The notes under the pieces are model-generated. The model saw only the letters and a list, made by a program, of their open reading frames with translations. It was not told where the DNA came from and searched no databases. This document shows positions 1 through 64,000 of a stretch of DNA of 64,000 nt, one piece after another. The DNA is from Catenulispora acidiphila DSM 44928. Its GTDB lineage: Bacteria; Actinomycetota; Actinomycetes; Streptomycetales; Catenulisporaceae. The first letter of the stretch is position 1; each line of letters opens with the position of its first letter. Both the position numbers and the translations under genes were made by a program. The stretch is from contig NC_013131.1 in assembly GCF_000024025.1 (NCBI RefSeq), positions 8,040,229 to 8,104,228 on the forward strand. The letters are read 5' to 3'.

Positions 1-3000
1 CACGTCGGCCTGGGCGACGTTGCCGAAGGCGTCGTACGCGTACGACTCCGACCAGCCTTCCGCTCTGACTCCCGTCACCCGGCCAGCCGGGTCCAAGTCA
101 TAACGACGGACGCCTCGCAAGCTGTCGGTCACGACTGCGGGTGTACCGTCTGGCCGATATCCAATATCGCGACCCAGCGCCGGCTGCCCGCCCACGATAG
201 GCCGTTCCTCACTCCACAGCCGCTGCGCAACCAGCCGTCCGACTGCATCCACGCCCTGCTCGAGCCGGGCCTGCGGACCGAACACGACGCCCGTGAGACG
301 GCTTGCCGCGTCGTACTGGAAGTCGAGCTTCCCTGCGCCCGCCGCCAACGCGGCTGGGCGGCCCGCAGCATCGAACGTCCACGCCGAGACCGCTCCCGAA
401 GAGCTGGTGCGACGGATTCGACGCCCCGCAGAGTCGTACTCAGAGACGACCTCGTGGCCATCCACCGTTTCGGACACCACCCGACCCGCAGCGTCATAAA
501 CGAAGATGACAGCGGCGCCGGAAGGTCCAGTCGTGCGGGTCAGGCGGCCCATCGCGTCGCGCTCGTAAGCGAATTCTCCATCGCTCGTCCGGCGGACAAC
601 GACCCGACCCGCGGCATCTCTGGTGAACTCCGAACGGTTCCCGAGTCCGTCGATGCGAGCCGTCAGCTGCCCAGCCGCGTCATGCTCATAGGCGAGAGTG
701 CGGCCGATGAAGTCCGTCTCGGACACCAGTTGACCGGCCGCGTCGTGCACGTACCGCCACGTCGCGCCGGCACTGTTCGTCACCGACGTCTGACGCAACT
801 CGCTATCGAGCGCGAACTCGTGACGCTCACCGGTCGGATCCACGCGCGCAACCATCGAGCCGAATGGCCCGAGCTCGAACACTGTCCGACTGCCCAGAGG
901 GTCGAGCACCCCGACCTGGCGCCCCTCCGCGTCATAGGACCATTCCCAACGTGCCCCGTCAGGCGCGGCATACCAGGCAGGATATCCTTCGACGGTCCAG
1001 CCGTATTCAGCGCGACCGCCAACGGGATCAACGATCGTCGTGATGCGGCCGAAGGTGTCGCGGACTACCTGAGTGACCTCGCCTAGCGGGCCGATCGTGG
1101 CAACTGGCAGGCCAGCGCCGTCGGTTTCGACACGAGTTGTGGCGCCGAGGGCATCGGTGAGTTCGTGCAAGGCTCCGTCGTCGCCGTAGGCGAAACGGTT
1201 CTCGATGCCCAGCGGATCAACGGCAACGATCAGGTTCCCACGCTGGTCATAACGCTGCTGCCGGAGCACTCCGTCTGGCGCACGTGCGGCGACGATGTGA
1301 TGGTGCTCGTCGTAGTCCAACTCGGTGACCGCGCCGTCTGGACCGATCTGGCGGACCACATCACCGTGTTCGCCGAGTTCGTAGACCGTCCGACGGCCCA
1401 AGGCATCAGTGCGAGACAGCGGCCGACCGTACCGGTCGAACTCGGCGCGAGTCTGGTTGCCAAGCGGATCGGTAACAGAGATCAGGTGGCCCAGCTCGTC
1501 ATAGACGTACGTGATCGAGTCGCCGAGAGAGTTCGTGAAGACGGTGGTCTGGTGCTCGTCATCGTAAACGAAGGACCCGGACAGGTAACCGCCGTCACCT
1601 TGAGTGCGTACGACCCGCGAACCCTCGTCGTACTCGTAGGCGTAGCGATAGCCGACCCGGTCGACCCAGGCGACGATCCGGTCCGCATCGTCGTACTCGT
1701 AGTTGTACGGCAGGTTAGAGGAGTCGAGGACACCTACCAAGCGACCGCGATCGTCGTAGTGGAATCGTTTGACGGTGACGCCATCCGGAGATCCGTCGAG
1801 CAGGCGCAGGCCCGTGACGCGGACGCCGGCGGCCGTATTGGACGCTTCCACGGCGACGCGGTAACCAGGGTGCTCGATAGCGACCGGCGTCCCGCGTTCG
1901 TCTCGCACGAAGCTAATCCGGTTGCCGTTCCGGTCAGATATCGCGGTCAGGTCCCTGATCTGCGCAGCGTTCTCGTTGTGGTGAACGACGGCGAAATGGC
2001 GAGTGAGGCCGCTCCACGGGTCAGTAACCCGAATCTCACCGGTCTGACGATCCCAGACAAGCGGCCACCGCGCTCCCCGCTCAGGAAGGACGGGGGAATC
2101 CCCGTCGGGGAGCGTGTAATGGAGAATCTGGGAGTCGTCGCCTGCGAAGTGGATACCTGCGGCGTTCAGGGCGATTCGCTGGTCGAGGGTAGAGGACCAA
2201 CCTGGTCCGAACAGGCGACCAGTGGCATATGCCGAGGCGTAGGCGCGCCGCAGGATCACCGGCAAGACGCCGGGCAGGGACAGATCCGATTCGGCGGTGA
2301 GCATCTGGCCCGAGACGACGTCGATCGGGTCGATTTTGCAGAAGGAGGCTTCGCTGCCTTCCGCCTCGTGTGCTTCCTTGCCGAATTTGCCCAGGAGCTT
2401 GCCGCCGAACTTCTCCAAGGCCTTGCCACCGAGGAAGGTGACCCCGAGCATCCCCGCACCCATCAGGGCGTCGCCCCAATGGCCCTGCATCGCGTCGCCG
2501 GCGACTTCGAGCCCTGTGCCGGCCAGCGCGATCAGGTTGTCGGCTTCGGCCAGGCCGGCTGTGATGACATCGACACCGGGGATCCAGGAGGTCGCCAGGG
2601 CCAGGACGTCCAGGAACGGAGCGAGGTCGTTGGCGATCTCGGCGATCTTCCCGCCCCACTCGGACAAAAATTCCCCGACGTGCTCCCACCAATGCTTGTT
2701 GTGGATGCCATCAGACTGCGCGTGGTGGAGAGCGCTGGCGCAGGTTTTCGCCGCTGTGATGCGGTCGTTGTAGGCGTCGTTGGCCTGTTTGGCCAGATCG
2801 GCCATGCGCGCCTTGGCATTAGTCAGGTTGGTCTGCGCCGTGTCATGCGCGGTCTGTGCGTCGGTGACCGCCTGCTGATTCGGGTTGGCAGCCTGGTTCT
2901 GCTGCGCCGTCTTCAGATCCGTCGCGGCGCTACTGGCGCTGGTGGTGGCACGCTGCAGATCGGCGTGCGCGTCCTGCGCTTGACGGAGGGCCGCATCAGC

Positions 3001-3309
3001 CTTCGACTGCGCAGCTTGCAGCACCGGAGCGTACGCCGACAGCGCGTCGGATGCCTCGCTGTAGGACGTGTACAGCTTCTGTAGCCGACCCGGCAGCGGA
3101 CCGAACTGGCCCTTGAACGCATCAGCGGTCTGCCCAACCCACTCCAAAGCCGAAGCGTCCGACCCGAACGAGTTCAGGCTCCGATACGCCGACTCCACGT
3201 CGTGAGCGAAGTCGCCGAGCTCCTTGGCCAGAGTCTGTACCGACTCAACCACACCGGGTGTCGGATCCCCGTCCAGGCCCAGGATGTCCCACCCGGTTGG
3301 ACGCGCCAT
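1..3309 (-). CDS. RHS-repeat polymorphic toxin, N-terminal 1103 residues (partial, runs off left edge)
   Basis: The frame is open from an ATG at 3309 to base 1 with no stop, so the C-terminus lies outside the window. The start has GGGGAGG six bases upstream. Residues 1-120 look like a helical WXG100/T7SS-signal-type region (EWVGQTADAF near residue 60), followed by an Ala/Gln-rich helical stretch and a hydrophobic segment around 250-310. A DUF6531-like entry follows at about residue 324 (DPIDVVSGQM, then LPGVLPVILRRAYAS). From about 480 onward there are many YD/RHS repeats, for example YVYDELGHLISVTDPLGN. In this family the RHS shell encloses a variable C-terminal toxin, so the toxin type cannot be told here. 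Secretion through a type VII-like route is inferred from the N-terminus. Any immunity gene would lie to the left of the window. Confidence 0.9.
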   Translation of the reverse strand, partial: MARPTGWDILGLDGDPTPGVVESVQTLAKELGDFAHDVESAYRSLNSFGSDASALEWVGQTADAFKGQFGPLPGRLQKLYTSYSEASDALSAYAPVLQAAQSKADAALRQAQDAHADLQRATTSASSAATDLKTAQQNQAANPNQQAVTDAQTAHDTAQTNLTNAKARMADLAKQANDAYNDRITAAKTCASALHHAQSDGIHNKHWWEHVGEFLSEWGGKIAEIANDLAPFLDVLALATSWIPGVDVITAGLAEADNLIALAGTGLEVAGDAMQGHWGDALMGAGMLGVTFLGGKALEKFGGKLLGKFGKEAHEAEGSEASFCKIDPIDVVSGQMLTAESDLSLPGVLPVILRRAYASAYATGRLFGPGWSSTLDQRIALNAAGIHFAGDDSQILHYTLPDGDSPVLPERGARWPLVWDRQTGEIRVTDPWSGLTRHFAVVHHNENAAQIRDLTAISDRNGNRISFVRDERGTPVAIEHPGYRVAVEASNTAAGVRVTGLRLLDGSPDGVTVKRFHYDDRGRLVGVLDSSNLPYNYEYDDADRIVAWVDRVGYRYAYEYDEGSRVVRTQGDGGYLSGSFVYDDEHQTTVFTNSLGDSITYVYDELGHLISVTDPLGNQTRAEFDRYGRPLSRTDALGRRTVYELGEHGDVVRQIGPDGAVTELDYDEHHHIVAARAPDGVLRQQRYDQRGNLIVAVDPLGIENRFAYGDDGALHELTDALGATTRVETDGAGLPVATIGPLGEVTQVVRDTFGRITTIVDPVGGRAEYGWTVEGYPAWYAAPDGARWEWSYDAEGRQVGVLDPLGSRTVFELGPFGSMVARVDPTGERHEFALDSELRQTSVTNSAGATWRYVHDAAGQLVSETDFIGRTLAYEHDAAGQLTARIDGLGNRSEFTRDAAGRVVVRRTSDGEFAYERDAMGRLTRTTGPSGAAVIFVYDAAGRVVSETVDGHEVVSEYDSAGRRIRRTSSSGAVSAWTFDAAGRPAALAAGAGKLDFQYDAASRLTGVVFGPQARLEQGVDAVGRLVAQRLWSEERPIVGGQPALGRDIGYRPDGTPAVVTDSLRGVRRYDLDPAGRVTGVRAEGWSESYAYDAFGNVAQADV

Positions 3310-3390
3310 CAGCGGCCTCCCCGCGTGACATGTGCGTCAAGGCCCATGCCTGTCCCACCGCCGTGATCCACCACTGTCCCCCGCTCCCCC

Positions 3391-3414
3391 GACACTCGAT
3401 CTACAGCGAGTGTC
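3391..3414. promoter_or_regulatory. 8-bp inverted repeat upstream of the RHS gene
   Basis: GACACTCG and CGAGTGTC flank an 8-base spacer, in the 273-base gap between the RHS gene and the divergent helicase gene. It lies about 80 bases upstream of the RHS start. It could be an operator for either gene; no regulator gene is adjacent. The rest of the gap shows no convincing gene. Confidence 0.35.
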
Positions 3415-3582
3415 GAGTCTACAAAGCGACCACGACATCGGTAACCCCCTGAGCATGAGACAGTCACGTACCGTTCCCACTTCGGCATCGGACGCGGCCC
3501 AGCACCGGAACCAATCGTGACCGTGTCGCTACGCCTCTGTAGGCTGAGTAGATCAGAGTTCTGATGTGCTGAGGGGGCATGT

Positions 3583-6500
3583 GTGGCAAAGGGCGAGGCG
3601 GACGCTGCGATCGTACGGTTCTGGTGGGCCGTGGAGATGTTCAGTCCACCGAAGATCGAAGACGAGCCGTCATGGGACAACAAGGTCTTTCGGCTCTCGC
3701 CGGGTGAAGTCCCCCCTTGGCACCCCATGCATCCCTTGGCCAGACTGAAACTCGAGCGAGACAAAGTGTGGCAGCACACTGTTTTCGGCGGGATCTTCGC
3801 GCTCGAACGGCTTCGCGATGTGGTCGTAGCGGTCTTCGGCAACGATGCAAAGTACCGGGATGCGCGACTGGACGGCTCGACAGCGGTGTTCTCGCTGACT
3901 CTCACCCAGTCTGGTCATCTCATAGAAGACTCGCAGGTTCTGTCATCCTGCGCCTGGGCGACCGGGCGCGTGCTGGCCCGGCGACCGTGGCGCGGCAGCT
4001 GGCTCGACAAGACCGCATGGGCTACGGCGCGTGCCGAGTTCGAAGAGCTGACGCGGCACCTCGGCGAGCCACCAGTTCCCGGTATGCCGGGTGGCTCGGG
4101 AGCGGGTCGTGGCGATGACGGCGGCTTGGGCGGCCGGCTCCGCGGCGCCGCAGCGGACGCGGCGGAAGCCGGGGTCAACGCCGTAGCGGCGCCGCTCGCC
4201 ACTTCAGTTGCCGGACCGCTGTTAGGCGGCGCGGTCGGCAAAGCCGCGGGTACCTTCGCGAAGAAGATGGTCGAGCCGGACGCGCCGAACGGTGGCGGCG
4301 ATGGTGGTGACCGTGAGAACCAGTCTGCCGGTGGGAGCTCCGACGGGCGTCGCCCCGTGCATCCGCGAGAGTTGTTCGCGCTGTTCGAAGAACAAGTCAG
4401 CCAGCTCCGAATCGGTAAGGCCCTCGATCCGGCGGAAATCTGGGTAGCGTCCAAGCGGGTACATGTGAGGTCGGCGGACACCGCCGACAGCGACTTTCTC
4501 AACAGTTTTCTGTTCGACGATCTCGAGCGCGTCCAAGATGCCCTGCTCGCCAAGGACGGCGGCAAGGTTCTAGGCGAGTTCCTGCGCCCCACGGCACACA
4601 TAGATATGCGATCGCGTGTCGACGTCCGCACGAGCAGTGGCCACGTCTTGGCAGAAGTGGCGCCGAAGCACACGCCGGTCGGCCGGTGGGTCGGCGGGGC
4701 GGACCGTCCTCTGGCACTGAGCCAACAGTTCGCCGTGAACCAGATCCTCAGCGCGACGAGAGCCGGCTCCATTCCTGTGTACGCGGTCAACGGACCCCCA
4801 GGCACAGGCAAGACGACCATGTTGCGCGATGTGATCGCTGCCCTCGTGGTCGAGCGCGCCATCCGTCTGTCCAAGCTCAAACGGCCCGCAGACGCATTCG
4901 GCGGCCCGGCGAGTTCCTGGAGCACGGAAGTCGGCACCCGCAAAGTACGGCCACTGATTCCAGAACTGACCGGTTTCGAGATGGTCGTCGCTTGCACAAG
5001 CAACGGCGCGGCGAAGAACATCACCCACGAGTTCCCGGGCCCTGAGGGCATCGACGCGTCTTGGCGGGAGGCAGCACGCGAGATCGACTACTTCGCCACC
5101 GCCGCCTCGATCGCCCTGGAGATCGAGGACGCCGAACCTGACCGGCGGGCCTGGGCTGCAGTCGCCGGCGCGTTGGGCAAGATGGAGCTCCGACGGAACT
5201 TCAGCGAACGCCTTTGGTGGGGCGTGACCGCTAAGGAAGAAGCTGCGGCGAAGCGAGACGCAGCGGATGGCTACAAGCGTCGGCCGGACCGCTCCGGAGC
5301 AGGCCTCGCCGACCTGCTCACCGAACAGACCCGGAACGGCACGCCTATCGACTGGCCAGCTGCCGTCAAGAGATTCACGAACGCACTGGTCAAAGTCGAA
5401 GCGCTAGAGGCGGCACGACAGGCTGCGGCGGACGCCGCCGAGATCGTCGCGAAGTCCGCAGCGCAGACGACAGCTCTGGAACAGACGCTTGCTGAGGCCG
5501 ACACCGCTGTCGCACTGGCCGCTGAGAAAGCCGATACCGCAGCGACCTTGCTACGCCGCGGTGAGGAGGTTCTCGCCCAGGGACAGGTCGCACGGGCCGA
5601 ACACGCACGCCGCCAGCCGAATCTGTGGACGTCGCTGTCGACGCGCGGCAAAGCCGGGCGGGAGTGGTACCAGAAAGATCAGCAACTGGCCACACTTCAG
5701 GAGCGAACGTCCGCGTTGTACGAGCAGACGCGTCAGGAGGCTCTGGCGACATCTGAACACCTCGAGAGAACCCGCCGCCGCCGCACGGAGATCGCCGACC
5801 GGTTGGCAGCGACCGAGAGTCGCGCCTATGAGGCGAAGCGGATCTGGGACCAAGCGCTCGCAAACTGGAAGGACCACGTCCCTTCGCCCGCAGTGTTCGC
5901 GGACGATGCGCTCCGCGAGAAGTCAGCACCCTGGAATGACCGAGACATCGCCGACGCCAGGACTCGCCTGTTTCTGGAGGCGCTGCTCCTGCACAAACAG
6001 TTCTTGCTCGCGACCTCCGAGACCATGCGGCGCAATCTACAGGCCGCCTTCGACATCATCGGCGGCAGCGCACCATCTGACGTTAAAGGCGAAACAGCGA
6101 AAGCGGCGTGGCAATCGCTGTTCTTGGCAGTACCCGTAGTGTCTACGACCTTCGCCTCGACCGGCCGCTTGTTCTCGCATCTCGGCCGTGAAGACCTGGG
6201 TTGGCTGTTCATCGACGAGGCGGGGCAGGCCACTCCAGCCGGCGCGGTCGGCGCCATGTGGCGGGCCCAGCACGCGGTGATCGTTGGCGACCCTCGGCAA
6301 CTCGAACCGGTCATCACCGTTCCGCACAGCCTTCAGCAGGCACTGCGCGAGCACTTCGACGTGGGAGAGGAATGGCTGCCAGGCCAGGTCTCGGTCCAGA
6401 CTCTCGCGGATCGCCTCGCGCCCTACGGTACGTACCTAGACGTCGATGACCAGGACGGACAGGGCGACCAGGTCTGGGTCGGGGCACCACTGCGTGTCCA

Positions 6501-7056
6501 CCGCCGCTGCGACGCGCCGATGTTCGACATCAGCAACGACATCGCCTACGGCGGCACGCTCATGGTCAACGGCAAGAAGCCGATCGAGCCCGATGAGGAC
6601 CCCTACCGGGACCTGCGCGCGAGCAGCTGGATCCATGTCGCTGGCCCATCGAACGGGGACAGCCCGTGGATCCCCGCGGAGGGCCGCGCTGTGCGGGCAC
6701 TCATCGCGGAGCTGCGCCGAAACGGCGTCCGGCGCGACCGTATCCGAGTCATCAGCCCATTCCGCAAGGTCGTACGCGGCGTAGCGGAACTGTCGCTAGG
6801 ACTTCCCAGGGAAGCGGTCGGAACGATCCACACCATGCAAGGCAAGGAAGCCGACATCGTCATCCTCGTCCTAGGCAGCAGCAACGGCGGCCAACGGGTC
6901 TGGGCCGCCGAAAAGCCGAATCTGCTGAACGTCGCAGTTTCTCGCGCAAAGCGTCGGCTGTACGTCGTCGGGAACCGTGACCTCTGGAAGCAGCAGCAGT
7001 ACTTCAATCAGCTCGCGACCCGGCTTCCGGTGGTCCGCAGCGAGGCCGACGGATGA
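3583..7056 (+). CDS. Upf1-like superfamily 1 helicase/ATPase, 1157 aa
   Basis: This is a large SF1 (AAA_11/AAA_12-type) nucleic-acid-dependent ATPase. Walker A GPPGTGKT is at residues 404-411. Walker B IDEAGQ is near 877-882, motif III GDPRQLEP near 902, a C-terminal motif TMQGKEAD near 1084, and the final NVAVSRAKRRLYVVGN near 1116. Between motifs I and II lies a long Ala/Glu/Arg-rich, probably coiled-coil insertion (about 590-790). Residues 1-150 form an unrecognised N-terminal domain. They are followed by a Gly-rich linker and a small-residue hydrophobic stretch (about 185-215), then a second N-terminal segment. The GTG start has GAGGGGG five bases upstream. Neighbouring an RHS toxin and McrBC, it is likely a defence or conflict gene; that role is inferred from context. 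Confidence 0.85.
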   Translation: MAKGEADAAIVRFWWAVEMFSPPKIEDEPSWDNKVFRLSPGEVPPWHPMHPLARLKLERDKVWQHTVFGGIFALERLRDVVVAVFGNDAKYRDARLDGSTAVFSLTLTQSGHLIEDSQVLSSCAWATGRVLARRPWRGSWLDKTAWATARAEFEELTRHLGEPPVPGMPGGSGAGRGDDGGLGGRLRGAAADAAEAGVNAVAAPLATSVAGPLLGGAVGKAAGTFAKKMVEPDAPNGGGDGGDRENQSAGGSSDGRRPVHPRELFALFEEQVSQLRIGKALDPAEIWVASKRVHVRSADTADSDFLNSFLFDDLERVQDALLAKDGGKVLGEFLRPTAHIDMRSRVDVRTSSGHVLAEVAPKHTPVGRWVGGADRPLALSQQFAVNQILSATRAGSIPVYAVNGPPGTGKTTMLRDVIAALVVERAIRLSKLKRPADAFGGPASSWSTEVGTRKVRPLIPELTGFEMVVACTSNGAAKNITHEFPGPEGIDASWREAAREIDYFATAASIALEIEDAEPDRRAWAAVAGALGKMELRRNFSERLWWGVTAKEEAAAKRDAADGYKRRPDRSGAGLADLLTEQTRNGTPIDWPAAVKRFTNALVKVEALEAARQAAADAAEIVAKSAAQTTALEQTLAEADTAVALAAEKADTAATLLRRGEEVLAQGQVARAEHARRQPNLWTSLSTRGKAGREWYQKDQQLATLQERTSALYEQTRQEALATSEHLERTRRRRTEIADRLAATESRAYEAKRIWDQALANWKDHVPSPAVFADDALREKSAPWNDRDIADARTRLFLEALLLHKQFLLATSETMRRNLQAAFDIIGGSAPSDVKGETAKAAWQSLFLAVPVVSTTFASTGRLFSHLGREDLGWLFIDEAGQATPAGAVGAMWRAQHAVIVGDPRQLEPVITVPHSLQQALREHFDVGEEWLPGQVSVQTLADRLAPYGTYLDVDDQDGQGDQVWVGAPLRVHRRCDAPMFDISNDIAYGGTLMVNGKKPIEPDEDPYRDLRASSWIHVAGPSNGDSPWIPAEGRAVRALIAELRRNGVRRDRIRVISPFRKVVRGVAELSLGLPREAVGTIHTMQGKEADIVILVLGSSNGGQRVWAAEKPNLLNVAVSRAKRRLYVVGNRDLWKQQQYFNQLATRLPVVRSEADG

Positions 7057-7157
7057 GGGGGCTGAAGTCCGCCACATTCGAGGAGGAGACGACGAAGCTC
7101 GTGGAACAGGTCCGCGAGTGGCATCGCCGATGGACCGGGACGGAACGGCCCAGGTGA
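7053..7157 (+). CDS. 34-aa ORF overlapping the helicase stop codon (hypothetical)
   Basis: The ATG at 7053 overlaps the helicase TGA in an ATGA arrangement, which usually signals translational coupling. The 34-residue product is charged (FEEETTKLVEQVREWHRRW), compatible with a short amphipathic helix, and ends at TGA 7155-7157, just before the convergent mcrC stop. It matches nothing I recognise. It could be a small partner of the helicase or a chance ORF. Confidence 0.3.
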   Translation: MRGLKSATFEEETTKLVEQVREWHRRWTGTERPR

Positions 7158-7177
7158 TGCTGCCTCCGTCGAACGGA

Positions 7178-8395
7178 TCAGGCTGTGGATGACGCGTGTG
7201 TGGCGGCCCCTGCCATCTCAGCGGCGATGCGCGCCACGTCGGCGAGTAGCCGCTGCGGAGGCTGGTCGAGGTCGAGCGCGTGTTGGACGATCCGGACACC
7301 GGCGTTTCGGACAGTGTGCTCGGCGCGCGGCTCGTTGCCTTTCGCATAGACGAGATGTCCGGTGTCCAGGCCGAGGACGGTGCAGTAGGCCAGGAGCTGG
7401 TAAAGGTCGGCGTCGGGGTAGCCGGCAGGCTTCTCGGCCTTGTATTTGGCGTCGGCGACTCCCAGCGGCACGCTCGAGTCCGTGTACCAGACCAGGTCCG
7501 GCTTGAGACGGACGGCGTCGGCGGCGTCGAGATAGTGCGTGGCCTGCACCTTGGCGTGGCCGCCGAAGGGGGCGAGGGCCGTGGTCAGGGCGGCGGTGAC
7601 GAAGTCCTCGAACAGTGCCGCCGTGTTGAAGATGAAGCCCTCGATCGTCACCGTGCCTTCCAGGTGCTCCACTGACGCGCCGTGCAGCACGATCCCTGCC
7701 AGGTACAGCGCCGGTTGATAGCGGACGTTCAGCCGCGAGGGATTCCACTTCGGGAGCTGGTGGCCGCGGACCAGCGGGGTGACATCGGCGAGCCGGGCGC
7801 GAAGCCGTAGCAGACGATGCCGGACGTCCTTGGCCACGCCCGGCAGCCGCAGCAACCGCTCGGTCGCCGCGGCGAGAAGCTGGTTCTCGGGAATGTCCGT
7901 GGTGAACTCGTCGAACGCGACCTCGATCGGGATTTGCCGGCCGAAGCGGCGGCGGATCTGCTCGGACTCCAGGATGCGGCCACGGACCACGAGTGCTGAC
8001 TCTTCGGTGTGTCGGTAGCCCTGGAGAAGGCCTTGGCGCAGCGCCCGGTCGGATTGGCGCTCGAAGGCGTAGGCGAGGGCGGGCAGCAGCTCCGCATGCT
8101 CGGTGACTTCGACGTTCTCCTCGCGCCAGCCCTTGGGGTTCTGCGGGTAGCCGAGTAGGAAGAACAGCCTGCGGATCGGCACCTTCGGCGCGATCCGCAG
8201 CTCCACTGGTTCACCACTCGGGACCGCTACGCGGGCCACGCCCACCTTGGCCTTCGCACGAACCTGCCAATGCTCTGGCAGCCACGGGTCCGGCGAGGTG
8301 TCGACGAGCCCCGAAGCCGCGAGCGCGCGGCCCTCGGCCACCGATAGGAGGTGGGTGGTCGGCGGCCCGAGCTCGACGAGGTCCAGACGGGTCAT
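7178..8395 (-). CDS. mcrC: McrC-like nuclease subunit of an McrBC-type restriction system
   Basis: This 405-residue protein is the PD-(D/E)xK nuclease partner of McrB in modification-dependent restriction. The N-terminal region contains the McrC-family beta-rich part (residues 1-150). The catalytic core is visible as PD at 299-300 and DAK at 315-317 (KPDLVWY then GVADAKYK), followed by DLYQLLAY. Its ATG overlaps the mcrB stop (ATGA), so the two are translationally coupled. Length fits the family (about 350-450 aa). It converges with the helicase gene on the other strand. Confidence 0.9.
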   Translation of the reverse strand: MTRLDLVELGPPTTHLLSVAEGRALAASGLVDTSPDPWLPEHWQVRAKAKVGVARVAVPSGEPVELRIAPKVPIRRLFFLLGYPQNPKGWREENVEVTEHAELLPALAYAFERQSDRALRQGLLQGYRHTEESALVVRGRILESEQIRRRFGRQIPIEVAFDEFTTDIPENQLLAAATERLLRLPGVAKDVRHRLLRLRARLADVTPLVRGHQLPKWNPSRLNVRYQPALYLAGIVLHGASVEHLEGTVTIEGFIFNTAALFEDFVTAALTTALAPFGGHAKVQATHYLDAADAVRLKPDLVWYTDSSVPLGVADAKYKAEKPAGYPDADLYQLLAYCTVLGLDTGHLVYAKGNEPRAEHTVRNAGVRIVQHALDLDQPPQRLLADVARIAAEMAGAATHASSTA

Positions 8396-10272
8396 TCGTC
8401 CGCCGGCCCGATTTCGGCGGCGTCGGCGGCGGTTGGCGTGTTCTCGGCTTGCTCATGCCGGACAATCGCTCGGCGCAGCGCGGCCAGGCCATAGCGCTTC
8501 TCGACGTCGATGCCTTCGCCGTAGTGGTGCTCCTCCAACAGGGGCAGGATCTTGGTACGCCACACGCGCTCCAGCCCGCCGTCGCGGTAGACGCCTTTCT
8601 TCATCAGGTAGGAGGGTCCGATGCGGAAGTCCTTGTCCTCGATACGGCAGTTGAGCTCGTTCAACAGCATGGCGGGCTCGGGAGCCCTACCTTCGGCCGC
8701 GAGCCAGCGGTGCAGCAGTTCCTTGACCGGCGCGGCGTCAGGCGACAGCTCGACAAAGGAGAACCGGCGGCGCATCGCGGCGTCCACGAGGGCAATGGAG
8801 CGGTCGGCGGTGTTCATCGTGCCGATGATGAACAGGTTCTGCGGGAGAAAGAAAGCTTCGTTGGAGTACGTCAAGCGCACCGAACGCTTGCGGTACTCCA
8901 GCAGGAAGTACAGCTCGCCGAACACCTTCGCCAGATTCGCCCGGTTCAACTCGTCGATGATAAGGAAGTACGGGACGTGACGATTACCCTCGCGCGAGGC
9001 GCGCTCGGCGATGTCACGTAGTGGGCCGGCGGTAAGACGGAACGCCACGTCACCGGATTTCTCATCTTCACGCGGGCGGAAGCCCTCGAAGAAGTCCTCA
9101 TAGGCATAGGAGGGGTGGAACTGGACCAGTTCCACGTTCTCCGGACCGCCGGCCAGCTTCTCAGCGATCTCCTGTGCGAGGAAGGTCTTGCCGGTTCCGG
9201 GCGGGCCGTAAAAGACGATCTGCTTCTCATCTTCGAGGAGTTGCCGGACCTCGGCGAGCCAGGGCAGATCGACGTGCAGACGGTCGGCGTAGTCGCTGTC
9301 GAAATGTGGAAGCTCCAGCTCGCGCAACGGCGAGACAACGGCCTTGGGGACTTCTTCGGCCAGCGCGGGGCCCGGAACGTCGGCCCCGGCTTCAGCACCC
9401 CCGGACAGCGCGTCGATGATGTCGATGGCGCTCGTGAGGTCGACGACGTCGTGCTGATCGGAAAGGCGTGCTTGGACTTCGTCGGGGAGATCGTCGTAGT
9501 CGAAGGAAAGCTCGGCCCAGTCGGCCGCACGCCGCAGGTTCGAGCGGCCGTCCTCGGACTCGACCTGAACCGCCTCGCCGGTGATCTTCCCGGTCCACAC
9601 CTGGCCGCCTGAGATGGTGACGACCGTATGGCCGGGCTTCATTCTCGCAAGGAACGCGTGGATGCCGTCGGCGAGGTCAAGCTTTTGGTTGTAGGTGGCC
9701 GACGCGTCGTAGCCTTCCTCGACGAACGTACGGATGGTCTCCTTCGACGGGAACCCACCTGCCACCACGCCTTGCGGGAGCCGTGATGCGGACAAGGTGA
9801 CGAGACCATCCGACAGCCACAGGCGGTCCACCAGGTTCTGGCCGTTGACATTCGATCCCCGTACGAGCCAGGCGGAGCGCTTCGATCCCTGCCAGGAGAC
9901 GTCCATGAAGTCGCCAAGCCGCTTGCCGTCCTCGGTTCGCCATTCGATCCAGCCGTTCGATGACCTGCCTTTAAGGAACTCGACCGCCTCCGACGGCGAC
10001 ACACATTCGATAGCTCGCGTGGTCTCCAAATAGCCGGGCCACTGCGTGGACTCGACGAGGCCGCCGTCCGCGATCGCTTCGTTGCGGTGACGGTAAGCGA
10101 TAACTGCGTACTTCCCAGACTTGACGCTGTCGACGACGTCGCTACGGACCGGCGCCCCGGCGTCGATGACGAACTTCTTGCTGCCGTTCATACCGCGCTC
10201 ATCGAGCAACCGGCCGCTGGCGATCGGCCCGTTGTTCGGGAGGCGGAGGAAGAACCGCGGGTACTCGGTCAC
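8392..10272 (-). CDS. mcrB: McrB-like AAA+ GTPase with DUF4357-like and EVE-like N-terminal modules
   Basis: This is the motor/specificity subunit of an McrBC-type restriction system. Walker A GPPGTGKT is at about 356-363, followed by FHPSYAYEDFFEG, IDELNRANLAKVFGELY (Walker B) and the McrB hallmark MNTADRS, then RRRFSFVEL. The N-terminal half carries a DUF4357-like stretch (SPSEAV..GRSSNGWIEW, about 88-120). A second module (TVVTISGGQVWTGKITG..NLRRAADW, about 212-265) resembles the EVE/PUA-like readers found on modification-dependent restriction enzymes. I prefer the GTG at 10272 (626 aa). The frame also opens at a GTG at 10341 (649 aa), but that start lies inside a decayed methyltransferase gene and has no ribosome site. 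Confidence 0.88.
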   Translation of the reverse strand: MTEYPRFFLRLPNNGPIASGRLLDERGMNGSKKFVIDAGAPVRSDVVDSVKSGKYAVIAYRHRNEAIADGGLVESTQWPGYLETTRAIECVSPSEAVEFLKGRSSNGWIEWRTEDGKRLGDFMDVSWQGSKRSAWLVRGSNVNGQNLVDRLWLSDGLVTLSASRLPQGVVAGGFPSKETIRTFVEEGYDASATYNQKLDLADGIHAFLARMKPGHTVVTISGGQVWTGKITGEAVQVESEDGRSNLRRAADWAELSFDYDDLPDEVQARLSDQHDVVDLTSAIDIIDALSGGAEAGADVPGPALAEEVPKAVVSPLRELELPHFDSDYADRLHVDLPWLAEVRQLLEDEKQIVFYGPPGTGKTFLAQEIAEKLAGGPENVELVQFHPSYAYEDFFEGFRPREDEKSGDVAFRLTAGPLRDIAERASREGNRHVPYFLIIDELNRANLAKVFGELYFLLEYRKRSVRLTYSNEAFFLPQNLFIIGTMNTADRSIALVDAAMRRRFSFVELSPDAAPVKELLHRWLAAEGRAPEPAMLLNELNCRIEDKDFRIGPSYLMKKGVYRDGGLERVWRTKILPLLEEHHYGEGIDVEKRYGLAALRRAIVRHEQAENTPTAADAAEIGPADE

Positions 10273-10309
10273 TGTTCGGCTTTCTCGTGGCGGCTGTGTG
10301 AACTTCGGC

Positions 10310-10795
10310 TCAGCGGGGTGGCGCGGGCCCTTCGTCCTCACGTTTGACGATCGGGAAGGTCTCCATTATGTGGTCCACGTCGTCGCGTTCGATGCCGTAA
10401 AGCTAAAAGAAGACGGCATCGAGCTCGGCGCGGAGCTTGAAACGGCGCTCCGCGGCCCAGCGGAACGGAGAGCCCCAGTGTCTCCAACGTCGCGAGCAAG
10501 AGGCTTCATGTCACACTGTGGTGTATATCAGTTCGAGTACACGAGGAGCGAACCAGGAAAAATCGAATGGCGGTGTATCGAGAGCATTTGGCGGTAGTGC
10601 AGCGAGCTGCTCGACACAACCACAGCCAGATAAAGGCCGCCGAGTTTTTTGCCGCGCGATGTAGTCGAAGATGAACGAGGTTAGAGGAACGGTAGATGTC
10701 GCGGCCTGCGGCGAGACTAATCGGGTGGAGCTCCATCGGGACGTCTCAGAAAGCGATCGTGAACCGGTCGTCAGCGAGTTCCCGCAGCCGGGCAT
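10310..10795 (-). pseudogene. Remnant of an Eco57I/PglX-type DNA methyltransferase C-terminus
   Basis: Minus-strand reading gives, in one frame, SFIFDYIARQK (about 10682-10650), VEQLAALPPN, SWFAPRVLELIYTTV then TGA (10511-10513). It continues as PFRWAAERRFKLRAELDAVFF then TAG (10403-10405), and [20 protein letters not shown] before TGA at 10310-10312. These blocks, in this order, are the conserved C-terminal signature of large COG1002 methyltransferases (PglX of BREX, Eco57I-like IIG enzymes). The normal continuation after KREDE is absent and two stops interrupt the frame, so the gene is dead. This stretch is less GC-rich than its surroundings, and 10796-10909 shows no gene. It indicates a former restriction/BREX-like locus overlapped by mcrB. 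Confidence 0.75.
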
Positions 10796-10909
10796 GGTCT
10801 GCCAGCCGGTTCGGCGGTGGTCCGCGGGCAGCGCGTCGGCTGGCGCTTCTGGAACGCGGCGGGCTCGTGGTCGCGACCGTTCTTCTGATCCTGCGCCTAC
10901 CGTCTGCCC

Positions 10910-11587
10910 CTAGCGTCTACGCGGCACGAGTCCGGATTCGAAGGCGATGATGGCCAGGTGGACGCGGTCCCGGGCTTCGAGCTTGGCGAACAGGCGCGCT
11001 ACGTGGGTCTTCGCGGTTGCTGCGCTGATGATTAGGCGTTCGGCTATCTCGGCGTTCGATAGTCCCTGGCCGACCAGTGCCAGGACTTCGCGCTCTCGGT
11101 CGGTGATTTGCGCGATCTGGTGCGGGTGCTCGAGGGGTTCGGGGTGTGGTTTGGGGGTGGTGGGGGTTGCGGTGAAGTCCGCGATCAGGCGGCGGGTCAC
11201 GCTGGGGGCGATCAGTGCGTCGCCGGCTGCGACTACGCGGATTGCGTCGAGGATTGCGTCCAGGGCCATGCTCTTGAGGAGGAAGCCGCTGGCTCCGGCG
11301 CGGAGGGCGCCGTAGACGTATTCGTCGTCGTCGAAGGTTGTCAGGACCAGGATCTTGGGTGGGTCGGGCTCGGCGGTTGCCTGGCGGGTGGCCTCGATGC
11401 CGTCCATGCCTGGCATTCGGATGTCCATCACTACGACGTCCGGGTGTAGTTCGCGGACCAGGCGTACTGCCTCGCGGCCGTTGGCGGCCTGGGCTACCAC
11501 CTCGAGGTCGTCGGTGTCGCCGATCAGGATGCCGAGTCCGACGAGCATCAGGGGTTGGTCGTCGACGAGGAGTACTCGCACGGTCAT
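10910..11587 (-). CDS. NarL/FixJ-family response regulator
   Basis: A 225-residue two-component response regulator. The receiver domain (1-120) has acidic DD at 9-10, phospho-acceptor D55 in VVVMDIRMPG and the conserved T/K positions (LTTFDDDE, LLKSM). The C-terminal LuxR HTH (about 158-215) reads LTDREREVLALVGQGLSNAEIA. Its ATG overlaps the stop of the upstream histidine kinase gene, so both are made together. It presumably controls the divergent ABC exporter set, as is common for this gene order in actinomycetes (inference). Confidence 0.93.
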   Translation of the reverse strand: MTVRVLLVDDQPLMLVGLGILIGDTDDLEVVAQAANGREAVRLVRELHPDVVVMDIRMPGMDGIEATRQATAEPDPPKILVLTTFDDDEYVYGALRAGASGFLLKSMALDAILDAIRVVAAGDALIAPSVTRRLIADFTATPTTPKPHPEPLEHPHQIAQITDREREVLALVGQGLSNAEIAERLIISAATAKTHVARLFAKLEARDRVHLAIIAFESGLVPRRR

Positions 11588-12783
11588 GCTGGGAGCCTGG
11601 CTGTCACTCGGAATCCGCCCTCGGGGCGGCGGTCGGCGCTGAACTGGCCGGAGAGCAGGGTCACCCGTTCGCGCATGCCGAGGAGGCCGAAGCCGTTGCC
11701 GCCGGCGCCCAGGGCGAACTTCGGGCGGGCCGGTCCGGACAGACCGTCGTCTCCGTCGTCCACGACCTCGATCCGCACGCCTGTCGGCTCGTAGCCGACC
11801 GCGACTTGGCAGGTTCGCGCGCCGGAATGCCGCACCACGTTCGTCACCGACTCCTGGATGATGCGGAAGGCCGACAGCTCGATCTCCGGTGGCAGTGGAC
11901 GTTGCTCGCCTTGCCAGGTCACATGGACTCGCACCCCGGCGCCGGCTGTGCGTTCGGCGAGCTGCGGGACGTCGGCCAGGCTGCCGGCCGGCGCCAGCGG
12001 AGCGGCCTGCGGCATGGCGTCGTCCGGCTCGGCGCGGCGGAGTGCCCCGAGCATGCGCTGCAACTCCAGCAGCGTCTCCCGGCTGGTGGTCTCGATGCCG
12101 GTCAGGGCCTGCCGCGTCTGCTCGGGCTTGGTGTCCACGACCCGTGCCGCCGCTCCCGACAGCACCGTGATGATGCCGATACTGTGCGCGACGCTGTCGT
12201 GCAGTTCGCGGGCGATCCTGAGCCGCTCGGACATGACGACGCGCGCCGCGGTCTGCTCGTGCAGGGCTTCGAGATATTCGCGGCGTTTGCGGTACACCCC
12301 GCCGAAGACCCACGCGAGGGCGAACCACATCGCGAGCCACCCGGTCCACTGGGCCTGGTCGCCGATGTTCTGCCCGCGGATGTGGATGTCGTTGACGAAC
12401 GCCGCCGCGACGCCCGCGACGGAGCCGACGGCGGCAGCCTTCGGCCGCTGGGCGGCGAGGTACCCGCCCACGCCGACGAGCAGGACGAACATGATCAAGG
12501 GCCGCGCGCCGAACGCGTCGCCGAGGATCGATTCGCCCAGGATCACCGCGAAGACAGTCGCCGGCAGACGGCGCACCAGCAGGACCGGGAGGGCGAGTAC
12601 GACGCACAGAGCCATCATCTGGACCGGCTCGAGGTCGGGGAATCGGAGCAGGCCGTACTTGGGGGACGGCATCGTCAAGGGGAGCATCAGCGCGTAGAGG
12701 CAGGCGGCGGACAGCGCCACTGCCTGCGACATCAGCCAGGTCACGCGCTTCGATGTCGACAGGCGCTGGAGAAGCTCTTCCAT
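11584..12783 (-). CDS. Sensor histidine kinase (HisKA_3 family)
   Basis: A 399-residue membrane kinase. Four to five hydrophobic segments span about residues 18-160. They are followed by the HisKA_3 box ERLRIARELHDSVAHSIG with phospho-acceptor H195, and a HATPase domain with the N box (SVTNVVRHSGA) and G boxes (VDDGDDG, GNGFGLLGMRERV). The start is placed at the ATG at 12783, since upstream codons have an anomalous Ser/Arg/Pro-rich composition and overlap the divergent ABC gene. It is cognate to the overlapping response regulator. The ligand is unknown; the adjacent exporter suggests envelope or antibiotic stress. Confidence 0.9.
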   Translation of the reverse strand: MEELLQRLSTSKRVTWLMSQAVALSAACLYALMLPLTMPSPKYGLLRFPDLEPVQMMALCVVLALPVLLVRRLPATVFAVILGESILGDAFGARPLIMFVLLVGVGGYLAAQRPKAAAVGSVAGVAAAFVNDIHIRGQNIGDQAQWTGWLAMWFALAWVFGGVYRKRREYLEALHEQTAARVVMSERLRIARELHDSVAHSIGIITVLSGAAARVVDTKPEQTRQALTGIETTSRETLLELQRMLGALRRAEPDDAMPQAAPLAPAGSLADVPQLAERTAGAGVRVHVTWQGEQRPLPPEIELSAFRIIQESVTNVVRHSGARTCQVAVGYEPTGVRIEVVDDGDDGLSGPARPKFALGAGGNGFGLLGMRERVTLLSGQFSADRRPEGGFRVTARLPA

Positions 12784-12925
12784 AGGGAGATCGTATTCAG
12801 TGGCATCGGCTCCGCGCGTCGCCCCGGGGATGTACGCCGGATACGCCCCCGGGGCGACGGCCTGGGAAGAGGTGACATCCGCCGGCCGACGCGGTGGATC
12901 GCCGCCCGTTCCTAGGTTCACTGTC

Positions 12926-13672
12926 ATGACGAATGCACCGATGATCGATCTTCGCGGCACGACGAAGAAATACGACGACGGCCCGCCCGCACTGGCCGGC
13001 GTCACCTTGTCCGTGGCGGCTGGTGAGTGCGTGGCGATCCTCGGCCATTCCGGCAGCGGCAAATCCACGCTGCTGAACCTGATCGCGGGCCTGGACAAGC
13101 CCTCCAGCGGCACCGTGACCGTCGACGGCACCCGCGTGGACCAGCTGGGCGAGGCCGGTTCGGCGAAGTACCGCCGGGCCTCGATCGGGATGATCTTCCA
13201 GTTCTTCAACCTGCTGGACGACCTGACCGTGCTGGACAACGTGCTCATCCCGGCGCAACTGGCCGGGATGAGCAAGGGCGAGGCGAGGCGGCGGGCCGTC
13301 GAACTGCTCGGCACGCTGGGCATCGACCGGCACGCCAAGGCCTACCCGCAGCGGCTCTCCGGCGGCGAGCGCCAGCGCGTCGCAGTAGCCAGAGCCCTGA
13401 TGAACTCCCCCGCGCTGCTGCTCGCCGACGAGCCCACCGGCGCGCTGGACTCGAGCTCGGCCGAGGACGTGCGCCGACTGCTGCTGGATCTGAACGCCGA
13501 CGGCCAGACCATCTTGCTGGTCACCCACGACGTGCAGCTGGCCGCCACCACCGCGCACCGCATCATCGAGTTGGTGGACGGCGCGGTCGCGCGGGACGTC
13601 GTCACCAGTGGCCGCGATGCCGCCGTGGCCGTCCGCACAACGCTGACCCGTCCGGCGGGAGAGGTCCGATGA
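12926..13672 (+). CDS. ABC transporter ATP-binding protein (MacB/LolD type)
   Basis: A 248-residue ATPase. Walker A GHSGSGKST is at 40-48, with Q-loop FQFFNLLDDLTVLDN, signature LSGGERQRVAVARAL, Walker B LLADEPTGALD and H-loop VTHD. These mark the FtsE/LolD/MacB branch that pairs with FtsX-like permeases, matching the permease downstream. The ATG at 12926 has no evident Shine-Dalgarno site but a TAGGTT-like -10 box about 13 bases upstream, so a leaderless transcript is possible. Upstream codons in the same frame are shared with the divergent kinase promoter and are unlikely to be coding. Confidence 0.93.
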   Translation: MTNAPMIDLRGTTKKYDDGPPALAGVTLSVAAGECVAILGHSGSGKSTLLNLIAGLDKPSSGTVTVDGTRVDQLGEAGSAKYRRASIGMIFQFFNLLDDLTVLDNVLIPAQLAGMSKGEARRRAVELLGTLGIDRHAKAYPQRLSGGERQRVAVARALMNSPALLLADEPTGALDSSSAEDVRRLLLDLNADGQTILLVTHDVQLAATTAHRIIELVDGAVARDVVTSGRDAAVAVRTTLTRPAGEVR

Positions 13673-13764
13673 CACTGACGCTGCGCAAGCCGCCGCTGCC
13701 CCGGCGCGTCTTCGAGGCCGGATTCCATGCCATGGCCCGGCTGCTTCTGGCGGTGAGCCGGTGA
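13669..13764 (+). CDS. 31-aa ORF between ABC ATPase and FtsX permease, overlapping both
   Basis: The ATG at 13669 overlaps the ATPase stop (ATGA) and its own TGA (13762-13764) overlaps the permease GTG (GTGA). The 31-residue product begins MTLTLRKPPLPRRV and ends AMARLLLAVSR: basic with an amphipathic helix. The double overlap suggests it is translated as a coupling peptide, a small membrane-associated subunit, or a remnant of the permease N-terminus. I do not recognise a family. Confidence 0.45.
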   Translation: MTLTLRKPPLPRRVFEAGFHAMARLLLAVSR

Positions 13765-16178
13765 GCGCCCTGGGCAAGGTCGTACACTCCGGCGTGGGCC
13801 GGCGCCGCGTCCAGTCCCTCGTCATGGCGTTGACGACGTGCACCGCGGTGATGTCATCAGTACTCTCCCTCGGCCTGCTGATCGCCGTGCAAGCCCCGTT
13901 CGAGCACGCTTTCGCCACCCGGAACGGAGCGCACCTGGCGGTCCAGTTCGACGGTTCGAAGGTCACGGCCGCGCAGACCGCCGCCACCGCGCACGCCGCC
14001 GGCGTCACCGAGGCGGCCGGCCCGTACCCGATCGCCGCCGCGCTGGACACGACCATCGGCACGGACTGCCCCAAGAGCAGTTGGGCCGGTCACGACAACC
14101 ATCCGATCACCGTCACCACCCGGCCCGACCTGGGTAGCACCTCCGGGATGGACCAGCTGGTGCTGGTTCAGGGGCGCTGGCCGACCAGTCCGGGCGAGAT
14201 CGCCCTCCCGGCGACCAACTATGCCGACGCCTGCTTCGGCTCGTCGGTGGTGTTCTCCTCCCTGCCGGGCAAGCCGTCGTTCAAGGTCGTCGGCTTCGGC
14301 GACTCGGTGACCAACAGCGCGACCGGCTTCGCCACCGCTGCCGGCTTCGCGCGGCTCACCGCCGCCGGTGCCACGTCCGACGAGCAGATGCTCTACCGGT
14401 TCGCCAAGGCCGGGACCGATGCCGACCTCGCCGCCGACAAGCAGGCGGTATCGGCCGCCGTTCCGGCCGGCGCGGTCGAGGACGGGCAGTCGTATCTGAC
14501 CGCGGAACAGCAGGCGACCGGCAACGCCAAGGCCTTCGTGCCGTTCCTGGTCGCCTTCGGGATCCTCGGGCTGGTCCTGTCAGTGCTGATCATCGCGATC
14601 GTGGTCAGCGGCGCGGTGGCCTCGGGAATCCGGCGCATCGGGATTCTGAAGTCGCTGGGCTTCACCCCTTCGCAGGTGGCCCGCGCCTATACCGCGCAGG
14701 CGATGATCCCGGCGGCACTCGGTGTGGTCCTCGGCACGACGTTCGGCGATCTCCTGGCTGTACCGATCCTGGGCCAGGCCGGCAAGCAGCTCGGCACGGC
14801 CAGCGCCACGATCCCGGGGTGGGTCAGCGCCGTGGTGTCGCTGGGCGCCTTGCTGATCGTCGGCGTCACGGCTTCGATCCCGGCGTTGCGGGCCGGCCGG
14901 ATGTCGGCGGTGCGGGCGCTGGTGGTCGGCCGCGCGCCGAAGGCCGACCACCAGCGCGGCCAGAGGGCGCAGGCTCTGGCCTCGCGGCTGCCGCTGCCCC
15001 GGGCCGTGTCGCTGGGGCTGGCCCAGCCCTTCGCCCGGCCGGCCCGGACCGTCCTGGTCGGCGCGGCGGTGCTGCTCGGCACGGTCAGCGTCACCTTCGC
15101 GGTGGGGTTGGGGACCGCGTTCAGTACGTATCAGGACACCACGATGAGCTCGGGCTTCAACGCCGCGTCGATGATCGTGATACCCACGGCCGACGTCGGC
15201 GTGCCGTGGGGTCAGTACGGACCCAACGACCCGCGCCACGCGTACTTGGACGCCGAAAAGGTGGCCGCCGCGCTCGCCAAGGTCCCGGGCACGAAGGCCG
15301 CGTTCGGCTGGGGCGACAGCGGCGCGAGCATGGTCGGCGCGCCGATCGGCGGCGAACCGCCCGCCGTGTACACGGTCAGCGGCGACTTCTCCTGGACGAA
15401 CATGCAGCTGCTGTCCGGCCGCTGGTACGCCGCGCCCGGCGAGGTCGTGGTCGGCGACAAGCTGGCCTCGGCGGTGGGGATCCACGTCGGGGACGACGTC
15501 ACCGTGGTGCAGCAGAACAAACACCTGTCCCTCAAGGTCGTGGGCATCAACTTCGACACCCATGGAACCGACTATTCGGCCATGACGGACGCGGCCACCT
15601 TCACCGCCGCGGGACTGACCCCGCACATCGACCAGTTCAACGTCGAGCTGGCCAGAGGCGTCGACGGAACGGCCTGGTCCACCTCGGCCGCCGCCGCGCT
15701 GACCCCGCTGAACGCCTCGGTCCAGTCGAACTCGGACAGCGGCAAGAACCTTCTGGTGCTCATCATGGACGCCCTGGTCGCGATGTTCACGCTGATGTTG
15801 ACGGCGGTCGCCGCGCTCGGAGTGCTGAGCATGGTGGCGCAGGACACCCGGGAGCGGGTCCACGACATGGGGATCTTCAAGGCCCTCGGCATGACGCCCA
15901 AACAGACCATTGCGATGGTCCTGACCTCGGTGGCCTTCACCGGCCTGATCGCCGGACTCATCGGGGTACCGCTCGGGGTCGCGGTGGAGAAGGCGACGCA
16001 GTCCCCGATGGGGCACGCGATCGGCCGGCACCTGCCACCGAACGTGACCCACGTCTACACCGCCGGGCTGCTCCTTCCGCTACTGGCCGCCGGAGTCGTG
16101 ATCGCCCTGCTCGGGGCACTGCTGCCGGCCGGCTGGGCGGCCCGGTCCCGGACCGCCACCGCGCTGCGGACTGAGTAG
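13761..16178 (+). CDS. FtsX-like ABC transporter permease, 805 aa
   Basis: A large MacB/FtsX-type permease that couples the adjacent ATPase to export or to extracytoplasmic remodelling. It has one N-terminal membrane helix (about 20-45) and an extracytoplasmic domain (about 50-250). A first FtsX block of three helices follows (about 260-385: FLVAFGILGLVLSVLIIAIV, LKSLGFTPSQVARAYTAQ). After another helix and a second outer domain (about 430-660), a second FtsX block closes the protein (about 665-800, KALGMTPKQTIAMVL). The duplicated architecture and length are typical of actinobacterial two-block permeases. It is the last gene of the coupled set controlled by the divergent two-component system. 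Confidence 0.9.
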   Translation: MSALGKVVHSGVGRRRVQSLVMALTTCTAVMSSVLSLGLLIAVQAPFEHAFATRNGAHLAVQFDGSKVTAAQTAATAHAAGVTEAAGPYPIAAALDTTIGTDCPKSSWAGHDNHPITVTTRPDLGSTSGMDQLVLVQGRWPTSPGEIALPATNYADACFGSSVVFSSLPGKPSFKVVGFGDSVTNSATGFATAAGFARLTAAGATSDEQMLYRFAKAGTDADLAADKQAVSAAVPAGAVEDGQSYLTAEQQATGNAKAFVPFLVAFGILGLVLSVLIIAIVVSGAVASGIRRIGILKSLGFTPSQVARAYTAQAMIPAALGVVLGTTFGDLLAVPILGQAGKQLGTASATIPGWVSAVVSLGALLIVGVTASIPALRAGRMSAVRALVVGRAPKADHQRGQRAQALASRLPLPRAVSLGLAQPFARPARTVLVGAAVLLGTVSVTFAVGLGTAFSTYQDTTMSSGFNAASMIVIPTADVGVPWGQYGPNDPRHAYLDAEKVAAALAKVPGTKAAFGWGDSGASMVGAPIGGEPPAVYTVSGDFSWTNMQLLSGRWYAAPGEVVVGDKLASAVGIHVGDDVTVVQQNKHLSLKVVGINFDTHGTDYSAMTDAATFTAAGLTPHIDQFNVELARGVDGTAWSTSAAAALTPLNASVQSNSDSGKNLLVLIMDALVAMFTLMLTAVAALGVLSMVAQDTRERVHDMGIFKALGMTPKQTIAMVLTSVAFTGLIAGLIGVPLGVAVEKATQSPMGHAIGRHLPPNVTHVYTAGLLLPLLAAGVVIALLGALLPAGWAARSRTATALRTE

Positions 16179-16223
16179 GACTGAGTAGAGCCGAGCAGGG
16201 CCACCAGTCGCCGGTCGCCGCAG

Positions 16224-16343
16224 CAGGGCAGCGTCACGGTGGAGTCGGCCGTCGGCGTCGGCACCACGGTCAGCGTGCGGCTCGACGTCCGCGTGGACCC
16301 CTTGTGCTCAACGCGACACAGCGGGGCTGTTCAGGGTGATTGA
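16224..16343 (+). pseudogene. Possible remnant of a histidine-kinase ATPase domain
   Basis: In the gap after the permease, one frame reads QGSVTVESAVGVGTTVSVRL, which looks like the last strand pair and G2 box (GxGTT) of a HATPase_c domain, then runs to TGA at 16341-16343. No kinase body precedes it. It is probably a fragment from a lost two-component gene, or chance similarity. Confidence 0.25.
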
Positions 16344-16350
16344 CCCGCAC

Positions 16351-16376
16351 AACTATCATTAGTAAAGAAAGTATGC
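16351..16376 (+). promoter_or_regulatory. Putative ROK operator/promoter upstream of the ROK gene
   Basis: AACTATCATTAGT followed by AAAGAAAGTATGC lies 25-50 bases before the ROK start. The AACTATC..AAGAAAGTA pattern is shared with 22779-22802 (reverse strand) and partly with 29421-29446. A TTGACC box at 16340-16345 could serve as -35. It probably mediates autoregulation by the ROK protein. Confidence 0.5.
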
Positions 16377-16400
16377 AGTCGTCGAGGTGCGAACGGGGCA

Positions 16401-17609
16401 GTGATGGTGGTCGCTAGTGAGCGGATCCGGTTCGGCTTGGCCGCTCCTGTGCGGGTGCAGGCTGCGGGGAGTATTGCGGACGCCACGCAGACTCAGCTGT
16501 TCGCGGAGATTCTCACTGCTGGGCCGCTTTCGCGGACTGAGCTGGCGCGGCGTGCCGATCTGTCGCAGTCGACGGTGACCAAGGTGGTCAATCCGCTCAT
16601 CGAGGCCGGCTATGTGGTTGAGGTGGGCGCCAAGAGTTCGGGGATGGGTAGGCCGCATCGGTTGTTGCGGGTCGCCGCGGATCGGTATGCGGTGATCGGC
16701 GTGAAGATCGCGCCGGGGTCGGTGACCGGTGTGCTGGCTGATCTTGAGGCTCGGGTGCTCGCTCATCGGACGCGGCCTCTCACCGCGGGTCACGATCCGG
16801 CGGAGGCGTTGGACGCGGCGGTGGCTGTGGTGCGGGAGCTGGTCGACGACCCCACGGCACACGGCGAGGTTCTGGGACTTGGTGTGGGACTCGGCGGTCA
16901 TGTGGACACCGCCTCGGGGCGGGTGGCGCATTCCGGCGTGCTCGGGTGGGACAACGTGCAGGTCGCTGAACCGTTGGCGGCGGCGACGGGGCTGCCGACG
17001 GTCGTGGACAACGACGTGAACGCGCTGGCGATCGCCGAGCGCTGGTTCGGCGCGGGCCGCGACATCGATTCGTTCGTGCTGGTGACCACCGGACCCGGTG
17101 TGGGTTGTGGTCTGCTGCTCGGCGGGCAGTTGTACGCCGGGTCCACAGGGCTGGCCGGCGAGTTGGGCCACATCCCGCTGCAGGCGAACGGAGTGGTCTG
17201 CGACTGCGGGAACCGCGGATGTCTGGAGACGGTGGCGTCGGACCGGGCAGTGCTGCGGGAGATCGCCGCACACGGCGGATCGATCACCGATATCGGCGAG
17301 GCGATCACGGCGGCGCGGTCCGGTGATGAGCGGGCCTTGGCGGCGTTCGAGACGATGGGCACGGCGTTGGGCCTGGGTCTGGCGACCGTGTGCAACCTGT
17401 TCAACCCACAGCGGATCGTGCTGACCGGCGAGCGGGCGAGTGCTTATGACCTGTTCGGGTCCGCGTGCGAAAAGTCGTGGCGGGAGCACGCGTTCTCCAC
17501 GGCGGCTCAGGACTGCGAGTTGGTCGTGGACGAGGCCGACGACTTGATGTGGGCACGCGGCGCGGGATGCCTGGTGATCCGGGAAGCGGTCGGGGCGTCG
17601 GTGGGCTGA
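16401..17609 (+). CDS. ROK-family transcriptional repressor (NagC/XylR type)
   Basis: A 402-residue regulator. An N-terminal winged HTH (about 30-85, LSRTELARRADLSQSTVTKVV) is followed by a ROK sugar-kinase-like domain (about 95-395). This includes the ROK glycine motif (TTGPGVGCGLLLGGQLYAG) and the zinc-binding cysteine cluster CDCGNRGCLE (about 273-282). The GTG at 16401 and the ATG at 16404 are both possible starts behind GGGG. It converges on the GH13 gene 50 bases away and is next to a sugar ABC operon. With the shared AAGAAAGTA elements, this makes it the likely repressor of the dextran/isomalto-oligosaccharide genes (inference). Confidence 0.9.
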   Translation: MMVVASERIRFGLAAPVRVQAAGSIADATQTQLFAEILTAGPLSRTELARRADLSQSTVTKVVNPLIEAGYVVEVGAKSSGMGRPHRLLRVAADRYAVIGVKIAPGSVTGVLADLEARVLAHRTRPLTAGHDPAEALDAAVAVVRELVDDPTAHGEVLGLGVGLGGHVDTASGRVAHSGVLGWDNVQVAEPLAAATGLPTVVDNDVNALAIAERWFGAGRDIDSFVLVTTGPGVGCGLLLGGQLYAGSTGLAGELGHIPLQANGVVCDCGNRGCLETVASDRAVLREIAAHGGSITDIGEAITAARSGDERALAAFETMGTALGLGLATVCNLFNPQRIVLTGERASAYDLFGSACEKSWREHAFSTAAQDCELVVDEADDLMWARGAGCLVIREAVGASVG

Positions 17610-17659
17610 TCTGCTGATCCGCTCTGGCAGACCGCGCCGCACCGACGCCAACGTGAGCA

Positions 17660-19345
17660 TTAAGAATTGCGGATGAGCCAGGCGGTGCTGGAGCCGGGCA
17701 GTACCCGGTTGCTGATCGTGGTGCTGGCCAGCGTCACATGGCCGAGCTCCTCCGACAGGTGAAACGGCGCGTCACCGAAGACGGTGACCACGGTCAGCGT
17801 CCCACGCGTGAAGATGAGCACGTCCGGGCGAGGCTGCTCGTGATCGGCCCAGGTGATCTGGTCGGGGGCGCCCGCGAACAGGGCTCGGCGCGCTGTCAGG
17901 GCGCTGCGATAGAAGTTCAGAGTCGAGTGCGGGTCGGTACTTTGCCGGTCCTGCGCGTAGTCGGCGAACCACAGCGGCTGCGGCAGCCAGGGCTTTCCGG
18001 CAGCGTTCGCAGGGCTGAAGCCGAAGCTCGGAGCGCTCGCGTTCCAGGGCAACGGGACACGGCAGCCGTCGCGACCGTGTTCACGGCCGGCCGACCGGGT
18101 CCAGATGGGGTCCTGGCGGGCTTCGTCGGGGATGTCCATGACCTCCGGCAGACCGAGCTCCTCCCCCTGATAGAGGAACGCGGCGCCGGGAAGTGCGAGC
18201 TGGAACAGCAGCGCCGCGCGAGCTCGAGCCTGGCCGACGGCTACGTCGACCGGGCCGCGGCGGCGGAGCAGACGCGCCATGGCGTCGGGTGACTCGAGGG
18301 GTTCAGCGGTGGTCAGGCCGTAGCGGGAGACCGCGCGGTGCGCGTCGTGGCTGTTGAGCACCCAGGCCAGGACGCCGGCCTGGTCCGGGACGGGTGCCGT
18401 CGCGGCCATCGCCTGCAGTGCTCTTTGAACGCTGGCGCGGAAGGCGGCGGCGTCCCAGTTCTGGGTCATCAGGTCGAAGTAGAACGCCTCGTGCAGCTCC
18501 CCGGGCCGGATGAAGGCGGTGACGTGTTCAGCGGTGGGTGCCCAGATTTCGCCGACGAGCATCAGGTCTCTGTCGGCGTATTCCTCGGTCACGGCACGCC
18601 AGCTGCGGTAGATGTCGTGGACGGCGGGCTGGTTGCTGGCGGGGTCCGAGCCTCCAGGGCGGAAGCCGTTATCCGGACGGTCGGGAAGTCCGTCGGCCTT
18701 GACCAGCATGGCGGCCACATCGATGCGGAAGCCGTCGACGCCCTTGTCGAACCAGTGGCGCAGCATGTCCTGAAAGTGTGCGCGGACCTCGGGTCGATCC
18801 CAGTTCAGGTCGGGCTGCCAGGAGTCGAACAGGTGCAGGTACCACTGGCCGGGGCTGCCGTCGGGGTCCGTGGTCCGGGTCCAGGCCGAGCCGCCGAACA
18901 CGGATTGCCAGTTGTTGGGCGGCAGTTCGCCGTCGGCGCCTTGACCGTCGTGGAAGTGGAACAGGGCGCGCTGCGATGAGCCGGCAGGGCTGTTCAGTGC
19001 TTGCTGGAACCAGGGGTGTTCGGCCGAGCAGTGGTTGGGGACGATGTCGAGCAAGACCTTGAGACTGCGGTCGTGCGCGGCTTTGACCAGCCGGTCCAGC
19101 GCTGCCGTTCCGCCGTAGAGCGGGTCGATGCTGAAGTAGTCGGCGATGTCGTAGCCGCCGTCCCGTCCGGGCGAGGGATAGCAGGGGCTCAGCCACAGCG
19201 CGTCCACGCCGAGGCGCTCCAGATGGTCCAGCCGCGAGGCCAGGCCGTCCAGATCGCCGGTGCCGTCTCCGTCGCCGTCGGCGAAGGACTTCACGTAGAC
19301 CTGGTAGACGACGGCGTCACGCCACCATGGGCGAGCGGTGCTCAC
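17660..19345 (-). CDS. GH13 alpha-glucosidase (oligo-1,6-glucosidase-like)
   Basis: A 561-residue intracellular glycoside hydrolase without a signal peptide. The (beta/alpha)8 motifs are present: WWRDAVVYQVYVKSF, DIVPNH (region I), GFRIDVAAML (region II, nucleophile Asp), GEIWAP (region III, acid/base Glu) and NSHDAHRAVSRYG (region IV, stabilising Asp). The residue right after the nucleophile is Val. In yeast isomaltase versus maltase this position favours alpha-1,6 activity, but the rule is not strict. The start is GTG at 19345, preceded by AAGGAG. It is the last gene of the binding-protein/permease operon, so it likely cleaves imported isomalto-oligosaccharides to glucose. Confidence 0.88.
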   Translation of the reverse strand: MSTARPWWRDAVVYQVYVKSFADGDGDGTGDLDGLASRLDHLERLGVDALWLSPCYPSPGRDGGYDIADYFSIDPLYGGTAALDRLVKAAHDRSLKVLLDIVPNHCSAEHPWFQQALNSPAGSSQRALFHFHDGQGADGELPPNNWQSVFGGSAWTRTTDPDGSPGQWYLHLFDSWQPDLNWDRPEVRAHFQDMLRHWFDKGVDGFRIDVAAMLVKADGLPDRPDNGFRPGGSDPASNQPAVHDIYRSWRAVTEEYADRDLMLVGEIWAPTAEHVTAFIRPGELHEAFYFDLMTQNWDAAAFRASVQRALQAMAATAPVPDQAGVLAWVLNSHDAHRAVSRYGLTTAEPLESPDAMARLLRRRGPVDVAVGQARARAALLFQLALPGAAFLYQGEELGLPEVMDIPDEARQDPIWTRSAGREHGRDGCRVPLPWNASAPSFGFSPANAAGKPWLPQPLWFADYAQDRQSTDPHSTLNFYRSALTARRALFAGAPDQITWADHEQPRPDVLIFTRGTLTVVTVFGDAPFHLSEELGHVTLASTTISNRVLPGSSTAWLIRNS

Positions 19346-19418
19346 TGGGGATTCTCCTTGCGGGTTGAGCGGCAGTGTCGAGATCCGACGGGGGTGCTCG
19401 GTGCGGCGCGGTGTGCGG

Positions 19419-20330
19419 CTACTTCAGTGCGCCGGAAGTGATGCCGCGGCTGATGGTGCGCTGGAAGATCAGGAAGAACAGGACGGCCGGCAAAATACCC
19501 AGCAGTGCCGAGGAACTGGTCGTGGTCACATCCATCATGTTCTGCCCCTGCAACAGCCCCAGTGCCACAGGAACGGTCTGTTTGCTGTTCGAGACCAGGA
19601 AGACCAGCGGGAAGAAGAACTCGTTCCAGGTCCAGATGAAGAAGAAGGTGAACAGCACGGTGAGGGTGGACCGGCTGATCGGGATCACCACATGCCACAG
19701 GGTTCGAAGACGGCCGGCGCCGTCGACGGAGGCGGCGTCGAGCAGCTCACGGGGGAACTCGCCGTAGACCGAGGACAACAGGTACGCGCCGAAGGCGCTG
19801 TGGATCACGCCGAAGACGATGATCAGGCTGGTGCGCGTGTCGTAGAGGTTCATGGATTTGGCCGCGTAGTACAGCGGGTAGACCAGTTCCTCTTGGGGCA
19901 GCACGTTGGCGATCAGGAAGAAGATCAGCAGCGCCCCGCGTCCGCGCAGGCGACCGATGCCGATGGCGTAGGCGTTCAGGGTGGACAACACCACGCCGAT
20001 GACGGCAGCTCCCAGGGATATCAGGAAGCTGTTGAGCAGCATCAGCCCGAAGTCGGCGCGGTTCCAGAAGTCGATGAGCCCCGACAGGTGCAGCGCGCTC
20101 GGCAGCGAAAGCGGACCGCCGCTGGCGTATTCGCTGGGCGTCTTCACAGCGTTGATGGCGACCAGCAGGAACGGCGCCAGCACCAGCAGGGCCAGCACGA
20201 GGAGCACGGCCAGCACGGCGTAGCGGGCGCGGCCGGGTCCGAGCCGGCGCCGCCCGGGCGTCTCGCGGGACGAGCGCCGCGAACGGGGCGAGCGGGTCGG
20301 CGGCTTGGCGGTCAGCGTTCGGGTGGTCAC
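19419..20330 (-). CDS. ABC sugar transporter permease (MalG-like)
   Basis: A 303-residue inner-membrane permease of the carbohydrate uptake CUT1 family. After a basic N-terminus rich in Arg/Ser/Pro, six hydrophobic segments follow (first at about 35-60). The EAA loop is visible as ELLDAASVDGAGRLRTLWHVVIP. The GTG at 20330 overlaps the stop of the upstream permease (GTGA), indicating coupling. No ATPase of the MsiK/MalK type is in the operon. Actinomycete CUT1 systems commonly share a distant MsiK, so that is the probable energy source. Confidence 0.93.
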   Translation of the reverse strand: MTTRTLTAKPPTRSPRSRRSSRETPGRRRLGPGRARYAVLAVLLVLALLVLAPFLLVAINAVKTPSEYASGGPLSLPSALHLSGLIDFWNRADFGLMLLNSFLISLGAAVIGVVLSTLNAYAIGIGRLRGRGALLIFFLIANVLPQEELVYPLYYAAKSMNLYDTRTSLIIVFGVIHSAFGAYLLSSVYGEFPRELLDAASVDGAGRLRTLWHVVIPISRSTLTVLFTFFFIWTWNEFFFPLVFLVSNSKQTVPVALGLLQGQNMMDVTTTSSSALLGILPAVLFFLIFQRTISRGITSGALK

Positions 20331-21244
20331 GGCTTCTCCGTCTTCTGGTTGCGGGCCTGCACCCGCAGGAACACGACGGCCAGGATGACGATCATCGCGG
20401 TCAGGACCGTGGAGATCGCCGAGCCGTAGCCGACGTTGGCGTTCTGGAAGTAGTTCTTGTAGGCGAAGTAGCTCGGCACGAGGGTCGAGTTGCCCGGGCC
20501 TCCGCCGGTGAGCACGAAGATCTGCCCGAAGATCTTCAAGGTGGCGATGGTGGTGGTGACGACCACGACGTAGATCTCGGGACGGATCAACGGGACCGAC
20601 ACCCGCAGGAAGCGTTGCCGCCAGCCGGCGCCGTCGAGCTCGGCCGCCTCGTACAGCTCCGGGTCGACCCGCTGCAGCCCGGCCATGAACATGACCAGCG
20701 GGTAGCCGATCTGGGCCCAGGCGAGGGTGAACATCACAGTGGGCAGCGCGTAGTGCGGATCGCCGAGCCAGTTGTGGGCCAGCGAATGCAGTCCGACTTT
20801 GTTCAGGACGGTGTTCAGCGCGCCGTAGTCCGGGTTGAGGATCCACCCCCAGACCACGCCGGTGACCGCGACCGGCAGCACCTGCGGCAGATAGAAGCTG
20901 GAGCGCAGGAAGGCTGCCATGCGCGGGCCGAAGCGCTTGGCGACGTAGTCGAACAGCACCGCGGCCAGGGCCAGGCCGATCATCGTCGGGACGATCACCA
21001 TGGCCAGGATCAGGATGCCGATGTTCTTGAACGAGGCCCAGAAGTTCTGGTCGTGCAGCAGCCTGGTGTAGTTGTCCAGGCCGATCCAGTGCAGCGGGCC
21101 GATGCCTTGCCAGCGGGTGAAGCTGATCACCATGGTGGCGATCAGCGGGACGATGATGACCGCGGTGCACAGCAGCATTCCCGGGGCCAGGAACAGGGCA
21201 TAGCCGCCTTGGGCGGGCATGCGGGCTTTCTTGGTTGCCGACAT
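20327..21244 (-). CDS. ABC sugar transporter permease (MalF-like)
   Basis: A 305-residue CUT1 permease with six membrane helices (the first about 20-40, FLAPGMLLCTAVIIVPLIAT) and the EAA loop ELYEAAELDGAGWRQRFLRVSVP. It pairs with the overlapping MalG-like protein to form the translocation channel for the sugar delivered by the upstream binding protein. It starts at ATG 21244, 67 bases after the binding-protein gene. Confidence 0.93.
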   Translation of the reverse strand: MSATKKARMPAQGGYALFLAPGMLLCTAVIIVPLIATMVISFTRWQGIGPLHWIGLDNYTRLLHDQNFWASFKNIGILILAMVIVPTMIGLALAAVLFDYVAKRFGPRMAAFLRSSFYLPQVLPVAVTGVVWGWILNPDYGALNTVLNKVGLHSLAHNWLGDPHYALPTVMFTLAWAQIGYPLVMFMAGLQRVDPELYEAAELDGAGWRQRFLRVSVPLIRPEIYVVVVTTTIATLKIFGQIFVLTGGGPGNSTLVPSYFAYKNYFQNANVGYGSAISTVLTAMIVILAVVFLRVQARNQKTEKP

Positions 21245-21311
21245 GGCGTTCCTTCGTGGAGCCCGGCGGGCGGACGGCCTGCCCGCCCGCCGGGAGGTGA
21301 GCTGGCTGTGG

Positions 21312-22607
21312 CTACTGCGGTGCGTTCTGCTTGTAGGCGGAGCCGATGGTGTCGAGCATCGAACTCGGGCTCTTGGATCCGTTGATCAGTTCCTGGATCG
21401 CGTGCTGGAGCGTGTCGTAGTAGCCGGTGACCGGCCAGTCCGGGTAGAACCCCAGGCCGTCCTTGGCGGTGATCGAGTCGAACTCGGTGATCAGTTCCTT
21501 GCTGCTGGGGTTCGTGATCGCCGCCGGATCCGCGGCCACCGGCACCCCGCCGCTGTTGCCCATCAGGTTCTGGACGTTCTTGCTGAGCGTGGTGTCGATG
21601 AAGTCGTAGGCCAGGTCCTTGTTCTTGGCCTTGGTGGGCACCACCCACAGGTTGCCGCTGGAGCCGACCTGCAGCGTGTTGCCGGGGAACAGGAACGTGC
21701 CCCACTGCATGCCCTTGACCTCGCTCAGGAATTGGCCGTACCACCAGTTCCCGGAGAACATCATCGGGATCTTGCCCTGCTCGAAGGCGTTGGCCTCGTC
21801 CTGGGCCTTGACCGCGGCGGAGTCCTTGCTGATGTAGCCCTTCTTCACCCAGTCGGCGAAGGTGTTCGCGGCGTAGGACATCTGCGGGCCCTGGAAGTCG
21901 ACCTTGCCCTTGAACAGCTGGTAGTCGTTGACCCAGGTGCGGTCGGCCTTGGACAGCGCCAGTTCGTAGAACAGGTGCACCCCGAGGTAGTCCGCGCCGC
22001 TCATGGCCAGCGGGGTGACCCCGGCGCCCTTGAACGTCGCCATCGCCGCCGTGAACTGATCGGGCGTGGTGGGGACCGGGACGTTGTACTTCGCGAACAG
22101 GTCCTTGTTGTAGTAGACGGTGAGGAATTCGCCGTTCATCGGCACGCCGTACCAAGTGCTGCCGCCCATGATGCCGCCGGTGTACTTGGCGGTGGTCTGC
22201 AGCGACGGACTCAACGTCTTGTCCCAGCCGCGCGAGGCGGCCTGGCTGCTCAGATCGGTCAGCAGACCCTGCTTGGACAACAGGCCGGCGGTGGAGTTGC
22301 CCTTGTTGTACTCCATCACGTCGGGCACGTCGTTGGAGTTGAGGATCATCCCGGCGTTCTGCTGGATCTGGTCGAAGCTCTTCGCCTCGAACTTGACCGT
22401 CACCCCCGGATGGGCGGCCTGGAACTCCTTGATCGCCTCGGCGCGTGCGATGCCGGAGGCACTGTCGTTGGCTTCGTAGTCCCAGACCACGAGCGTCTTG
22501 CCGCCGCCGCCCGAGGCGGCTTTGGAGCTGGAACTCCCGCAGCCGGCCAAAACCAGCGACACGGCCGCGGCCAATGCCACGCAGACCGCGTACTTAGTGG
22601 AGCGCAC
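21312..22607 (-). CDS. Extracellular sugar-binding lipoprotein of the ABC importer
   Basis: A 431-residue family-1 solute-binding protein. The signal peptide has the lipobox LAGC at about residues 24-27, so it is a lipid-anchored receptor outside the membrane. The mature part shows the usual two-lobed pattern (VVWDYEAND, VTVKFEAKSFDQI, DVMEYNKG, PMNGEFLTVYYNKDLF, MMFSGNWW). The GTG at 22607 is chosen because AGGAGGA lies eight bases upstream; the open frame extends to 22703 but without signal-like sequence. First gene of the importer operon; a putative ROK operator lies about 175 bases upstream. The ligand is inferred to be isomalto-oligosaccharide. Confidence 0.92.
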   Translation of the reverse strand: MRSTKYAVCVALAAAVSLVLAGCGSSSSKAASGGGGKTLVVWDYEANDSASGIARAEAIKEFQAAHPGVTVKFEAKSFDQIQQNAGMILNSNDVPDVMEYNKGNSTAGLLSKQGLLTDLSSQAASRGWDKTLSPSLQTTAKYTGGIMGGSTWYGVPMNGEFLTVYYNKDLFAKYNVPVPTTPDQFTAAMATFKGAGVTPLAMSGADYLGVHLFYELALSKADRTWVNDYQLFKGKVDFQGPQMSYAANTFADWVKKGYISKDSAAVKAQDEANAFEQGKIPMMFSGNWWYGQFLSEVKGMQWGTFLFPGNTLQVGSSGNLWVVPTKAKNKDLAYDFIDTTLSKNVQNLMGNSGGVPVAADPAAITNPSSKELITEFDSITAKDGLGFYPDWPVTGYYDTLQHAIQELINGSKSPSSMLDTIGSAYKQNAPQ

Positions 22608-22778
22608 TTCGTGTCCTCCTGTGTCCGATGAGGGTGCGGCACGGCTTCCGCTTGACCCCGTGAGGGAACCGGGGCGATCACCAACAGCGGAACCGCTGGC
22701 CAAGAGGGCCCGCGAAGCCTGGCCCGGTTGCCTGCCGATGGCCCCCTGGGGGGCCGGTGCTCGCCATCGTAGGAAGAG

Positions 22779-22802
22779 TTACTTTCTTGGGTCAAGATAG
22801 TT
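22779..22802 (-). promoter_or_regulatory. Putative ROK operator upstream of the sugar-importer operon
   Basis: Read on the minus strand it gives AACTATCTTGACC followed by CAAGAAAGTAA, with the imperfect dyad CTTG-N3-CAAG. It shares AACTATC and AAGAAAGTA with the element upstream of the ROK gene. The distance to the binding-protein start (about 175 bases) leaves a long leader. The rest of 22608-23001 has no gene. Confidence 0.55.
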
Positions 22803-22945
22803 AGAGGTTACAGCAGCGTCACGAATCGGCGGGGGCACGAGTTGAGGTCTCGCCGACCCGAGGCCGTAAACGCGCTGGTCACCCGCGCGAGGCAGGGGTG
22901 TGTCGCGGCAGCGGTGGCGAGTGTTTGTTACCGCGTGAAGGCAAG

Positions 22946-22983
22946 CGGGGCCGGTCCGCGCTGTCAGGTGCGGGCCGGCCCCG
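22946..22983 (-). terminator. GC-rich hairpin after the tatA-like gene
   Basis: A 14-bp stem (CGGGGCCGGTCCGC / GCGGGCCGGCCCCG, one G-U pair) encloses a 10-base loop, 18 bases downstream of the tatA-like stop on the minus strand. There is no T-run, as is usual for actinomycete terminators. Confidence 0.6.
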
Positions 22984-23001
22984 GGTTTCGCAGACTCGGG
23001 G

Positions 23002-23250
23002 CTAGGCCCGGAGCCGGTCGGGAATGTCGGTGACGGCGTGGTCCTCGTGCCGCAGATCTTGGTGTGGCGGCAACGACGCCTGTTCCGCTTCTGCCGCATC
23101 GTCCTGAGCGCTCTGGCGCAGCTCGCTCTTGAAGATGCGCAGCGACTGTCCCATGGAGCGCGCGGCGACGGGCAGCCGTTTGGCGCCGAACAGGACGACG
23201 GTGATCGCGAGGATGAGCAGGATGTGCCAGGGTTCGAATGCGCCGGTCAT
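23002..23250 (-). CDS. tatA: TatA-like twin-arginine translocase subunit
   Basis: An 82-residue protein with one N-terminal membrane helix (WHILLILAITVVLFG, about 8-22). The Tat hallmark FGAKRLPVAARSMGQSLRIFK follows, then a charged tail. The ATG at 23250 places the helix at the very N-terminus, as in TatA. The gene is 73 bases behind the GH66 gene on the same strand, and the GH27 enzyme upstream has a Tat signal. It may therefore be a dedicated or additional TatA for polysaccharidase export; a housekeeping tatAC pair would be elsewhere. Confidence 0.9.
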   Translation of the reverse strand: MTGAFEPWHILLILAITVVLFGAKRLPVAARSMGQSLRIFKSELRQSAQDDAAEAEQASLPPHQDLRHEDHAVTDIPDRLRA

Positions 23251-23323
23251 GTCTCCAACTCTGGTCGCGGTGGCGGCGCGCCGCCCGGCCCGGCGTGCGC
23301 GGTACCGGGCAGCGCGCCTCGGG

Positions 23324-26300
23324 TCATCCGACGGTGGCCGGTAGGCCGTTGACGGTGAACGCGGAGGGCTTCGCATCGGCACCGCTGTAGGTGCCGCTGA
23401 AGCCGATCGATATCGAGGCTCCCGGCGCGATGGCGCCGTTGAAGGACTGGTTGGTGGCGGTGACGTTATGGCCGTTCTGCGACCAGTTGGCGTTCCAGCC
23501 GCTGCCGACCTGCTGGTTGCCGGGGAAGGCGAAGCCCAGCGTCCAGCCGTTGATCGCGGTGCTGCCGGTGTTGGTGATCGTCACCGCGACGGACATCCCC
23601 GATCCCCAGTCGCTTTGCACCGCGTACGTCACCTTGGCCGTACTCGGCGGTGGTGCGCCTGCGGTGGTCACCGCCGTTGTGCCGGACGCCGAACCGGTCA
23701 GGCCTGTGGAGTCCTTCGCCTTGACGTAGAACTGGTAGGCAGTGGATGGCGACAGCCCGGTGATGGTGGCGCTCAGAGTGCCGGCACCGGTGGACGCCAC
23801 GACCTTGTCAGGGTTGCCGACCTGGAAGACCTGGTAGCCGGAGATCGGGTTGCTGCCCGCGGCTGCCGCGGTCCAGGTCAGCGTGGCCGCGCTGGTGGTG
23901 ACGTTCGACGCCGCCGGAGTACCTGGAGCACCCGGTGGTGTGGAACCGCCGGAGGCAGTGGTCACCGACGTGGTGCCGGACGCCGAACCGGTCAGCCCTG
24001 TGGAGTCCTTCGCCTTGACGTAGAACTGGTAGCTGGTCGACGGCGACAGACCACTGACGTTCGCCGACAGACCGGTCGAGGAGGCCACGACGGCGTCCGG
24101 GGAGCCGACGCGGTACACGTCGTACCCGGCGACCGGGTTGCTGCCGGCCGTGGCAGCGGTCCAGGTCAGGGTCGCGGAGTTGGCGGTGATGTTGGACGCG
24201 ACCGGGGTCCCGGGCGCGCCCGGGGCGGTCGGCGTACCGCCGCTGCCGGGCAGAACCGGCGCGTCGCCCGGTCCGGTCTGGCTGGTGTACACCATGTCCC
24301 AGTAGTTGAGGCTGGGCACGGTGAACGACACGTACGAGCCGCCGGAGTCGGTCCCGGTGGTGAACGGCACCGAGTAGGTGGTGCCGTTGTTGTAGTCCGG
24401 CGAGGCGAACATGACGGCCTTGGGCGTGTTCTTGAAGTAGTACTTCACCGGCACATTGGTCAGCTGTGTCGGCGCCGGGTGCGGCGTGGTGATGTGCGAG
24501 CACATGTCGCACGCGCCGGTCTGCCAGAGGTTGCTGGACTGCCCGACCATGTTGATGAGCTGGATGACCTCGTGGTCCGCGTCCTGCTTGGTGAACGCCC
24601 AGACGTCGCCCGGCGTCGCCTGGCTGCTGACCGTCTGGCCGGAGACGGCGACGGTCTGATTGGTCGCCGTCTGGCCGTCCCGCAGCAGGTTCTCGTAGGC
24701 GGTCATGAAGTCGTAGTAGTTCTGCACCGACTGGGACAGCGAGGCACTCATGGGTGTCGCGCCGGCCCGGTACTCCTGATAGTCCAGCATCAGGCCGTTG
24801 TCGCCGAGCTCTTCGTGGCTGCCGCCGCTGGCGAACAGCGTGGAGTCCAGCAGCAGCACGTCCGGGGTGTTGAACGTGCCGCCGCCGCCGTTGGCGAAGT
24901 CGGTGTACGCCGCGACCGTCAGCGACTTGCCGCGGCCGGTCGGGCTGGCCGACGCGCTCTCGCTGAAGCCTTGGTCGATGGCCGTCTTCAGGCTGCCGTA
25001 GTCCCAGTACTGGTCCCGGTCGTTCGGCCACAGCTCGGAATAGAGCAGGTCCACCGCGCTGGTGTTGGCCTCGCAGTGGGCGTGGTCGTAGGTGACCGGG
25101 TTGAACATCAGGTACTTGCCACTGCCCAGGGCGCTCTTGGCATAGCTGAGGAACGACGGGAAGGTCCCGCTGAGCCACGTCGCCGAGCCGGCCACGTTGT
25201 GAACGGGCGTCGTGCTGTGGGCGCCGTCGGTGTCGGTGGTGCACGAGTCGCTGGCCACGCCGGCCGGCTGGCCGTTGTAGTTGTAGTCGACGGTGTCGGG
25301 GTCGCCGAAGGTGTCACCGTGGAAGCCGTCGAAGTCGAACGCTTGGATCGCGGCGTTCTGCTGGCCCATCAGGTACTGCTGCCAGCCGGGGTTGCTGGGA
25401 TCCATGTAGTCCCACTGGAAGAACGCCAACGGCTTGCTGTGGTTGGTGTCCTGGTAGACGCCCCACGACGGACTGACTCCGAGCCCTTGCGTGTGGTAGT
25501 CCGGCGCACCGCAGCACGAGCCGTTGTCCGCCGAGAAGATGGCGTTGTACGGCATCGCGACGATGTTGCTGTTGTGCGCGGCGGTGACCAGATCCTTCAC
25601 CGCCGAGGCGTACACCGTCTTCTGGTTGCCGTCGTCGGTCCACGAGGAACACGGCGCGCTGACCGTGCCGCACAGCGGCTGGTCGTGGTTGTACTGCCAG
25701 TCGTAGAACTGCAGGCCGTCGATGTGGTAGTTCGACATCGAGCTCATGATCGAGGCGGCCTGGGACGTCGACAGGCCTTGGTTCCCGAAGGAGTTGTTGG
25801 TCATGTAGCCGTAGCGCGGGAACCGGCTCCAGTCCGAGGAGACGTCGACCGCGACGTTGATCGAGTCCAGCGCCTTGCCGGAGGAGTCGGTGGCGACCGC
25901 GCTGACCATGTAGCCGGTGTAGTCGGTCGACGGTGCGGTCCAGTGGAAGGCCAGTGTCGAGGACGCGCCAGAGCCGAGGTTCAGAGTCTGGGCCTGCGAA
26001 GCGCTGGCGGCGTTCTGCATCGTCATGAAGTACAAGGTGACGGCGCCGCCGCTGATGGCACTGCCGGTCTTGTTGGCTGCGTTGACGGTCAGCGAGACGG
26101 TGTCGCCGGGTGCGTACCGCGACTTGTCGGTCGTGATCGAGGCGAGTACCTGCTGGGTGCGAGCGACCCCCGGGTCGCCCGAGGTGCCCGAGGCTGCGGC
26201 CGGTGCGGCCGAACTGACGCCTGGCATCCACCCGATCACGCTGGCAGCCAGCGCCGCGACGGCCAACGCGGCCCGGTGGCGGCTGGGTCGAACCGCTCTC

Positions 26301-26347
26301 GGCCGGTGATCGCGCGCCGGGATTCTTCGTCGTGTCCTGATGTGCAT
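23324..26347 (-). CDS. Secreted GH66 dextranase with two FN3 domains and CBM2
   Basis: A 1007-residue exported endo-dextranase or cycloisomaltooligosaccharide-forming enzyme. An Arg-rich n-region and hydrophobic signal (about 1-48, ending SSAAPAAA) precede a beta-sandwich. The GH66 barrel follows: FPRYGYMTNN near 174, YHIDGLQFYDWQYNHD, DGFHGDTFGD with the presumed nucleophile D345, and LLYSELWPND with presumed acid/base E438. A beta-rich domain (about 560-680) leads to two FN3 modules (about 690-880) and a C-terminal CBM2 (about 905-1007, VQSDWGSGM..NGWTLGF). The ATG at 26347 is chosen over the longer open frame to 26503 because it starts the signal peptide. It follows the GH27 gene by 97 bases, probably in one operon. 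Confidence 0.9.
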   Translation of the reverse strand: MHIRTRRRIPARDHRPRAVRPSRHRAALAVAALAASVIGWMPGVSSAAPAAASGTSGDPGVARTQQVLASITTDKSRYAPGDTVSLTVNAANKTGSAISGGAVTLYFMTMQNAASASQAQTLNLGSGASSTLAFHWTAPSTDYTGYMVSAVATDSSGKALDSINVAVDVSSDWSRFPRYGYMTNNSFGNQGLSTSQAASIMSSMSNYHIDGLQFYDWQYNHDQPLCGTVSAPCSSWTDDGNQKTVYASAVKDLVTAAHNSNIVAMPYNAIFSADNGSCCGAPDYHTQGLGVSPSWGVYQDTNHSKPLAFFQWDYMDPSNPGWQQYLMGQQNAAIQAFDFDGFHGDTFGDPDTVDYNYNGQPAGVASDSCTTDTDGAHSTTPVHNVAGSATWLSGTFPSFLSYAKSALGSGKYLMFNPVTYDHAHCEANTSAVDLLYSELWPNDRDQYWDYGSLKTAIDQGFSESASASPTGRGKSLTVAAYTDFANGGGGTFNTPDVLLLDSTLFASGGSHEELGDNGLMLDYQEYRAGATPMSASLSQSVQNYYDFMTAYENLLRDGQTATNQTVAVSGQTVSSQATPGDVWAFTKQDADHEVIQLINMVGQSSNLWQTGACDMCSHITTPHPAPTQLTNVPVKYYFKNTPKAVMFASPDYNNGTTYSVPFTTGTDSGGSYVSFTVPSLNYWDMVYTSQTGPGDAPVLPGSGGTPTAPGAPGTPVASNITANSATLTWTAATAGSNPVAGYDVYRVGSPDAVVASSTGLSANVSGLSPSTSYQFYVKAKDSTGLTGSASGTTSVTTASGGSTPPGAPGTPAASNVTTSAATLTWTAAAAGSNPISGYQVFQVGNPDKVVASTGAGTLSATITGLSPSTAYQFYVKAKDSTGLTGSASGTTAVTTAGAPPPSTAKVTYAVQSDWGSGMSVAVTITNTGSTAINGWTLGFAFPGNQQVGSGWNANWSQNGHNVTATNQSFNGAIAPGASISIGFSGTYSGADAKPSAFTVNGLPATVG

Positions 26348-26444
26348 CGTGGCTCTTTCTGTGCCCGCTGGGCGGACACTGAGGGATTGTCGGCCGCCGC
26401 CCGCGGATGCGGGCAGCGGTTGGTGCTGGGGCGTCGTTCGCCGA

Positions 26445-29261
26445 TCACTGCGTGGTGGCGGGCTGCCCGTTGATCGTGAAGGCGGTCGGCTTGGCGTTGG
26501 CACCGCTGTAGGTACCGGTGAAGCCGATCTGGACCGAGGCGCCCGGGGCGATCGCGCCGTTGAAGGACTCGCTGGAGGCGGTGACGTTCGCGCCGCTCTG
26601 GGACCAGGTGGCGTTCCAGCCGTTGGTGACGTGCTGGTTGCCCGCGAAGGTGAATCCGAGGGTCCAGTTGTTGATCGCGCTGGTACCGGTGTTGGTGATC
26701 GTCACCAAGGCGCTGAAGCCCGAGCCCCAGTCGCTTTGGACGGCGTAGGAGACCGCGGCTCCAGCCGAAACCGCAGCCGTCGTCACGGTTTTCGTGGCTG
26801 AAGCGGCGCCGAGAGCTCCGGCGCTGTCCTTGGCCTTGACGTAGAAGCCGTACTGCGTGGCGCTCATCAGGCCACTGATGGTCGCGGTGAGGGTTCCGGC
26901 AGCGGTGGAAGCGACCACGGTGTCGGGCGATCCGACCTCGTAGACCTGGTATCCGGCGATCGCGTTGCTGCCAGCGGCTGCCGCGCTCCACGTCAGGGTC
27001 ACCGCGGTCGCGGTGATGGTGGACGCTGCCGGTGTGCCCGGTGCGCCGGGCGGGGTCGAGCCGCCGGAGCCGGCAGTGGTGACTGCCGTCGTTCCGGATG
27101 CGGCGCCGACGGTTCCCGCGCTGTCCTTGGCCTTGACGTAGAAGCTGTAGCTCGTCGCCGCAGTCAGGCCGCTGATGGTCGCGGTGAGGGTTCCGGCGGC
27201 GGTGGAAGCGACCACGGTGTCGGGTGATCCGACCTGGTAGACCTGGTATCCGGCGATCGGGTTGCTGCCCGCGGCTGCCGCGCTCCACGTCAGGGTCACC
27301 GCGTTGGAGGTGATGGCCGAAGCCGCCGGTGTGCCGGGGGCGCCGGGCGGGGTGGAGCCTCCTGAGGAGGCGCCGACTTGGATCGAGTCCAGATTCACTG
27401 ATCCGGAATCGGTGGAGGTGCGCTCCAGGGTGATCAGGTTCGTCCCCGCGGCCAGCGCGAGGTTGACGGTGACCGTGCTCCAGGTACCGGCGCCGCCGGT
27501 GCCCGGGAGGCTGACCGAGGTGCTGCCCGAGACCGTGCCCGCCACGTTCTTGGCCGATATGGTCAGGCTCGCGGCGCTGCCGGAGTTGGCGTATCGGATG
27601 GTGACCGGAGTCGTGCCGCCCGCACCGGTGACGCCGAAGACGACCCGGGCGCCGACGCTACCCAGTCCGTCCACGTAGCCGTTGCCGCTGAAGCCGGACG
27701 CGGCGTTGTCGAACATCGCCCCGCCGCCCCAGGCAGCCACCTGAGACTGGTAGACCGGCGCCCCGGACCCGGCCGGCGTGATCTTGATCAGGGACACCCC
27801 GTGCATCGGCAGGGACGCCGAATACGACGTCATCTGGCCCAGGTTGGTGTTGTTCCACACGTCGTGGACCGTGCCGCCGGCCGCGAGCCCCAGAGCGCCG
27901 GCGAAGTCGATCGACTTGGTGACGCTGGAGTAGGTGGTGTTGAACAACGCGACCAGCCAGGTGCCGTCGGGCAGCTGGCCCGTCCACGTCTCCGGGTCCC
28001 GGCTCGTGGGATCCGACGAGAACGGATTGGCGTTGTGGTAGTAGGGCTTGCCGACGAACCCGGCCTTGTTGATGTTCAGGATGTCGTTGTTCTGCCAGAA
28101 GCTGAGGTAGGAGCCGATGTTGTCGGACCGGTCGCCGACGATCAGCGGCGAGCCGGCCATGGCGAACAGTGTCAGTGCCGTGCGGCGCTCGTCATCGCTG
28201 CCGAAGCTGTTCATCTCCAGGACGTCGCCGTCCAGGATCATCTGACCGCGCCCGGAGATATCGGAGAAGCCGGTGAAGCCCAGGAACGGGGTGTGCCACT
28301 GGGTCCAGTAGTTCTGCCAGCTCGACCGGCCGCCGTCCAGGAAGTTCCAGCCGCCGCTGCCGCAGTCGTCGTCGATGCGGATCAGGTCGCCGTAGCGCCG
28401 CTCGTTCTGGCCGTGGTTGAGCAAGTTGGGCATCACGACACTGACTTCCAGCCCGTCCCCGGCGGCCTCGCTGATCCAGCCCAGGGCGGTGGCGTAGTTG
28501 GCGCTGCCGTGCGCCACGCCGACCGTGCCCTCGTTCTGGTCGTAGCCGGTCTCGTACCACGCCCAGAAGTCGCCGCGCAGGTAGACCGCGCCCAGCTGCT
28601 TGAAGTAGTTGACGTAGCCCTGGACGAACTCCTTGGCGCCGTCCTTGGTCACGTCCACCCAGTAGATCTCCTGGGTGCCCTTGTTCCCGCCGAAGAAGTC
28701 CCCCGCGGTGACGATCGACGAGATCGGGATGTCCGGACGCCCGACCACCGTCTTGGACGGGTCGTTGTACGCACTCTTGGTCACCCACAGGGGGTTGTAG
28801 TAGACCCCCATCTTCAGCCCGAGCCCGGACAGGTACGACGACATCCCGGCCCAGCCCATGGCCCAGCTGTCCTGGTAGTTCAGGATGTAGCCGTTGGAGT
28901 TGGTCGCCTGGGTGTAGTCGACCCAGCCGTCGGTACAGGCCATGTCGATGCCGTAGGGCTTGAGGTTCTTCGCCACCCAGGTGACGTTCGCCTGCCAGCT
29001 GGCCTGCGACTGAGCGTTGTTGTTCGGGTAGTCGTAGCCGTACGTGGACCAGTACAGCGGCCCGGAACCGCCCCGGGTGAACACGCTGTCACGATCGACT
29101 GAGTCCGTCCCCACCGCGGACACAGCCACAGCCGTCGAGCCCACCAGGGCGCCCCTGCCACGCGACGCAGCGGCCGCCGAACCGGAACCGGCCGACAGCA
29201 AAGACCCGCCGACCACCACCGTTCCGCCGACCTTGAGCAGATCTCGCCGTGAGATCGCCAT
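26445..29261 (-). CDS. Tat-exported GH27 enzyme (isomalto-dextranase-like) with CBM35-like, two FN3 and CBM2 domains
   Basis: A 938-residue secreted clan GH-D enzyme. The N-terminus MAISRRDLLKVGG is a twin-arginine signal. The catalytic barrel (about 65-430) shows GIDMACTDGWVDY, a nucleophile D231 in YLRGDFWAWYE, and a probable acid/base Asp in RIDDDCGSGGWNF (297-299). The substrate loop WYETGYD differs from ordinary alpha-galactosidases, and family GH27 also contains isomalto-dextranases. Next to a GH66 dextranase, that role is favoured over alpha-galactosidase. A beta-sandwich, a CBM6/35-like domain (about 505-640), two near-identical FN3 modules (about 640-825) and a CBM2 follow. GGAGGT stands five bases before the ATG. 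The substrate is inferred, not proven. Confidence 0.85.
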   Translation of the reverse strand: MAISRRDLLKVGGTVVVGGSLLSAGSGSAAAASRGRGALVGSTAVAVSAVGTDSVDRDSVFTRGGSGPLYWSTYGYDYPNNNAQSQASWQANVTWVAKNLKPYGIDMACTDGWVDYTQATNSNGYILNYQDSWAMGWAGMSSYLSGLGLKMGVYYNPLWVTKSAYNDPSKTVVGRPDIPISSIVTAGDFFGGNKGTQEIYWVDVTKDGAKEFVQGYVNYFKQLGAVYLRGDFWAWYETGYDQNEGTVGVAHGSANYATALGWISEAAGDGLEVSVVMPNLLNHGQNERRYGDLIRIDDDCGSGGWNFLDGGRSSWQNYWTQWHTPFLGFTGFSDISGRGQMILDGDVLEMNSFGSDDERRTALTLFAMAGSPLIVGDRSDNIGSYLSFWQNNDILNINKAGFVGKPYYHNANPFSSDPTSRDPETWTGQLPDGTWLVALFNTTYSSVTKSIDFAGALGLAAGGTVHDVWNNTNLGQMTSYSASLPMHGVSLIKITPAGSGAPVYQSQVAAWGGGAMFDNAASGFSGNGYVDGLGSVGARVVFGVTGAGGTTPVTIRYANSGSAASLTISAKNVAGTVSGSTSVSLPGTGGAGTWSTVTVNLALAAGTNLITLERTSTDSGSVNLDSIQVGASSGGSTPPGAPGTPAASAITSNAVTLTWSAAAAGSNPIAGYQVYQVGSPDTVVASTAAGTLTATISGLTAATSYSFYVKAKDSAGTVGAASGTTAVTTAGSGGSTPPGAPGTPAASTITATAVTLTWSAAAAGSNAIAGYQVYEVGSPDTVVASTAAGTLTATISGLMSATQYGFYVKAKDSAGALGAASATKTVTTAAVSAGAAVSYAVQSDWGSGFSALVTITNTGTSAINNWTLGFTFAGNQHVTNGWNATWSQSGANVTASSESFNGAIAPGASVQIGFTGTYSGANAKPTAFTINGQPATTQ
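26790..27370 (-). repeat. Tandem duplicated FN3 module, 297-bp period, inside the GH27 gene
   Basis: Two consecutive FN3-encoding segments begin with the same GCCGGTGTGCC string at 27325 and 27028. They encode almost the same protein (GYQVYQVGSPDTVVAS versus GYQVYEVGSPDTVVAS; GTLTATISGL in both). The GH66 gene carries a related but more diverged pair. This points to recent in-gene duplication and module exchange between the two enzymes. Confidence 0.8.
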
Positions 29262-29420
29262 ACCTACCTCCTGGAGCAATGGGAGTCCACGGCGCTGCGC
29301 CGCAGACCGCTTACACCGCCCACCAGTGCGCCAAAAGCGCACGTCGAAGGCACCTCCCGCGACGCAAGGGTCCTGAGAGAGTGCGGATCGGTGGAGCGGC
29401 AAGGGGGAGTCTGCGACCGT

Positions 29421-29446
29421 ATCTTTCGTGTGTCAAGAAAGTAAGG
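29421..29446 (-). promoter_or_regulatory. Putative ROK operator upstream of the GH27 gene
   Basis: ATCTTTCGTGTGT followed by CAAGAAAGTAAGG contains CTTTC-N9-GAAAG and the CAAGAAAGTAA core seen before the importer operon. It lies 160 bases upstream of the GH27 start and about 175 bases upstream of the divergent ATP-grasp start, so it could act on either. Confidence 0.5.
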
Positions 29447-29471
29447 GAACCTGCATGGCTCCCCCTGTGTC

Positions 29472-29525
29472 GACCAGCCGCCGACCAGCGGCTGACCTAC
29501 GGCCGACCAACGGCCGACCAGCGGG
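29472..29525. repeat. Short tandem CCGACCAGC-like repeats in the GH27/ATP-grasp intergenic region
   Basis: Five imperfect copies of an approximately 10-12 base unit (CGACCAGC, CCGACCAGCGGC, CGGCCGACCAACG, GGCCGACCAGCGG) lie in the 359-base gap between divergent genes. They could be slippage products or clustered binding sites. The remainder of 29262-29620 contains the operator-like element and no gene. Confidence 0.4.
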
Positions 29526-29620
29526 TAATCACCTCGCTTATTCGGCGCCGCCGCTTCCGGTGTCAGCCTGGAAGCACGCGCAACAAACGCCCCGTTTTGA
29601 GACTCTCCGGAGGTCGCACC

Positions 29621-30817
29621 ATGGAATCCGTGCTCGTACTCTCCTGGAAGGCGATCGGCAACGTACCCGCCGCGGTCAAGGAGCTCCGGGCCCGCGACCT
29701 GCGACCGGTCCTGGTCTCCAACCTGCCCGACGATCCCAACGCCCGCCTGTGCGACGAGCATGTCGTCTTCGACTGGGACGGTGAGGAGTTCTCAGCTCTC
29801 ACCGCGCAGATCGACGAGCGAGGCATCACGCCGACCGCCGTGGTCAGCATGATCGAGAAGCTGATCGAGTGGCACATCGCGCTCGCCGCGCACTACGGCG
29901 TTCCCGGCGGCGACGCCGGCCGCACGGCGCTGGCGAGCAAGACCCTGGTCAGGGAGCGTATGCGGTCCCTCGGCCTGTCCGACATCAGGTTCTCCGGCGA
30001 CCCGAGGTCGGTGGACTTCTTCCCCGCCATCGTCAAGCCCGCGCGGGAGTCGGCGGCCTCCTACCTGGTGAAGCGAGTGGAGGACCGGGCCGAGCTGCTC
30101 GCTCACCTCAAACACCTGGAGGAGTCCGGGGCGGGCGGTCTGGAACTGATCGCCGAGGAGTACCTTCCCGGCACCGAGTTCTCCGTGGACGGTCCCGTGG
30201 TCGACGGCCGCTATCACCCGCTGCTCGCCGTCGAGAAGGCCGACCACGACGACGCCAAGCACCACGACGCGGGGCTGTCGTTCCACCCGCCGCAGCACAG
30301 CCACGTGCGGGCCGGGGTACGGGACCTATGCGAGGCGATCAACACCCTGTGCGCCGACCGCGGCCTGGACCAGATCTGGCTGCACATCGAGGGCCGGAGC
30401 ACACCCGACGGACGCACCGAGCTCATCGAGATCAACCCCCGGCCCGGCGGTCACCACACCGGAATCCCCACCGCCATCCGCGAGCTCTACGGCATCGATG
30501 TGATCGCGGCGAACGTCTCCATGGCGCTGGGCGAGTACGCGCCGCAAGGCCTGGGACCGTTGCGCGAGCAGCCGATCATCGGGAACGTGGAGATGGAGGC
30601 CGAGGAACTCGGCACGGTCCAGGTCGTCACCACCGAGGCGGAACTGCTCGCCCTACCCGGCGTCATCGACGTGCGCGTGTCCGACGGCTACCGGGTCACC
30701 AGCCTGAGCCAGGAGAACTTCTTCTTCTCCCTCACGATGACCGCCGATTCCGTGGAGCAGCTTCGCGAACAGGCGGCGAGAGTCCTCGACAGCTTCGAAT
30801 ACCGCGTCAAGCCGTAG
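29621..30817 (+). CDS. ATP-grasp domain carboxylate-amine ligase-like protein
   Basis: A 398-residue ATP-grasp protein. An N-terminal Rossmann-like lobe (1-110) begins MESVLVLSWKAIGNVPAAV. The ATP-grasp core carries the lysine strand FFPAIVKPARESAASYLVK, the ELIAEEYLPGTEFSVDG strand and the metal/phosphate motif ELIEINPRPGGHH (about 265-285). The C-terminal part matches the extension of L-amino-acid ligase/BtrJ-type enzymes. CCGGAGG precedes the ATG by eight bases; the upstream open frame to 29249 lacks support. The amino acid or acid substrate is unknown. No biosynthetic partner genes are next to it, and it is followed at once by a strong hairpin. Confidence 0.85.
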   Translation: MESVLVLSWKAIGNVPAAVKELRARDLRPVLVSNLPDDPNARLCDEHVVFDWDGEEFSALTAQIDERGITPTAVVSMIEKLIEWHIALAAHYGVPGGDAGRTALASKTLVRERMRSLGLSDIRFSGDPRSVDFFPAIVKPARESAASYLVKRVEDRAELLAHLKHLEESGAGGLELIAEEYLPGTEFSVDGPVVDGRYHPLLAVEKADHDDAKHHDAGLSFHPPQHSHVRAGVRDLCEAINTLCADRGLDQIWLHIEGRSTPDGRTELIEINPRPGGHHTGIPTAIRELYGIDVIAANVSMALGEYAPQGLGPLREQPIIGNVEMEAEELGTVQVVTTEAELLALPGVIDVRVSDGYRVTSLSQENFFFSLTMTADSVEQLREQAARVLDSFEYRVKP

Positions 30818-30871
30818 CCGTCTTGGTGGGACTCCGCGGGGACGATCGCGGAGTCCCACCAAGACGGCTAC
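30814..30871 (+). terminator. 25-bp perfect hairpin overlapping the ATP-grasp stop codon
   Basis: A perfect 25-bp inverted repeat (arms 30814-30838 and 30847-30871; left arm begins GTAGCCGTCTTGGTGGGACT) encloses an 8-base loop. The left arm contains the TAG stop of the ATP-grasp gene. It stands between convergent genes and can terminate both directions. Confidence 0.8.
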
Positions 30872-30907
30872 GCGCACTTCCGTGGTGGCTGCGTCAGGAC
30901 TGCATGG

Positions 30908-31351
30908 TCAGGACTGCACGGCGACGTCCCCGTCTGCACCGTCGCTGGATACCGACTCCACCTCGCGCTCGTGCTCGCGCTCACGCTCGCGCGTCGTCTC
31001 CGGCACGGGGCGCGTGTCTTCGTCGCGGAGGTCATCATCGGCGATGACGTCACGATCCCTGCGGGAGCTGAGTCGGCGCGTGCGCCGTGCGCCCCGGACA
31101 CCGTCGCGCCGGGCTTGGGCTCGAAGCTGAAGATCCCTGCGCACACCGGCGAGGAGCAAAACCAGACCGAGCATGGCAGCCGCGCCGACAACGGCGCCCC
31201 AGAAGAACAGCTGGCCGGACGAGCCGTGCATGACACGCCCGAAGGCGTCGAACCCGCCAGGGATCTGATGGCCGGCGCCGCGGTTGTCCGCCACGGCAAC
31301 AGTGCCGACGACGCCGGCGGCGACCAGGATGATGAGGCCGAGAATGAGCAT
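30908..31351 (-). CDS. Small two-helix membrane protein with charged tail (hypothetical)
   Basis: A 147-residue protein with membrane helices at about 1-22 (MLILGLIILVAAGVVG) and 45-70 (LFFWGAVVGAAAMLGLVLLLAGV). An Arg-rich segment follows, then a Glu/Arg-rich tail (TREREREHEREVES). The ATG at 31351 with AAGGAAG six bases upstream is preferred to an upstream in-frame start at 31402. Similar short membrane proteins are common in actinomycetes with no known function. Confidence 0.7.
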   Translation of the reverse strand: MLILGLIILVAAGVVGTVAVADNRGAGHQIPGGFDAFGRVMHGSSGQLFFWGAVVGAAAMLGLVLLLAGVRRDLQLRAQARRDGVRGARRTRRLSSRRDRDVIADDDLRDEDTRPVPETTREREREHEREVESVSSDGADGDVAVQS

Positions 31352-31589
31352 ACTGACTTCCTTGATCGGCCGACCCGAAAGGCCGGAGACGGACAGGGAC
31401 ACCTGACCCGAAACCGTCGACCGCGATCAAGCAGATAACATCGGCGAATCCCGAATCAGCCGTCCGCCATACCCGGCAATCCGAGAACCAACCGGTAAAC
31501 CGGCCTACCATCCACCGCAGATGTGCCGGCTTGCGCCATGCCGAGACACCAGCGCACTTAGGCGCCGACTCTCTTCGCCCGGCAGCTTA

Positions 31590-31621
31590 GCCACCGCGGC
31601 GCCGGTAAACGCCGCGGTGGC
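31590..31621 (-). terminator. 12-bp perfect hairpin after the DUF4965 gene
   Basis: GCCACCGCGGCG and CGCCGCGGTGGC flank an 8-base loop, 20 bases downstream of the stop codon at 31641 on the minus strand. 31352-31589 shows no gene. Confidence 0.75.
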
Positions 31622-31640
31622 CCGTCCTGCTGCGACAGGC

Positions 31641-34334
31641 TCAGATGAATCGCCACAGGTGATCTGTCGTGCCGTTGTCAGTCCACTGGGTTACCTGCGC
31701 GCCGTCCGCTGTCGAGGCGTTCGAGACTGACAGCACCTTTCCGCTGTGGGCGTTGACGATCTTCGACCAGCCGTTGCCGGCGTCGATGATGTGCCAGAGG
31801 TGGTCTGGTGTGCCGTTGTCCTGGTACTGCTGGATGGGGGCTCCGTCGCTGAGGGATTGCACGTTGACTGCCAAGACCTTGCCGCTGTTGCGGTTCTGGA
31901 TGCGGACGGTGCCGTCGGGGTTCGGGATGACGGTCCATACGTGGTCGACGGTGCCGTTGTCGGTCCACTGGGTCACGTTGGCCGAGTCGGCCAGCGACAT
32001 TCCGGAGACCGCTAGGAGCTTCCCCGAGTTCTGGTTCTGGATCCTCACCCAGGATGTGGTGCTCGCCGCGCGCGGTGCCACGAGGGTGAACATGCCGCCG
32101 ACCACCGGCCGGTTCTGGAAGCCCTGCTGGGCGGCGGTGGCCACGACGTACCAGTCCGAGAAGGGCGCCCGCTGGGGTGTGGTGTTGGCGAACCCGTATA
32201 CCCCGTTGATGAGGGTGTCGCGGATCGCGCCTTGGTCGCGCAGCCAGGCCGCGGTCCAGATCTCCCAGTCGGCCTTGGTGTAGTTGTTGCGCGGATCCAG
32301 CAGGACGCCGTAGGTCCCGGCGTGCGACTGGTACCAGCCGGCCTCCTGGGCGGCGATACCTGCCGGTACCAGGTCCAGACCCAGGAGCTGGTCGGAGAAG
32401 CCGTTGTACTTCAGGCTCCAGGTGGTGGAGGACCCGTACGCCAGGTCGAGGTTGGTGCCGGCCGGGTCCTCGCCCTTGCTCACCCACTGGCTGATGTAGC
32501 TGCGCGATGTGGAGGTGTAGAGGGCGTGATCTGTGGTGTTCCCTGCGAAGCCGGCGACGACGCCCATCGCTCCGATGCCGATGATGCCCTTGAGCGCCAG
32601 GTTCGCGCTGTGGGCGATGAAGCCGGTGAAGTCGTCGGTCTGGTTCTGGTTGGCCGGGTCCAAGGCGTTGGCGACGAGGTAGTCAGCCCACTGTTTCAGG
32701 ATCGTGTAATGCTGCTGAGCGGTCGCCGTGGCGGTGGCTTGGGGAAGATGCTGGAGCAGCGCGGCCGTCATGATCAGCATGTTGGCCGATTCCTCGACCG
32801 GCATGTCCTCCTCGTTGCCGTCGTTGTGCCCGGAGGCGTTCGGGTAGCTGGAACCCAGGTCGTGCGCCGCGAAGGTCTTGGGCCAGCCGCCGTGCTCGCA
32901 GTAGTCCAGGATCGGCGCCAGGAGCATCTGCAGGTAGGACGGCGACAGGTACAGGTAGGCGGGGAACGCCGGGTAGGTGACGTCGATGGTGGACACGTTG
33001 CCGTCCGAGGAGATCTCCTTCAGGAAAGCCCAGGGCGTCCCGTTCCGGTTGACCAGCTCCGTTCCGCCGACGGCCTGGCGCAGCGCCAGTGCGGTCAGCG
33101 CCGCGTAGTGGGCGCCGGTCGTGCCGCCGCCGACGGCTGTACTGGAGTCGTTCTGGAGCTTGGATTCCAGCGCTGTCGCCGAACTCAGGGCCGAGCCGTA
33201 GTCGGCCAGGAACCAGTCGACCATGTCGGCCCACGGTCCCCAGTACGTCGTCCACCACGGTGCGAGGTTGGATCCCAGGTAGCTCAGCGCGGGATTGCGG
33301 ACGTGGCCGAGCGCCACCACGAACGACGCCGACGGCGTTGTCCCGACCGACCCCAGATCCTTGTTGAGCCCCAGAACCGGCCAGTTGTTGTTGATAGCGC
33401 GGGGCTGGGCCGAGTCCGAGGTTCCGCTCAGCGATCCGGACGACACCGCGGCGCCGCGCACCACGGTGTCCTGCCCGATTTGCCAGGTCACCCCGCTGCC
33501 GCCGGCGGTGGCCAGCACGACCGAGCCCCAGGAGGCCTGGTCACCGTGCTCGGCCAGAGTCGAGGGGTTCGTCGGGGTGAAGCTGAGCGCGATGTTGTTC
33601 GCCCGGCTGGTCTGCTGCGACCAGTTGACCAGCTGCGTCACGTCGCCGTGCGCCCACTCGGCGGAGATGTCCAGATGGAGCTGGACGCTGTGGGCCGCGC
33701 CGTCGGCGCTGACCGCCTGCATCTGGACGTAGCTGAACGGCACGCACTGCCGTTGCAGGTTGGTCAGGTCCACCGGCGAGAAGAACGTGACGGTCAGCCG
33801 TACCCCGCCGCCGGTGAAGGTATACACCGAGCGGGTCGCGGTGAGCTGCAGCGACGTCTGCGTCATCGTGTTCGGAACGATCGACGAGCTCGGCGCGCCG
33901 GCGAACAGCCAGCCGGCGCCGTCGATGCGGGCTATCCCGCACAGCGCCGTGATGTGGCCGTTCCAGAACGTCGACCAGGTCCCGGTCAGGGTGTCAGAAG
34001 CCTGCCAGGTGCTCAGATACGGCGACCGCACGGCCAGCGGCGTCGCCGGCGGCCGCAGCGGCGCGAAGGTCGACGCCGCGGGACTCGCCGCCGGCAGCGG
34101 GGCGTTGACCGCCGCGGTCGACAGGCGTGCGTTCGAGCCGGTGGCCAGCCTTCGTGAGGCAGCGGCTTGTGCCGGAGTGGCCGTCGCAAAGGCTCCGCCG
34201 GCGCCGACGACGGCGGCTGCCGCACCGAGCCAGCGGAACACCTCCCGTCGCGAGGCGTCGACAGGCTTGGTGTGCGCACCGCTCGCGTCGCCGGGGTCGC
34301 CGGCGTTGGCGCGGTCGGAAACGTTTTCGGTCAT
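31641..34334 (-). CDS. Tat-exported DUF5127/DUF4965/DUF1793 (glutaminase A-like) protein with ricin-type lectin domain
   Basis: An 897-residue secreted protein. Tat signal at about 27-60 (SRREVFRWLGAAAAVVG..AQAAA). The body has the GtaA-type layout: an N-terminal beta domain (LTVTFFSPVDLTNL, VQMQAVSADGAAHSVQLHLDIS), then an alpha/alpha-barrel with DYGSALSSATALESKL, FLKEISSDGNVSTIDVTYPAFP and HDLGSSYPNASGHNDGNEEDMPVEE. Such proteins are annotated as glutaminase A in fungi, but bacterial members are largely uncharacterised. The last approximately 135 residues hold three ricin-B repeats (QNQNSGKLLAVSG.., QNRNSGKVLAVN.., NAHSGKVLSVS..), implying carbohydrate binding. Start ATG 34334 with AAGGGAA upstream. 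Confidence 0.8.
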   Translation of the reverse strand: MTENVSDRANAGDPGDASGAHTKPVDASRREVFRWLGAAAAVVGAGGAFATATPAQAAASRRLATGSNARLSTAAVNAPLPAASPAASTFAPLRPPATPLAVRSPYLSTWQASDTLTGTWSTFWNGHITALCGIARIDGAGWLFAGAPSSSIVPNTMTQTSLQLTATRSVYTFTGGGVRLTVTFFSPVDLTNLQRQCVPFSYVQMQAVSADGAAHSVQLHLDISAEWAHGDVTQLVNWSQQTSRANNIALSFTPTNPSTLAEHGDQASWGSVVLATAGGSGVTWQIGQDTVVRGAAVSSGSLSGTSDSAQPRAINNNWPVLGLNKDLGSVGTTPSASFVVALGHVRNPALSYLGSNLAPWWTTYWGPWADMVDWFLADYGSALSSATALESKLQNDSSTAVGGGTTGAHYAALTALALRQAVGGTELVNRNGTPWAFLKEISSDGNVSTIDVTYPAFPAYLYLSPSYLQMLLAPILDYCEHGGWPKTFAAHDLGSSYPNASGHNDGNEEDMPVEESANMLIMTAALLQHLPQATATATAQQHYTILKQWADYLVANALDPANQNQTDDFTGFIAHSANLALKGIIGIGAMGVVAGFAGNTTDHALYTSTSRSYISQWVSKGEDPAGTNLDLAYGSSTTWSLKYNGFSDQLLGLDLVPAGIAAQEAGWYQSHAGTYGVLLDPRNNYTKADWEIWTAAWLRDQGAIRDTLINGVYGFANTTPQRAPFSDWYVVATAAQQGFQNRPVVGGMFTLVAPRAASTTSWVRIQNQNSGKLLAVSGMSLADSANVTQWTDNGTVDHVWTVIPNPDGTVRIQNRNSGKVLAVNVQSLSDGAPIQQYQDNGTPDHLWHIIDAGNGWSKIVNAHSGKVLSVSNASTADGAQVTQWTDNGTTDHLWRFI

Positions 34335-34765
34335 CAGGGTTCCCTTCGTATCGGAATGCACTGATAAGCCAAGCGAACTGCGTCCAGTGTCCAGTGGTCG
34401 CGGAGCCAGATCTGGTTGGCGCCGCCGGTGGAGCCCCAGAGAGCCCGGGCGACGGCGGCGAAAATTGTTTGTAACTGTTGGGTATTGATGCACTCGGCGG
34501 CGGTGCCGTCAAGGGTCGACCACTCCGGCACTGATAGAGCAGCCCGGCGGAGGGCCTGACAGCTGCCGATCCACGTGGCCTGACTCTCAGCGGTTACGAA
34601 CAATTTCGATACCGATTGAACAATCCCCTTGCCCAGGTGCTGGGTGGAGCGCGCCGTCCGGCGGGCGATGCAACCTGATGTGCGTCGGCTCAGTCACATT
34701 TCTTGGACCGGGGCGCAGTCGGGTGCGCTGGAGGCGGGGATGTCGGGTGGGGGTTGCGGGACCTA
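34335..34765. other. 431-base intergenic region with repeated GAACAAT motif
   Basis: This is the shared upstream region of the DUF4965 gene (minus) and the next hypothetical gene (plus). At 34598-34624 GAACAAT occurs twice, 20 bases apart, around TCGATACCGATT; the segment is locally AT-rich and may hold a promoter or operator. Another AT-rich stretch (AAAATTGTTTGTAACTG) lies near 34460. No coding region is convincing here. Confidence 0.35.
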
Positions 34766-35329
34766 ATGGATGGAATGGACATGAGCATGTCGACCGGGCC
34801 GGGGGAACAGTGGATCGTGAAGACGGCAGCCGGACAGACCCAGATCGGCATCGACTACCTGTGGCCCGACGGCACGTATGACAAGAAGCACTACGGGCCC
34901 TTCGACGTGTGCACGGAAAACCCCGTCAACCCTCTGGATCCGGATGCCGGACACCGCCAGTACTGCGTCCAGACCCGGCCGGCCCAGCAGTTCTACGGAG
35001 CACTCACCGTGGACGAGACAGACAGCACCGTGTCGTACAGCGTCGCGAACCACGACTACGGCAGGTACCTGATCAAGGCCGTGCCGGTCCCCATCCCGTT
35101 GGCCACCCAGCCGACCAGCGGCTCGTACTCAGTGCAGAACGGGCAGTACATCGTCCCGGGTCACAACGAGCCGGCCGCGATGTCGCTCGGGCAGCTCGCG
35201 AACGCGCTCCTCGACCCGCGCTTCAACGACTATCTCATCCACTACGAGAACTACGTTCTCACCCACGCGACCGCCGACTCGTTCAGCGTGTCGGGCTCGA
35301 AACCGCTGAAGACCGAAGGAAGGAACTGA
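34766..35329 (+). CDS. Hypothetical protein, 187 aa
   Basis: Not recognised. The frame is open from 34703; the ATG at 34766 is the first with reasonable context (GCGGGAC upstream) and begins MDGMDMSMS. The protein is soluble-looking, without signal or membrane helix. It has two cysteines (FDVCTENP, HRQYCVQT) that could pair, a beta-rich middle (YGALTVDETDSTVSYSV) and a helical end (LGQLANALLDPRFNDYLIHY). It is 130 bases upstream of a secreted sialidase-like gene on the same strand; a shared operon is possible. Confidence 0.55.
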   Translation: MDGMDMSMSTGPGEQWIVKTAAGQTQIGIDYLWPDGTYDKKHYGPFDVCTENPVNPLDPDAGHRQYCVQTRPAQQFYGALTVDETDSTVSYSVANHDYGRYLIKAVPVPIPLATQPTSGSYSVQNGQYIVPGHNEPAAMSLGQLANALLDPRFNDYLIHYENYVLTHATADSFSVSGSKPLKTEGRN

Positions 35330-35458
35330 CGACCTAGCCAGCCTCTAGCCAGTCGCCCTAACCGGACATACAGTGTCCATCGCATGATCCTGACACATTG
35401 TCGGAGATCGGCGACCATCGGGCCCAGACGCCGCTCTCCCTGATCGAAGGGAACATCG

Positions 35459-36889
35459 GTGCGAAGCAATCCATCGCGTCGTATCGGCGCCGCCGCGGCC
35501 ACCGCCGCGCTGCTCGCCCTGCCCGCCACCGCCCTCGGCGGGCCGGCGTACGCCGCCGCCTCCGCGACCCCCGCAGCGACCAGCCTGGTCCAGGTCAGCA
35601 GCGACCCCTACACCGACAGCCAGGCCCAGCACGCCACCGAAGTCGAACCGGACACCTTCTCCTTCGGCAGCACCGTCGTCTCGGCGTTCCAGGTCGGCCG
35701 GGTCTTCGGCGGCGGCGCCTCGAACATCGGCTGGTCCGAATCCACCGACGGCGGCACCACCTGGACCCACGGCTTCCTGCCCGACACCACCGCCAACACC
35801 GGCGGTCCCTACGGCCAGGTCAGCGACGCCTCGGTCGCCTACGACGCCAAGCACGGCCAATGGCTGATCTCCTACCTCGGGATCCTGCCCTCCGGCAACG
35901 TCAACGTCGCCGTCAGCCGCTCCCCCGACGGCCACACCTGGGGCAACCCGGTGACCGTGTCCAGCGCCACGTTCGACGACAAGAACTGGACCGTCTGCGA
36001 CAACCACACCGCCAGCACCTTCTACGGGCACTGCTACACCGAGTACGACGACGCCAACGCCGGCGACGCCGAGCACATGCGCACCTCCACCGACGGTGGC
36101 CTGACCTGGGGCACGCAGAAGAGTCCATCGGGCAACCCGAGCGGACTCGGCGGCCAGCCGGTCGTGCAGCCCAACGGAACCGTCGTGGTCCCCTACTCGG
36201 CCAGCACCTCCGAGCGCGCCTTCACCTCCACCAACGGCGGCACCAGCTGGACCGCGAGCGTCCGCATCGCCACCGTCAGCCACCACACCGTCGCAGGCCT
36301 GGAATCAGACTCCATCGCCCCGCAGGACGAACTGCGCGAGAGCCCGCTGCCCTCGGCCGAGATCGACGCCGCCGGCAAGGTCTACGTCACCTGGTCCGAC
36401 TGCCGCTTCCGCTCCGGCTGCCCCAGCAACGACATCATCATGTCGACCTCGACCAACGGCACCACCTGGAGCACCCCGACCCGGGTGCCGATCGACGCGA
36501 CCAACAGCACCGTCGACCACTTCACGCCGGGCATCGGCGTCGACCCCTCCAGCTCGGGAAGCACCGCGCGCATCGGCCTGGCGTACTACTACTACCCGGT
36601 CGCCAACTGCACCGACACCACCTGCAAGCTCGACGTCGGCTACGTCTCCTCGACCAACGGCGGCGCCACCTGGAGCACCCCGACCCAGCTCGCTGGCCCG
36701 ATGACCCTGGCGTGGCTGCCCAACACCTCGCAGGGACGCATGTTCGGCGACTACATCTCCACCTCCGTCTTCGCCGGCGGCAATGCCTTGCCGGTCATCG
36801 CGGTGGCCTCCGCACCAAGCGGCTCGACATTCACCATGGGCATGTTCGCCCCAACCGGCGGACTCACCATCGGCGGCGCCGCTAAGTAA
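35459..36889 (+). CDS. Secreted sialidase-fold (BNR/Asp-box) protein
   Basis: A 476-residue exported protein with a six-bladed propeller signature. The signal peptide is at about 1-33 (RRIGAAAATAALLALPATA..AYAAA). At least five Asp-box-like repeats are visible: STDGGTTW, STDGGLTW, STNGGTSW, STNGTTW, STNGGATW. Four Cys (VCDNHTAS..GHCYTE, SDCRFRSGC) may form disulfides. Catalytic Arg/Glu/Tyr residues of true neuraminidases cannot be assigned by eye, so sialidase activity is unproven. The GTG start is preceded by GAAGGGAA. It ends 171 bases before a convergent response regulator, with a hairpin between. Confidence 0.75.
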   Translation: MRSNPSRRIGAAAATAALLALPATALGGPAYAAASATPAATSLVQVSSDPYTDSQAQHATEVEPDTFSFGSTVVSAFQVGRVFGGGASNIGWSESTDGGTTWTHGFLPDTTANTGGPYGQVSDASVAYDAKHGQWLISYLGILPSGNVNVAVSRSPDGHTWGNPVTVSSATFDDKNWTVCDNHTASTFYGHCYTEYDDANAGDAEHMRTSTDGGLTWGTQKSPSGNPSGLGGQPVVQPNGTVVVPYSASTSERAFTSTNGGTSWTASVRIATVSHHTVAGLESDSIAPQDELRESPLPSAEIDAAGKVYVTWSDCRFRSGCPSNDIIMSTSTNGTTWSTPTRVPIDATNSTVDHFTPGIGVDPSSSGSTARIGLAYYYYPVANCTDTTCKLDVGYVSSTNGGATWSTPTQLAGPMTLAWLPNTSQGRMFGDYISTSVFAGGNALPVIAVASAPSGSTFTMGMFAPTGGLTIGGAAK

Positions 36890-37000
36890 GGACTCTGCGA
36901 TCGCAATCAGTACGCCGGGCGGAACGGGACGATGACCGGTCCGTCCGGCGGCTGCGACTCCTCGGCGGAAAGGAGCGTGTCGGCTGTTTCGAACGGTGGC

Positions 37001-37056
37001 GCCCGGTGGCGCCGGTGGCGTTGTCCGCGGCGGCGCGGCGGCGCGCGCCACCGGGC
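37001..37056. terminator. Hairpin between convergent sialidase-like and response-regulator genes
   Basis: GCCCGGTGGCGC (37001-37012) and GCGCCACCGGGC (37045-37056) form a perfect 12-bp stem around a GC-rich 32-base loop that can fold further. It sits 5 bases from the response-regulator stop and could end transcription from both sides. Confidence 0.55.
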
Positions 37057-37060
37057 GGTC

Positions 37061-37702
37061 TCACTCGGAGCGGGGCAACAGGCCTCGTTCGAGGGCGGTG
37101 ACGACGGCGTGCGTGCGGTCGCTGACGTCGAGCTTGGCGAAGACGCGGAGCAGGTGGGTCTTCACCGTCGCCTCGGCGATGACCAGCCGTTTGCCGATGT
37201 CGGCGTTGGACAGGCCGTCGGCGACGCCGTTGAGCACGTCGACCTCCCGCGTGGTCAGCACGACAGGGGCGGGTTGCCGCATGCGCGCCACAAGCTTGGC
37301 CGCGATCCGGGGCGCCAGGACGGTCTCGCCGCGGGCCGCGCCGCGGATGGCCTCCACGAGCTGCTCGCGGGTGGTGTCCTTGAGCAGATAGCCGATCGCG
37401 CCGGCCTCGACCGCGCGCTCGATCTCGGCGTCGGTGTCATAAGTGGTGAGGATCAGGACCCTGGTTCCGGTTTTGCCGGCGACGATCTCGGTGGTGGCCG
37501 CGACGCCGTCCAGGACGGGCATCCGCAGATCGAGCAGCGCCACGTCGGCGCCGAGGCGCTCGACGAGCTCGACCGCCTCCCGGCCGTCGCCGGCCTCGCC
37601 GACGATGGTGATGGTGGGCTCGGAGGCCAGCAGGGCGACGACGCCGGCGCGCATCACCGTGTGGTCGTCGGCCAGGACGACGCGGATCGTGTCGTGGGTC
37701 AT
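37061..37702 (-). CDS. NarL/FixJ-family response regulator
   Basis: A 213-residue response regulator. Receiver domain with DD at 12-13, phospho-acceptor D58 (VALLDLRMPVLDG), LTTYDTDAE and LLKD. The LuxR HTH at about 148-205 reads LTTREVDVLNGVADGLSNADIGKRL. It lies one base after the kinase stop and forms an operon with the kinase and the MMPL exporter upstream. Confidence 0.93.
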   Translation of the reverse strand: MTHDTIRVVLADDHTVMRAGVVALLASEPTITIVGEAGDGREAVELVERLGADVALLDLRMPVLDGVAATTEIVAGKTGTRVLILTTYDTDAEIERAVEAGAIGYLLKDTTREQLVEAIRGAARGETVLAPRIAAKLVARMRQPAPVVLTTREVDVLNGVADGLSNADIGKRLVIAEATVKTHLLRVFAKLDVSDRTHAVVTALERGLLPRSE

Positions 37703-37703
37703 G

Positions 37704-38873
37704 TCACCCCTGATCGTTCGTGGGAATCATGGCGAGGACGCGGGTGCCGTCGCCCGGCGAGCTGGTGACGGTGAGCTCGCCGCCGAGGTCGGCGAGGCGC
37801 TTGCGCATGCCGTCGAGGCCGAAGCCCCGGGAGCGGCCGACGACGAAGCCGCGGCCGTCGTCGGTGATCTCCAGCTCGATGCCGTGCGGATGCGGCGTGA
37901 GGACGACGCCGATGGTCGAGGCGGCGGCGTGTTTGCGGGCGTTGGCCAGCGATTCCTGGGTGCAGCGCAGCAGCGCGATCCGGGTCTGCTGGTCGCACTC
38001 GATGTCCGGCAGCTCCGCGCTGACGGCGAGCCCGGTGTCCTCCACGAAACGGTCCAGGGTCCGGCGCAGGCTCTGGGCGACCGAGCCCTGCACGACGTGC
38101 GGAGCCGAGCCGACCAGGACCCGTGCCTCGGCGAGGTTCTCGCGGGCGGTGCGTTCGATCGACAGCAACTGCTGGGAGCTCTTCGCCGGGCTCGCAGCGA
38201 TACCCGCGCGGGCGGCCTCGGCCAGCACGATGATGGACGCGAAGCCCTGGGCCAAGGTGTCGTGGATCTCCCGGGCGAGCCGTTGGCGCTCTTGCGCGGC
38301 GCCCTCGCGGCGGTTGGCCTCGGCCAGTTGCCGCTGGGTCTCCTCCAGCTCCGCGCTCAGGCGGCGGGCGCGCTCGTCGCTCTGCCGGATATACCAGTTC
38401 ATCAACAGGCCGATCAGGACGCCGGCGGCGTACCCGATGCAGGTGAAGACCGTGTTGCCGGTGAGGAACGCGCCGGCGGCCGCTCCGCCGGCGAGGCATG
38501 CCAGCGCCGCGGCGCCGCTGAGAGCGATCGCCCGCCGTGGTCCTGCGGCGAGGATCCAGAATTGCGGAAGGGAGATGATGAACATCGCGGCGCCTCCCTT
38601 CAGCACGTACGCCTGAACGCCCAGGCCGATCGCGAGCAGGGCGAGGAAAGCCTGCGGGCGCAGGACGAGATTGCCGGGGACGAATCTGACGGCCGCATAG
38701 CAGAGGCCGAGCACGGCCAGCAGCGCCAACGACCAGGACTTCGTCTCGGCCGGCAGGTCCACCACCATGGCGATCGCCGGGGGGACCAGGCCGAAGACCA
38801 ACCAGAGCGCGGAGTACCAGAGATGGAGTCTGCGCAACTGGCTCCGGTCGGTGGGCTGCGAGGCCGTGATCAT
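37704..38873 (-). CDS. Sensor histidine kinase (HisKA_3 family)
   Basis: A 389-residue kinase with about five membrane helices between residues 20 and 160 and a coiled-coil linker (QSDERARRLSAELEETQRQLAEANRR). The HisKA_3 box ERQRLAREIHDTLAQGFASI carries H204, and the C-terminal ATPase domain has ESLANARKHAAA and TDDGRGF..GFGLDGMRKRL. It starts 5 bases after the MMPL stop, so sensing and export are co-transcribed. The signal is unknown. Confidence 0.92.
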   Translation of the reverse strand: MITASQPTDRSQLRRLHLWYSALWLVFGLVPPAIAMVVDLPAETKSWSLALLAVLGLCYAAVRFVPGNLVLRPQAFLALLAIGLGVQAYVLKGGAAMFIISLPQFWILAAGPRRAIALSGAAALACLAGGAAAGAFLTGNTVFTCIGYAAGVLIGLLMNWYIRQSDERARRLSAELEETQRQLAEANRREGAAQERQRLAREIHDTLAQGFASIIVLAEAARAGIAASPAKSSQQLLSIERTARENLAEARVLVGSAPHVVQGSVAQSLRRTLDRFVEDTGLAVSAELPDIECDQQTRIALLRCTQESLANARKHAAASTIGVVLTPHPHGIELEITDDGRGFVVGRSRGFGLDGMRKRLADLGGELTVTSSPGDGTRVLAMIPTNDQG

Positions 38874-38878
38874 GCTGA

Positions 38879-42276
<3,398 letters not shown>

Positions 42277-42417
42277 GATGATCGCTCCAACCCGTTTCTC
42301 ATGGATTCCGACATCCCGCACCGACGGTGTCGTGCTCCCCCGCGCGCCGGAAGACCGCGGTATTCCTAGGAGTGGCAGGGTCAGGCTGGCCGTAGCTCCG
42401 AATGCCAGACTGAAGCT

Positions 42418-43278
42418 GTGCCGGGACCGAACGAGCTAGGCGACTTCCTGCGGGCCCGCCGGGCACGGCTGCGTCCGGGCGACGTCAGCCTGCCACCGAG
42501 CTCCGGCATCCGACGGACGCCCGGACTGCGTCGCGAGGAGACCGCCGCACTCGCGGGAGTGTCCATCGACTACTACATCCGGCTTGAGCAGGGCAAAGAG
42601 ACCAACCCGAGCGGTCCGATCCTGGATGGCCTGGCCCGCGCCCTCCGGCTGAACGAGGAAGAGACCGCCCACCTGTACGCGCTCGCCAACCACGCCGCGG
42701 GACGCACGGCGCGTGGCGCGACGCCTGCCGTGCGGGAGGTACGGCCCGGCGTCCTCCAGCTCCTCGAAACGGTGCGCCCCTGCCCGGCGTACGTACTCAC
42801 CCGCACCAGCGATCTGCTGGCCGCCAACCCCGAGGCCCTCGCCCTGTTCATCGGCCTGGCGGACTGGCCGCCCGAGCAACGCAACACCATCCGCTACACG
42901 TTCTTCCACCCAGCGGCGCACGACCTGTTCGCCGACTGGAACCGCGCCGCCGAAACAACCGCCGCGCACCTGCACACCCTCGCCGCCGAAACACCCAACG
43001 ACCCGACCCTCACCGCACTGATCACCGAACTACTCAACGCCAGCCCCGAATTCACCCACCTCTGGCACCGCCACGACATCCGCCAGCGACGCGGCCAGCC
43101 CAAGACATTCCGCCACCCCCACATCGGCGAACTAACCCTCACCAACGAAGTCCTCCACCTCCCCGACGGCCAACGAATGAGCATCTACCAAGCCGAACCC
43201 GGCACCCCCGACCACGCCGCCCTGGCTCTGCTCTCGCGGATCGCCAGTGGCGACAAGCCAGAAAACGCTGCCCGGTAG
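42418..43278 (+). CDS. XRE-family regulator with MmyB-like ligand domain
   Basis: A 286-residue regulator. The N-terminal HTH (about 5-80) has [36 protein letters not shown] and [15 protein letters not shown]. The C-terminal MmyB-like ligand-binding region (about 105-275) includes [34 protein letters not shown] and [10 protein letters not shown]. The GTG start has no clear ribosome site and may be leaderless. The gene is divergent from the aldo/keto reductase and probably regulates it. From about 42950 its plus strand becomes markedly C-rich and G-poor. Confidence 0.9.
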
Positions 43279-43645
43279 CAGGCCATCGGACTTCAGGTTC
43301 GAGATCGCCCGCGAGCACGCGACGCCCTCAGTACGAGCTCGCGAGCCGGCCATGTCCCGCGCTCGGGCGGCCCTGCGCGGCTCCTCAGCAGGTGGTGCGG
43401 TTGGGTGTCGTGGTGAACCGACGGGCGTTCGGGCGCGGGCGCAGCGCTCAAGGGACAGTCGCCCGTGAACCACCTGTCCGCCATGTTCCCGCCGAAGGTG
43501 TGGCGGGGCTGCAAGGCAAGCGCCGCCAAGGATTTGCCGACTCTTCATGCGGGCTCTGCTTTCGCGGTCGGGGGTTGGTGGTCTGATCCCAGGGGTCAGG
43601 TGGGTTGGCGGGGTGTGTGGCGTGAGAGGGATGAGGTTGAGGTTT
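43279..43645. other. Gap of about 370 bases, no confident gene
   Basis: Between the XRE gene and the secreted-protein gene I see no confident coding region. From about 43550 the plus strand turns strongly G-rich. The downstream frame is open from 43547, so part of this gap could be coding if an upstream start (GTG 43622, ATG 43631) is used. Confidence 0.4.
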
Positions 43646-45304
43646 ATGGGCGAGGGTGCTGGGCGTTCGGTGGGGCGGGGTCGGCGGGTTGCTTGGGGGG
43701 CGGTGGCTGCGTTTTCGGTGAGTGCGGCTGTGGTGGGGGCGCCTGGGGTTGCTTCGGCGCGGGCTTCTTGGGGTGGGGATGGGGTTGTTCCGGGGGATCT
43801 GGTGGTCAGTCGGGTGCACTACACCGGGACTGCTGGGATGATCACGCCGGGGGTGACCGTGTTGCCGACGGGGGCGGTGGCGGTGGCTGATGGCGGGTTC
43901 GCGCATGTTTGGGACAATGTGCAGGTTGATCCGAACTTCGGGGTTACTGCGCCGATCTATCTGGACCAGATGACGCCGGGTGGGCGGCCGGTGGGCACGA
44001 TCGCTGTTCCGGATGGCGCGCCTGGTGCTGCGGGGCGTGGGCACGATGGGCTCGTGAGCAGCTTCTCGTCGAAGTCTGAGTTGGCGCTGAATCTGTCCAG
44101 CAAGGGCTCGGCGCTCACGTTCATGGGCTACGTGGCGCCGGCGAACACGTTGGACGCCTCCAACGGGAACACGCCTGGTGTCGTCGACCCGACGAACCCT
44201 GATGCGCAGTCGGTGTATCGGGCTGTCGCCGAGCTCGATCGCAATGGGAAGTTCTGGTTCACCGAGACCAACGCCTACAGCGGTGACAACGGTCGGGCCG
44301 CGGTCCTGGACGACAAGACCGGTTTGTACTACACCGCCGGCAACTCCAACAACGGTGAGGGGACCTCGGTTCCCGGCGTCATCTTCGGCACCGGTGCGCA
44401 GCTGGTGCGGCCCGCCTACAAGCCGGAGCAGGCGCAGAACCCGGGCAGCCCGACGCCGGTCGGCGGCTTCAGCGTCACGCAGCTGCCGGCGAACACGAAG
44501 GCTGACAAGCTCGGCAAGGACACGAACTTCGCCGAGGTCGCCGACTACAACAACGTGCTCTACTACACCAAGGGCAGCGGCAGCAACGGGATCGACACCG
44601 TCTACTTCGTCGACACCACTGGCAAGGCGTGCCCGCAGGGTGTCGGCGTCCCGGTGCCCGGGGCTGCGTTTCCGTCGAGCGCCGATGCCTACGACCCCGC
44701 GACCGGTAACCCGGCGGGCAACATGTGCGTGCTGGCCGGTTTCCCGACGGCGCTGGCCAAGTCCATCAAGACTCCAGACACCGGTGCGGCGTCCAACACC
44801 GCCGACATCGGCGCGTTGTGGTTCGCCAACTCGACCACGCTCTATGTCGCCGACTCCGGCAACGGCGACGACACCTACGCCGACGGCAGCTACACCGGCG
44901 CCGCGGCGCAGAACCTCGCCGGCATCCAGAAGTGGTCGCTGGTCAACGGCACCTGGACGTACGACTACACCCTCAACACCGGCCTCGGACTCGGCGTCCC
45001 CTACACCGTCGCGGGCCTGCCGACCGGAACCAACCCCGCCACCGGCCGCCCCTGGGCGCCGGCGGTCGACGGCATCCGCAACTTCACCGGCAAGACCAAC
45101 TGCGACGGCACCGTGACGCTCTACGCCGTCACCACCGCCGTCGGCGGCGTCACCGACTACGGCGCCGACCCGAACAAGCTGGTCGCCATCACCGACAAGA
45201 CGGCCGCCGTCGCCGCGCCCGCCGGCGAGAAGTTCACCACGCTGCGGACGACCGGCGCGGGCGACGTGCTCCGGGGCGTCTCCTTCACTCCCGGCACCCG
45301 CTGA
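43646..45304 (+). CDS. Secreted protein of unknown function, about 552 aa
   Basis: Exported protein with a signal peptide (GRGRRVAWGAVAAFSVSAAVVG..GVASA within about 38 residues). The mature part contains repeated short Gly/Asp loops and beta-strand-like blocks (TVLPTGAVAVADGGFAHVWD, LDDKTGLYYTAGNSNNGEG, LWFANSTTLYVADSGNGDD, GIQKWSLVNGTWTYDYTL). These look like a beta-propeller of the kind found in secreted actinobacterial proteins. No catalytic motif is evident. The start is uncertain (43622, 43631 and 43646 are all in frame). Codon use is odd: the first approximately 150 codons favour G/T-ending codons, the last 150 C-ending. Confidence 0.65.
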   Translation: MGEGAGRSVGRGRRVAWGAVAAFSVSAAVVGAPGVASARASWGGDGVVPGDLVVSRVHYTGTAGMITPGVTVLPTGAVAVADGGFAHVWDNVQVDPNFGVTAPIYLDQMTPGGRPVGTIAVPDGAPGAAGRGHDGLVSSFSSKSELALNLSSKGSALTFMGYVAPANTLDASNGNTPGVVDPTNPDAQSVYRAVAELDRNGKFWFTETNAYSGDNGRAAVLDDKTGLYYTAGNSNNGEGTSVPGVIFGTGAQLVRPAYKPEQAQNPGSPTPVGGFSVTQLPANTKADKLGKDTNFAEVADYNNVLYYTKGSGSNGIDTVYFVDTTGKACPQGVGVPVPGAAFPSSADAYDPATGNPAGNMCVLAGFPTALAKSIKTPDTGAASNTADIGALWFANSTTLYVADSGNGDDTYADGSYTGAAAQNLAGIQKWSLVNGTWTYDYTLNTGLGLGVPYTVAGLPTGTNPATGRPWAPAVDGIRNFTGKTNCDGTVTLYAVTTAVGGVTDYGADPNKLVAITDKTAAVAAPAGEKFTTLRTTGAGDVLRGVSFTPGTR

Positions 45305-45323
45305 GCACCAGCAGCAGATGTGA

Positions 45324-45352
45324 GGCCTCGGCTCGGAACTCGAGCCGAGGCC
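45324..45352 (+). terminator. 12-bp perfect hairpin after the secreted-protein gene
   Basis: GGCCTCGGCTCG and CGAGCCGAGGCC flank the loop GAACT, 20 bases after the stop codon at 45304. It insulates the next gene, which starts about 60 bases on. Confidence 0.75.
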
Positions 45353-45410
45353 AGCCCCGCCGGGCTAGAGTCGCGCACATGACCAGGTCTCGATGCATCA
45401 AGAGGTACCG

Positions 45411-45794
45411 GTGACCAGCCTGAACAGCGCCGTCATCGAGCTGCTGGGGCGCCCGAACATGCTCGGCGAAGACCGCGCGCTCGCTGCCCGGATGATCGTG
45501 GCCGACGGGGAGATCAACCACATCCTCGCCCGCACCAAGGGCATCCTGGCCCGCCCGATCTGGGCCGGCTGCGCTCACGAGTCGGACCGGTGCAACGACC
45601 TGTTCGTCGCCGAATGGGAGCGGTTCAAGTCCCGCGTGGCCGATGACACCGAATTCCGCAGACACCCCAGCCCAAGCGAGAGGGACGTCTTCAAGGAAGC
45701 AGTCGCGGGTACCGAGTACGCATTGGCGAGACTACGGCAGGAGTTCGCCCAGCTCGGCAAAACAAGCTGGGTCTATGACGACGAAGAGCCCTGA
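45411..45794 (+). CDS. Hypothetical protein, 127 aa
   Basis: Not recognised. A mostly helical soluble protein with paired Cys (GCAHESDRCNDLF) and a charged C-terminus (LGKTSWVYDDEEP). The GTG at 45411 follows AAGAGGT and overlaps the stop of an 11-codon ORF (45379-45414), a possible coupling leader. An ATG at 45393 in the same frame gives 133 aa. It converges with the PPK2 gene. Confidence 0.6.
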   Translation: MTSLNSAVIELLGRPNMLGEDRALAARMIVADGEINHILARTKGILARPIWAGCAHESDRCNDLFVAEWERFKSRVADDTEFRRHPSPSERDVFKEAVAGTEYALARLRQEFAQLGKTSWVYDDEEP

Positions 45795-45835
45795 TCGGCG
45801 TCGCACCATCCTTGCCGCCGATGACGTGCCCGGCC

Positions 45836-46837
45836 TCAGCCGCTAGACAGGCGCGGCAGAACCCGTTGCGGGTCAGCGTCGCTGCGCTCGGCGAGGAGGG
45901 CGGCGGAGCCGAGGACTTCGGGGTCGGGGAGCTGGGCGATTTCAAGGTCTTTGTTCGCGTAGGGGAACAGGGAGAGGACGTGTCGCATGGCGGCTAGGCG
46001 CGCTCGCTTTTTGTCGTTGCTCTTGATGACTGTCCAGGGGGCGTCGGCGGTGTCGGTGTAGAAGAACATCGCTTCCTTGGCGTCGGTGTAGAGCTGCCAG
46101 CGTTCTAGGGAGGCGAGGTCCATGGGGCTCAGCTTCCACTGGCGGACGGGGTCTACCTGGCGGATCAGGAATCTGGTGCGTTGCTCGGCTTGGGAGACGG
46201 AGAACCAGAACTTCACCAGGGTGATGCCGTCACGGACGAGCATGCGCTCGAATTCGGGCGCCTGGCGCATGAACTCCAGGTACTCGGCCGGGTCGCAGAA
46301 GCCCATGACGCGTTCGACGCCGGCTCGGTTGTACCAGGAGCGGTCGAACATCACGATCTCGCCGGCTGCGGGGAGGTGCGTCACGTAGCGCTGGAAATAC
46401 CACTGGGTGCGTTCGCGCTCGGTGGGCTTCTCCAGGGCGACCACTCGGGCGCCGCGGGGGTTGAGGTGCTCGGTGAAGCGCTTGATCGTGCCGCCTTTGC
46501 CGGCTGCGTCGCGGCCCTCGAACAGGATCACCAGACGGCCGCCGGTGTCCTTGATCCAGTTCTGGAGCTTCAGCAACTCGATCTGCAGCAGCCGCTTGTC
46601 GTGCTCGTAGCGCGTACGGTCCAGGCGTTCGCGGTACGGATAGTCCTGGCGCCAGGTGTCGATCGGCACGCCGTCGGCGCCTATGAGGATCGGATCGTCG
46701 TCGTCCGCCTGCTCGATGCGCAGACCGCCGATGTCGGTCACGTCGGCGAGCGTCCACGCACGCTCCCGGTCATCGGGGTCGTTGCGGTCGTCGGGCTCGT
46801 CGGTGGCAGCGGACGGCACAGTCGGGTTTCCACTCAC
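45836..46837 (-). CDS. ppk2: Polyphosphate kinase 2 (PPK2)
   Basis: A 333-residue cytosolic kinase that transfers phosphate between polyphosphate and nucleoside diphosphates. Walker A is FEGRDAAGKGGT at 106-117, Walker B FDRSWYNRAGVE around 164-175, and the lid region has REERT-like arginines (PTERERTQWYFQRYV). The ending SNDKKRARLAAMRHVL is typical. An acidic N-terminal extension of about 60 residues precedes the core, as in many single-domain class I PPK2 proteins. Confidence 0.93.
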   Translation of the reverse strand: MSGNPTVPSAATDEPDDRNDPDDRERAWTLADVTDIGGLRIEQADDDDPILIGADGVPIDTWRQDYPYRERLDRTRYEHDKRLLQIELLKLQNWIKDTGGRLVILFEGRDAAGKGGTIKRFTEHLNPRGARVVALEKPTERERTQWYFQRYVTHLPAAGEIVMFDRSWYNRAGVERVMGFCDPAEYLEFMRQAPEFERMLVRDGITLVKFWFSVSQAEQRTRFLIRQVDPVRQWKLSPMDLASLERWQLYTDAKEAMFFYTDTADAPWTVIKSNDKKRARLAAMRHVLSLFPYANKDLEIAQLPDPEVLGSAALLAERSDADPQRVLPRLSSG

Positions 46838-46893
46838 ATGGGCAATATCCCGAATAAGTTCACCTGCTGATCATCCATCCGCCAAACACTGCG

Positions 46894-47679
46894 TTAACCC
46901 TGGGATCCCGCACGGGACACGGTCTGCTCGCGCCGCACAAGATAGGTGTCCATGATCCAGCCGTGACGCCGCCGCAGTTCCTGTTTGAGGGCAACGACTT
47001 CCTCGACGATCTCGAGCAACGGGCCCGAACGCAGAACTTCGTCCGGAGTGCCCAGATACGCACCCCAATACAGGTGCAGATCCGGGTCGTCGAGAGCGGC
47101 GCACGCCAGGTTCGGGTCGAGCATCACGACCGCGCTCTCCAATCCTTCGGGCAGCCCGGCGGCGAGGCGGCGGCCGGTGGTGATGTGCACCGGCTCGCCG
47201 ATCCGGTTCAGCGGCAGCCGGTGCTGCGCCGCCAGCGCCTGCACGCTGGTGATGCCGGGGATGACGCGGTGCGTGAACTGCACCGCGCCGCGCGCCAGGA
47301 TGTGGTCGATCACTCGCAGGGTGCTGTCATACAGCGCCGGATCGCCCCAGACCAGGAACGCGCCACGGCCGTTTTCAGGGAGATGCTCCAGGATCGCGGC
47401 CTCGAAGAGCTCGGCGCGGCGCACGTGCCAGTCATCGACCGCGCCGGTGTAGGCCTCGGCGGCGCGATCGCGCGGCGGCTCGGGGATCGTCACCATGCGG
47501 TAGTCGTCGCCGGTGATGTACCGGTCGCAGATCTCCTGCCGGAGTGCGAGCAGACCGCTCTTTTCCTCACCCTTGTCGACCACGAAGAACACGTCGGTGG
47601 CGTTGAGCGCGTTGACGGCCTGGACGGTGACGTACTCAGGGTCGCCGGCGCCGAGTCCGATGACCAGGATCTCGCGCAT
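46894..47679 (-). CDS. cobF: Precorrin-6A synthase (deacetylating), CobF
   Basis: A 261-residue SAM-dependent C1-methyltransferase of the aerobic cobalamin pathway, which methylates precorrin-5 and removes acetate to give precorrin-6A. It shows the tetrapyrrole methylase start (ILVIGLGAGDPEYVTVQAV), FLVWGDPALYDST and the central VIPGITSVQALAAQH. CobF-specific features are FFVVDKGEEKSGL and the ending RRRHGWIMDTYLVRREQ. It is divergent from cobK with 60 bases between, which must hold both promoters. No cobalamin riboswitch is seen in that gap. Confidence 0.93.
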   Translation of the reverse strand: MREILVIGLGAGDPEYVTVQAVNALNATDVFFVVDKGEEKSGLLALRQEICDRYITGDDYRMVTIPEPPRDRAAEAYTGAVDDWHVRRAELFEAAILEHLPENGRGAFLVWGDPALYDSTLRVIDHILARGAVQFTHRVIPGITSVQALAAQHRLPLNRIGEPVHITTGRRLAAGLPEGLESAVVMLDPNLACAALDDPDLHLYWGAYLGTPDEVLRSGPLLEIVEEVVALKQELRRRHGWIMDTYLVRREQTVSRAGSQG

Positions 47680-47739
47680 GCTGTGTCCTCACTGTGCGGG
47701 TGGCGGGTCCGACCGGGGGGCGGTCGATAGGGTTGCTCG

Positions 47740-48492
47740 ATGCGGATACTCATCCTGGGCGGCACGGCGCAGGCGCGCGAACTCGCCGCCGAGCTGTGTG
47801 CCCGGGACGAGCACCGGATCATCCTCTCGCTTGCCGGCCGGACCGGCGAAACGGCCCTGCCGGTCCCGTCCGGCAGCCGGTTGCGGGTCGGCGGCTTCGG
47901 CGGCGCCGACGGGCTCGCCGCATACCTGCGCAGCGAGTCGATCGACGTGCTCATCGACGCCACGCACCCCTTCGCCGGCGCGATCTCCGAGAACGCCGCC
48001 GCGGCTTCGATCGAGTCCGGAATCCGGCTGCTGGCCTTGCGCCGCCCCCCGTGGCAGGCGCGCCCCGGCGACCGGTGGACTCACGTTCCGGACGTGGTCA
48101 CCGCAGCCGCGCACGCCGCCAAGTTGGCCGATGGCCTCTGTGTATTCGTCACGACCGGTCGTCTCGAAGCGCGCGCCTACGCCAGTGATCAACAGCACAC
48201 CTATCTGATCCGCACGGTCACCGCGCCCGACGGTCCGCTGCCGCCGCATCACACTCTCGTCTTCGATCGCGGGCCCTACACCGTCGCCGGCGAAACCGAG
48301 CTCATGGCACGCCATGACGTGGCGGCCCTGGTCACCAAGAACAGCGGCGGCACGTCCACCTCGGCGAAACTCACCGCCGCCCGGCAGCGAGGGATCCCGG
48401 TCATCATGGTGGACCCGCCTGCGCTGCCGGCTTCGGGTGAGGTGTACTTCGAGGTTGCTGAAGTCGTCAGGCAGGTAATCGCGATCACCTGA
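47740..48492 (+). CDS. cobK: Precorrin-6A reductase, CobK
   Basis: A 250-residue NADPH-dependent reductase that converts precorrin-6A to dihydroprecorrin-6. The N-terminal Rossmann motif is MRILILGGTAQARELAAEL. Other family marks are DVLIDATHPFAGAISENA, VFVTTGRLEARAY, a C-terminal VTKNSGGTSTSAKL and PVIMVDPP. It acts directly after CobF; the two divergent genes thus encode consecutive steps. The rest of the pathway is not in the window. Confidence 0.93.
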   Translation: MRILILGGTAQARELAAELCARDEHRIILSLAGRTGETALPVPSGSRLRVGGFGGADGLAAYLRSESIDVLIDATHPFAGAISENAAAASIESGIRLLALRRPPWQARPGDRWTHVPDVVTAAAHAAKLADGLCVFVTTGRLEARAYASDQQHTYLIRTVTAPDGPLPPHHTLVFDRGPYTVAGETELMARHDVAALVTKNSGGTSTSAKLTAARQRGIPVIMVDPPALPASGEVYFEVAEVVRQVIAIT

Positions 48493-49073
48493 CGGAGCGT
48501 CATTCCCCACACCGCCCGGACGTGCTTCCGATTACCTATGGGTAGCATGCAAGAGCCCGCTGAGCGGTTACCGGCGATGGAACCGGTTGCCCGGGCGGCG
48601 CCCTCCACCGACCAGCCGGCTCGCGAAGATCCACATCCCGCACCCGACCTGCGCCGGGGCGCGCATAGCGGGTCGGGTGACAGTCTGCGGAATTCGTCGT
48701 CGGGGTCCGCGGCGGGCGCCGCGGGGCGCTCCGGGCCGACGTCACCGGTATTTCGCGAGGTCGGCCCGGCAGTGCTTTACAAACAACCACTGGGATGTCG
48801 ACACCACTTCAGATTTCAACAATTCTTGGGGCGCGGTCTCGGCAGGGATTCCGGCATCGACTACTTCCCTGGTGTCGTCGTGTTCTGCTACAGTCATATT
48901 GACTCCAACGGGGAGGCATAGTCGGGAATTCTTGCCGCGTTGCCTTAGTGTCGCTCCCTGCGATATCGGCTGTTCACTCGGCGGACTTCTCGAACGCTAA
49001 CGACGGCCTCGCGGGGATCATGCGGCGGCCGCCGCTGGATGCCATTTGTGTGGGCGAAGGAGGCCGTCCGAAA
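48493..49073. other. 581-base gap upstream of the LuxR-type regulator, no confident gene
   Basis: A plus-strand open frame at 48538-48921 has low-complexity Ser/Gly/Arg-rich translation, no family features and no ribosome site, so I do not call it. Around 48638-48680 CACCCGACC and GGTCGGGTG can pair into a stem. From 48770 the DNA is less GC-rich and probably contains the regulator's promoter. Confidence 0.4.
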
Positions 49074-50093
49074 ATGCGCGACGAGACTGTTCCACAGATG
49101 ACCGCGCTGTCTGCCGTCGATCAGTACGTGATCGACATCTACTGCCACGCGGTACGCCACGGCATGATCGAGTGCCTGGACGAAACAGCACGCGAACTGG
49201 GTCTGGACCGCGACCTGGTGGTGTCCGCGATCAATCAGCTGATGGACACCGGGCTGATCATCCGGGACACCTGCAACCCCAGTCTGTACCTGCCCATCGG
49301 CCCTGACGTGGCCACCGCGCTCCTGACTTATCCGATGGAGCGCGAGATCTATCAGCGCCGCGAGTTCATCGCGCGCATCAAGGGCAGTTTCGGCACGCTG
49401 GCACAGTCCGGCGCGCTGAACGGAAACCAGGTACCGGCCACAGCCGCGGCCATCGAACGGATCGATGGCGGCGCGGTGCTTAAGGGATTCCTGAAGGAAT
49501 CCGGAGATGCCTGCGAAAAGGAGATCATCGTTCTCCAGCCGTACATTGAAGACGAGAACGAATTCGATGATTTACTCCAGTGTTTTCACGTCCCGGTGGA
49601 CCGCGGTATCCGGCTGCGGATCGTCCTGCCGCACCGATGTCGCTCGCACCTGCGCTCGCGGGCGGCGATGAAGCGGCTGATCGAGGCCGGCGCCGAGGTC
49701 CGCACGGTGAGCCGGGTGCCGCAGTCGCTGATGGTCTTCGACAACGAGCTGTCGGTCCTGGGCTGCGGCGCCGCCGACGACTGCGTGGTCACGCGGGTGC
49801 GTGCCCAGGACGTCGTCAAGTTCCTGATAGACCACTTCCTGCACCTGTGGGACACCGCCAATCCCGTGGACGTCGCGGAGTTCGGCTACGCCGAGGCCGC
49901 CGACAGCCTGCAGCAGGACATCGCCAAGCTGATGGCGCAGGGATACACCGATGAGGCGGTCGCCCGGCGGCTCGGAATGTCGGTCCGCACGTGCCGCCGG
50001 CACATCGCGGCCCTGATGGGAAGCCTGGACGCGGTCAGCCGGTTCCAAGCCGGCGTGCGCGCGGCCAGTTCCGATCTGATCGAACTCACCTGA
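49074..50093 (+). CDS. LuxR-type regulator with TrmB-like N-terminal HTH and PLD-like middle domain
   Basis: A 339-residue regulator. The N-terminal winged-helix part (about 15-75, ETARELGLDRDLVVSAINQLMDTGLI) resembles TrmB/FeoC-like HTH. The middle (about 130-260) recalls the phospholipase-D-like sensor of such regulators (EIIVLQPY, RGIRLRIVLPHR, GAEVRTVSRVPQSLMVFDNELSVLG). The C-terminal LuxR HTH is QDIAKLMAQGYTDEAVARRL. Actinomycete gene clusters often encode this type. The ATG at 49074, preceded by AAGGAGG, is preferred; the frame opens earlier at 48948. It probably controls the nearby exporter/PKS genes (inference). Confidence 0.8.
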   Translation: MRDETVPQMTALSAVDQYVIDIYCHAVRHGMIECLDETARELGLDRDLVVSAINQLMDTGLIIRDTCNPSLYLPIGPDVATALLTYPMEREIYQRREFIARIKGSFGTLAQSGALNGNQVPATAAAIERIDGGAVLKGFLKESGDACEKEIIVLQPYIEDENEFDDLLQCFHVPVDRGIRLRIVLPHRCRSHLRSRAAMKRLIEAGAEVRTVSRVPQSLMVFDNELSVLGCGAADDCVVTRVRAQDVVKFLIDHFLHLWDTANPVDVAEFGYAEAADSLQQDIAKLMAQGYTDEAVARRLGMSVRTCRRHIAALMGSLDAVSRFQAGVRAASSDLIELT

Positions 50094-50261
50094 GCCGCAG
50101 CTGTATCCGACACGATCAGCTGTATCTGAAGTGAGTCTGTGGCTGAGGCAACTCAGTAGTAAGTCTGCACCGCCCGGTCGGGGGGCCGGGTGCGGATTCC
50201 GTCGCCGAACCGAACAAATTCCACGCACCGCCCCGGCGAACGAATTCGCGACTGGGAACCG

Positions 50262-51782
50262 CTAATAGTACGACCGCAAGGCCGGCCAGCGATCACTCCA
50301 CGTACCCCGCAGCCCGGCACAGACCTGGATCTCCGCGCCCTGCTCGTCATTGCTCAGCCCGACTCCGTCATCGACGGTCGCGGCCGGACGGCATCCCTCG
50401 AACTGCGAGGGCAGGACCTTGTTATCGCGGAAGAAGACCAGAAGGACCGGCCCGTTCGCGGCATCCGGCGGCGGACCCCAGTCGAAGAAGCTCATGTGGC
50501 CCGAGTAGGGCTCGGGCAGACCGTATCGGGGTCCGTACATCGCGATGGCGCCCGCCTCGCCGTAGTTCTGCGTGAGGATCACCGCCCGCGAACGCTGATC
50601 AGCCGGGATCGTCTGCCACACTCCGGCAACGGTGGCGACCAACCGAGGCCAGCCCACCTGCTCCCCTTGCTCCTTGTCCACCGCGTTGACCGTGCTCACC
50701 GAGCTCGGGGGCAGCACCGGAAGCGTCGCGACACCGTTGATCACGGCCGTGACCAGCACGCCGGCCGCCAGCAGCGCGGGCCGACTGCGTCCCCGGGTAG
50801 CCCAGCCGACGACCGGCTCGGCGCCGGCCGCCAGCAGAACCAGCAACAACGGCAGCACGTAGTAGCACTTGCCACCGGTCGCCAAGACGACGACGCAAGC
50901 CAGCGGATAGGCGATGGTGAACGCGCGCAGCCTGCGCAGATCAGGGTCCCGCCACAGCCGCAGCCACCCGGCGATCCACAGCGGAGCCAGGGTCGGGGCG
51001 AGATACACGAACTGGAACGGGATGAACGTCGCCCGATTCAGCATCCCGTCCTTGCGGTCGATGCCGGAGGCGACGGTCAGCTGCGGCCAGCCGTGCCGGG
51101 CTTGCCACCACAGGTTCGGCGCGACGATCAGCACGGCGAGCGCCACTCCCCCGGCCGCCCAGCGCCACGCGCCGGATCGGGACGTCACCCGACGCGGCCC
51201 GACCAGCAGCACCGCGGCGACCAGACTCGCGATCAGCAGCAGCACCAAATCCTTGTTGAGCAAGGCGATTCCGGTCGCCGCCCCGATCGCCACGTACCAG
51301 CGTGGATCGCCGGTGCGCAGCAGCCGTGCCGCCAGCAGGCAGATCACCAGCCAGGCGAGCAGGTCGAAGGTCGCGGTGGACACCAGGTGGCCCGACATCA
51401 GGACCATCGAGGAGACCGCCGTGGCCGCCGCCGCCGCCAACTGCGCCGCGCGTCCGCCGCCGGTCTCGCGCGCCAGGAGCGCCACGGTCACGACGATCAG
51501 CACCCCGGCGAGGGTCGCGACCACGCGCAACCCCATCGGGCTCGTGCCGAACACCGCGGTGCTGGCCCGCGCCAGCAGCGGGGTCAGCGGCGGCTGGTCG
51601 ACGTACCCCCACGCCAGGTGATGACCGGCCTGCAGGAAGTACAACTCGTCGCGGTGGAACCCGTACCGGCCGGACAGCGCGGTCAGCACCGCCGCGTACA
51701 CCACCGCCACCGCTATCACCGGACCGGCCGCGAACGACGGCGGGGCGGAGCGTGCGGCGGACGGTTCAGGCATCACAAGCAT
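50262..51782 (-). CDS. GT39/PMT-type membrane glycosyltransferase
   Basis: A 506-residue integral membrane protein of the ArnT/PMT clan, which transfers a sugar from a polyprenyl-phosphate donor outside the membrane. The first helix (about 20-38) is followed by the catalytic-loop signature YGFHRDELYFLQAG, with the acidic pair DE, and WGYVDQPPLTP. About ten further hydrophobic segments follow. The C-terminal soluble domain (about 370-506) has ILTQNYGEAGAIAMYGPRYGLP. The acceptor is unknown. It is divergent from the ABC-2 exporter. Confidence 0.88.
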   Translation of the reverse strand: MLVMPEPSAARSAPPSFAAGPVIAVAVVYAAVLTALSGRYGFHRDELYFLQAGHHLAWGYVDQPPLTPLLARASTAVFGTSPMGLRVVATLAGVLIVVTVALLARETGGGRAAQLAAAAATAVSSMVLMSGHLVSTATFDLLAWLVICLLAARLLRTGDPRWYVAIGAATGIALLNKDLVLLLIASLVAAVLLVGPRRVTSRSGAWRWAAGGVALAVLIVAPNLWWQARHGWPQLTVASGIDRKDGMLNRATFIPFQFVYLAPTLAPLWIAGWLRLWRDPDLRRLRAFTIAYPLACVVVLATGGKCYYVLPLLLVLLAAGAEPVVGWATRGRSRPALLAAGVLVTAVINGVATLPVLPPSSVSTVNAVDKEQGEQVGWPRLVATVAGVWQTIPADQRSRAVILTQNYGEAGAIAMYGPRYGLPEPYSGHMSFFDWGPPPDAANGPVLLVFFRDNKVLPSQFEGCRPAATVDDGVGLSNDEQGAEIQVCAGLRGTWSDRWPALRSYY

Positions 51783-51980
51783 CGATCATCGCAGCCTGAT
51801 ATGCCGGCGTCGACACCGTACGGCTGGCGAAGTGCGCTCCGGCCGGTGGCAACAAGTGCCCGGCAGCAAGTGCCCTCTGGCCGAGGGCGCGAGGCGCCCC
51901 GGATAGTGGCTGAGGGTCCGGGCGATGGGCGCGTGCCGACGCCGACTCCTCTCGCCGACCATCTCGAGGAAGGCCAGGAA

Positions 51981-52820
51981 GTGCTGGAAGCCATCGACCT
52001 CGTGAAGAACTACGGCACCCTGCGCGCCCTGGACGGCTTCAGCCTCCGGGTCGAGCCCGGGGAGATCGTCGGGCTCGTCGGCCACAACGGCGCCGGCAAG
52101 TCCACCTTCATCTCCATGGCGGCGAGCCTGGCCCGGCCGGACAGCGGCCGGATCATGATCGAGGGCCGACCGCCGGGCAAGGCTCGGGACCGGGTCGGCG
52201 TCGCACCGCAGCACATCGCTCTTTATCCCTCGGTCACGGTGCGCGAACACCTGCGGCTGTTCGGTGGGCTTTCCGGGCTGCGGCGCGGCGGGCTGCGCAG
52301 CGAGATCGACGACCTGGCGGCCGCGCTGCGGCTGACGGCGTTCCTCGACCGGCGCGCCGGCGTGCTCTCCGGCGGCCAGCAGCGCCGGACGCAAGCGGCG
52401 TGCGCGCTGATCCACCGGCCCAGCGTGCTGCTGATGGACGAGCCGACCGCCGGCGCCGACCCGGAGACCCGGCAGGCGCTGCTGGACACCGTCAAGCAGC
52501 GCGCCACCGACGGCGCCGCGGTCCTGTACACCACGCACTATCTGCCCGAGCTCACCGACCTGCGGGCCACCATCGCCGTCGCCCGCGCCGGCCGGGTCAT
52601 CGCCCGCGGCACGGCCGAGGACCTGCTGGGCCGGCTGCCCGGGGAGGTCGTCGTCGCCTTCGACGACGAGCAGGTGCGGATCAGCACCGCCGACCCGACG
52701 GCCACCTTGGTCTCCCTGCTGCACGACGGCCGGCCGGTCCGCGGCGTCGAAGTGCGCAACCCCTCCCTCGACGACCTCTACCGGTCTCTGGCGGTCACAG
52801 ATGTCCACAGCAACAGCTGA
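51981..52820 (+). CDS. ABC-2 exporter ATP-binding protein
   Basis: A 279-residue ATPase of the drug/antibiotic export (DrrA-like) class. Walker A is GHNGAGKST near 34-42, with Q-loop APQHIALYPSVTVREH, signature LSGGQQRRTQAACALIH, Walker B LLMDEPTAGADPETR and H-loop TTHY. The GTG at 51981 with AGGAA upstream is preferred; a GTG at 51933 is possible. The frame stays open far upstream to 50190 only because of the high GC. The last 20 bases overlap the permease gene. It probably exports the product of the adjacent biosynthetic genes. Confidence 0.9.
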   Translation: MLEAIDLVKNYGTLRALDGFSLRVEPGEIVGLVGHNGAGKSTFISMAASLARPDSGRIMIEGRPPGKARDRVGVAPQHIALYPSVTVREHLRLFGGLSGLRRGGLRSEIDDLAAALRLTAFLDRRAGVLSGGQQRRTQAACALIHRPSVLLMDEPTAGADPETRQALLDTVKQRATDGAAVLYTTHYLPELTDLRATIAVARAGRVIARGTAEDLLGRLPGEVVVAFDDEQVRISTADPTATLVSLLHDGRPVRGVEVRNPSLDDLYRSLAVTDVHSNS

Positions 52821-53607
52821 CACCCCTTCCGGCCCGGGCGCCGGTTCCCCGCTCGACGCGGCGCGCCGGATCGGCGTGCTGATCCGGCACCAGGTCATCA
52901 TGCGCGTCCGCGACCCCGGACAGGTGATCAGCTATGTGCTGACACCGATGATCCTGATGCTGGTCTTCAAACCGCTCTACCTGCGCGCCTTCGCCGGCAA
53001 CCAGGGCACGCTGCAGGTCGTGACCGGCCCGCTGATCATGTTCTCGGTGTTCACCCTGGCCATCATCGGCAACTCGATCCTGGTCGAGCGCGAGTGGCAC
53101 ACCTGGGACCGGCTGCGGACCAGCTCGGCGTCGGTGTCCGAGATCCTGCTGGGCAAGCTGATCCCGGTCTACCTGATCGTGGTCTTCCAGCAGACGCTGC
53201 TGATGGCCTACGGCTGCCTGATCATCGGCCTGCCGTTCCCGCACTCGGTCGGGCTGGTCGCGATCGCGATCTGCAGCTGGGCGCTGGCGCTGCTGGCGCT
53301 CGGCGCGGCGCTGGCCACGGTGCTGCGCAGCCACGCCGAGCTGGGGATGGTGTCCGACGTCGGCGCCATCACCATCAGTGCCCTGGGCGGCGCCCTGGTG
53401 CCGGTGTCGATCATGCCGACGTGGGCGGCGGTCGCCGCGCACGGGTCGCCGGGGTACTGGGCGATCCGGATGATGCAGGCCGCGGTGCGCGGCGACACCG
53501 GCGGGACGCTGCGGCCGGCCGCGCTGCTGCTGGGCGGTGCGGCGGCGGCGGGGTCGTTCGCCGTCTACCGGCTGGCTCGCGGCTGGGGTCGCAGCCATCT
53601 GCTTTAG
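52801..53607 (+). CDS. ABC-2 type permease
   Basis: A 268-residue permease with about six membrane helices (VISYVLTPMILMLVFKPLYL, GPLIMFSVFTLAIIGNSILV, LIPVYLIVVFQQTLLMAYG, and the pair around IAICSWALALLALGAALATV). The conserved amphipathic segment REWHTWDRLRTSSASVSEIL follows helix 2, as in DrrB-like exporters. It overlaps the ATPase gene by 20 bases and stands 132 bases before the PKS gene, probably in one transcript. Confidence 0.9.
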   Translation: MSTATADTPSGPGAGSPLDAARRIGVLIRHQVIMRVRDPGQVISYVLTPMILMLVFKPLYLRAFAGNQGTLQVVTGPLIMFSVFTLAIIGNSILVEREWHTWDRLRTSSASVSEILLGKLIPVYLIVVFQQTLLMAYGCLIIGLPFPHSVGLVAIAICSWALALLALGAALATVLRSHAELGMVSDVGAITISALGGALVPVSIMPTWAAVAAHGSPGYWAIRMMQAAVRGDTGGTLRPAALLLGGAAAAGSFAVYRLARGWGRSHLL

Positions 53608-53739
53608 GGATCCGCACGGCTCATCCGTCGGGCTCGATTGGCACGTCTGCCTGCTCGACGTCCTGCTCAACGGCTTGCTCACCGATCTTTTCACCGGTCC
53701 GTCCGCGCGGCACCGAGACCTCGCCCAAGGAGGCATTTC

Positions 53740-56700
53740 ATGACCGACCCCGACTACGACGGCGCGATAGCGCTGATCGGCATGTCCGGGCGCTTCCCGG
53801 GCGCGGAGAGCGTCGCCGGGCTGTGGCGCGACCTGCTGGCCGGCGTGCCGGGACTGCGCGCGATCACCGACGAGGAGCTGGCCGCGGCCGGCGTCGGCGC
53901 GGACCGGCTCGCCGATCCCGAGTACATCCGGGTCGGCGGGCCGCTGGTCCAGGTGGACCGGTTCGACGCCGGGGTGTTCGGCTTCAGCCCGCGCGAGGCG
54001 GAGACCATGGAGCCGCAGCACCGGATGTTCCTGGAGTGCTCGTGGGAGGCGCTGGAGAGCGCCGGGTACTGCCCCACCGACACCCCCGGGCACGTCGGCG
54101 TCTTCGGCGGCAGCGGGTTCCCGCACTACATGATGAGCAACGTGCGGCACGTCGCCGAGGAACCGGGCGGCGATCTGCTGCTGGGCGTCGGCAACGAGCG
54201 GGACTCGCTGGCGAATCTGGTCTCTTACAAGCTCGGGCTGCGCGGTCCGGCGATCGCGGTGCAGTCCTTCTGCTCCACCTCGCTGGTCTCGGTGCACCTG
54301 GCGGTGCAGAGCCTGCTGACCTTCGAGTGCGACATCGCGCTGGCCGGCGGCGCGTACATCCCGCTGCCGCAGCCGGTGGGCTACCAGTTCGAGCACGGCG
54401 GCATCCTGTCGCCGAACGGCCGGGTCCGCAGCTTCGACGCCGGCGCCGACGGCACGGTGATGGGCAGCGGCGTCGGCGTCGTGGCGCTCAAGCGGATGAC
54501 CGAGGCGCTCGCCGACGGCGACGTGATCCACGCGGTGCTGCTGGGCTCCTCGGTGAACAACGACGGCCGGGTCCGCGTCGGCTACACCGCGCCCGGCGTC
54601 GACGGCCAGGCCGAGGTGATCGCCACGGCGCTGGAGGTGGCCGGGGTGAAGCCGGAGACGGTCGGCTACGTGGAGTGCCACGCCACCGGGACCGGCCTCG
54701 GCGACTCGATCGAGCTGGCGGCGATGGAGCGGGTGTTCCGGCAGACGCCGGAGAAGCCGTGCGTCCTGGGGTCGCTGAAGCCGAGCATCGGGCATCTGGA
54801 CCGCGCTTCGGGCGTCGCCGGGCTGATGCGCGCGGCGCTGTGTCTGGAGAACCGGATCCTGCCGGCGACGCCGAACTACACGGCGCCGAACACCGCGATG
54901 GCAGGCGCCGGCGACCGATTCAGGGTTCTTACTGAGAACGAGGCATGGGAGCGCGGGTCCGAACCGCGTCGTGCCGGGGTGAGTTCGTTCGGGCTCGGTG
55001 GGACCAACGCGCATGTCGTGTTGGAGGAGGCGCCGGAGCGCGAGGCGCGTGCGGCGCGGACGGGACCGCAGCTGCTGACGTTCTCGGCGGCGGACGCGGG
55101 AGCGTTGAGCGCTATGACGGAGCGGCTGCGGGCGTTCCTGGTCGAGGACGATGCGGCTGATCTGGCCGATGTGGCGTTCACGTCGCAGGTCTCGCGGGGT
55201 GGCTTCGCGCTGCGGCGGGCTGTGGTGTGCGCCGACCGGGACGACGCGATCGCGGCGTTGGCGGATCCGGCGCGGTGGATCGACGGCGAGGCTCGGCGGC
55301 GTGCGCCGCGGGTGCGGCTGGTGGAGCCTGGCGCGGATGCTGTGAGCGACGAGTGGTGGGCGCAGCTTGGTGCGGCGGTCGCGGCGCTCGTGCCGGAGGT
55401 TGGCGAGGCGGTCTCGGCTTCGGCATCGCGTTCGCAGGACTCTGTGATGGCGATGCTCGGCGACGCGTTGCAGGTCCTCGGGGTGCGGTCCGGCGAGGAC
55501 GGTGTCGAGGTGGTCGTGGCTCCCGACGGGACAGCGGATGCGACCTCGTGGCTGCTCGCGACGGTGGCTCGGCTGTGGGAGTCCGGGGCGGCGATCGAGT
55601 GGCCGGTGCTGCACGGCGGTGCGGGACGGCGCGTCGAGCTGCCGACGTATCCCTTCCAGCGTCGGCGCTACTGGGTCGAGGCACGTCCCGAGGCGGCTCC
55701 GAGCGAGCCGGTCGGGCGGGCCGCCGATCCTTCGCAGTGGACGTACTTGCCGGTGTGGGATCCGTTCCCGCTCCCGACCGCCGACCTCGACGAGCGGCTG
55801 CGGCTGGCCGGGCCGTGGCTGGTGCTGTCGGACGACGAGCGGACCGAGACGCTGATCGCGCGGTTGGGCGAGGCCGGAGCCGAGGTCGTCGCGGTGCGTC
55901 CGGGGGCGGCTTTCGACCAGGACGACGTGGGCGACTTCGTGATCCCGCGGCTGGACGACTTCGCGGAGCTCTTCGAGTCGATGTTGGTGGCGCCGCGGAC
56001 GATCGTGCACGGGTTCAGCTTGGGCGGCGTGGTGTTCGACGCTGATGCCGACGCCTACGCCGATCCCGATCCGGTCATATCCTTCAGCGCGGCTCAGGAG
56101 CGCGGGTATCACAGTGCCCTGGCTCTCGCGCGGTACCTCGTCGATGACACCGGCGAGGCGACTCCGTTGGATCTCGTGTTGCTCACGTCGGGCGCGACCA
56201 CGGTGGCCGGGGCGGATCTGCGTCACCCTGAGCACGCCACGCTGGCGGCTATCGCCGCGACGCTGTCGCAGGAGAATCCGCGGCTGCGTGCGCGCGAGAT
56301 CGACATCGACGCGGTCGCGGCTGGCGGACGTAAGAGCTCTGTTACAGCTGAACGCTTCCGCGCCGAGGCGGTCTTGGCTGCTGCAACTGCCGAGTATGAG
56401 GGTCCTGTTGCTGAGCGCGCGGGTCAGACGTGGCTCCGTCGCTACCTGCGTCACCCGCTGCCGCGGACGGATGCGGCGTTCAAGAACGGTGACAGGGTTC
56501 TGATTACCGGTGGCCTCGGCGATGTCGGGCTCACGTTGTCACGTCACCTGGCGACCGGTTACGGCTGCCGTCTGATTCTGTGCACCCGCTCGACGCTGCC
56601 GCCGCGCTCGGCGTGGCAGGACTTCCTGGCCGACGTTCCCGCCGGGCAGGAGCGGACGGCGCGGCACGTCCAGAACATCCTCGCCCTGGAAGCCAGCGGC

Positions 56701-57570
56701 GCCGAGGTCATCGCGATGACGGCGGACGTCGCCGATCCGGTCGCCATGCAGGCGGTCGTCGATGCGGCGGTGGCGCGGTTCGGCGGGATCGACGTCGCGG
56801 TGCATGGCGCCGGGGTGCAGGACTCGCGCTTCTTCGCCTTCGCGCACCTCACCGAGCGGGAGCAGAGCGAGGCGCATCTGGACGCGAAGATCCGCGGGTT
56901 CCTGGTGCTGGATCAGGTGCTGGCGGGGCACTGCCCGGAGCGGCGCATCACGCTGTCTTCGCTGTCGGCGGTGCTCGGCGGGCTGACGCTGGGTGCGTAT
57001 GCCGCCTCGAATGCCGGGCTGGACGCGTACGCCCGGGCGGCGCGTGCGGCGGGCAGCGGGCGGTGGGTGACCGTGGACTGGGACACCTGGAACATCGACG
57101 CCGAGCGGCTGGACGGCCACGGGCCGACCGTCACCGACTTCACCATGGCGCCGGCGGAGGGGGTGGACGTCTTCGAGCGCGCGTTGGCGGCTTCGGACCG
57201 TGTCGGGCATGTGGTGATCTCCACCGGGCCGCTGAACGCGCGGCTGGCGCAGTGGGTCACCGGGGGCGGCGCGGACGGCGGCGACGGGCAGGACGACGAC
57301 GTGCGCGAGCGGTACGCGCGTCCGGACCTGCCGACGCCGTTCGAGGAGCCGCGGCCGGGGACCGAGGCGGCGCTGGCCGAGATCTGGTCCGCCGCGCTCG
57401 GGGTGGAGCCGGTCGGCGCGCTGGACGACTTCTTCGCGCTCGGCGGGCACTCGCTGGTCGCGATCAAGGTGACGACCCGGATCCGCAAGACGCTCAACGC
57501 CTCTGTGCCGGCGACGGCACTGTTGGAGGCGCCGACCGTGCGCGGGCTGGCCGCTCTGATCGACGGCTGA
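53740..57570 (+). CDS. Type I polyketide synthase module KS-KR-ACP without acyltransferase
   Basis: A 1276-residue module. Ketosynthase at 4-430: active-site C178 in [12 protein letters not shown] (variant of the usual TACSSSL), H314 in [11 protein letters not shown] and H352 in [10 protein letters not shown], all present. A KS-AT-type linker runs straight to the post-AT linker [11 protein letters not shown] (about 636-646), so the AT domain is absent. A ketoreductase follows (structural part about 655-900; NADPH motif TGGLGDVG near 923-930; SSLSA at 1073 and Y1087). The ACP near 1200-1276 carries S1238 in GGHSL. AAGGAGG precedes the ATG. Acyl loading must come in trans, or the KS acts in another way. 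The downstream acyl-CoA dehydrogenase is 28 bases on. Confidence 0.93.
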
Positions 57571-57598
57571 TCAGCCGTCCGCCGAAAGGAACTTCGCG

Positions 57599-58759
57599 AT
57601 GAAACCGTCCGACCACGTCCGTGCCGTCCAGGCGTTCACCCGCCGCGAGCTGATCGGGCAGGAGGCCGCGCTGGACTCCCTCGCCGACATGCCGTTGCCG
57701 CTCTACTCGCGCTTCGCCGAGGCAGGGCTGGCCAACTGGTGGGTCGGCGAGGAGTACGGCGGCGCGGGGTTGGGCCTGCAAGAGAGCGTGCGGATCGTCT
57801 CGGAGCTGGCGTATGGCGATGCCGGCGCCGCCTTCACGCTGTTCATCCCGATCCTGACCACCAGCATGGTCGGCTGGTACGCCGACGAGCAGCTTCGCAA
57901 GGCTCTGCTGTCGGATCTGGTCGCCGGGCACGGGTTCGCCTCGACGCTGGGCAGCGAGCACGAGGCGGGCAGCGAGCTGGCGCGCATCACCACGACCGTC
58001 CGCCGCGATGGCGACGAGCTGGTCCTCAACGGGCTGAAGGCCTTCTCGACCGACACCGACTTCGCGCGCTTCACCGTGGTGGTCGCGCGCGCCGAGGACG
58101 ATCCGGCGGGCTACCTCGCGGTGGTCGTCCCGCGCGACGCGCCGGGGCTGACCGTCGACAAGCGCTGGGAGGTCATCGGGCTGCGCTCCTCGGCGACATA
58201 TCAGGTCTCGTTGAAGGACGTGCGGGTCCCGGCGTCGAACGCCCTGCGCGGCAACGGTCTGCGGCTGCTGGAGGTCGGCCTGAACGCCAGCCGCATCCTC
58301 ATCGCCGCGACCGGCCTGGGCATCGCCCGCCGCGCCCGCGACCTGTGCCTGGACTACGCGAAGAGCAAGCAGGTCAAGGGCGCGCCGCTGGCGGCCAACG
58401 CGGTCTTCGCCGCCAAGCTGGGCCAGATGGAGATGCAGATCGACGTCATGGCCAACCAGTGCCTGACCGCCGCCCGCGACTACGACGCCATCGCCACCCG
58501 CCCCGACGCCGGCGAGGAGTTCCTCCGCGTCGGCACACTGAAGTCGGCCCTGACGGCGAAGATGTTCGCCGGCCAGGCAGGCTGGCAGGTGGTCTCCACC
58601 GCATCGGAGATGTTCGGCGGCCTCGGCTACACCCACGAGTCGATCATCGGCAAGCTCCTGCGCGACGTCCGCTTCGTCTCGATCATCGAGGGCGGCGACG
58701 ACGTGCTGCGGGACTTGGTGTTCACACGGTACGTGGTGCCGGTGTCGAAGCGGTCGTGA
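57599..58759 (+). CDS. Acyl-CoA (acyl-ACP) dehydrogenase
   Basis: A 386-residue FAD-dependent dehydrogenase, full family length. Features include [67 protein letters not shown]-like [13 protein letters not shown] and the ending [18 protein letters not shown]. The Glu in IEGG is the probable catalytic base. It follows the PKS by 28 bases with AAAGGAA before the ATG. In polyketide clusters such enzymes desaturate carrier-bound chains or make unusual extender units; here the substrate is likely ACP-bound (inference). Confidence 0.9.
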
Positions 58760-59738
58760 GCGCAGACGGCGAGTGCTCCGTCCGCCATGTGGTCCGGTAG
58801 GCGCTCGGGGGGACACCGAGCCGGGTGACGAAGTGGCGCCGCAAGGAGTCGGCGCTGCCGAGTCCGCTGCGGCGGCCGACGCCGTCCATGGTGAGGTCGG
58901 TGGTCTCCAGGAGCTGCCGGGCCAGGTCGACGCGCTGGTGCAGCAGCCATCTCAGGGGACTCGTTCCGGTTTCGGTCCGGAAGCCGCGGGTGAGGGTGCG
59001 TTCGCTGACGCCGGCGTGCGCGGCGAGGTCCGCGAGGGTGATCGGGATGTCCAGCCGTGCCTGCGCCCACGCGCGGGTGGCGGCCAGGGAGCGTCCGGGC
59101 GCCGCGGGGCGGTTCGGTACCACGGGCTGTGGCTGGTCGGCGGGCCGGACCGGTCCGGCGACGACGAGGCTGCCGGCCGCGGCGGCGACCGCGGCGCCGT
59201 GGTCGGTGCGGATCAGGTGGAGGCACAGTTCCACGATGGCGGCGGCGCCGGCCGAGGTGAGCACCGATCCGTCGTCGACGTAGAGGGCTTCACGCTCGAC
59301 CTCGATCTGCGGAAAGTCTCGGGCGAGACGGTCCAGGACGTGCCAGTGCGTGGTCGCTCGGCGTCCGTCGAGCAGTCCCGCCTCGGCGAGCACGAACACG
59401 CCGGTACACGCGCCGACGACACGCCGTCCTGATTCGGCAGCCGTTCGCAGCAAGGCACGAAGGCGCTCGCCGACCCGCGGCTGAGGACCCCCGCCGATGA
59501 CGAAGACGGTATCGGCGTGCTCGGCGAGGTCCAGACCGTCGCCGATCGCCAGTGCGGGTCCGGTGACCGTGGCGACCAGCCCGGGGGTCGGTGTCGCGAC
59601 GTCGACGCGATAGGCGCTGTGTCTTGCTGGTCCGACGTCCTCGAGGACTGCTTGCGCCACTGAGAGGTCATGCGTCATGACCGGCGGTACCGCGATGAAC
59701 ACGACGCGGTGCGGGGACGGGGACGCGGGTCGGGACAT
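58722..59738 (-). CDS. GlxA-family AraC-type regulator
   Basis: A 338-residue regulator. The N-terminal DJ-1/PfpI amidase-like domain (about 10-190) has [26 protein letters not shown]; the Cys sits at the nucleophile-elbow position. The C-terminal AraC HTH pair (about 215-320) shows [42 protein letters not shown] and [32 protein letters not shown] lies before the ATG at 59738. Its 3' end overlaps the convergent dehydrogenase gene by 38 bases. It is divergent from the epimerase-like gene. Confidence 0.92.
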
Positions 59739-59874
59739 GGCCGGATCCTCCGGGTGCTTGGCTGCCGTCGTACTGCCGCGGACCGGGACCCGGAGCGCAC
59801 TGTGGGCGTAGCGCGCTGCGCACGTTCGCGTGTTCCCGCGAGCGCTTCCCGCCTCGATATTCCGGAGATGGACC

Positions 59875-60789
59875 ATGCCGTTCCACGTGATCATCGGCGC
59901 CGGCGCCACCGCGCTGGCCACCGCCCGCCTGCTCGCCGAGGACGGTGAACAGGTCCGGCTGGTCAGCAGGCGCGGCACCTCAACGCCGCACGAACGGGTC
60001 GAACCCGTCGCTCTGGACGCGACGGACGCCGACGCGCTGACCGAGATCTGCCGGGGCGCGGCGACGGTGTTCAACTGCGCGATGCCCGCGTACCACACGT
60101 GGCCGCTGGCTCTTCCGCCGTTGTTCCGAGCGATCCTGAGCGCGGCAGAACGTGGCGGGGCGCGCTATGTGATGCTGGGCAATCTTTACGGGTACGGGCC
60201 CGTGCGGGGTCCGGTGACCGAGGACCTGCCGTTGCTCGCAACAGGCCCGAAAGGCGTTGTCCGGGCTCAGATGTGGCAGGAGGCCCTGGCGGCGCACGAG
60301 GCCGGACGGGTCCGCGCGGCCGAAGTACGCGCGGGACAGTTCCTCGGCGCGGGCGCCGTCTCTTCCTTCACTCTGACCGTCGCGCCCGCCGTGCTCGCCG
60401 GGCGGCTGGCGCTGACTCCGGCGGCCCTGGACACCACCACCGGCTACACCGCGGTGGGCGACGCCGCGCGTGCTCTCGTCGGCGTCGCGCGGGCGGAGGA
60501 CGCCTTCGGCCAGGCGTGGCATGCGCCGGCCGGCAACGCCACGGTCCGGGAACTCGCCACGCTGCTGGCGAAGCTGGCCAGCGCGCCCGCCCCGCAGCTT
60601 GAGACGCTGACAGAGCGAGACACCGCCCTGCTGTCGTTGACCTCGCCGCTCTGGGCGGAATTCGAGGAGACCGCCCACATGTCGCACCAGGACTTCGTGG
60701 TGGACTCCCGCCGGATCCAGCGACGGTTCGGGCTCGCGCCGACTCCCGTGGAGGAGGTACTCGCCGCGCCGCGTTCGGGTGCGAGCTGA
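59875..60789 (+). CDS. NAD(P)-binding epimerase/dehydratase-like protein (extended SDR)
   Basis: A 304-residue Rossmann-fold protein. The N-terminal nucleotide motif is IIGAGATALATARLLAEDGEQVRLVSR (GxGxxA spacing). The region near 90-110 has RYVMLGNLYGYGPV with the Tyr of the YxxxK area replaced in part, and SRRIQRRFGLAPTPVEEVL closes the protein. The classic Tyr-x3-Lys pair is not obvious, so it may be an atypical member. Divergent from the GlxA-type regulator, a common arrangement in actinomycetes. The ATG at 59875 follows CGGAGATGG. Confidence 0.82.
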   Translation: MPFHVIIGAGATALATARLLAEDGEQVRLVSRRGTSTPHERVEPVALDATDADALTEICRGAATVFNCAMPAYHTWPLALPPLFRAILSAAERGGARYVMLGNLYGYGPVRGPVTEDLPLLATGPKGVVRAQMWQEALAAHEAGRVRAAEVRAGQFLGAGAVSSFTLTVAPAVLAGRLALTPAALDTTTGYTAVGDAARALVGVARAEDAFGQAWHAPAGNATVRELATLLAKLASAPAPQLETLTERDTALLSLTSPLWAEFEETAHMSHQDFVVDSRRIQRRFGLAPTPVEEVLAAPRSGAS

Positions 60790-60839
60790 CGGCGGAAAAG
60801 CTGTTGCCTCCCGGCGGCGCGCAGGTCAACGATGACGGG

Positions 60840-61601
60840 GTGTCCGATCCTCTTGAGCGCGTCGTCGCCTTCCGTGCCGCTTTCGCGCGGCGTCAGGCTG
60901 CGGAAGTTGTTGATTTCTCTGGGGCTTTCGCGGTGCGCGATCCGGAGTTTCCGTTGTCGCAGGAGCACAATCAGCTGATCGTTGCGGCGGCGGACGTCGA
61001 TGCCGCTGCGCTGTCCGGGTGGGCTCTGCGGGGTCTGGGGGATCGTCGGCAGTATCGGATCGCGGTGCTCGATGGGGTGCTCGGCGAGCGGGTCGCGCCG
61101 GTGTTGGCGGCGGAGGGGTACGAGCGGGAATCCGAGGTGGTCCTGGCTCGGGCTACGGCTGGGTGCATGCTGCCCGAGCGGGCTGCGCAGGCGGTGGAGC
61201 TGGCTGAGATGCGGGAGGCTGTGTTCCGGCAGCAGATGGAGTGGAGTCCGGACGAGGAGCTTGCCCGGCAGCTCACCGATCGGCGGCGGGTGCGGTTGCG
61301 CGGTGCCGAGACGGTGCTGTTCCTCGCTGCTCGGACGGCGGAGGGGGAGGTTGCGGCGTGTGCGGACCTGTACCTCGACTCCCGTGCCGGGCTGGCGCAG
61401 GTGGAGGATCTGGTCACGGCTACGGCGCATCGCGGGCAGGGCCACGGCGACGCACTGCTCGCTACCGGCTTGGCGCTGGCTGCCGACGCCGGGATTCCGC
61501 AGCTGTTCCTCATCGCGGACGGCAATGACTGGCCGCGTGAGTGGTACGGACGGCGTGGTTTCGCCGAGATCGGGCGCAGTCACTCATTCCTCAAGGGATG
61601 A
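60840..61601 (+). CDS. GNAT-family N-acetyltransferase
   Basis: A 253-residue protein. The N-terminal half (about 15-120) is an unassigned domain, possibly a second degenerate GNAT fold. The C-terminal half (about 120-253) is a GNAT domain with the acetyl-CoA motif A in LVTATAHRGQGHGDALLATGLALA and the ending FLIADGNDWPREWYGRRGFAEIG. The GTG at 60840 is chosen; the frame opens at 60804 (TTG). Substrate unknown. It converges with the AsnB-like gene with a hairpin between. Confidence 0.8.
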   Translation: MSDPLERVVAFRAAFARRQAAEVVDFSGAFAVRDPEFPLSQEHNQLIVAAADVDAAALSGWALRGLGDRRQYRIAVLDGVLGERVAPVLAAEGYERESEVVLARATAGCMLPERAAQAVELAEMREAVFRQQMEWSPDEELARQLTDRRRVRLRGAETVLFLAARTAEGEVAACADLYLDSRAGLAQVEDLVTATAHRGQGHGDALLATGLALAADAGIPQLFLIADGNDWPREWYGRRGFAEIGRSHSFLKG

Positions 61602-61623
61602 GGCAACCGCAACCACATGCCAG

Positions 61624-61658
61624 GAGCCCCGCGGACGGGCGAACCGTCCGTGGGGCTC
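61624..61658. terminator. 15-bp hairpin between convergent GNAT and AsnB-like genes
   Basis: GAGCCCCGCGGACGG and CCGTCCGTGGGGCTC form a 15-bp stem with one G-U pair and a GCGAA loop, 22 bases after the GNAT stop. It can end transcription from both directions. Confidence 0.75.
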
Positions 61659-61660
61659 TC

Positions 61661-61720
61661 TGTGTTTCAGGCCGCCGTGTCTCAGGCCTCTGTGTTTCAG
61701 TCCTCTGTGTTTCAGGCCTC
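61661..61720. repeat. Four tandem copies of a 15-bp unit
   Basis: Consecutive units are TGTGTTTCAGGCCGC, CGTGTCTCAGGCCTC, TGTGTTTCAGTCCTC and TGTGTTTCAGGCCTC, lying just outside the AsnB-like stop codon at 61729. A partial fifth copy (TGCGAATCTC) follows. The unit would add five codons per copy if read through, and may come from slippage at the gene end. Confidence 0.8.
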
Positions 61721-61728
61721 TGCGAATC

Positions 61729-63558
61729 TCACACGTCCAGCGTGACCTTGTACCGCTGCGCCCACTCGTTGCCGCCAAGGGCGCTCTCCAAGCCGTCGCG
61801 CAGCCGGGGGTCGGCGTCGGCGGGGGCGTGCAGGATCGCTTGCAGGATCATCGGGTTGATGATCGACATGATCGGCGCTTCGGGGTCGTTGGCGATCATC
61901 TCCTGCGCCGCCTTCTGGAGCGCGAGGTAGTAGTTCGGGTCCTGGGTGGTCGGGTAGGGGCTCTTCACACGCTGGAGGACCTTCTCCGGCAGGAGGTCCG
62001 CGACTGCGGCGCGCAGCAAGCTCTTCTCGCGGCCGTCGAAGGTCTTCATCGCCCAGGGGGCGTTGAACACGTACTGGACCAGGCGGTGGTCGCAGAAGGG
62101 GACGCGGACCTCCAGGCCGCTGGCCATGCTCAGGCGGTCCTTGCGGTCCAGCAGGATGTTGACGAAGCGGGTCAGGTGCAGGTAGCTGATCTCGCGCATG
62201 CGCTTCTCCAGGCCGTCCTCGCCGGCCAGGCGCGGCATCTCAGCCATGGCGTCGGAGTACCGGTCGGCGCGGTAGGTCGCCAAGTCCAGCTTGGTCGCCA
62301 GGTCCGGCTCGAGGAAGTCCGCGCCGTCCAGATTGCCCAGGCCCGCCAGCCAGGGGAAGGTGTCGGCCTTCACCGCCGCCTCGTCGTGGAACCAGCTGTA
62401 GCCGCCGAAGACCTCGTCGGCGGCCTCGCCGGACAGCGCGACGGTGGAGTGCTCGCGGATCGCCTTGAACAGCAGGAACATCGAGATGTCGATGTCGCCC
62501 TGCGGCGGGGCGTCGCGCGCCAGCAGCGCCGCGGTGCGGTTGGCGGGGTCCATCAGGTCGTCGGTGCGCAGGACGATGTCGCGGTGCTCGGTGCCGGCGA
62601 ACTCGGCCAGAGCGTGGACGTAGGGGGTGTCCGCCTCGGCGCGCAGGTGGTCGGCGACGAAGTTCTCGGTCAGGCCCTCGAAGTCCACGCAGAAGGAGCG
62701 GACCGGGCCCTGTCCGCGCGCGGTCAGGGCGCGCTGGGTCAGGGCCGTGATGGCGCTGGAGTCCAGCCCGCCGGACAGCAGCGAGCACAGCGGCACGTCG
62801 GAGACCACCTGGTGGGCGATGATGTCGTCCAGCAGCTCGCGGACGGTCGCGATGGTGGTCGGCAGGTCGTCGGTGTGCTCGGTCGCCTCCAGAGCCCAGT
62901 AGCGGTGCTCGGTGACGCCCTCGGGGCGCACGCGCACGAACGTGCCCGGACGCACCTCCTTCATCCCGCGGAAGTAGGCGGTGCCCGGGGTCTTCACCGA
63001 GGCGAAGATCTCGCGCAGGCCGTCCAGGTCCACGGCCGGGTCGACCAGCCCGGAGGCCATGATGGCCTTGGGCTCGGAGCCGAACAGCACACCGTCGGGC
63101 ATCGCCTGGTAGTACAGCGGCTTGATGCCCATGCGGTCGCGGACCAGCAGCAGCTCGCGGGTGCGGCCGTCCCAGACGGCGAAGGCGTACATGCCGGTGA
63201 GCCGGTCGACGAAGGCGCTGCCCCACTCCAGGTAGGCGTGCAGCACGACCTCGGTGTCGCTGGCGGTGCGGAAGGTGTGGCCCTTGCCCTCCAGCTCGGC
63301 GCGCAGCTCCTGGAAGTTGTAGACCTCGCCGCTGTAGGTCAGCGCGACCGGCGCCAGACCCTCGGCGGCCATCGGCTGCTTGCCGCCCTCGATGTCGATG
63401 ACCGCCAGCCGGCGGTGGCCCAGGGCGACGGGCCCGTCGATGAACACGCCGCCCTCGTCGGGACCGCGGCAGATCATCGTGTCGGTCATCGCCTCGACGG
63501 TCGGGCGCTGGGTGGACAGGTCGCGCTCGTAGCTGACCCACCCGGTGATTCCGCACAT
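61729..63558 (-). CDS. Asparagine synthetase (AsnB)-type glutamine amidotransferase
   Basis: A 609-residue two-domain amidotransferase. Class II glutaminase: Cys2 nucleophile (MCGITGWVSY), RGPDEGG and the substrate loop LTYSGEVYNFQELR. Synthetase domain: PP-loop SGGLDSS at 262-268, then ALSGEAADEVFGGYSWF. The ATG at 63558 gives the exposed N-terminal Cys after Met removal; AAAGGGAC precedes it. It may be ordinary asparagine synthetase, but it starts 49 bases after a carrier-domain megasynthase on the same strand. That suggests amidation of a natural product carboxyl group, as with OxyD-type enzymes. Confidence 0.9.
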   Translation of the reverse strand: MCGITGWVSYERDLSTQRPTVEAMTDTMICRGPDEGGVFIDGPVALGHRRLAVIDIEGGKQPMAAEGLAPVALTYSGEVYNFQELRAELEGKGHTFRTASDTEVVLHAYLEWGSAFVDRLTGMYAFAVWDGRTRELLLVRDRMGIKPLYYQAMPDGVLFGSEPKAIMASGLVDPAVDLDGLREIFASVKTPGTAYFRGMKEVRPGTFVRVRPEGVTEHRYWALEATEHTDDLPTTIATVRELLDDIIAHQVVSDVPLCSLLSGGLDSSAITALTQRALTARGQGPVRSFCVDFEGLTENFVADHLRAEADTPYVHALAEFAGTEHRDIVLRTDDLMDPANRTAALLARDAPPQGDIDISMFLLFKAIREHSTVALSGEAADEVFGGYSWFHDEAAVKADTFPWLAGLGNLDGADFLEPDLATKLDLATYRADRYSDAMAEMPRLAGEDGLEKRMREISYLHLTRFVNILLDRKDRLSMASGLEVRVPFCDHRLVQYVFNAPWAMKTFDGREKSLLRAAVADLLPEKVLQRVKSPYPTTQDPNYYLALQKAAQEMIANDPEAPIMSIINPMILQAILHAPADADPRLRDGLESALGGNEWAQRYKVTLDV

Positions 63559-63607
63559 AAGACGTCCCTTTCTAACTTTCGTGATCGGTTGGCAGAACCA
63601 GGCCGGC

Positions 63608-64000
63608 TCAGCTGGAGCGCCGGCGCGCGGCCGCGGTGCGGACGCCGGACCGGCGCAGCTGGGCCCGGACGCCGGCGTCGGCGTCCTGCATCGGGATCGG
63701 CGCCCCGGAGCGGGCCTTGTCGACGACCTCGGCCAGCGCGGCCACGGTCGGCGCCTCATACAGGGTGTGCGGCGGCAGGTCGTCGAGCCCGAACTCCTTG
63801 CGCAGGGCGGTGACGATCGTGACCCCGAGCAGCGAGTTGCCGCCGAGCTCGAAGAAGTTGTCCAGGGCGCCGACGCCGTCCAGCCGCAGCGACTCGCGCC
63901 ACATCCGGGCGATGGTCTCCTCGGTGGCGCCCTCGGGCTCCTGGAACGGCGTCATCAGCTCCGGCCGCGGGTGCAGCGCGCCGCCGTCGAGCGCCGCCGT
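63608..64000 (-). CDS. C-terminal carrier domain of a PKS/NRPS megasynthase (partial, runs off right edge)
   Basis: The frame is open from the window end to a stop at 63608 and gives 130 residues. ALHPRPELMTPFQEPE is a typical linker and is followed by a carrier domain with the phosphopantetheine site in FFELGGNSLLG. A basic C-terminal tail (RRSGVRTAAARRRSS) closes it. An ATG at 63955 exists but falls inside the linker, so the protein surely extends beyond the window. The linker resembles the one in the plus-strand PKS ([11 protein letters not shown]), so both arms likely belong to one cluster. Confidence 0.88.
   Translation of the reverse strand, partial: TAALDGGALHPRPELMTPFQEPEGATEETIARMWRESLRLDGVGALDNFFELGGNSLLGVTIVTALRKEFGLDDLPPHTLYEAPTVAALAEVVDKARSGAPIPMQDADAGVRAQLRRSGVRTAAARRRSS

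Follow-up and report, generated by a model that had tools for sequence, protein, structure and literature searches.

Dextranases and CITases both belong to GH66, and the catalytic residues of FjGH66 are Asp293 and Glu355, according to the accessible part of PMC10316084. FjDexUL of Flavobacterium johnsoniae combines GH66 with uptake genes and further alpha-glucosidases acting on dextran, a combination with a counterpart in the gene content of the locus analysed here; it differs in its SusC/D/E-type uptake and in having GH31/GH97/GH65 enzymes where our locus has an isomalto-dextranase and a GH13 enzyme (available text of PMC10316084). The CI cluster of Tepidibacillus decaturensis likewise brings together a CITase, a sugar-binding protein and an isomaltodextranase gene, but its enzyme is a cyclising one, not a dextranase, and the isomaltodextranase gene, which precedes that for the binding protein on the upstream side, is a truncated pseudogene (accessible portion of PMC13084667). 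The CMM cluster of Arthrobacter globiformis M6 has an ABC importer and encodes CmmB, the closest solved relative of our GH13 enzyme, but CmmB acts on cyclic maltosyl-maltose made from starch (available part of PMC7676653). In the open-licence literature we found nothing joining Catenulispora acidiphila with dextran, or isomaltodextranase with GH27.

We analysed a window of 64,000 nucleotides from C. acidiphila DSM 44928 (G000:C1:8040229-8104228), whose genome is a single contig of 10,467,782 bases. From left to right, the locus consists of a ROK gene on the plus strand, followed on the minus strand by genes for a GH13 enzyme, two permeases, a solute-binding protein (SBP), TatA, a GH66 enzyme and a GH27-type enzyme (Table 1; the SBP start, at the 22607 end, is our own choice, set at the lipoprotein signal). 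All the genes named in the initial annotation were recovered, and the TatA gene, missing from its list, has been added. The importer genes and the GH13 gene are closely packed and probably form one operon, and those for the GH27-type enzyme and GH66, 97 bases apart, probably form a second.

Table 1. Features of the locus, with positions in the window
Feature	Position	Strand	Evidence
Predicted operator 1, ACTATCATTAGTAAAGAAAGT	16352..16372	.	28 bp before ROK start; exact ACTWTC-N9-GAWAGT, one of two exact copies in the 10.47-Mb genome
ROK-family regulator, winged-helix N-terminus, predicted repressor	16401..17609	+	PF00480 3.1e-56, MarR_2/HTH_24
GH13 alpha-glucosidase, CmmB-like (GH13_30), without evident signal peptide	17660..19345	-	8yif/8yie 590 bits
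CUT1-type permease, MalG type	19419..20330	-	PF00528; 53% (L040), 50% (L046)
CUT1-type permease, MalF type	20327..21244	-	PF00528; 61% (L040), 64% (L046)
Solute-binding lipoprotein (SBP), LAGC lipobox	21312..22607	-	PF01547 2.5e-36; 49% (L040), 50% (L046)
Predicted operator 2, ACTTTCTTGGGTCAAGATAGT	22781..22801	.	Upstream of SBP-permease-permease-GH13 operon; exact match, one of two in genome
TatA-type translocase subunit, 82 aa	23003..23250	-	PF02416 61.1 bits, one of three family matches in genome
Predicted secreted GH66 dextranase, fn3-fn3-CBM2 tail	23324..26347	-	PF13199 628 bits, fn3, CBM_2; 5axg 353.6 bits
CBM2 of GH66 enzyme	23345..23638	-	PF00553 1.8e-30 for protein; matches cellulase/xylanase/chitinase CBM2 chains
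Predicted Tat-exported isomalto-dextranase (GH27 subgroup)	26445..29261	-	5awo 599.5 bits; tree; MAISRRDLLK start
CBM2 of isomalto-dextranase	26463..26756	-	PF00553 4.6e-31 for protein; 75% to GH66 CBM2
Predicted operator 3, TCTTTCGTGTGTCAAGAAAGT	29422..29442	.	Upstream of isomalto-dextranase; one mismatch to pattern

We consider it probable, at about 85%, that these genes form a self-contained locus for using dextran and isomalto-oligosaccharides, working as follows. Outside the cell, the GH66 endo-dextranase would cleave alpha-1,6-glucan mid-chain, and the Tat-exported isomalto-dextranase would take isomaltose off chain ends. The CUT1-type importer would bring in isomaltose and short isomalto-oligosaccharides with the help of an ATPase supplied from elsewhere in the genome, and the intracellular GH13 alpha-glucosidase would turn the imported sugars into glucose; we infer these reactions, and the imported sugar, from the sequence. 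ROK would repress three promoters through one palindrome until released by an isomalto-sugar, and the fn3-fn3-CBM2 tails would anchor both secreted enzymes to insoluble plant or fungal polysaccharide. A locus of this kind had been proposed initially, and the gene content here and in relatives, together with the common promoter palindrome, is consistent with one regulon. Enzymes, importer SBP and permeases, and regulator are all present; the locus had also been called complete, which is presumed rather than observed because no ATPase gene was seen in it. The parts are individually known, and the variation lies in the endo+exo pairing with matching CBM2 tails and a predicted three-promoter ROK regulon. 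The locus thus offers a putative actinobacterial dextran regulon open to testing, with a candidate operator and an uncommon pairing of enzymes.

The GH27-type enzyme (985-aa ORF) comprises a barrel, a beta-sandwich, a CBM35-like domain and an fn3-fn3-CBM2 tail. At E<=0.001, Pfam matched it with Melibiase_C, CBM_6, fn3-type and CBM_2 models, the GH27 barrel remaining without a match, and NCBIfam matched just the tail. Because Pfam sees, of the GH27 portion, the alpha-galactosidase C-terminal domain alone, and NCBIfam the tail alone, the specificity could easily be misread, and the annotation of this enzyme is an example of a naming pitfall. Most GH27 members are alpha-galactosidases, and this, with the sole Pfam call, would speak for an alpha-galactosidase or beta-L-arabinopyranosidase in a locus for plant galactosides; a search of PDB sequences reduces the probability of that reading to almost nothing. 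Residues 101-676 matched the isomaltodextranase 5AWO at 599.5 bits, with 48% identity over 585 columns, against 34.5 (4nx0) and 33.6 bits for the next GH27 chains, which are beta-L-arabinopyranosidases, and 22 bits for a putative alpha-N-acetylgalactosaminidase; among the 46 PDB chains that the search listed at E<=0.001, none is named an alpha-galactosidase. In a tree of 30 sequences, a 100/100 split also placed the window enzyme together with 5AWO and 18 homologues, apart from 10 further GH27-type proteins, these 10 being proteins of related genomes with activities themselves uncharacterised, and the comparison with alpha-galactosidases being carried by the PDB bit scores. The weak class-sample matches L003, L004, L005 and L020 fell outside the isomalto-dextranase group, although L020, a long row in the outgroup, may be in the wrong place; within the group, the long branch of the window enzyme leaves its position uncertain. 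By sequence, then, the enzyme is an isomalto-dextranase, as had been suggested at the outset.

Its barrel, beta-sandwich and CBM35-like domain are shared with 5AWO, from which it differs by the additional fn3-fn3-CBM2 tail. D178 and D293 (numbering of aligned sequence A1) are invariant between the two enzymes, and Asp278 and Asp393 of the 985-aa ORF are the predicted nucleophile and acid/base, respectively. We take the conserved pair to be Asp227/Asp342 of the Arthrobacter enzyme, and 5AWO presumably derives from Arthrobacter globiformis. The WYETGYD loop that had been singled out as unusual is indeed present, but it aligns with WYEDGRD of 5AWO and is therefore not unusual for this subgroup. 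Scanning genome contigs for isomalto-dextranase relatives yielded 16 loci, 13 of them actinobacterial and three others (L047, L049, L050), and two sister-genus loci (L069, L070) were added, which brought the set to 18 loci, 15 actinobacterial. The predicted Tat export signal, also recognised earlier, contains a twin-arginine motif, and such a motif lies near the start in all 15 actinobacterial homologues (13 by pattern, two by eye).

PF13199 is matched along the full length of the model by the GH66 protein, its single match in the genome. In the numbering of the 1059-aa ORF, Asp397 (GFHGDTF) and Glu490 (LLYSELW) align with the Asp and Glu of solved GH66 chains, in keeping with the nucleophile and acid/base motifs first assigned to them. 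Since CITases fall within the same family, the locus could instead serve cyclic isomalto-oligosaccharides, which GH66 would make or degrade and the importer would take up, as in CITase bacteria. Tepidibacillus decaturensis, with its CITase, importer binding protein and truncated isomaltodextranase gene, lends this idea some support; the authors who described it argue, however, that an active isomalto-dextranase alongside would compete for the same chains (accessible portion of PMC13084667). Among PDB sequences, the best match is the dextranase 5AXG at 353.6 bits; the CITase 3WNK follows as the next kind at 277.2 bits, and then 9SJG at 181.7 bits. An insertion of about 120 residues in 3WNL (chain 391-510) is absent from the window GH66, yet 9SJG-type chains, named CITase, also align to it without such a gap; CITase activity therefore appears unlikely. 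Overall, we regard service to cyclic sugars as improbable and retain the dextran reading.

In GH13, a Val after the nucleophile is a marker of alpha-1,6 specificity, and the enzyme had at first been assigned to isomaltose on this basis. The Val is present (GFRIDVA), but CmmB has an identical stretch, so that the residue is not diagnostic and is weak evidence for alpha-1,6 specificity. CmmB was the closest solved relative over the full length, its structures 8YIF/8YIE scoring 590 bits against 267 bits for the best oligo-1,6-glucosidase. These structures were identified as A. globiformis M6 CmmB, of subfamily GH13_30, through a reference title in a citing paper (available part of PMC13392212). 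As CmmB acts on a mixed alpha-1,4/alpha-1,6 sugar, the window GH13 may be a general alpha-glucosidase. Better support than the Val for a role on isomalto-sugars comes from locus L073 of another genome, in which a GH13 enzyme 58% identical to that of the window is encoded about 300 bases from GH66, beside CUT1-type and ROK genes. Hydrolysis of isomaltose and isomalto-oligosaccharides is the predicted function.

Pfam recognised an SBP and two BPD permeases, the composition of a CUT1 importer, and the proposed role of the importer is supported by SBP and permease proteins 49-64% identical in the isomalto-dextranase loci L040 and L046. The TatA gene lies between the SBP and GH66 genes, and its product is the second-best of the three PF02416 matches in the genome. 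The idea that TatA belongs to such loci as a conserved component was rejected, with no match at E<=0.001 in 24 loci (a set in which L071 and L072 repeat contigs of L048 and L040, and L076 comes from the window's own genome). A TatA-type match was found in 14/14 family genomes and two at E<1e-13 in 7/14; crude ORF lists of six of these TatA regions showed varied gene settings. In two family genomes, L143 (5437-7546) and L144 (4428-6470), an extra TatA gene lies near a gene whose product starts MSSHREAPEIS and is presumably DUF4331-like; a neighbouring gene in L144 begins with an RR-type sequence. With two strong matches in half of the family genomes, and the one in L144 near an RR-start gene, a link between the TatA of our locus and the Tat-exported isomalto-dextranase is only a suggestion.

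The regulator has a ROK domain with an N-terminal winged helix (Pfam), and 13 of the 15 actinobacterial isomalto-dextranase loci have a ROK gene within the flanks that were fetched. A 21-bp palindrome lies upstream of the ROK gene, the SBP operon and the isomalto-dextranase gene; no separate copy lies immediately before GH66. The pattern ACTWTC-N9-GAWAGT has two exact copies genome-wide, at 16352 and 22781, both in the locus. With at most one mismatch there are six copies, three of them in locus promoters, the extra four being 29422, 11043 and two elsewhere; the copy at 11043-11063 is in the window and outside the locus. Between the arms ACTWTC/GAWAGT, two of the three sites have a core TGnGTCAAG, from which operator 1 deviates by 4 mismatches to the core pattern. 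The palindrome is not enriched at <=2 mismatches genome-wide (74 sites vs 176 for the reversed control) or, with 3 mismatches allowed, within the window (11 sites vs 14 expected); the signal resides in how strong the three sites are and where they lie. We infer binding of ROK to the palindrome, repression and the nature of the inducer.

In relatives, the full arm pattern gave no promoter site in 16 loci and was rejected; just the core recurs. The core pattern was derived from the two clearest window sites and written after similar sites had been seen in L046 and L039. A first zone test, in which six loci and their zones were picked once the matches were known, gave 6/6 loci, against a mean of 0.23 and a maximum of 1.08 for 40 shuffles. 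A second test took in the whole set of 18 loci and defined the zones by a fixed rule, as the 300 bases upstream of the isomalto-dextranase, ROK, SBP and GH66 starts. Here the best match of the core fell inside a zone in 6/18 loci (4/4 Streptomyces and 2/2 sister-genus loci, all of the same order) and, with ties in L041 and L042, the summed score was 6.67 of 18, a value reached by none of 500 shuffled patterns (mean 0.89, sd 0.91, largest 6.19). In the other 12 loci, including all those of Micrococcaceae, there was no clear site, the best core match being outside a promoter or tied. In L073, one of the GH66 loci, the core is matched weakly, with 5 mismatches, in the interval separating ROK from SBP. 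The mapped sites of the Streptomyces ROK regulators CsnR and RokB differ in sequence from the palindrome, as far as the available parts of PMC3048496 and PMC4856308 describe them. The sister-genus isomalto-dextranase locus L069 (5502-8204) carries two ROK genes side by side, 67% and 50% identical to that of the window, and a site resembling the palindrome lies upstream of each (6745, 8204).

Over their final 300 residues, an fn3-fn3-CBM2 arrangement in both, the secreted enzymes share 71% identity (212 of 300 aligned). The genome encodes 28 CBM2 domains, and the two in the locus match each other best, at 75%, with the next best at 58% and 61%. The mutual likeness of the tails suggests that a single module was copied inside the locus, and a cellulose-type binding module would seem to have been placed on two alpha-1,6-glucan enzymes. 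Where the 1EXG chain has three Trp, which we take to be binding residues, the GH66 CBM2 has Trp, Trp and Phe; the ligand of the CBM2 modules is a prediction. CBM2 modules on dextran enzymes had been called unusual, and none was found at E<=0.001 in the loci of the 15 actinobacterial isomalto-dextranase homologues, 13 of which end after the CBM35-like domain, the two sister-genus proteins having another tail of about 100 residues. Among the papers listed from the open-licence literature, none is about a dextranase carrying CBM2, judged by titles. Tentatively, the tails and a TatA tuned to the large folded isomalto-dextranase might form a surface-targeted endo/exo system for dextran held in material that contains cellulose or chitin, assembled within one lineage, but we think this rather doubtful.

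GH66 was found in 3/394 genomes of the class, 2/391 of the order and 1/14 of the family, and isomalto-dextranase at E<=1e-40 in 5/391 genomes of the order. In the class sample, 60/394 genomes match the isomalto-dextranase at E<=0.001, most of them covering just the CBM35-like part, and the best match outside the source genome is 31% identical (1.6e-26). Neither gene was found in the nine other genomes of the same genus, two of which are 77-81% complete, and two of the three sister-genus genomes have an isomalto-dextranase without GH66; the locus is accessory. Such a distribution, the TatA gene between importer and GH66, and the lack of a palindrome directly upstream of GH66 would fit a scenario in which GH66 and isomalto-dextranase were acquired separately, lie side by side by accident and are not co-regulated with the importer. 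We give this scenario a very small probability, in view of the palindrome common to three promoters, the two most similar tails and the same gene combination in Streptomyces pathocidini; as both genes are rare, chance adjacency is itself unlikely.

At least one of the 18 isomalto-dextranase loci has GH66 in its fetched flank, a lower bound because some contigs end early. This is L046 of S. pathocidini NRRL B-24287, in which a stretch of about 10 kb holds GH66, a Tat isomalto-dextranase, ROK, GH13, an SBP and two permeases, with a signal-like N-terminus on GH66 and a palindrome core between GH66 and ROK. It differs from our locus in gene order and in the distance of its enzymes (GH66 34% and GH13 30% identical to those of the window), and no CBM2 or TatA was found there. 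A combined endo/exo system had been expected to be unusual; it is rare, but it is not unprecedented, given S. pathocidini and the truncated isomaltodextranase gene in the T. decaturensis CITase cluster (accessible portion of PMC13084667), and the pairing is not new in kind. Three further actinobacterial GH66 loci (L073, L074, L075) have ROK and CUT1-type neighbours, and no signal peptide was seen by eye in their GH66 proteins.

The flanking ATP-grasp gene (29621-30817) was rejected as a synteny anchor for the insertion site of the locus because it is itself patchy, being present in 4/14 family genomes; a paralogue elsewhere in the genome is 68% identical. The protein encoded at 31641-34493 resembles glutaminase A (GtaA_6_Hairpin, DUF5127, DUF4964) and carries ricin-type lectin repeats.
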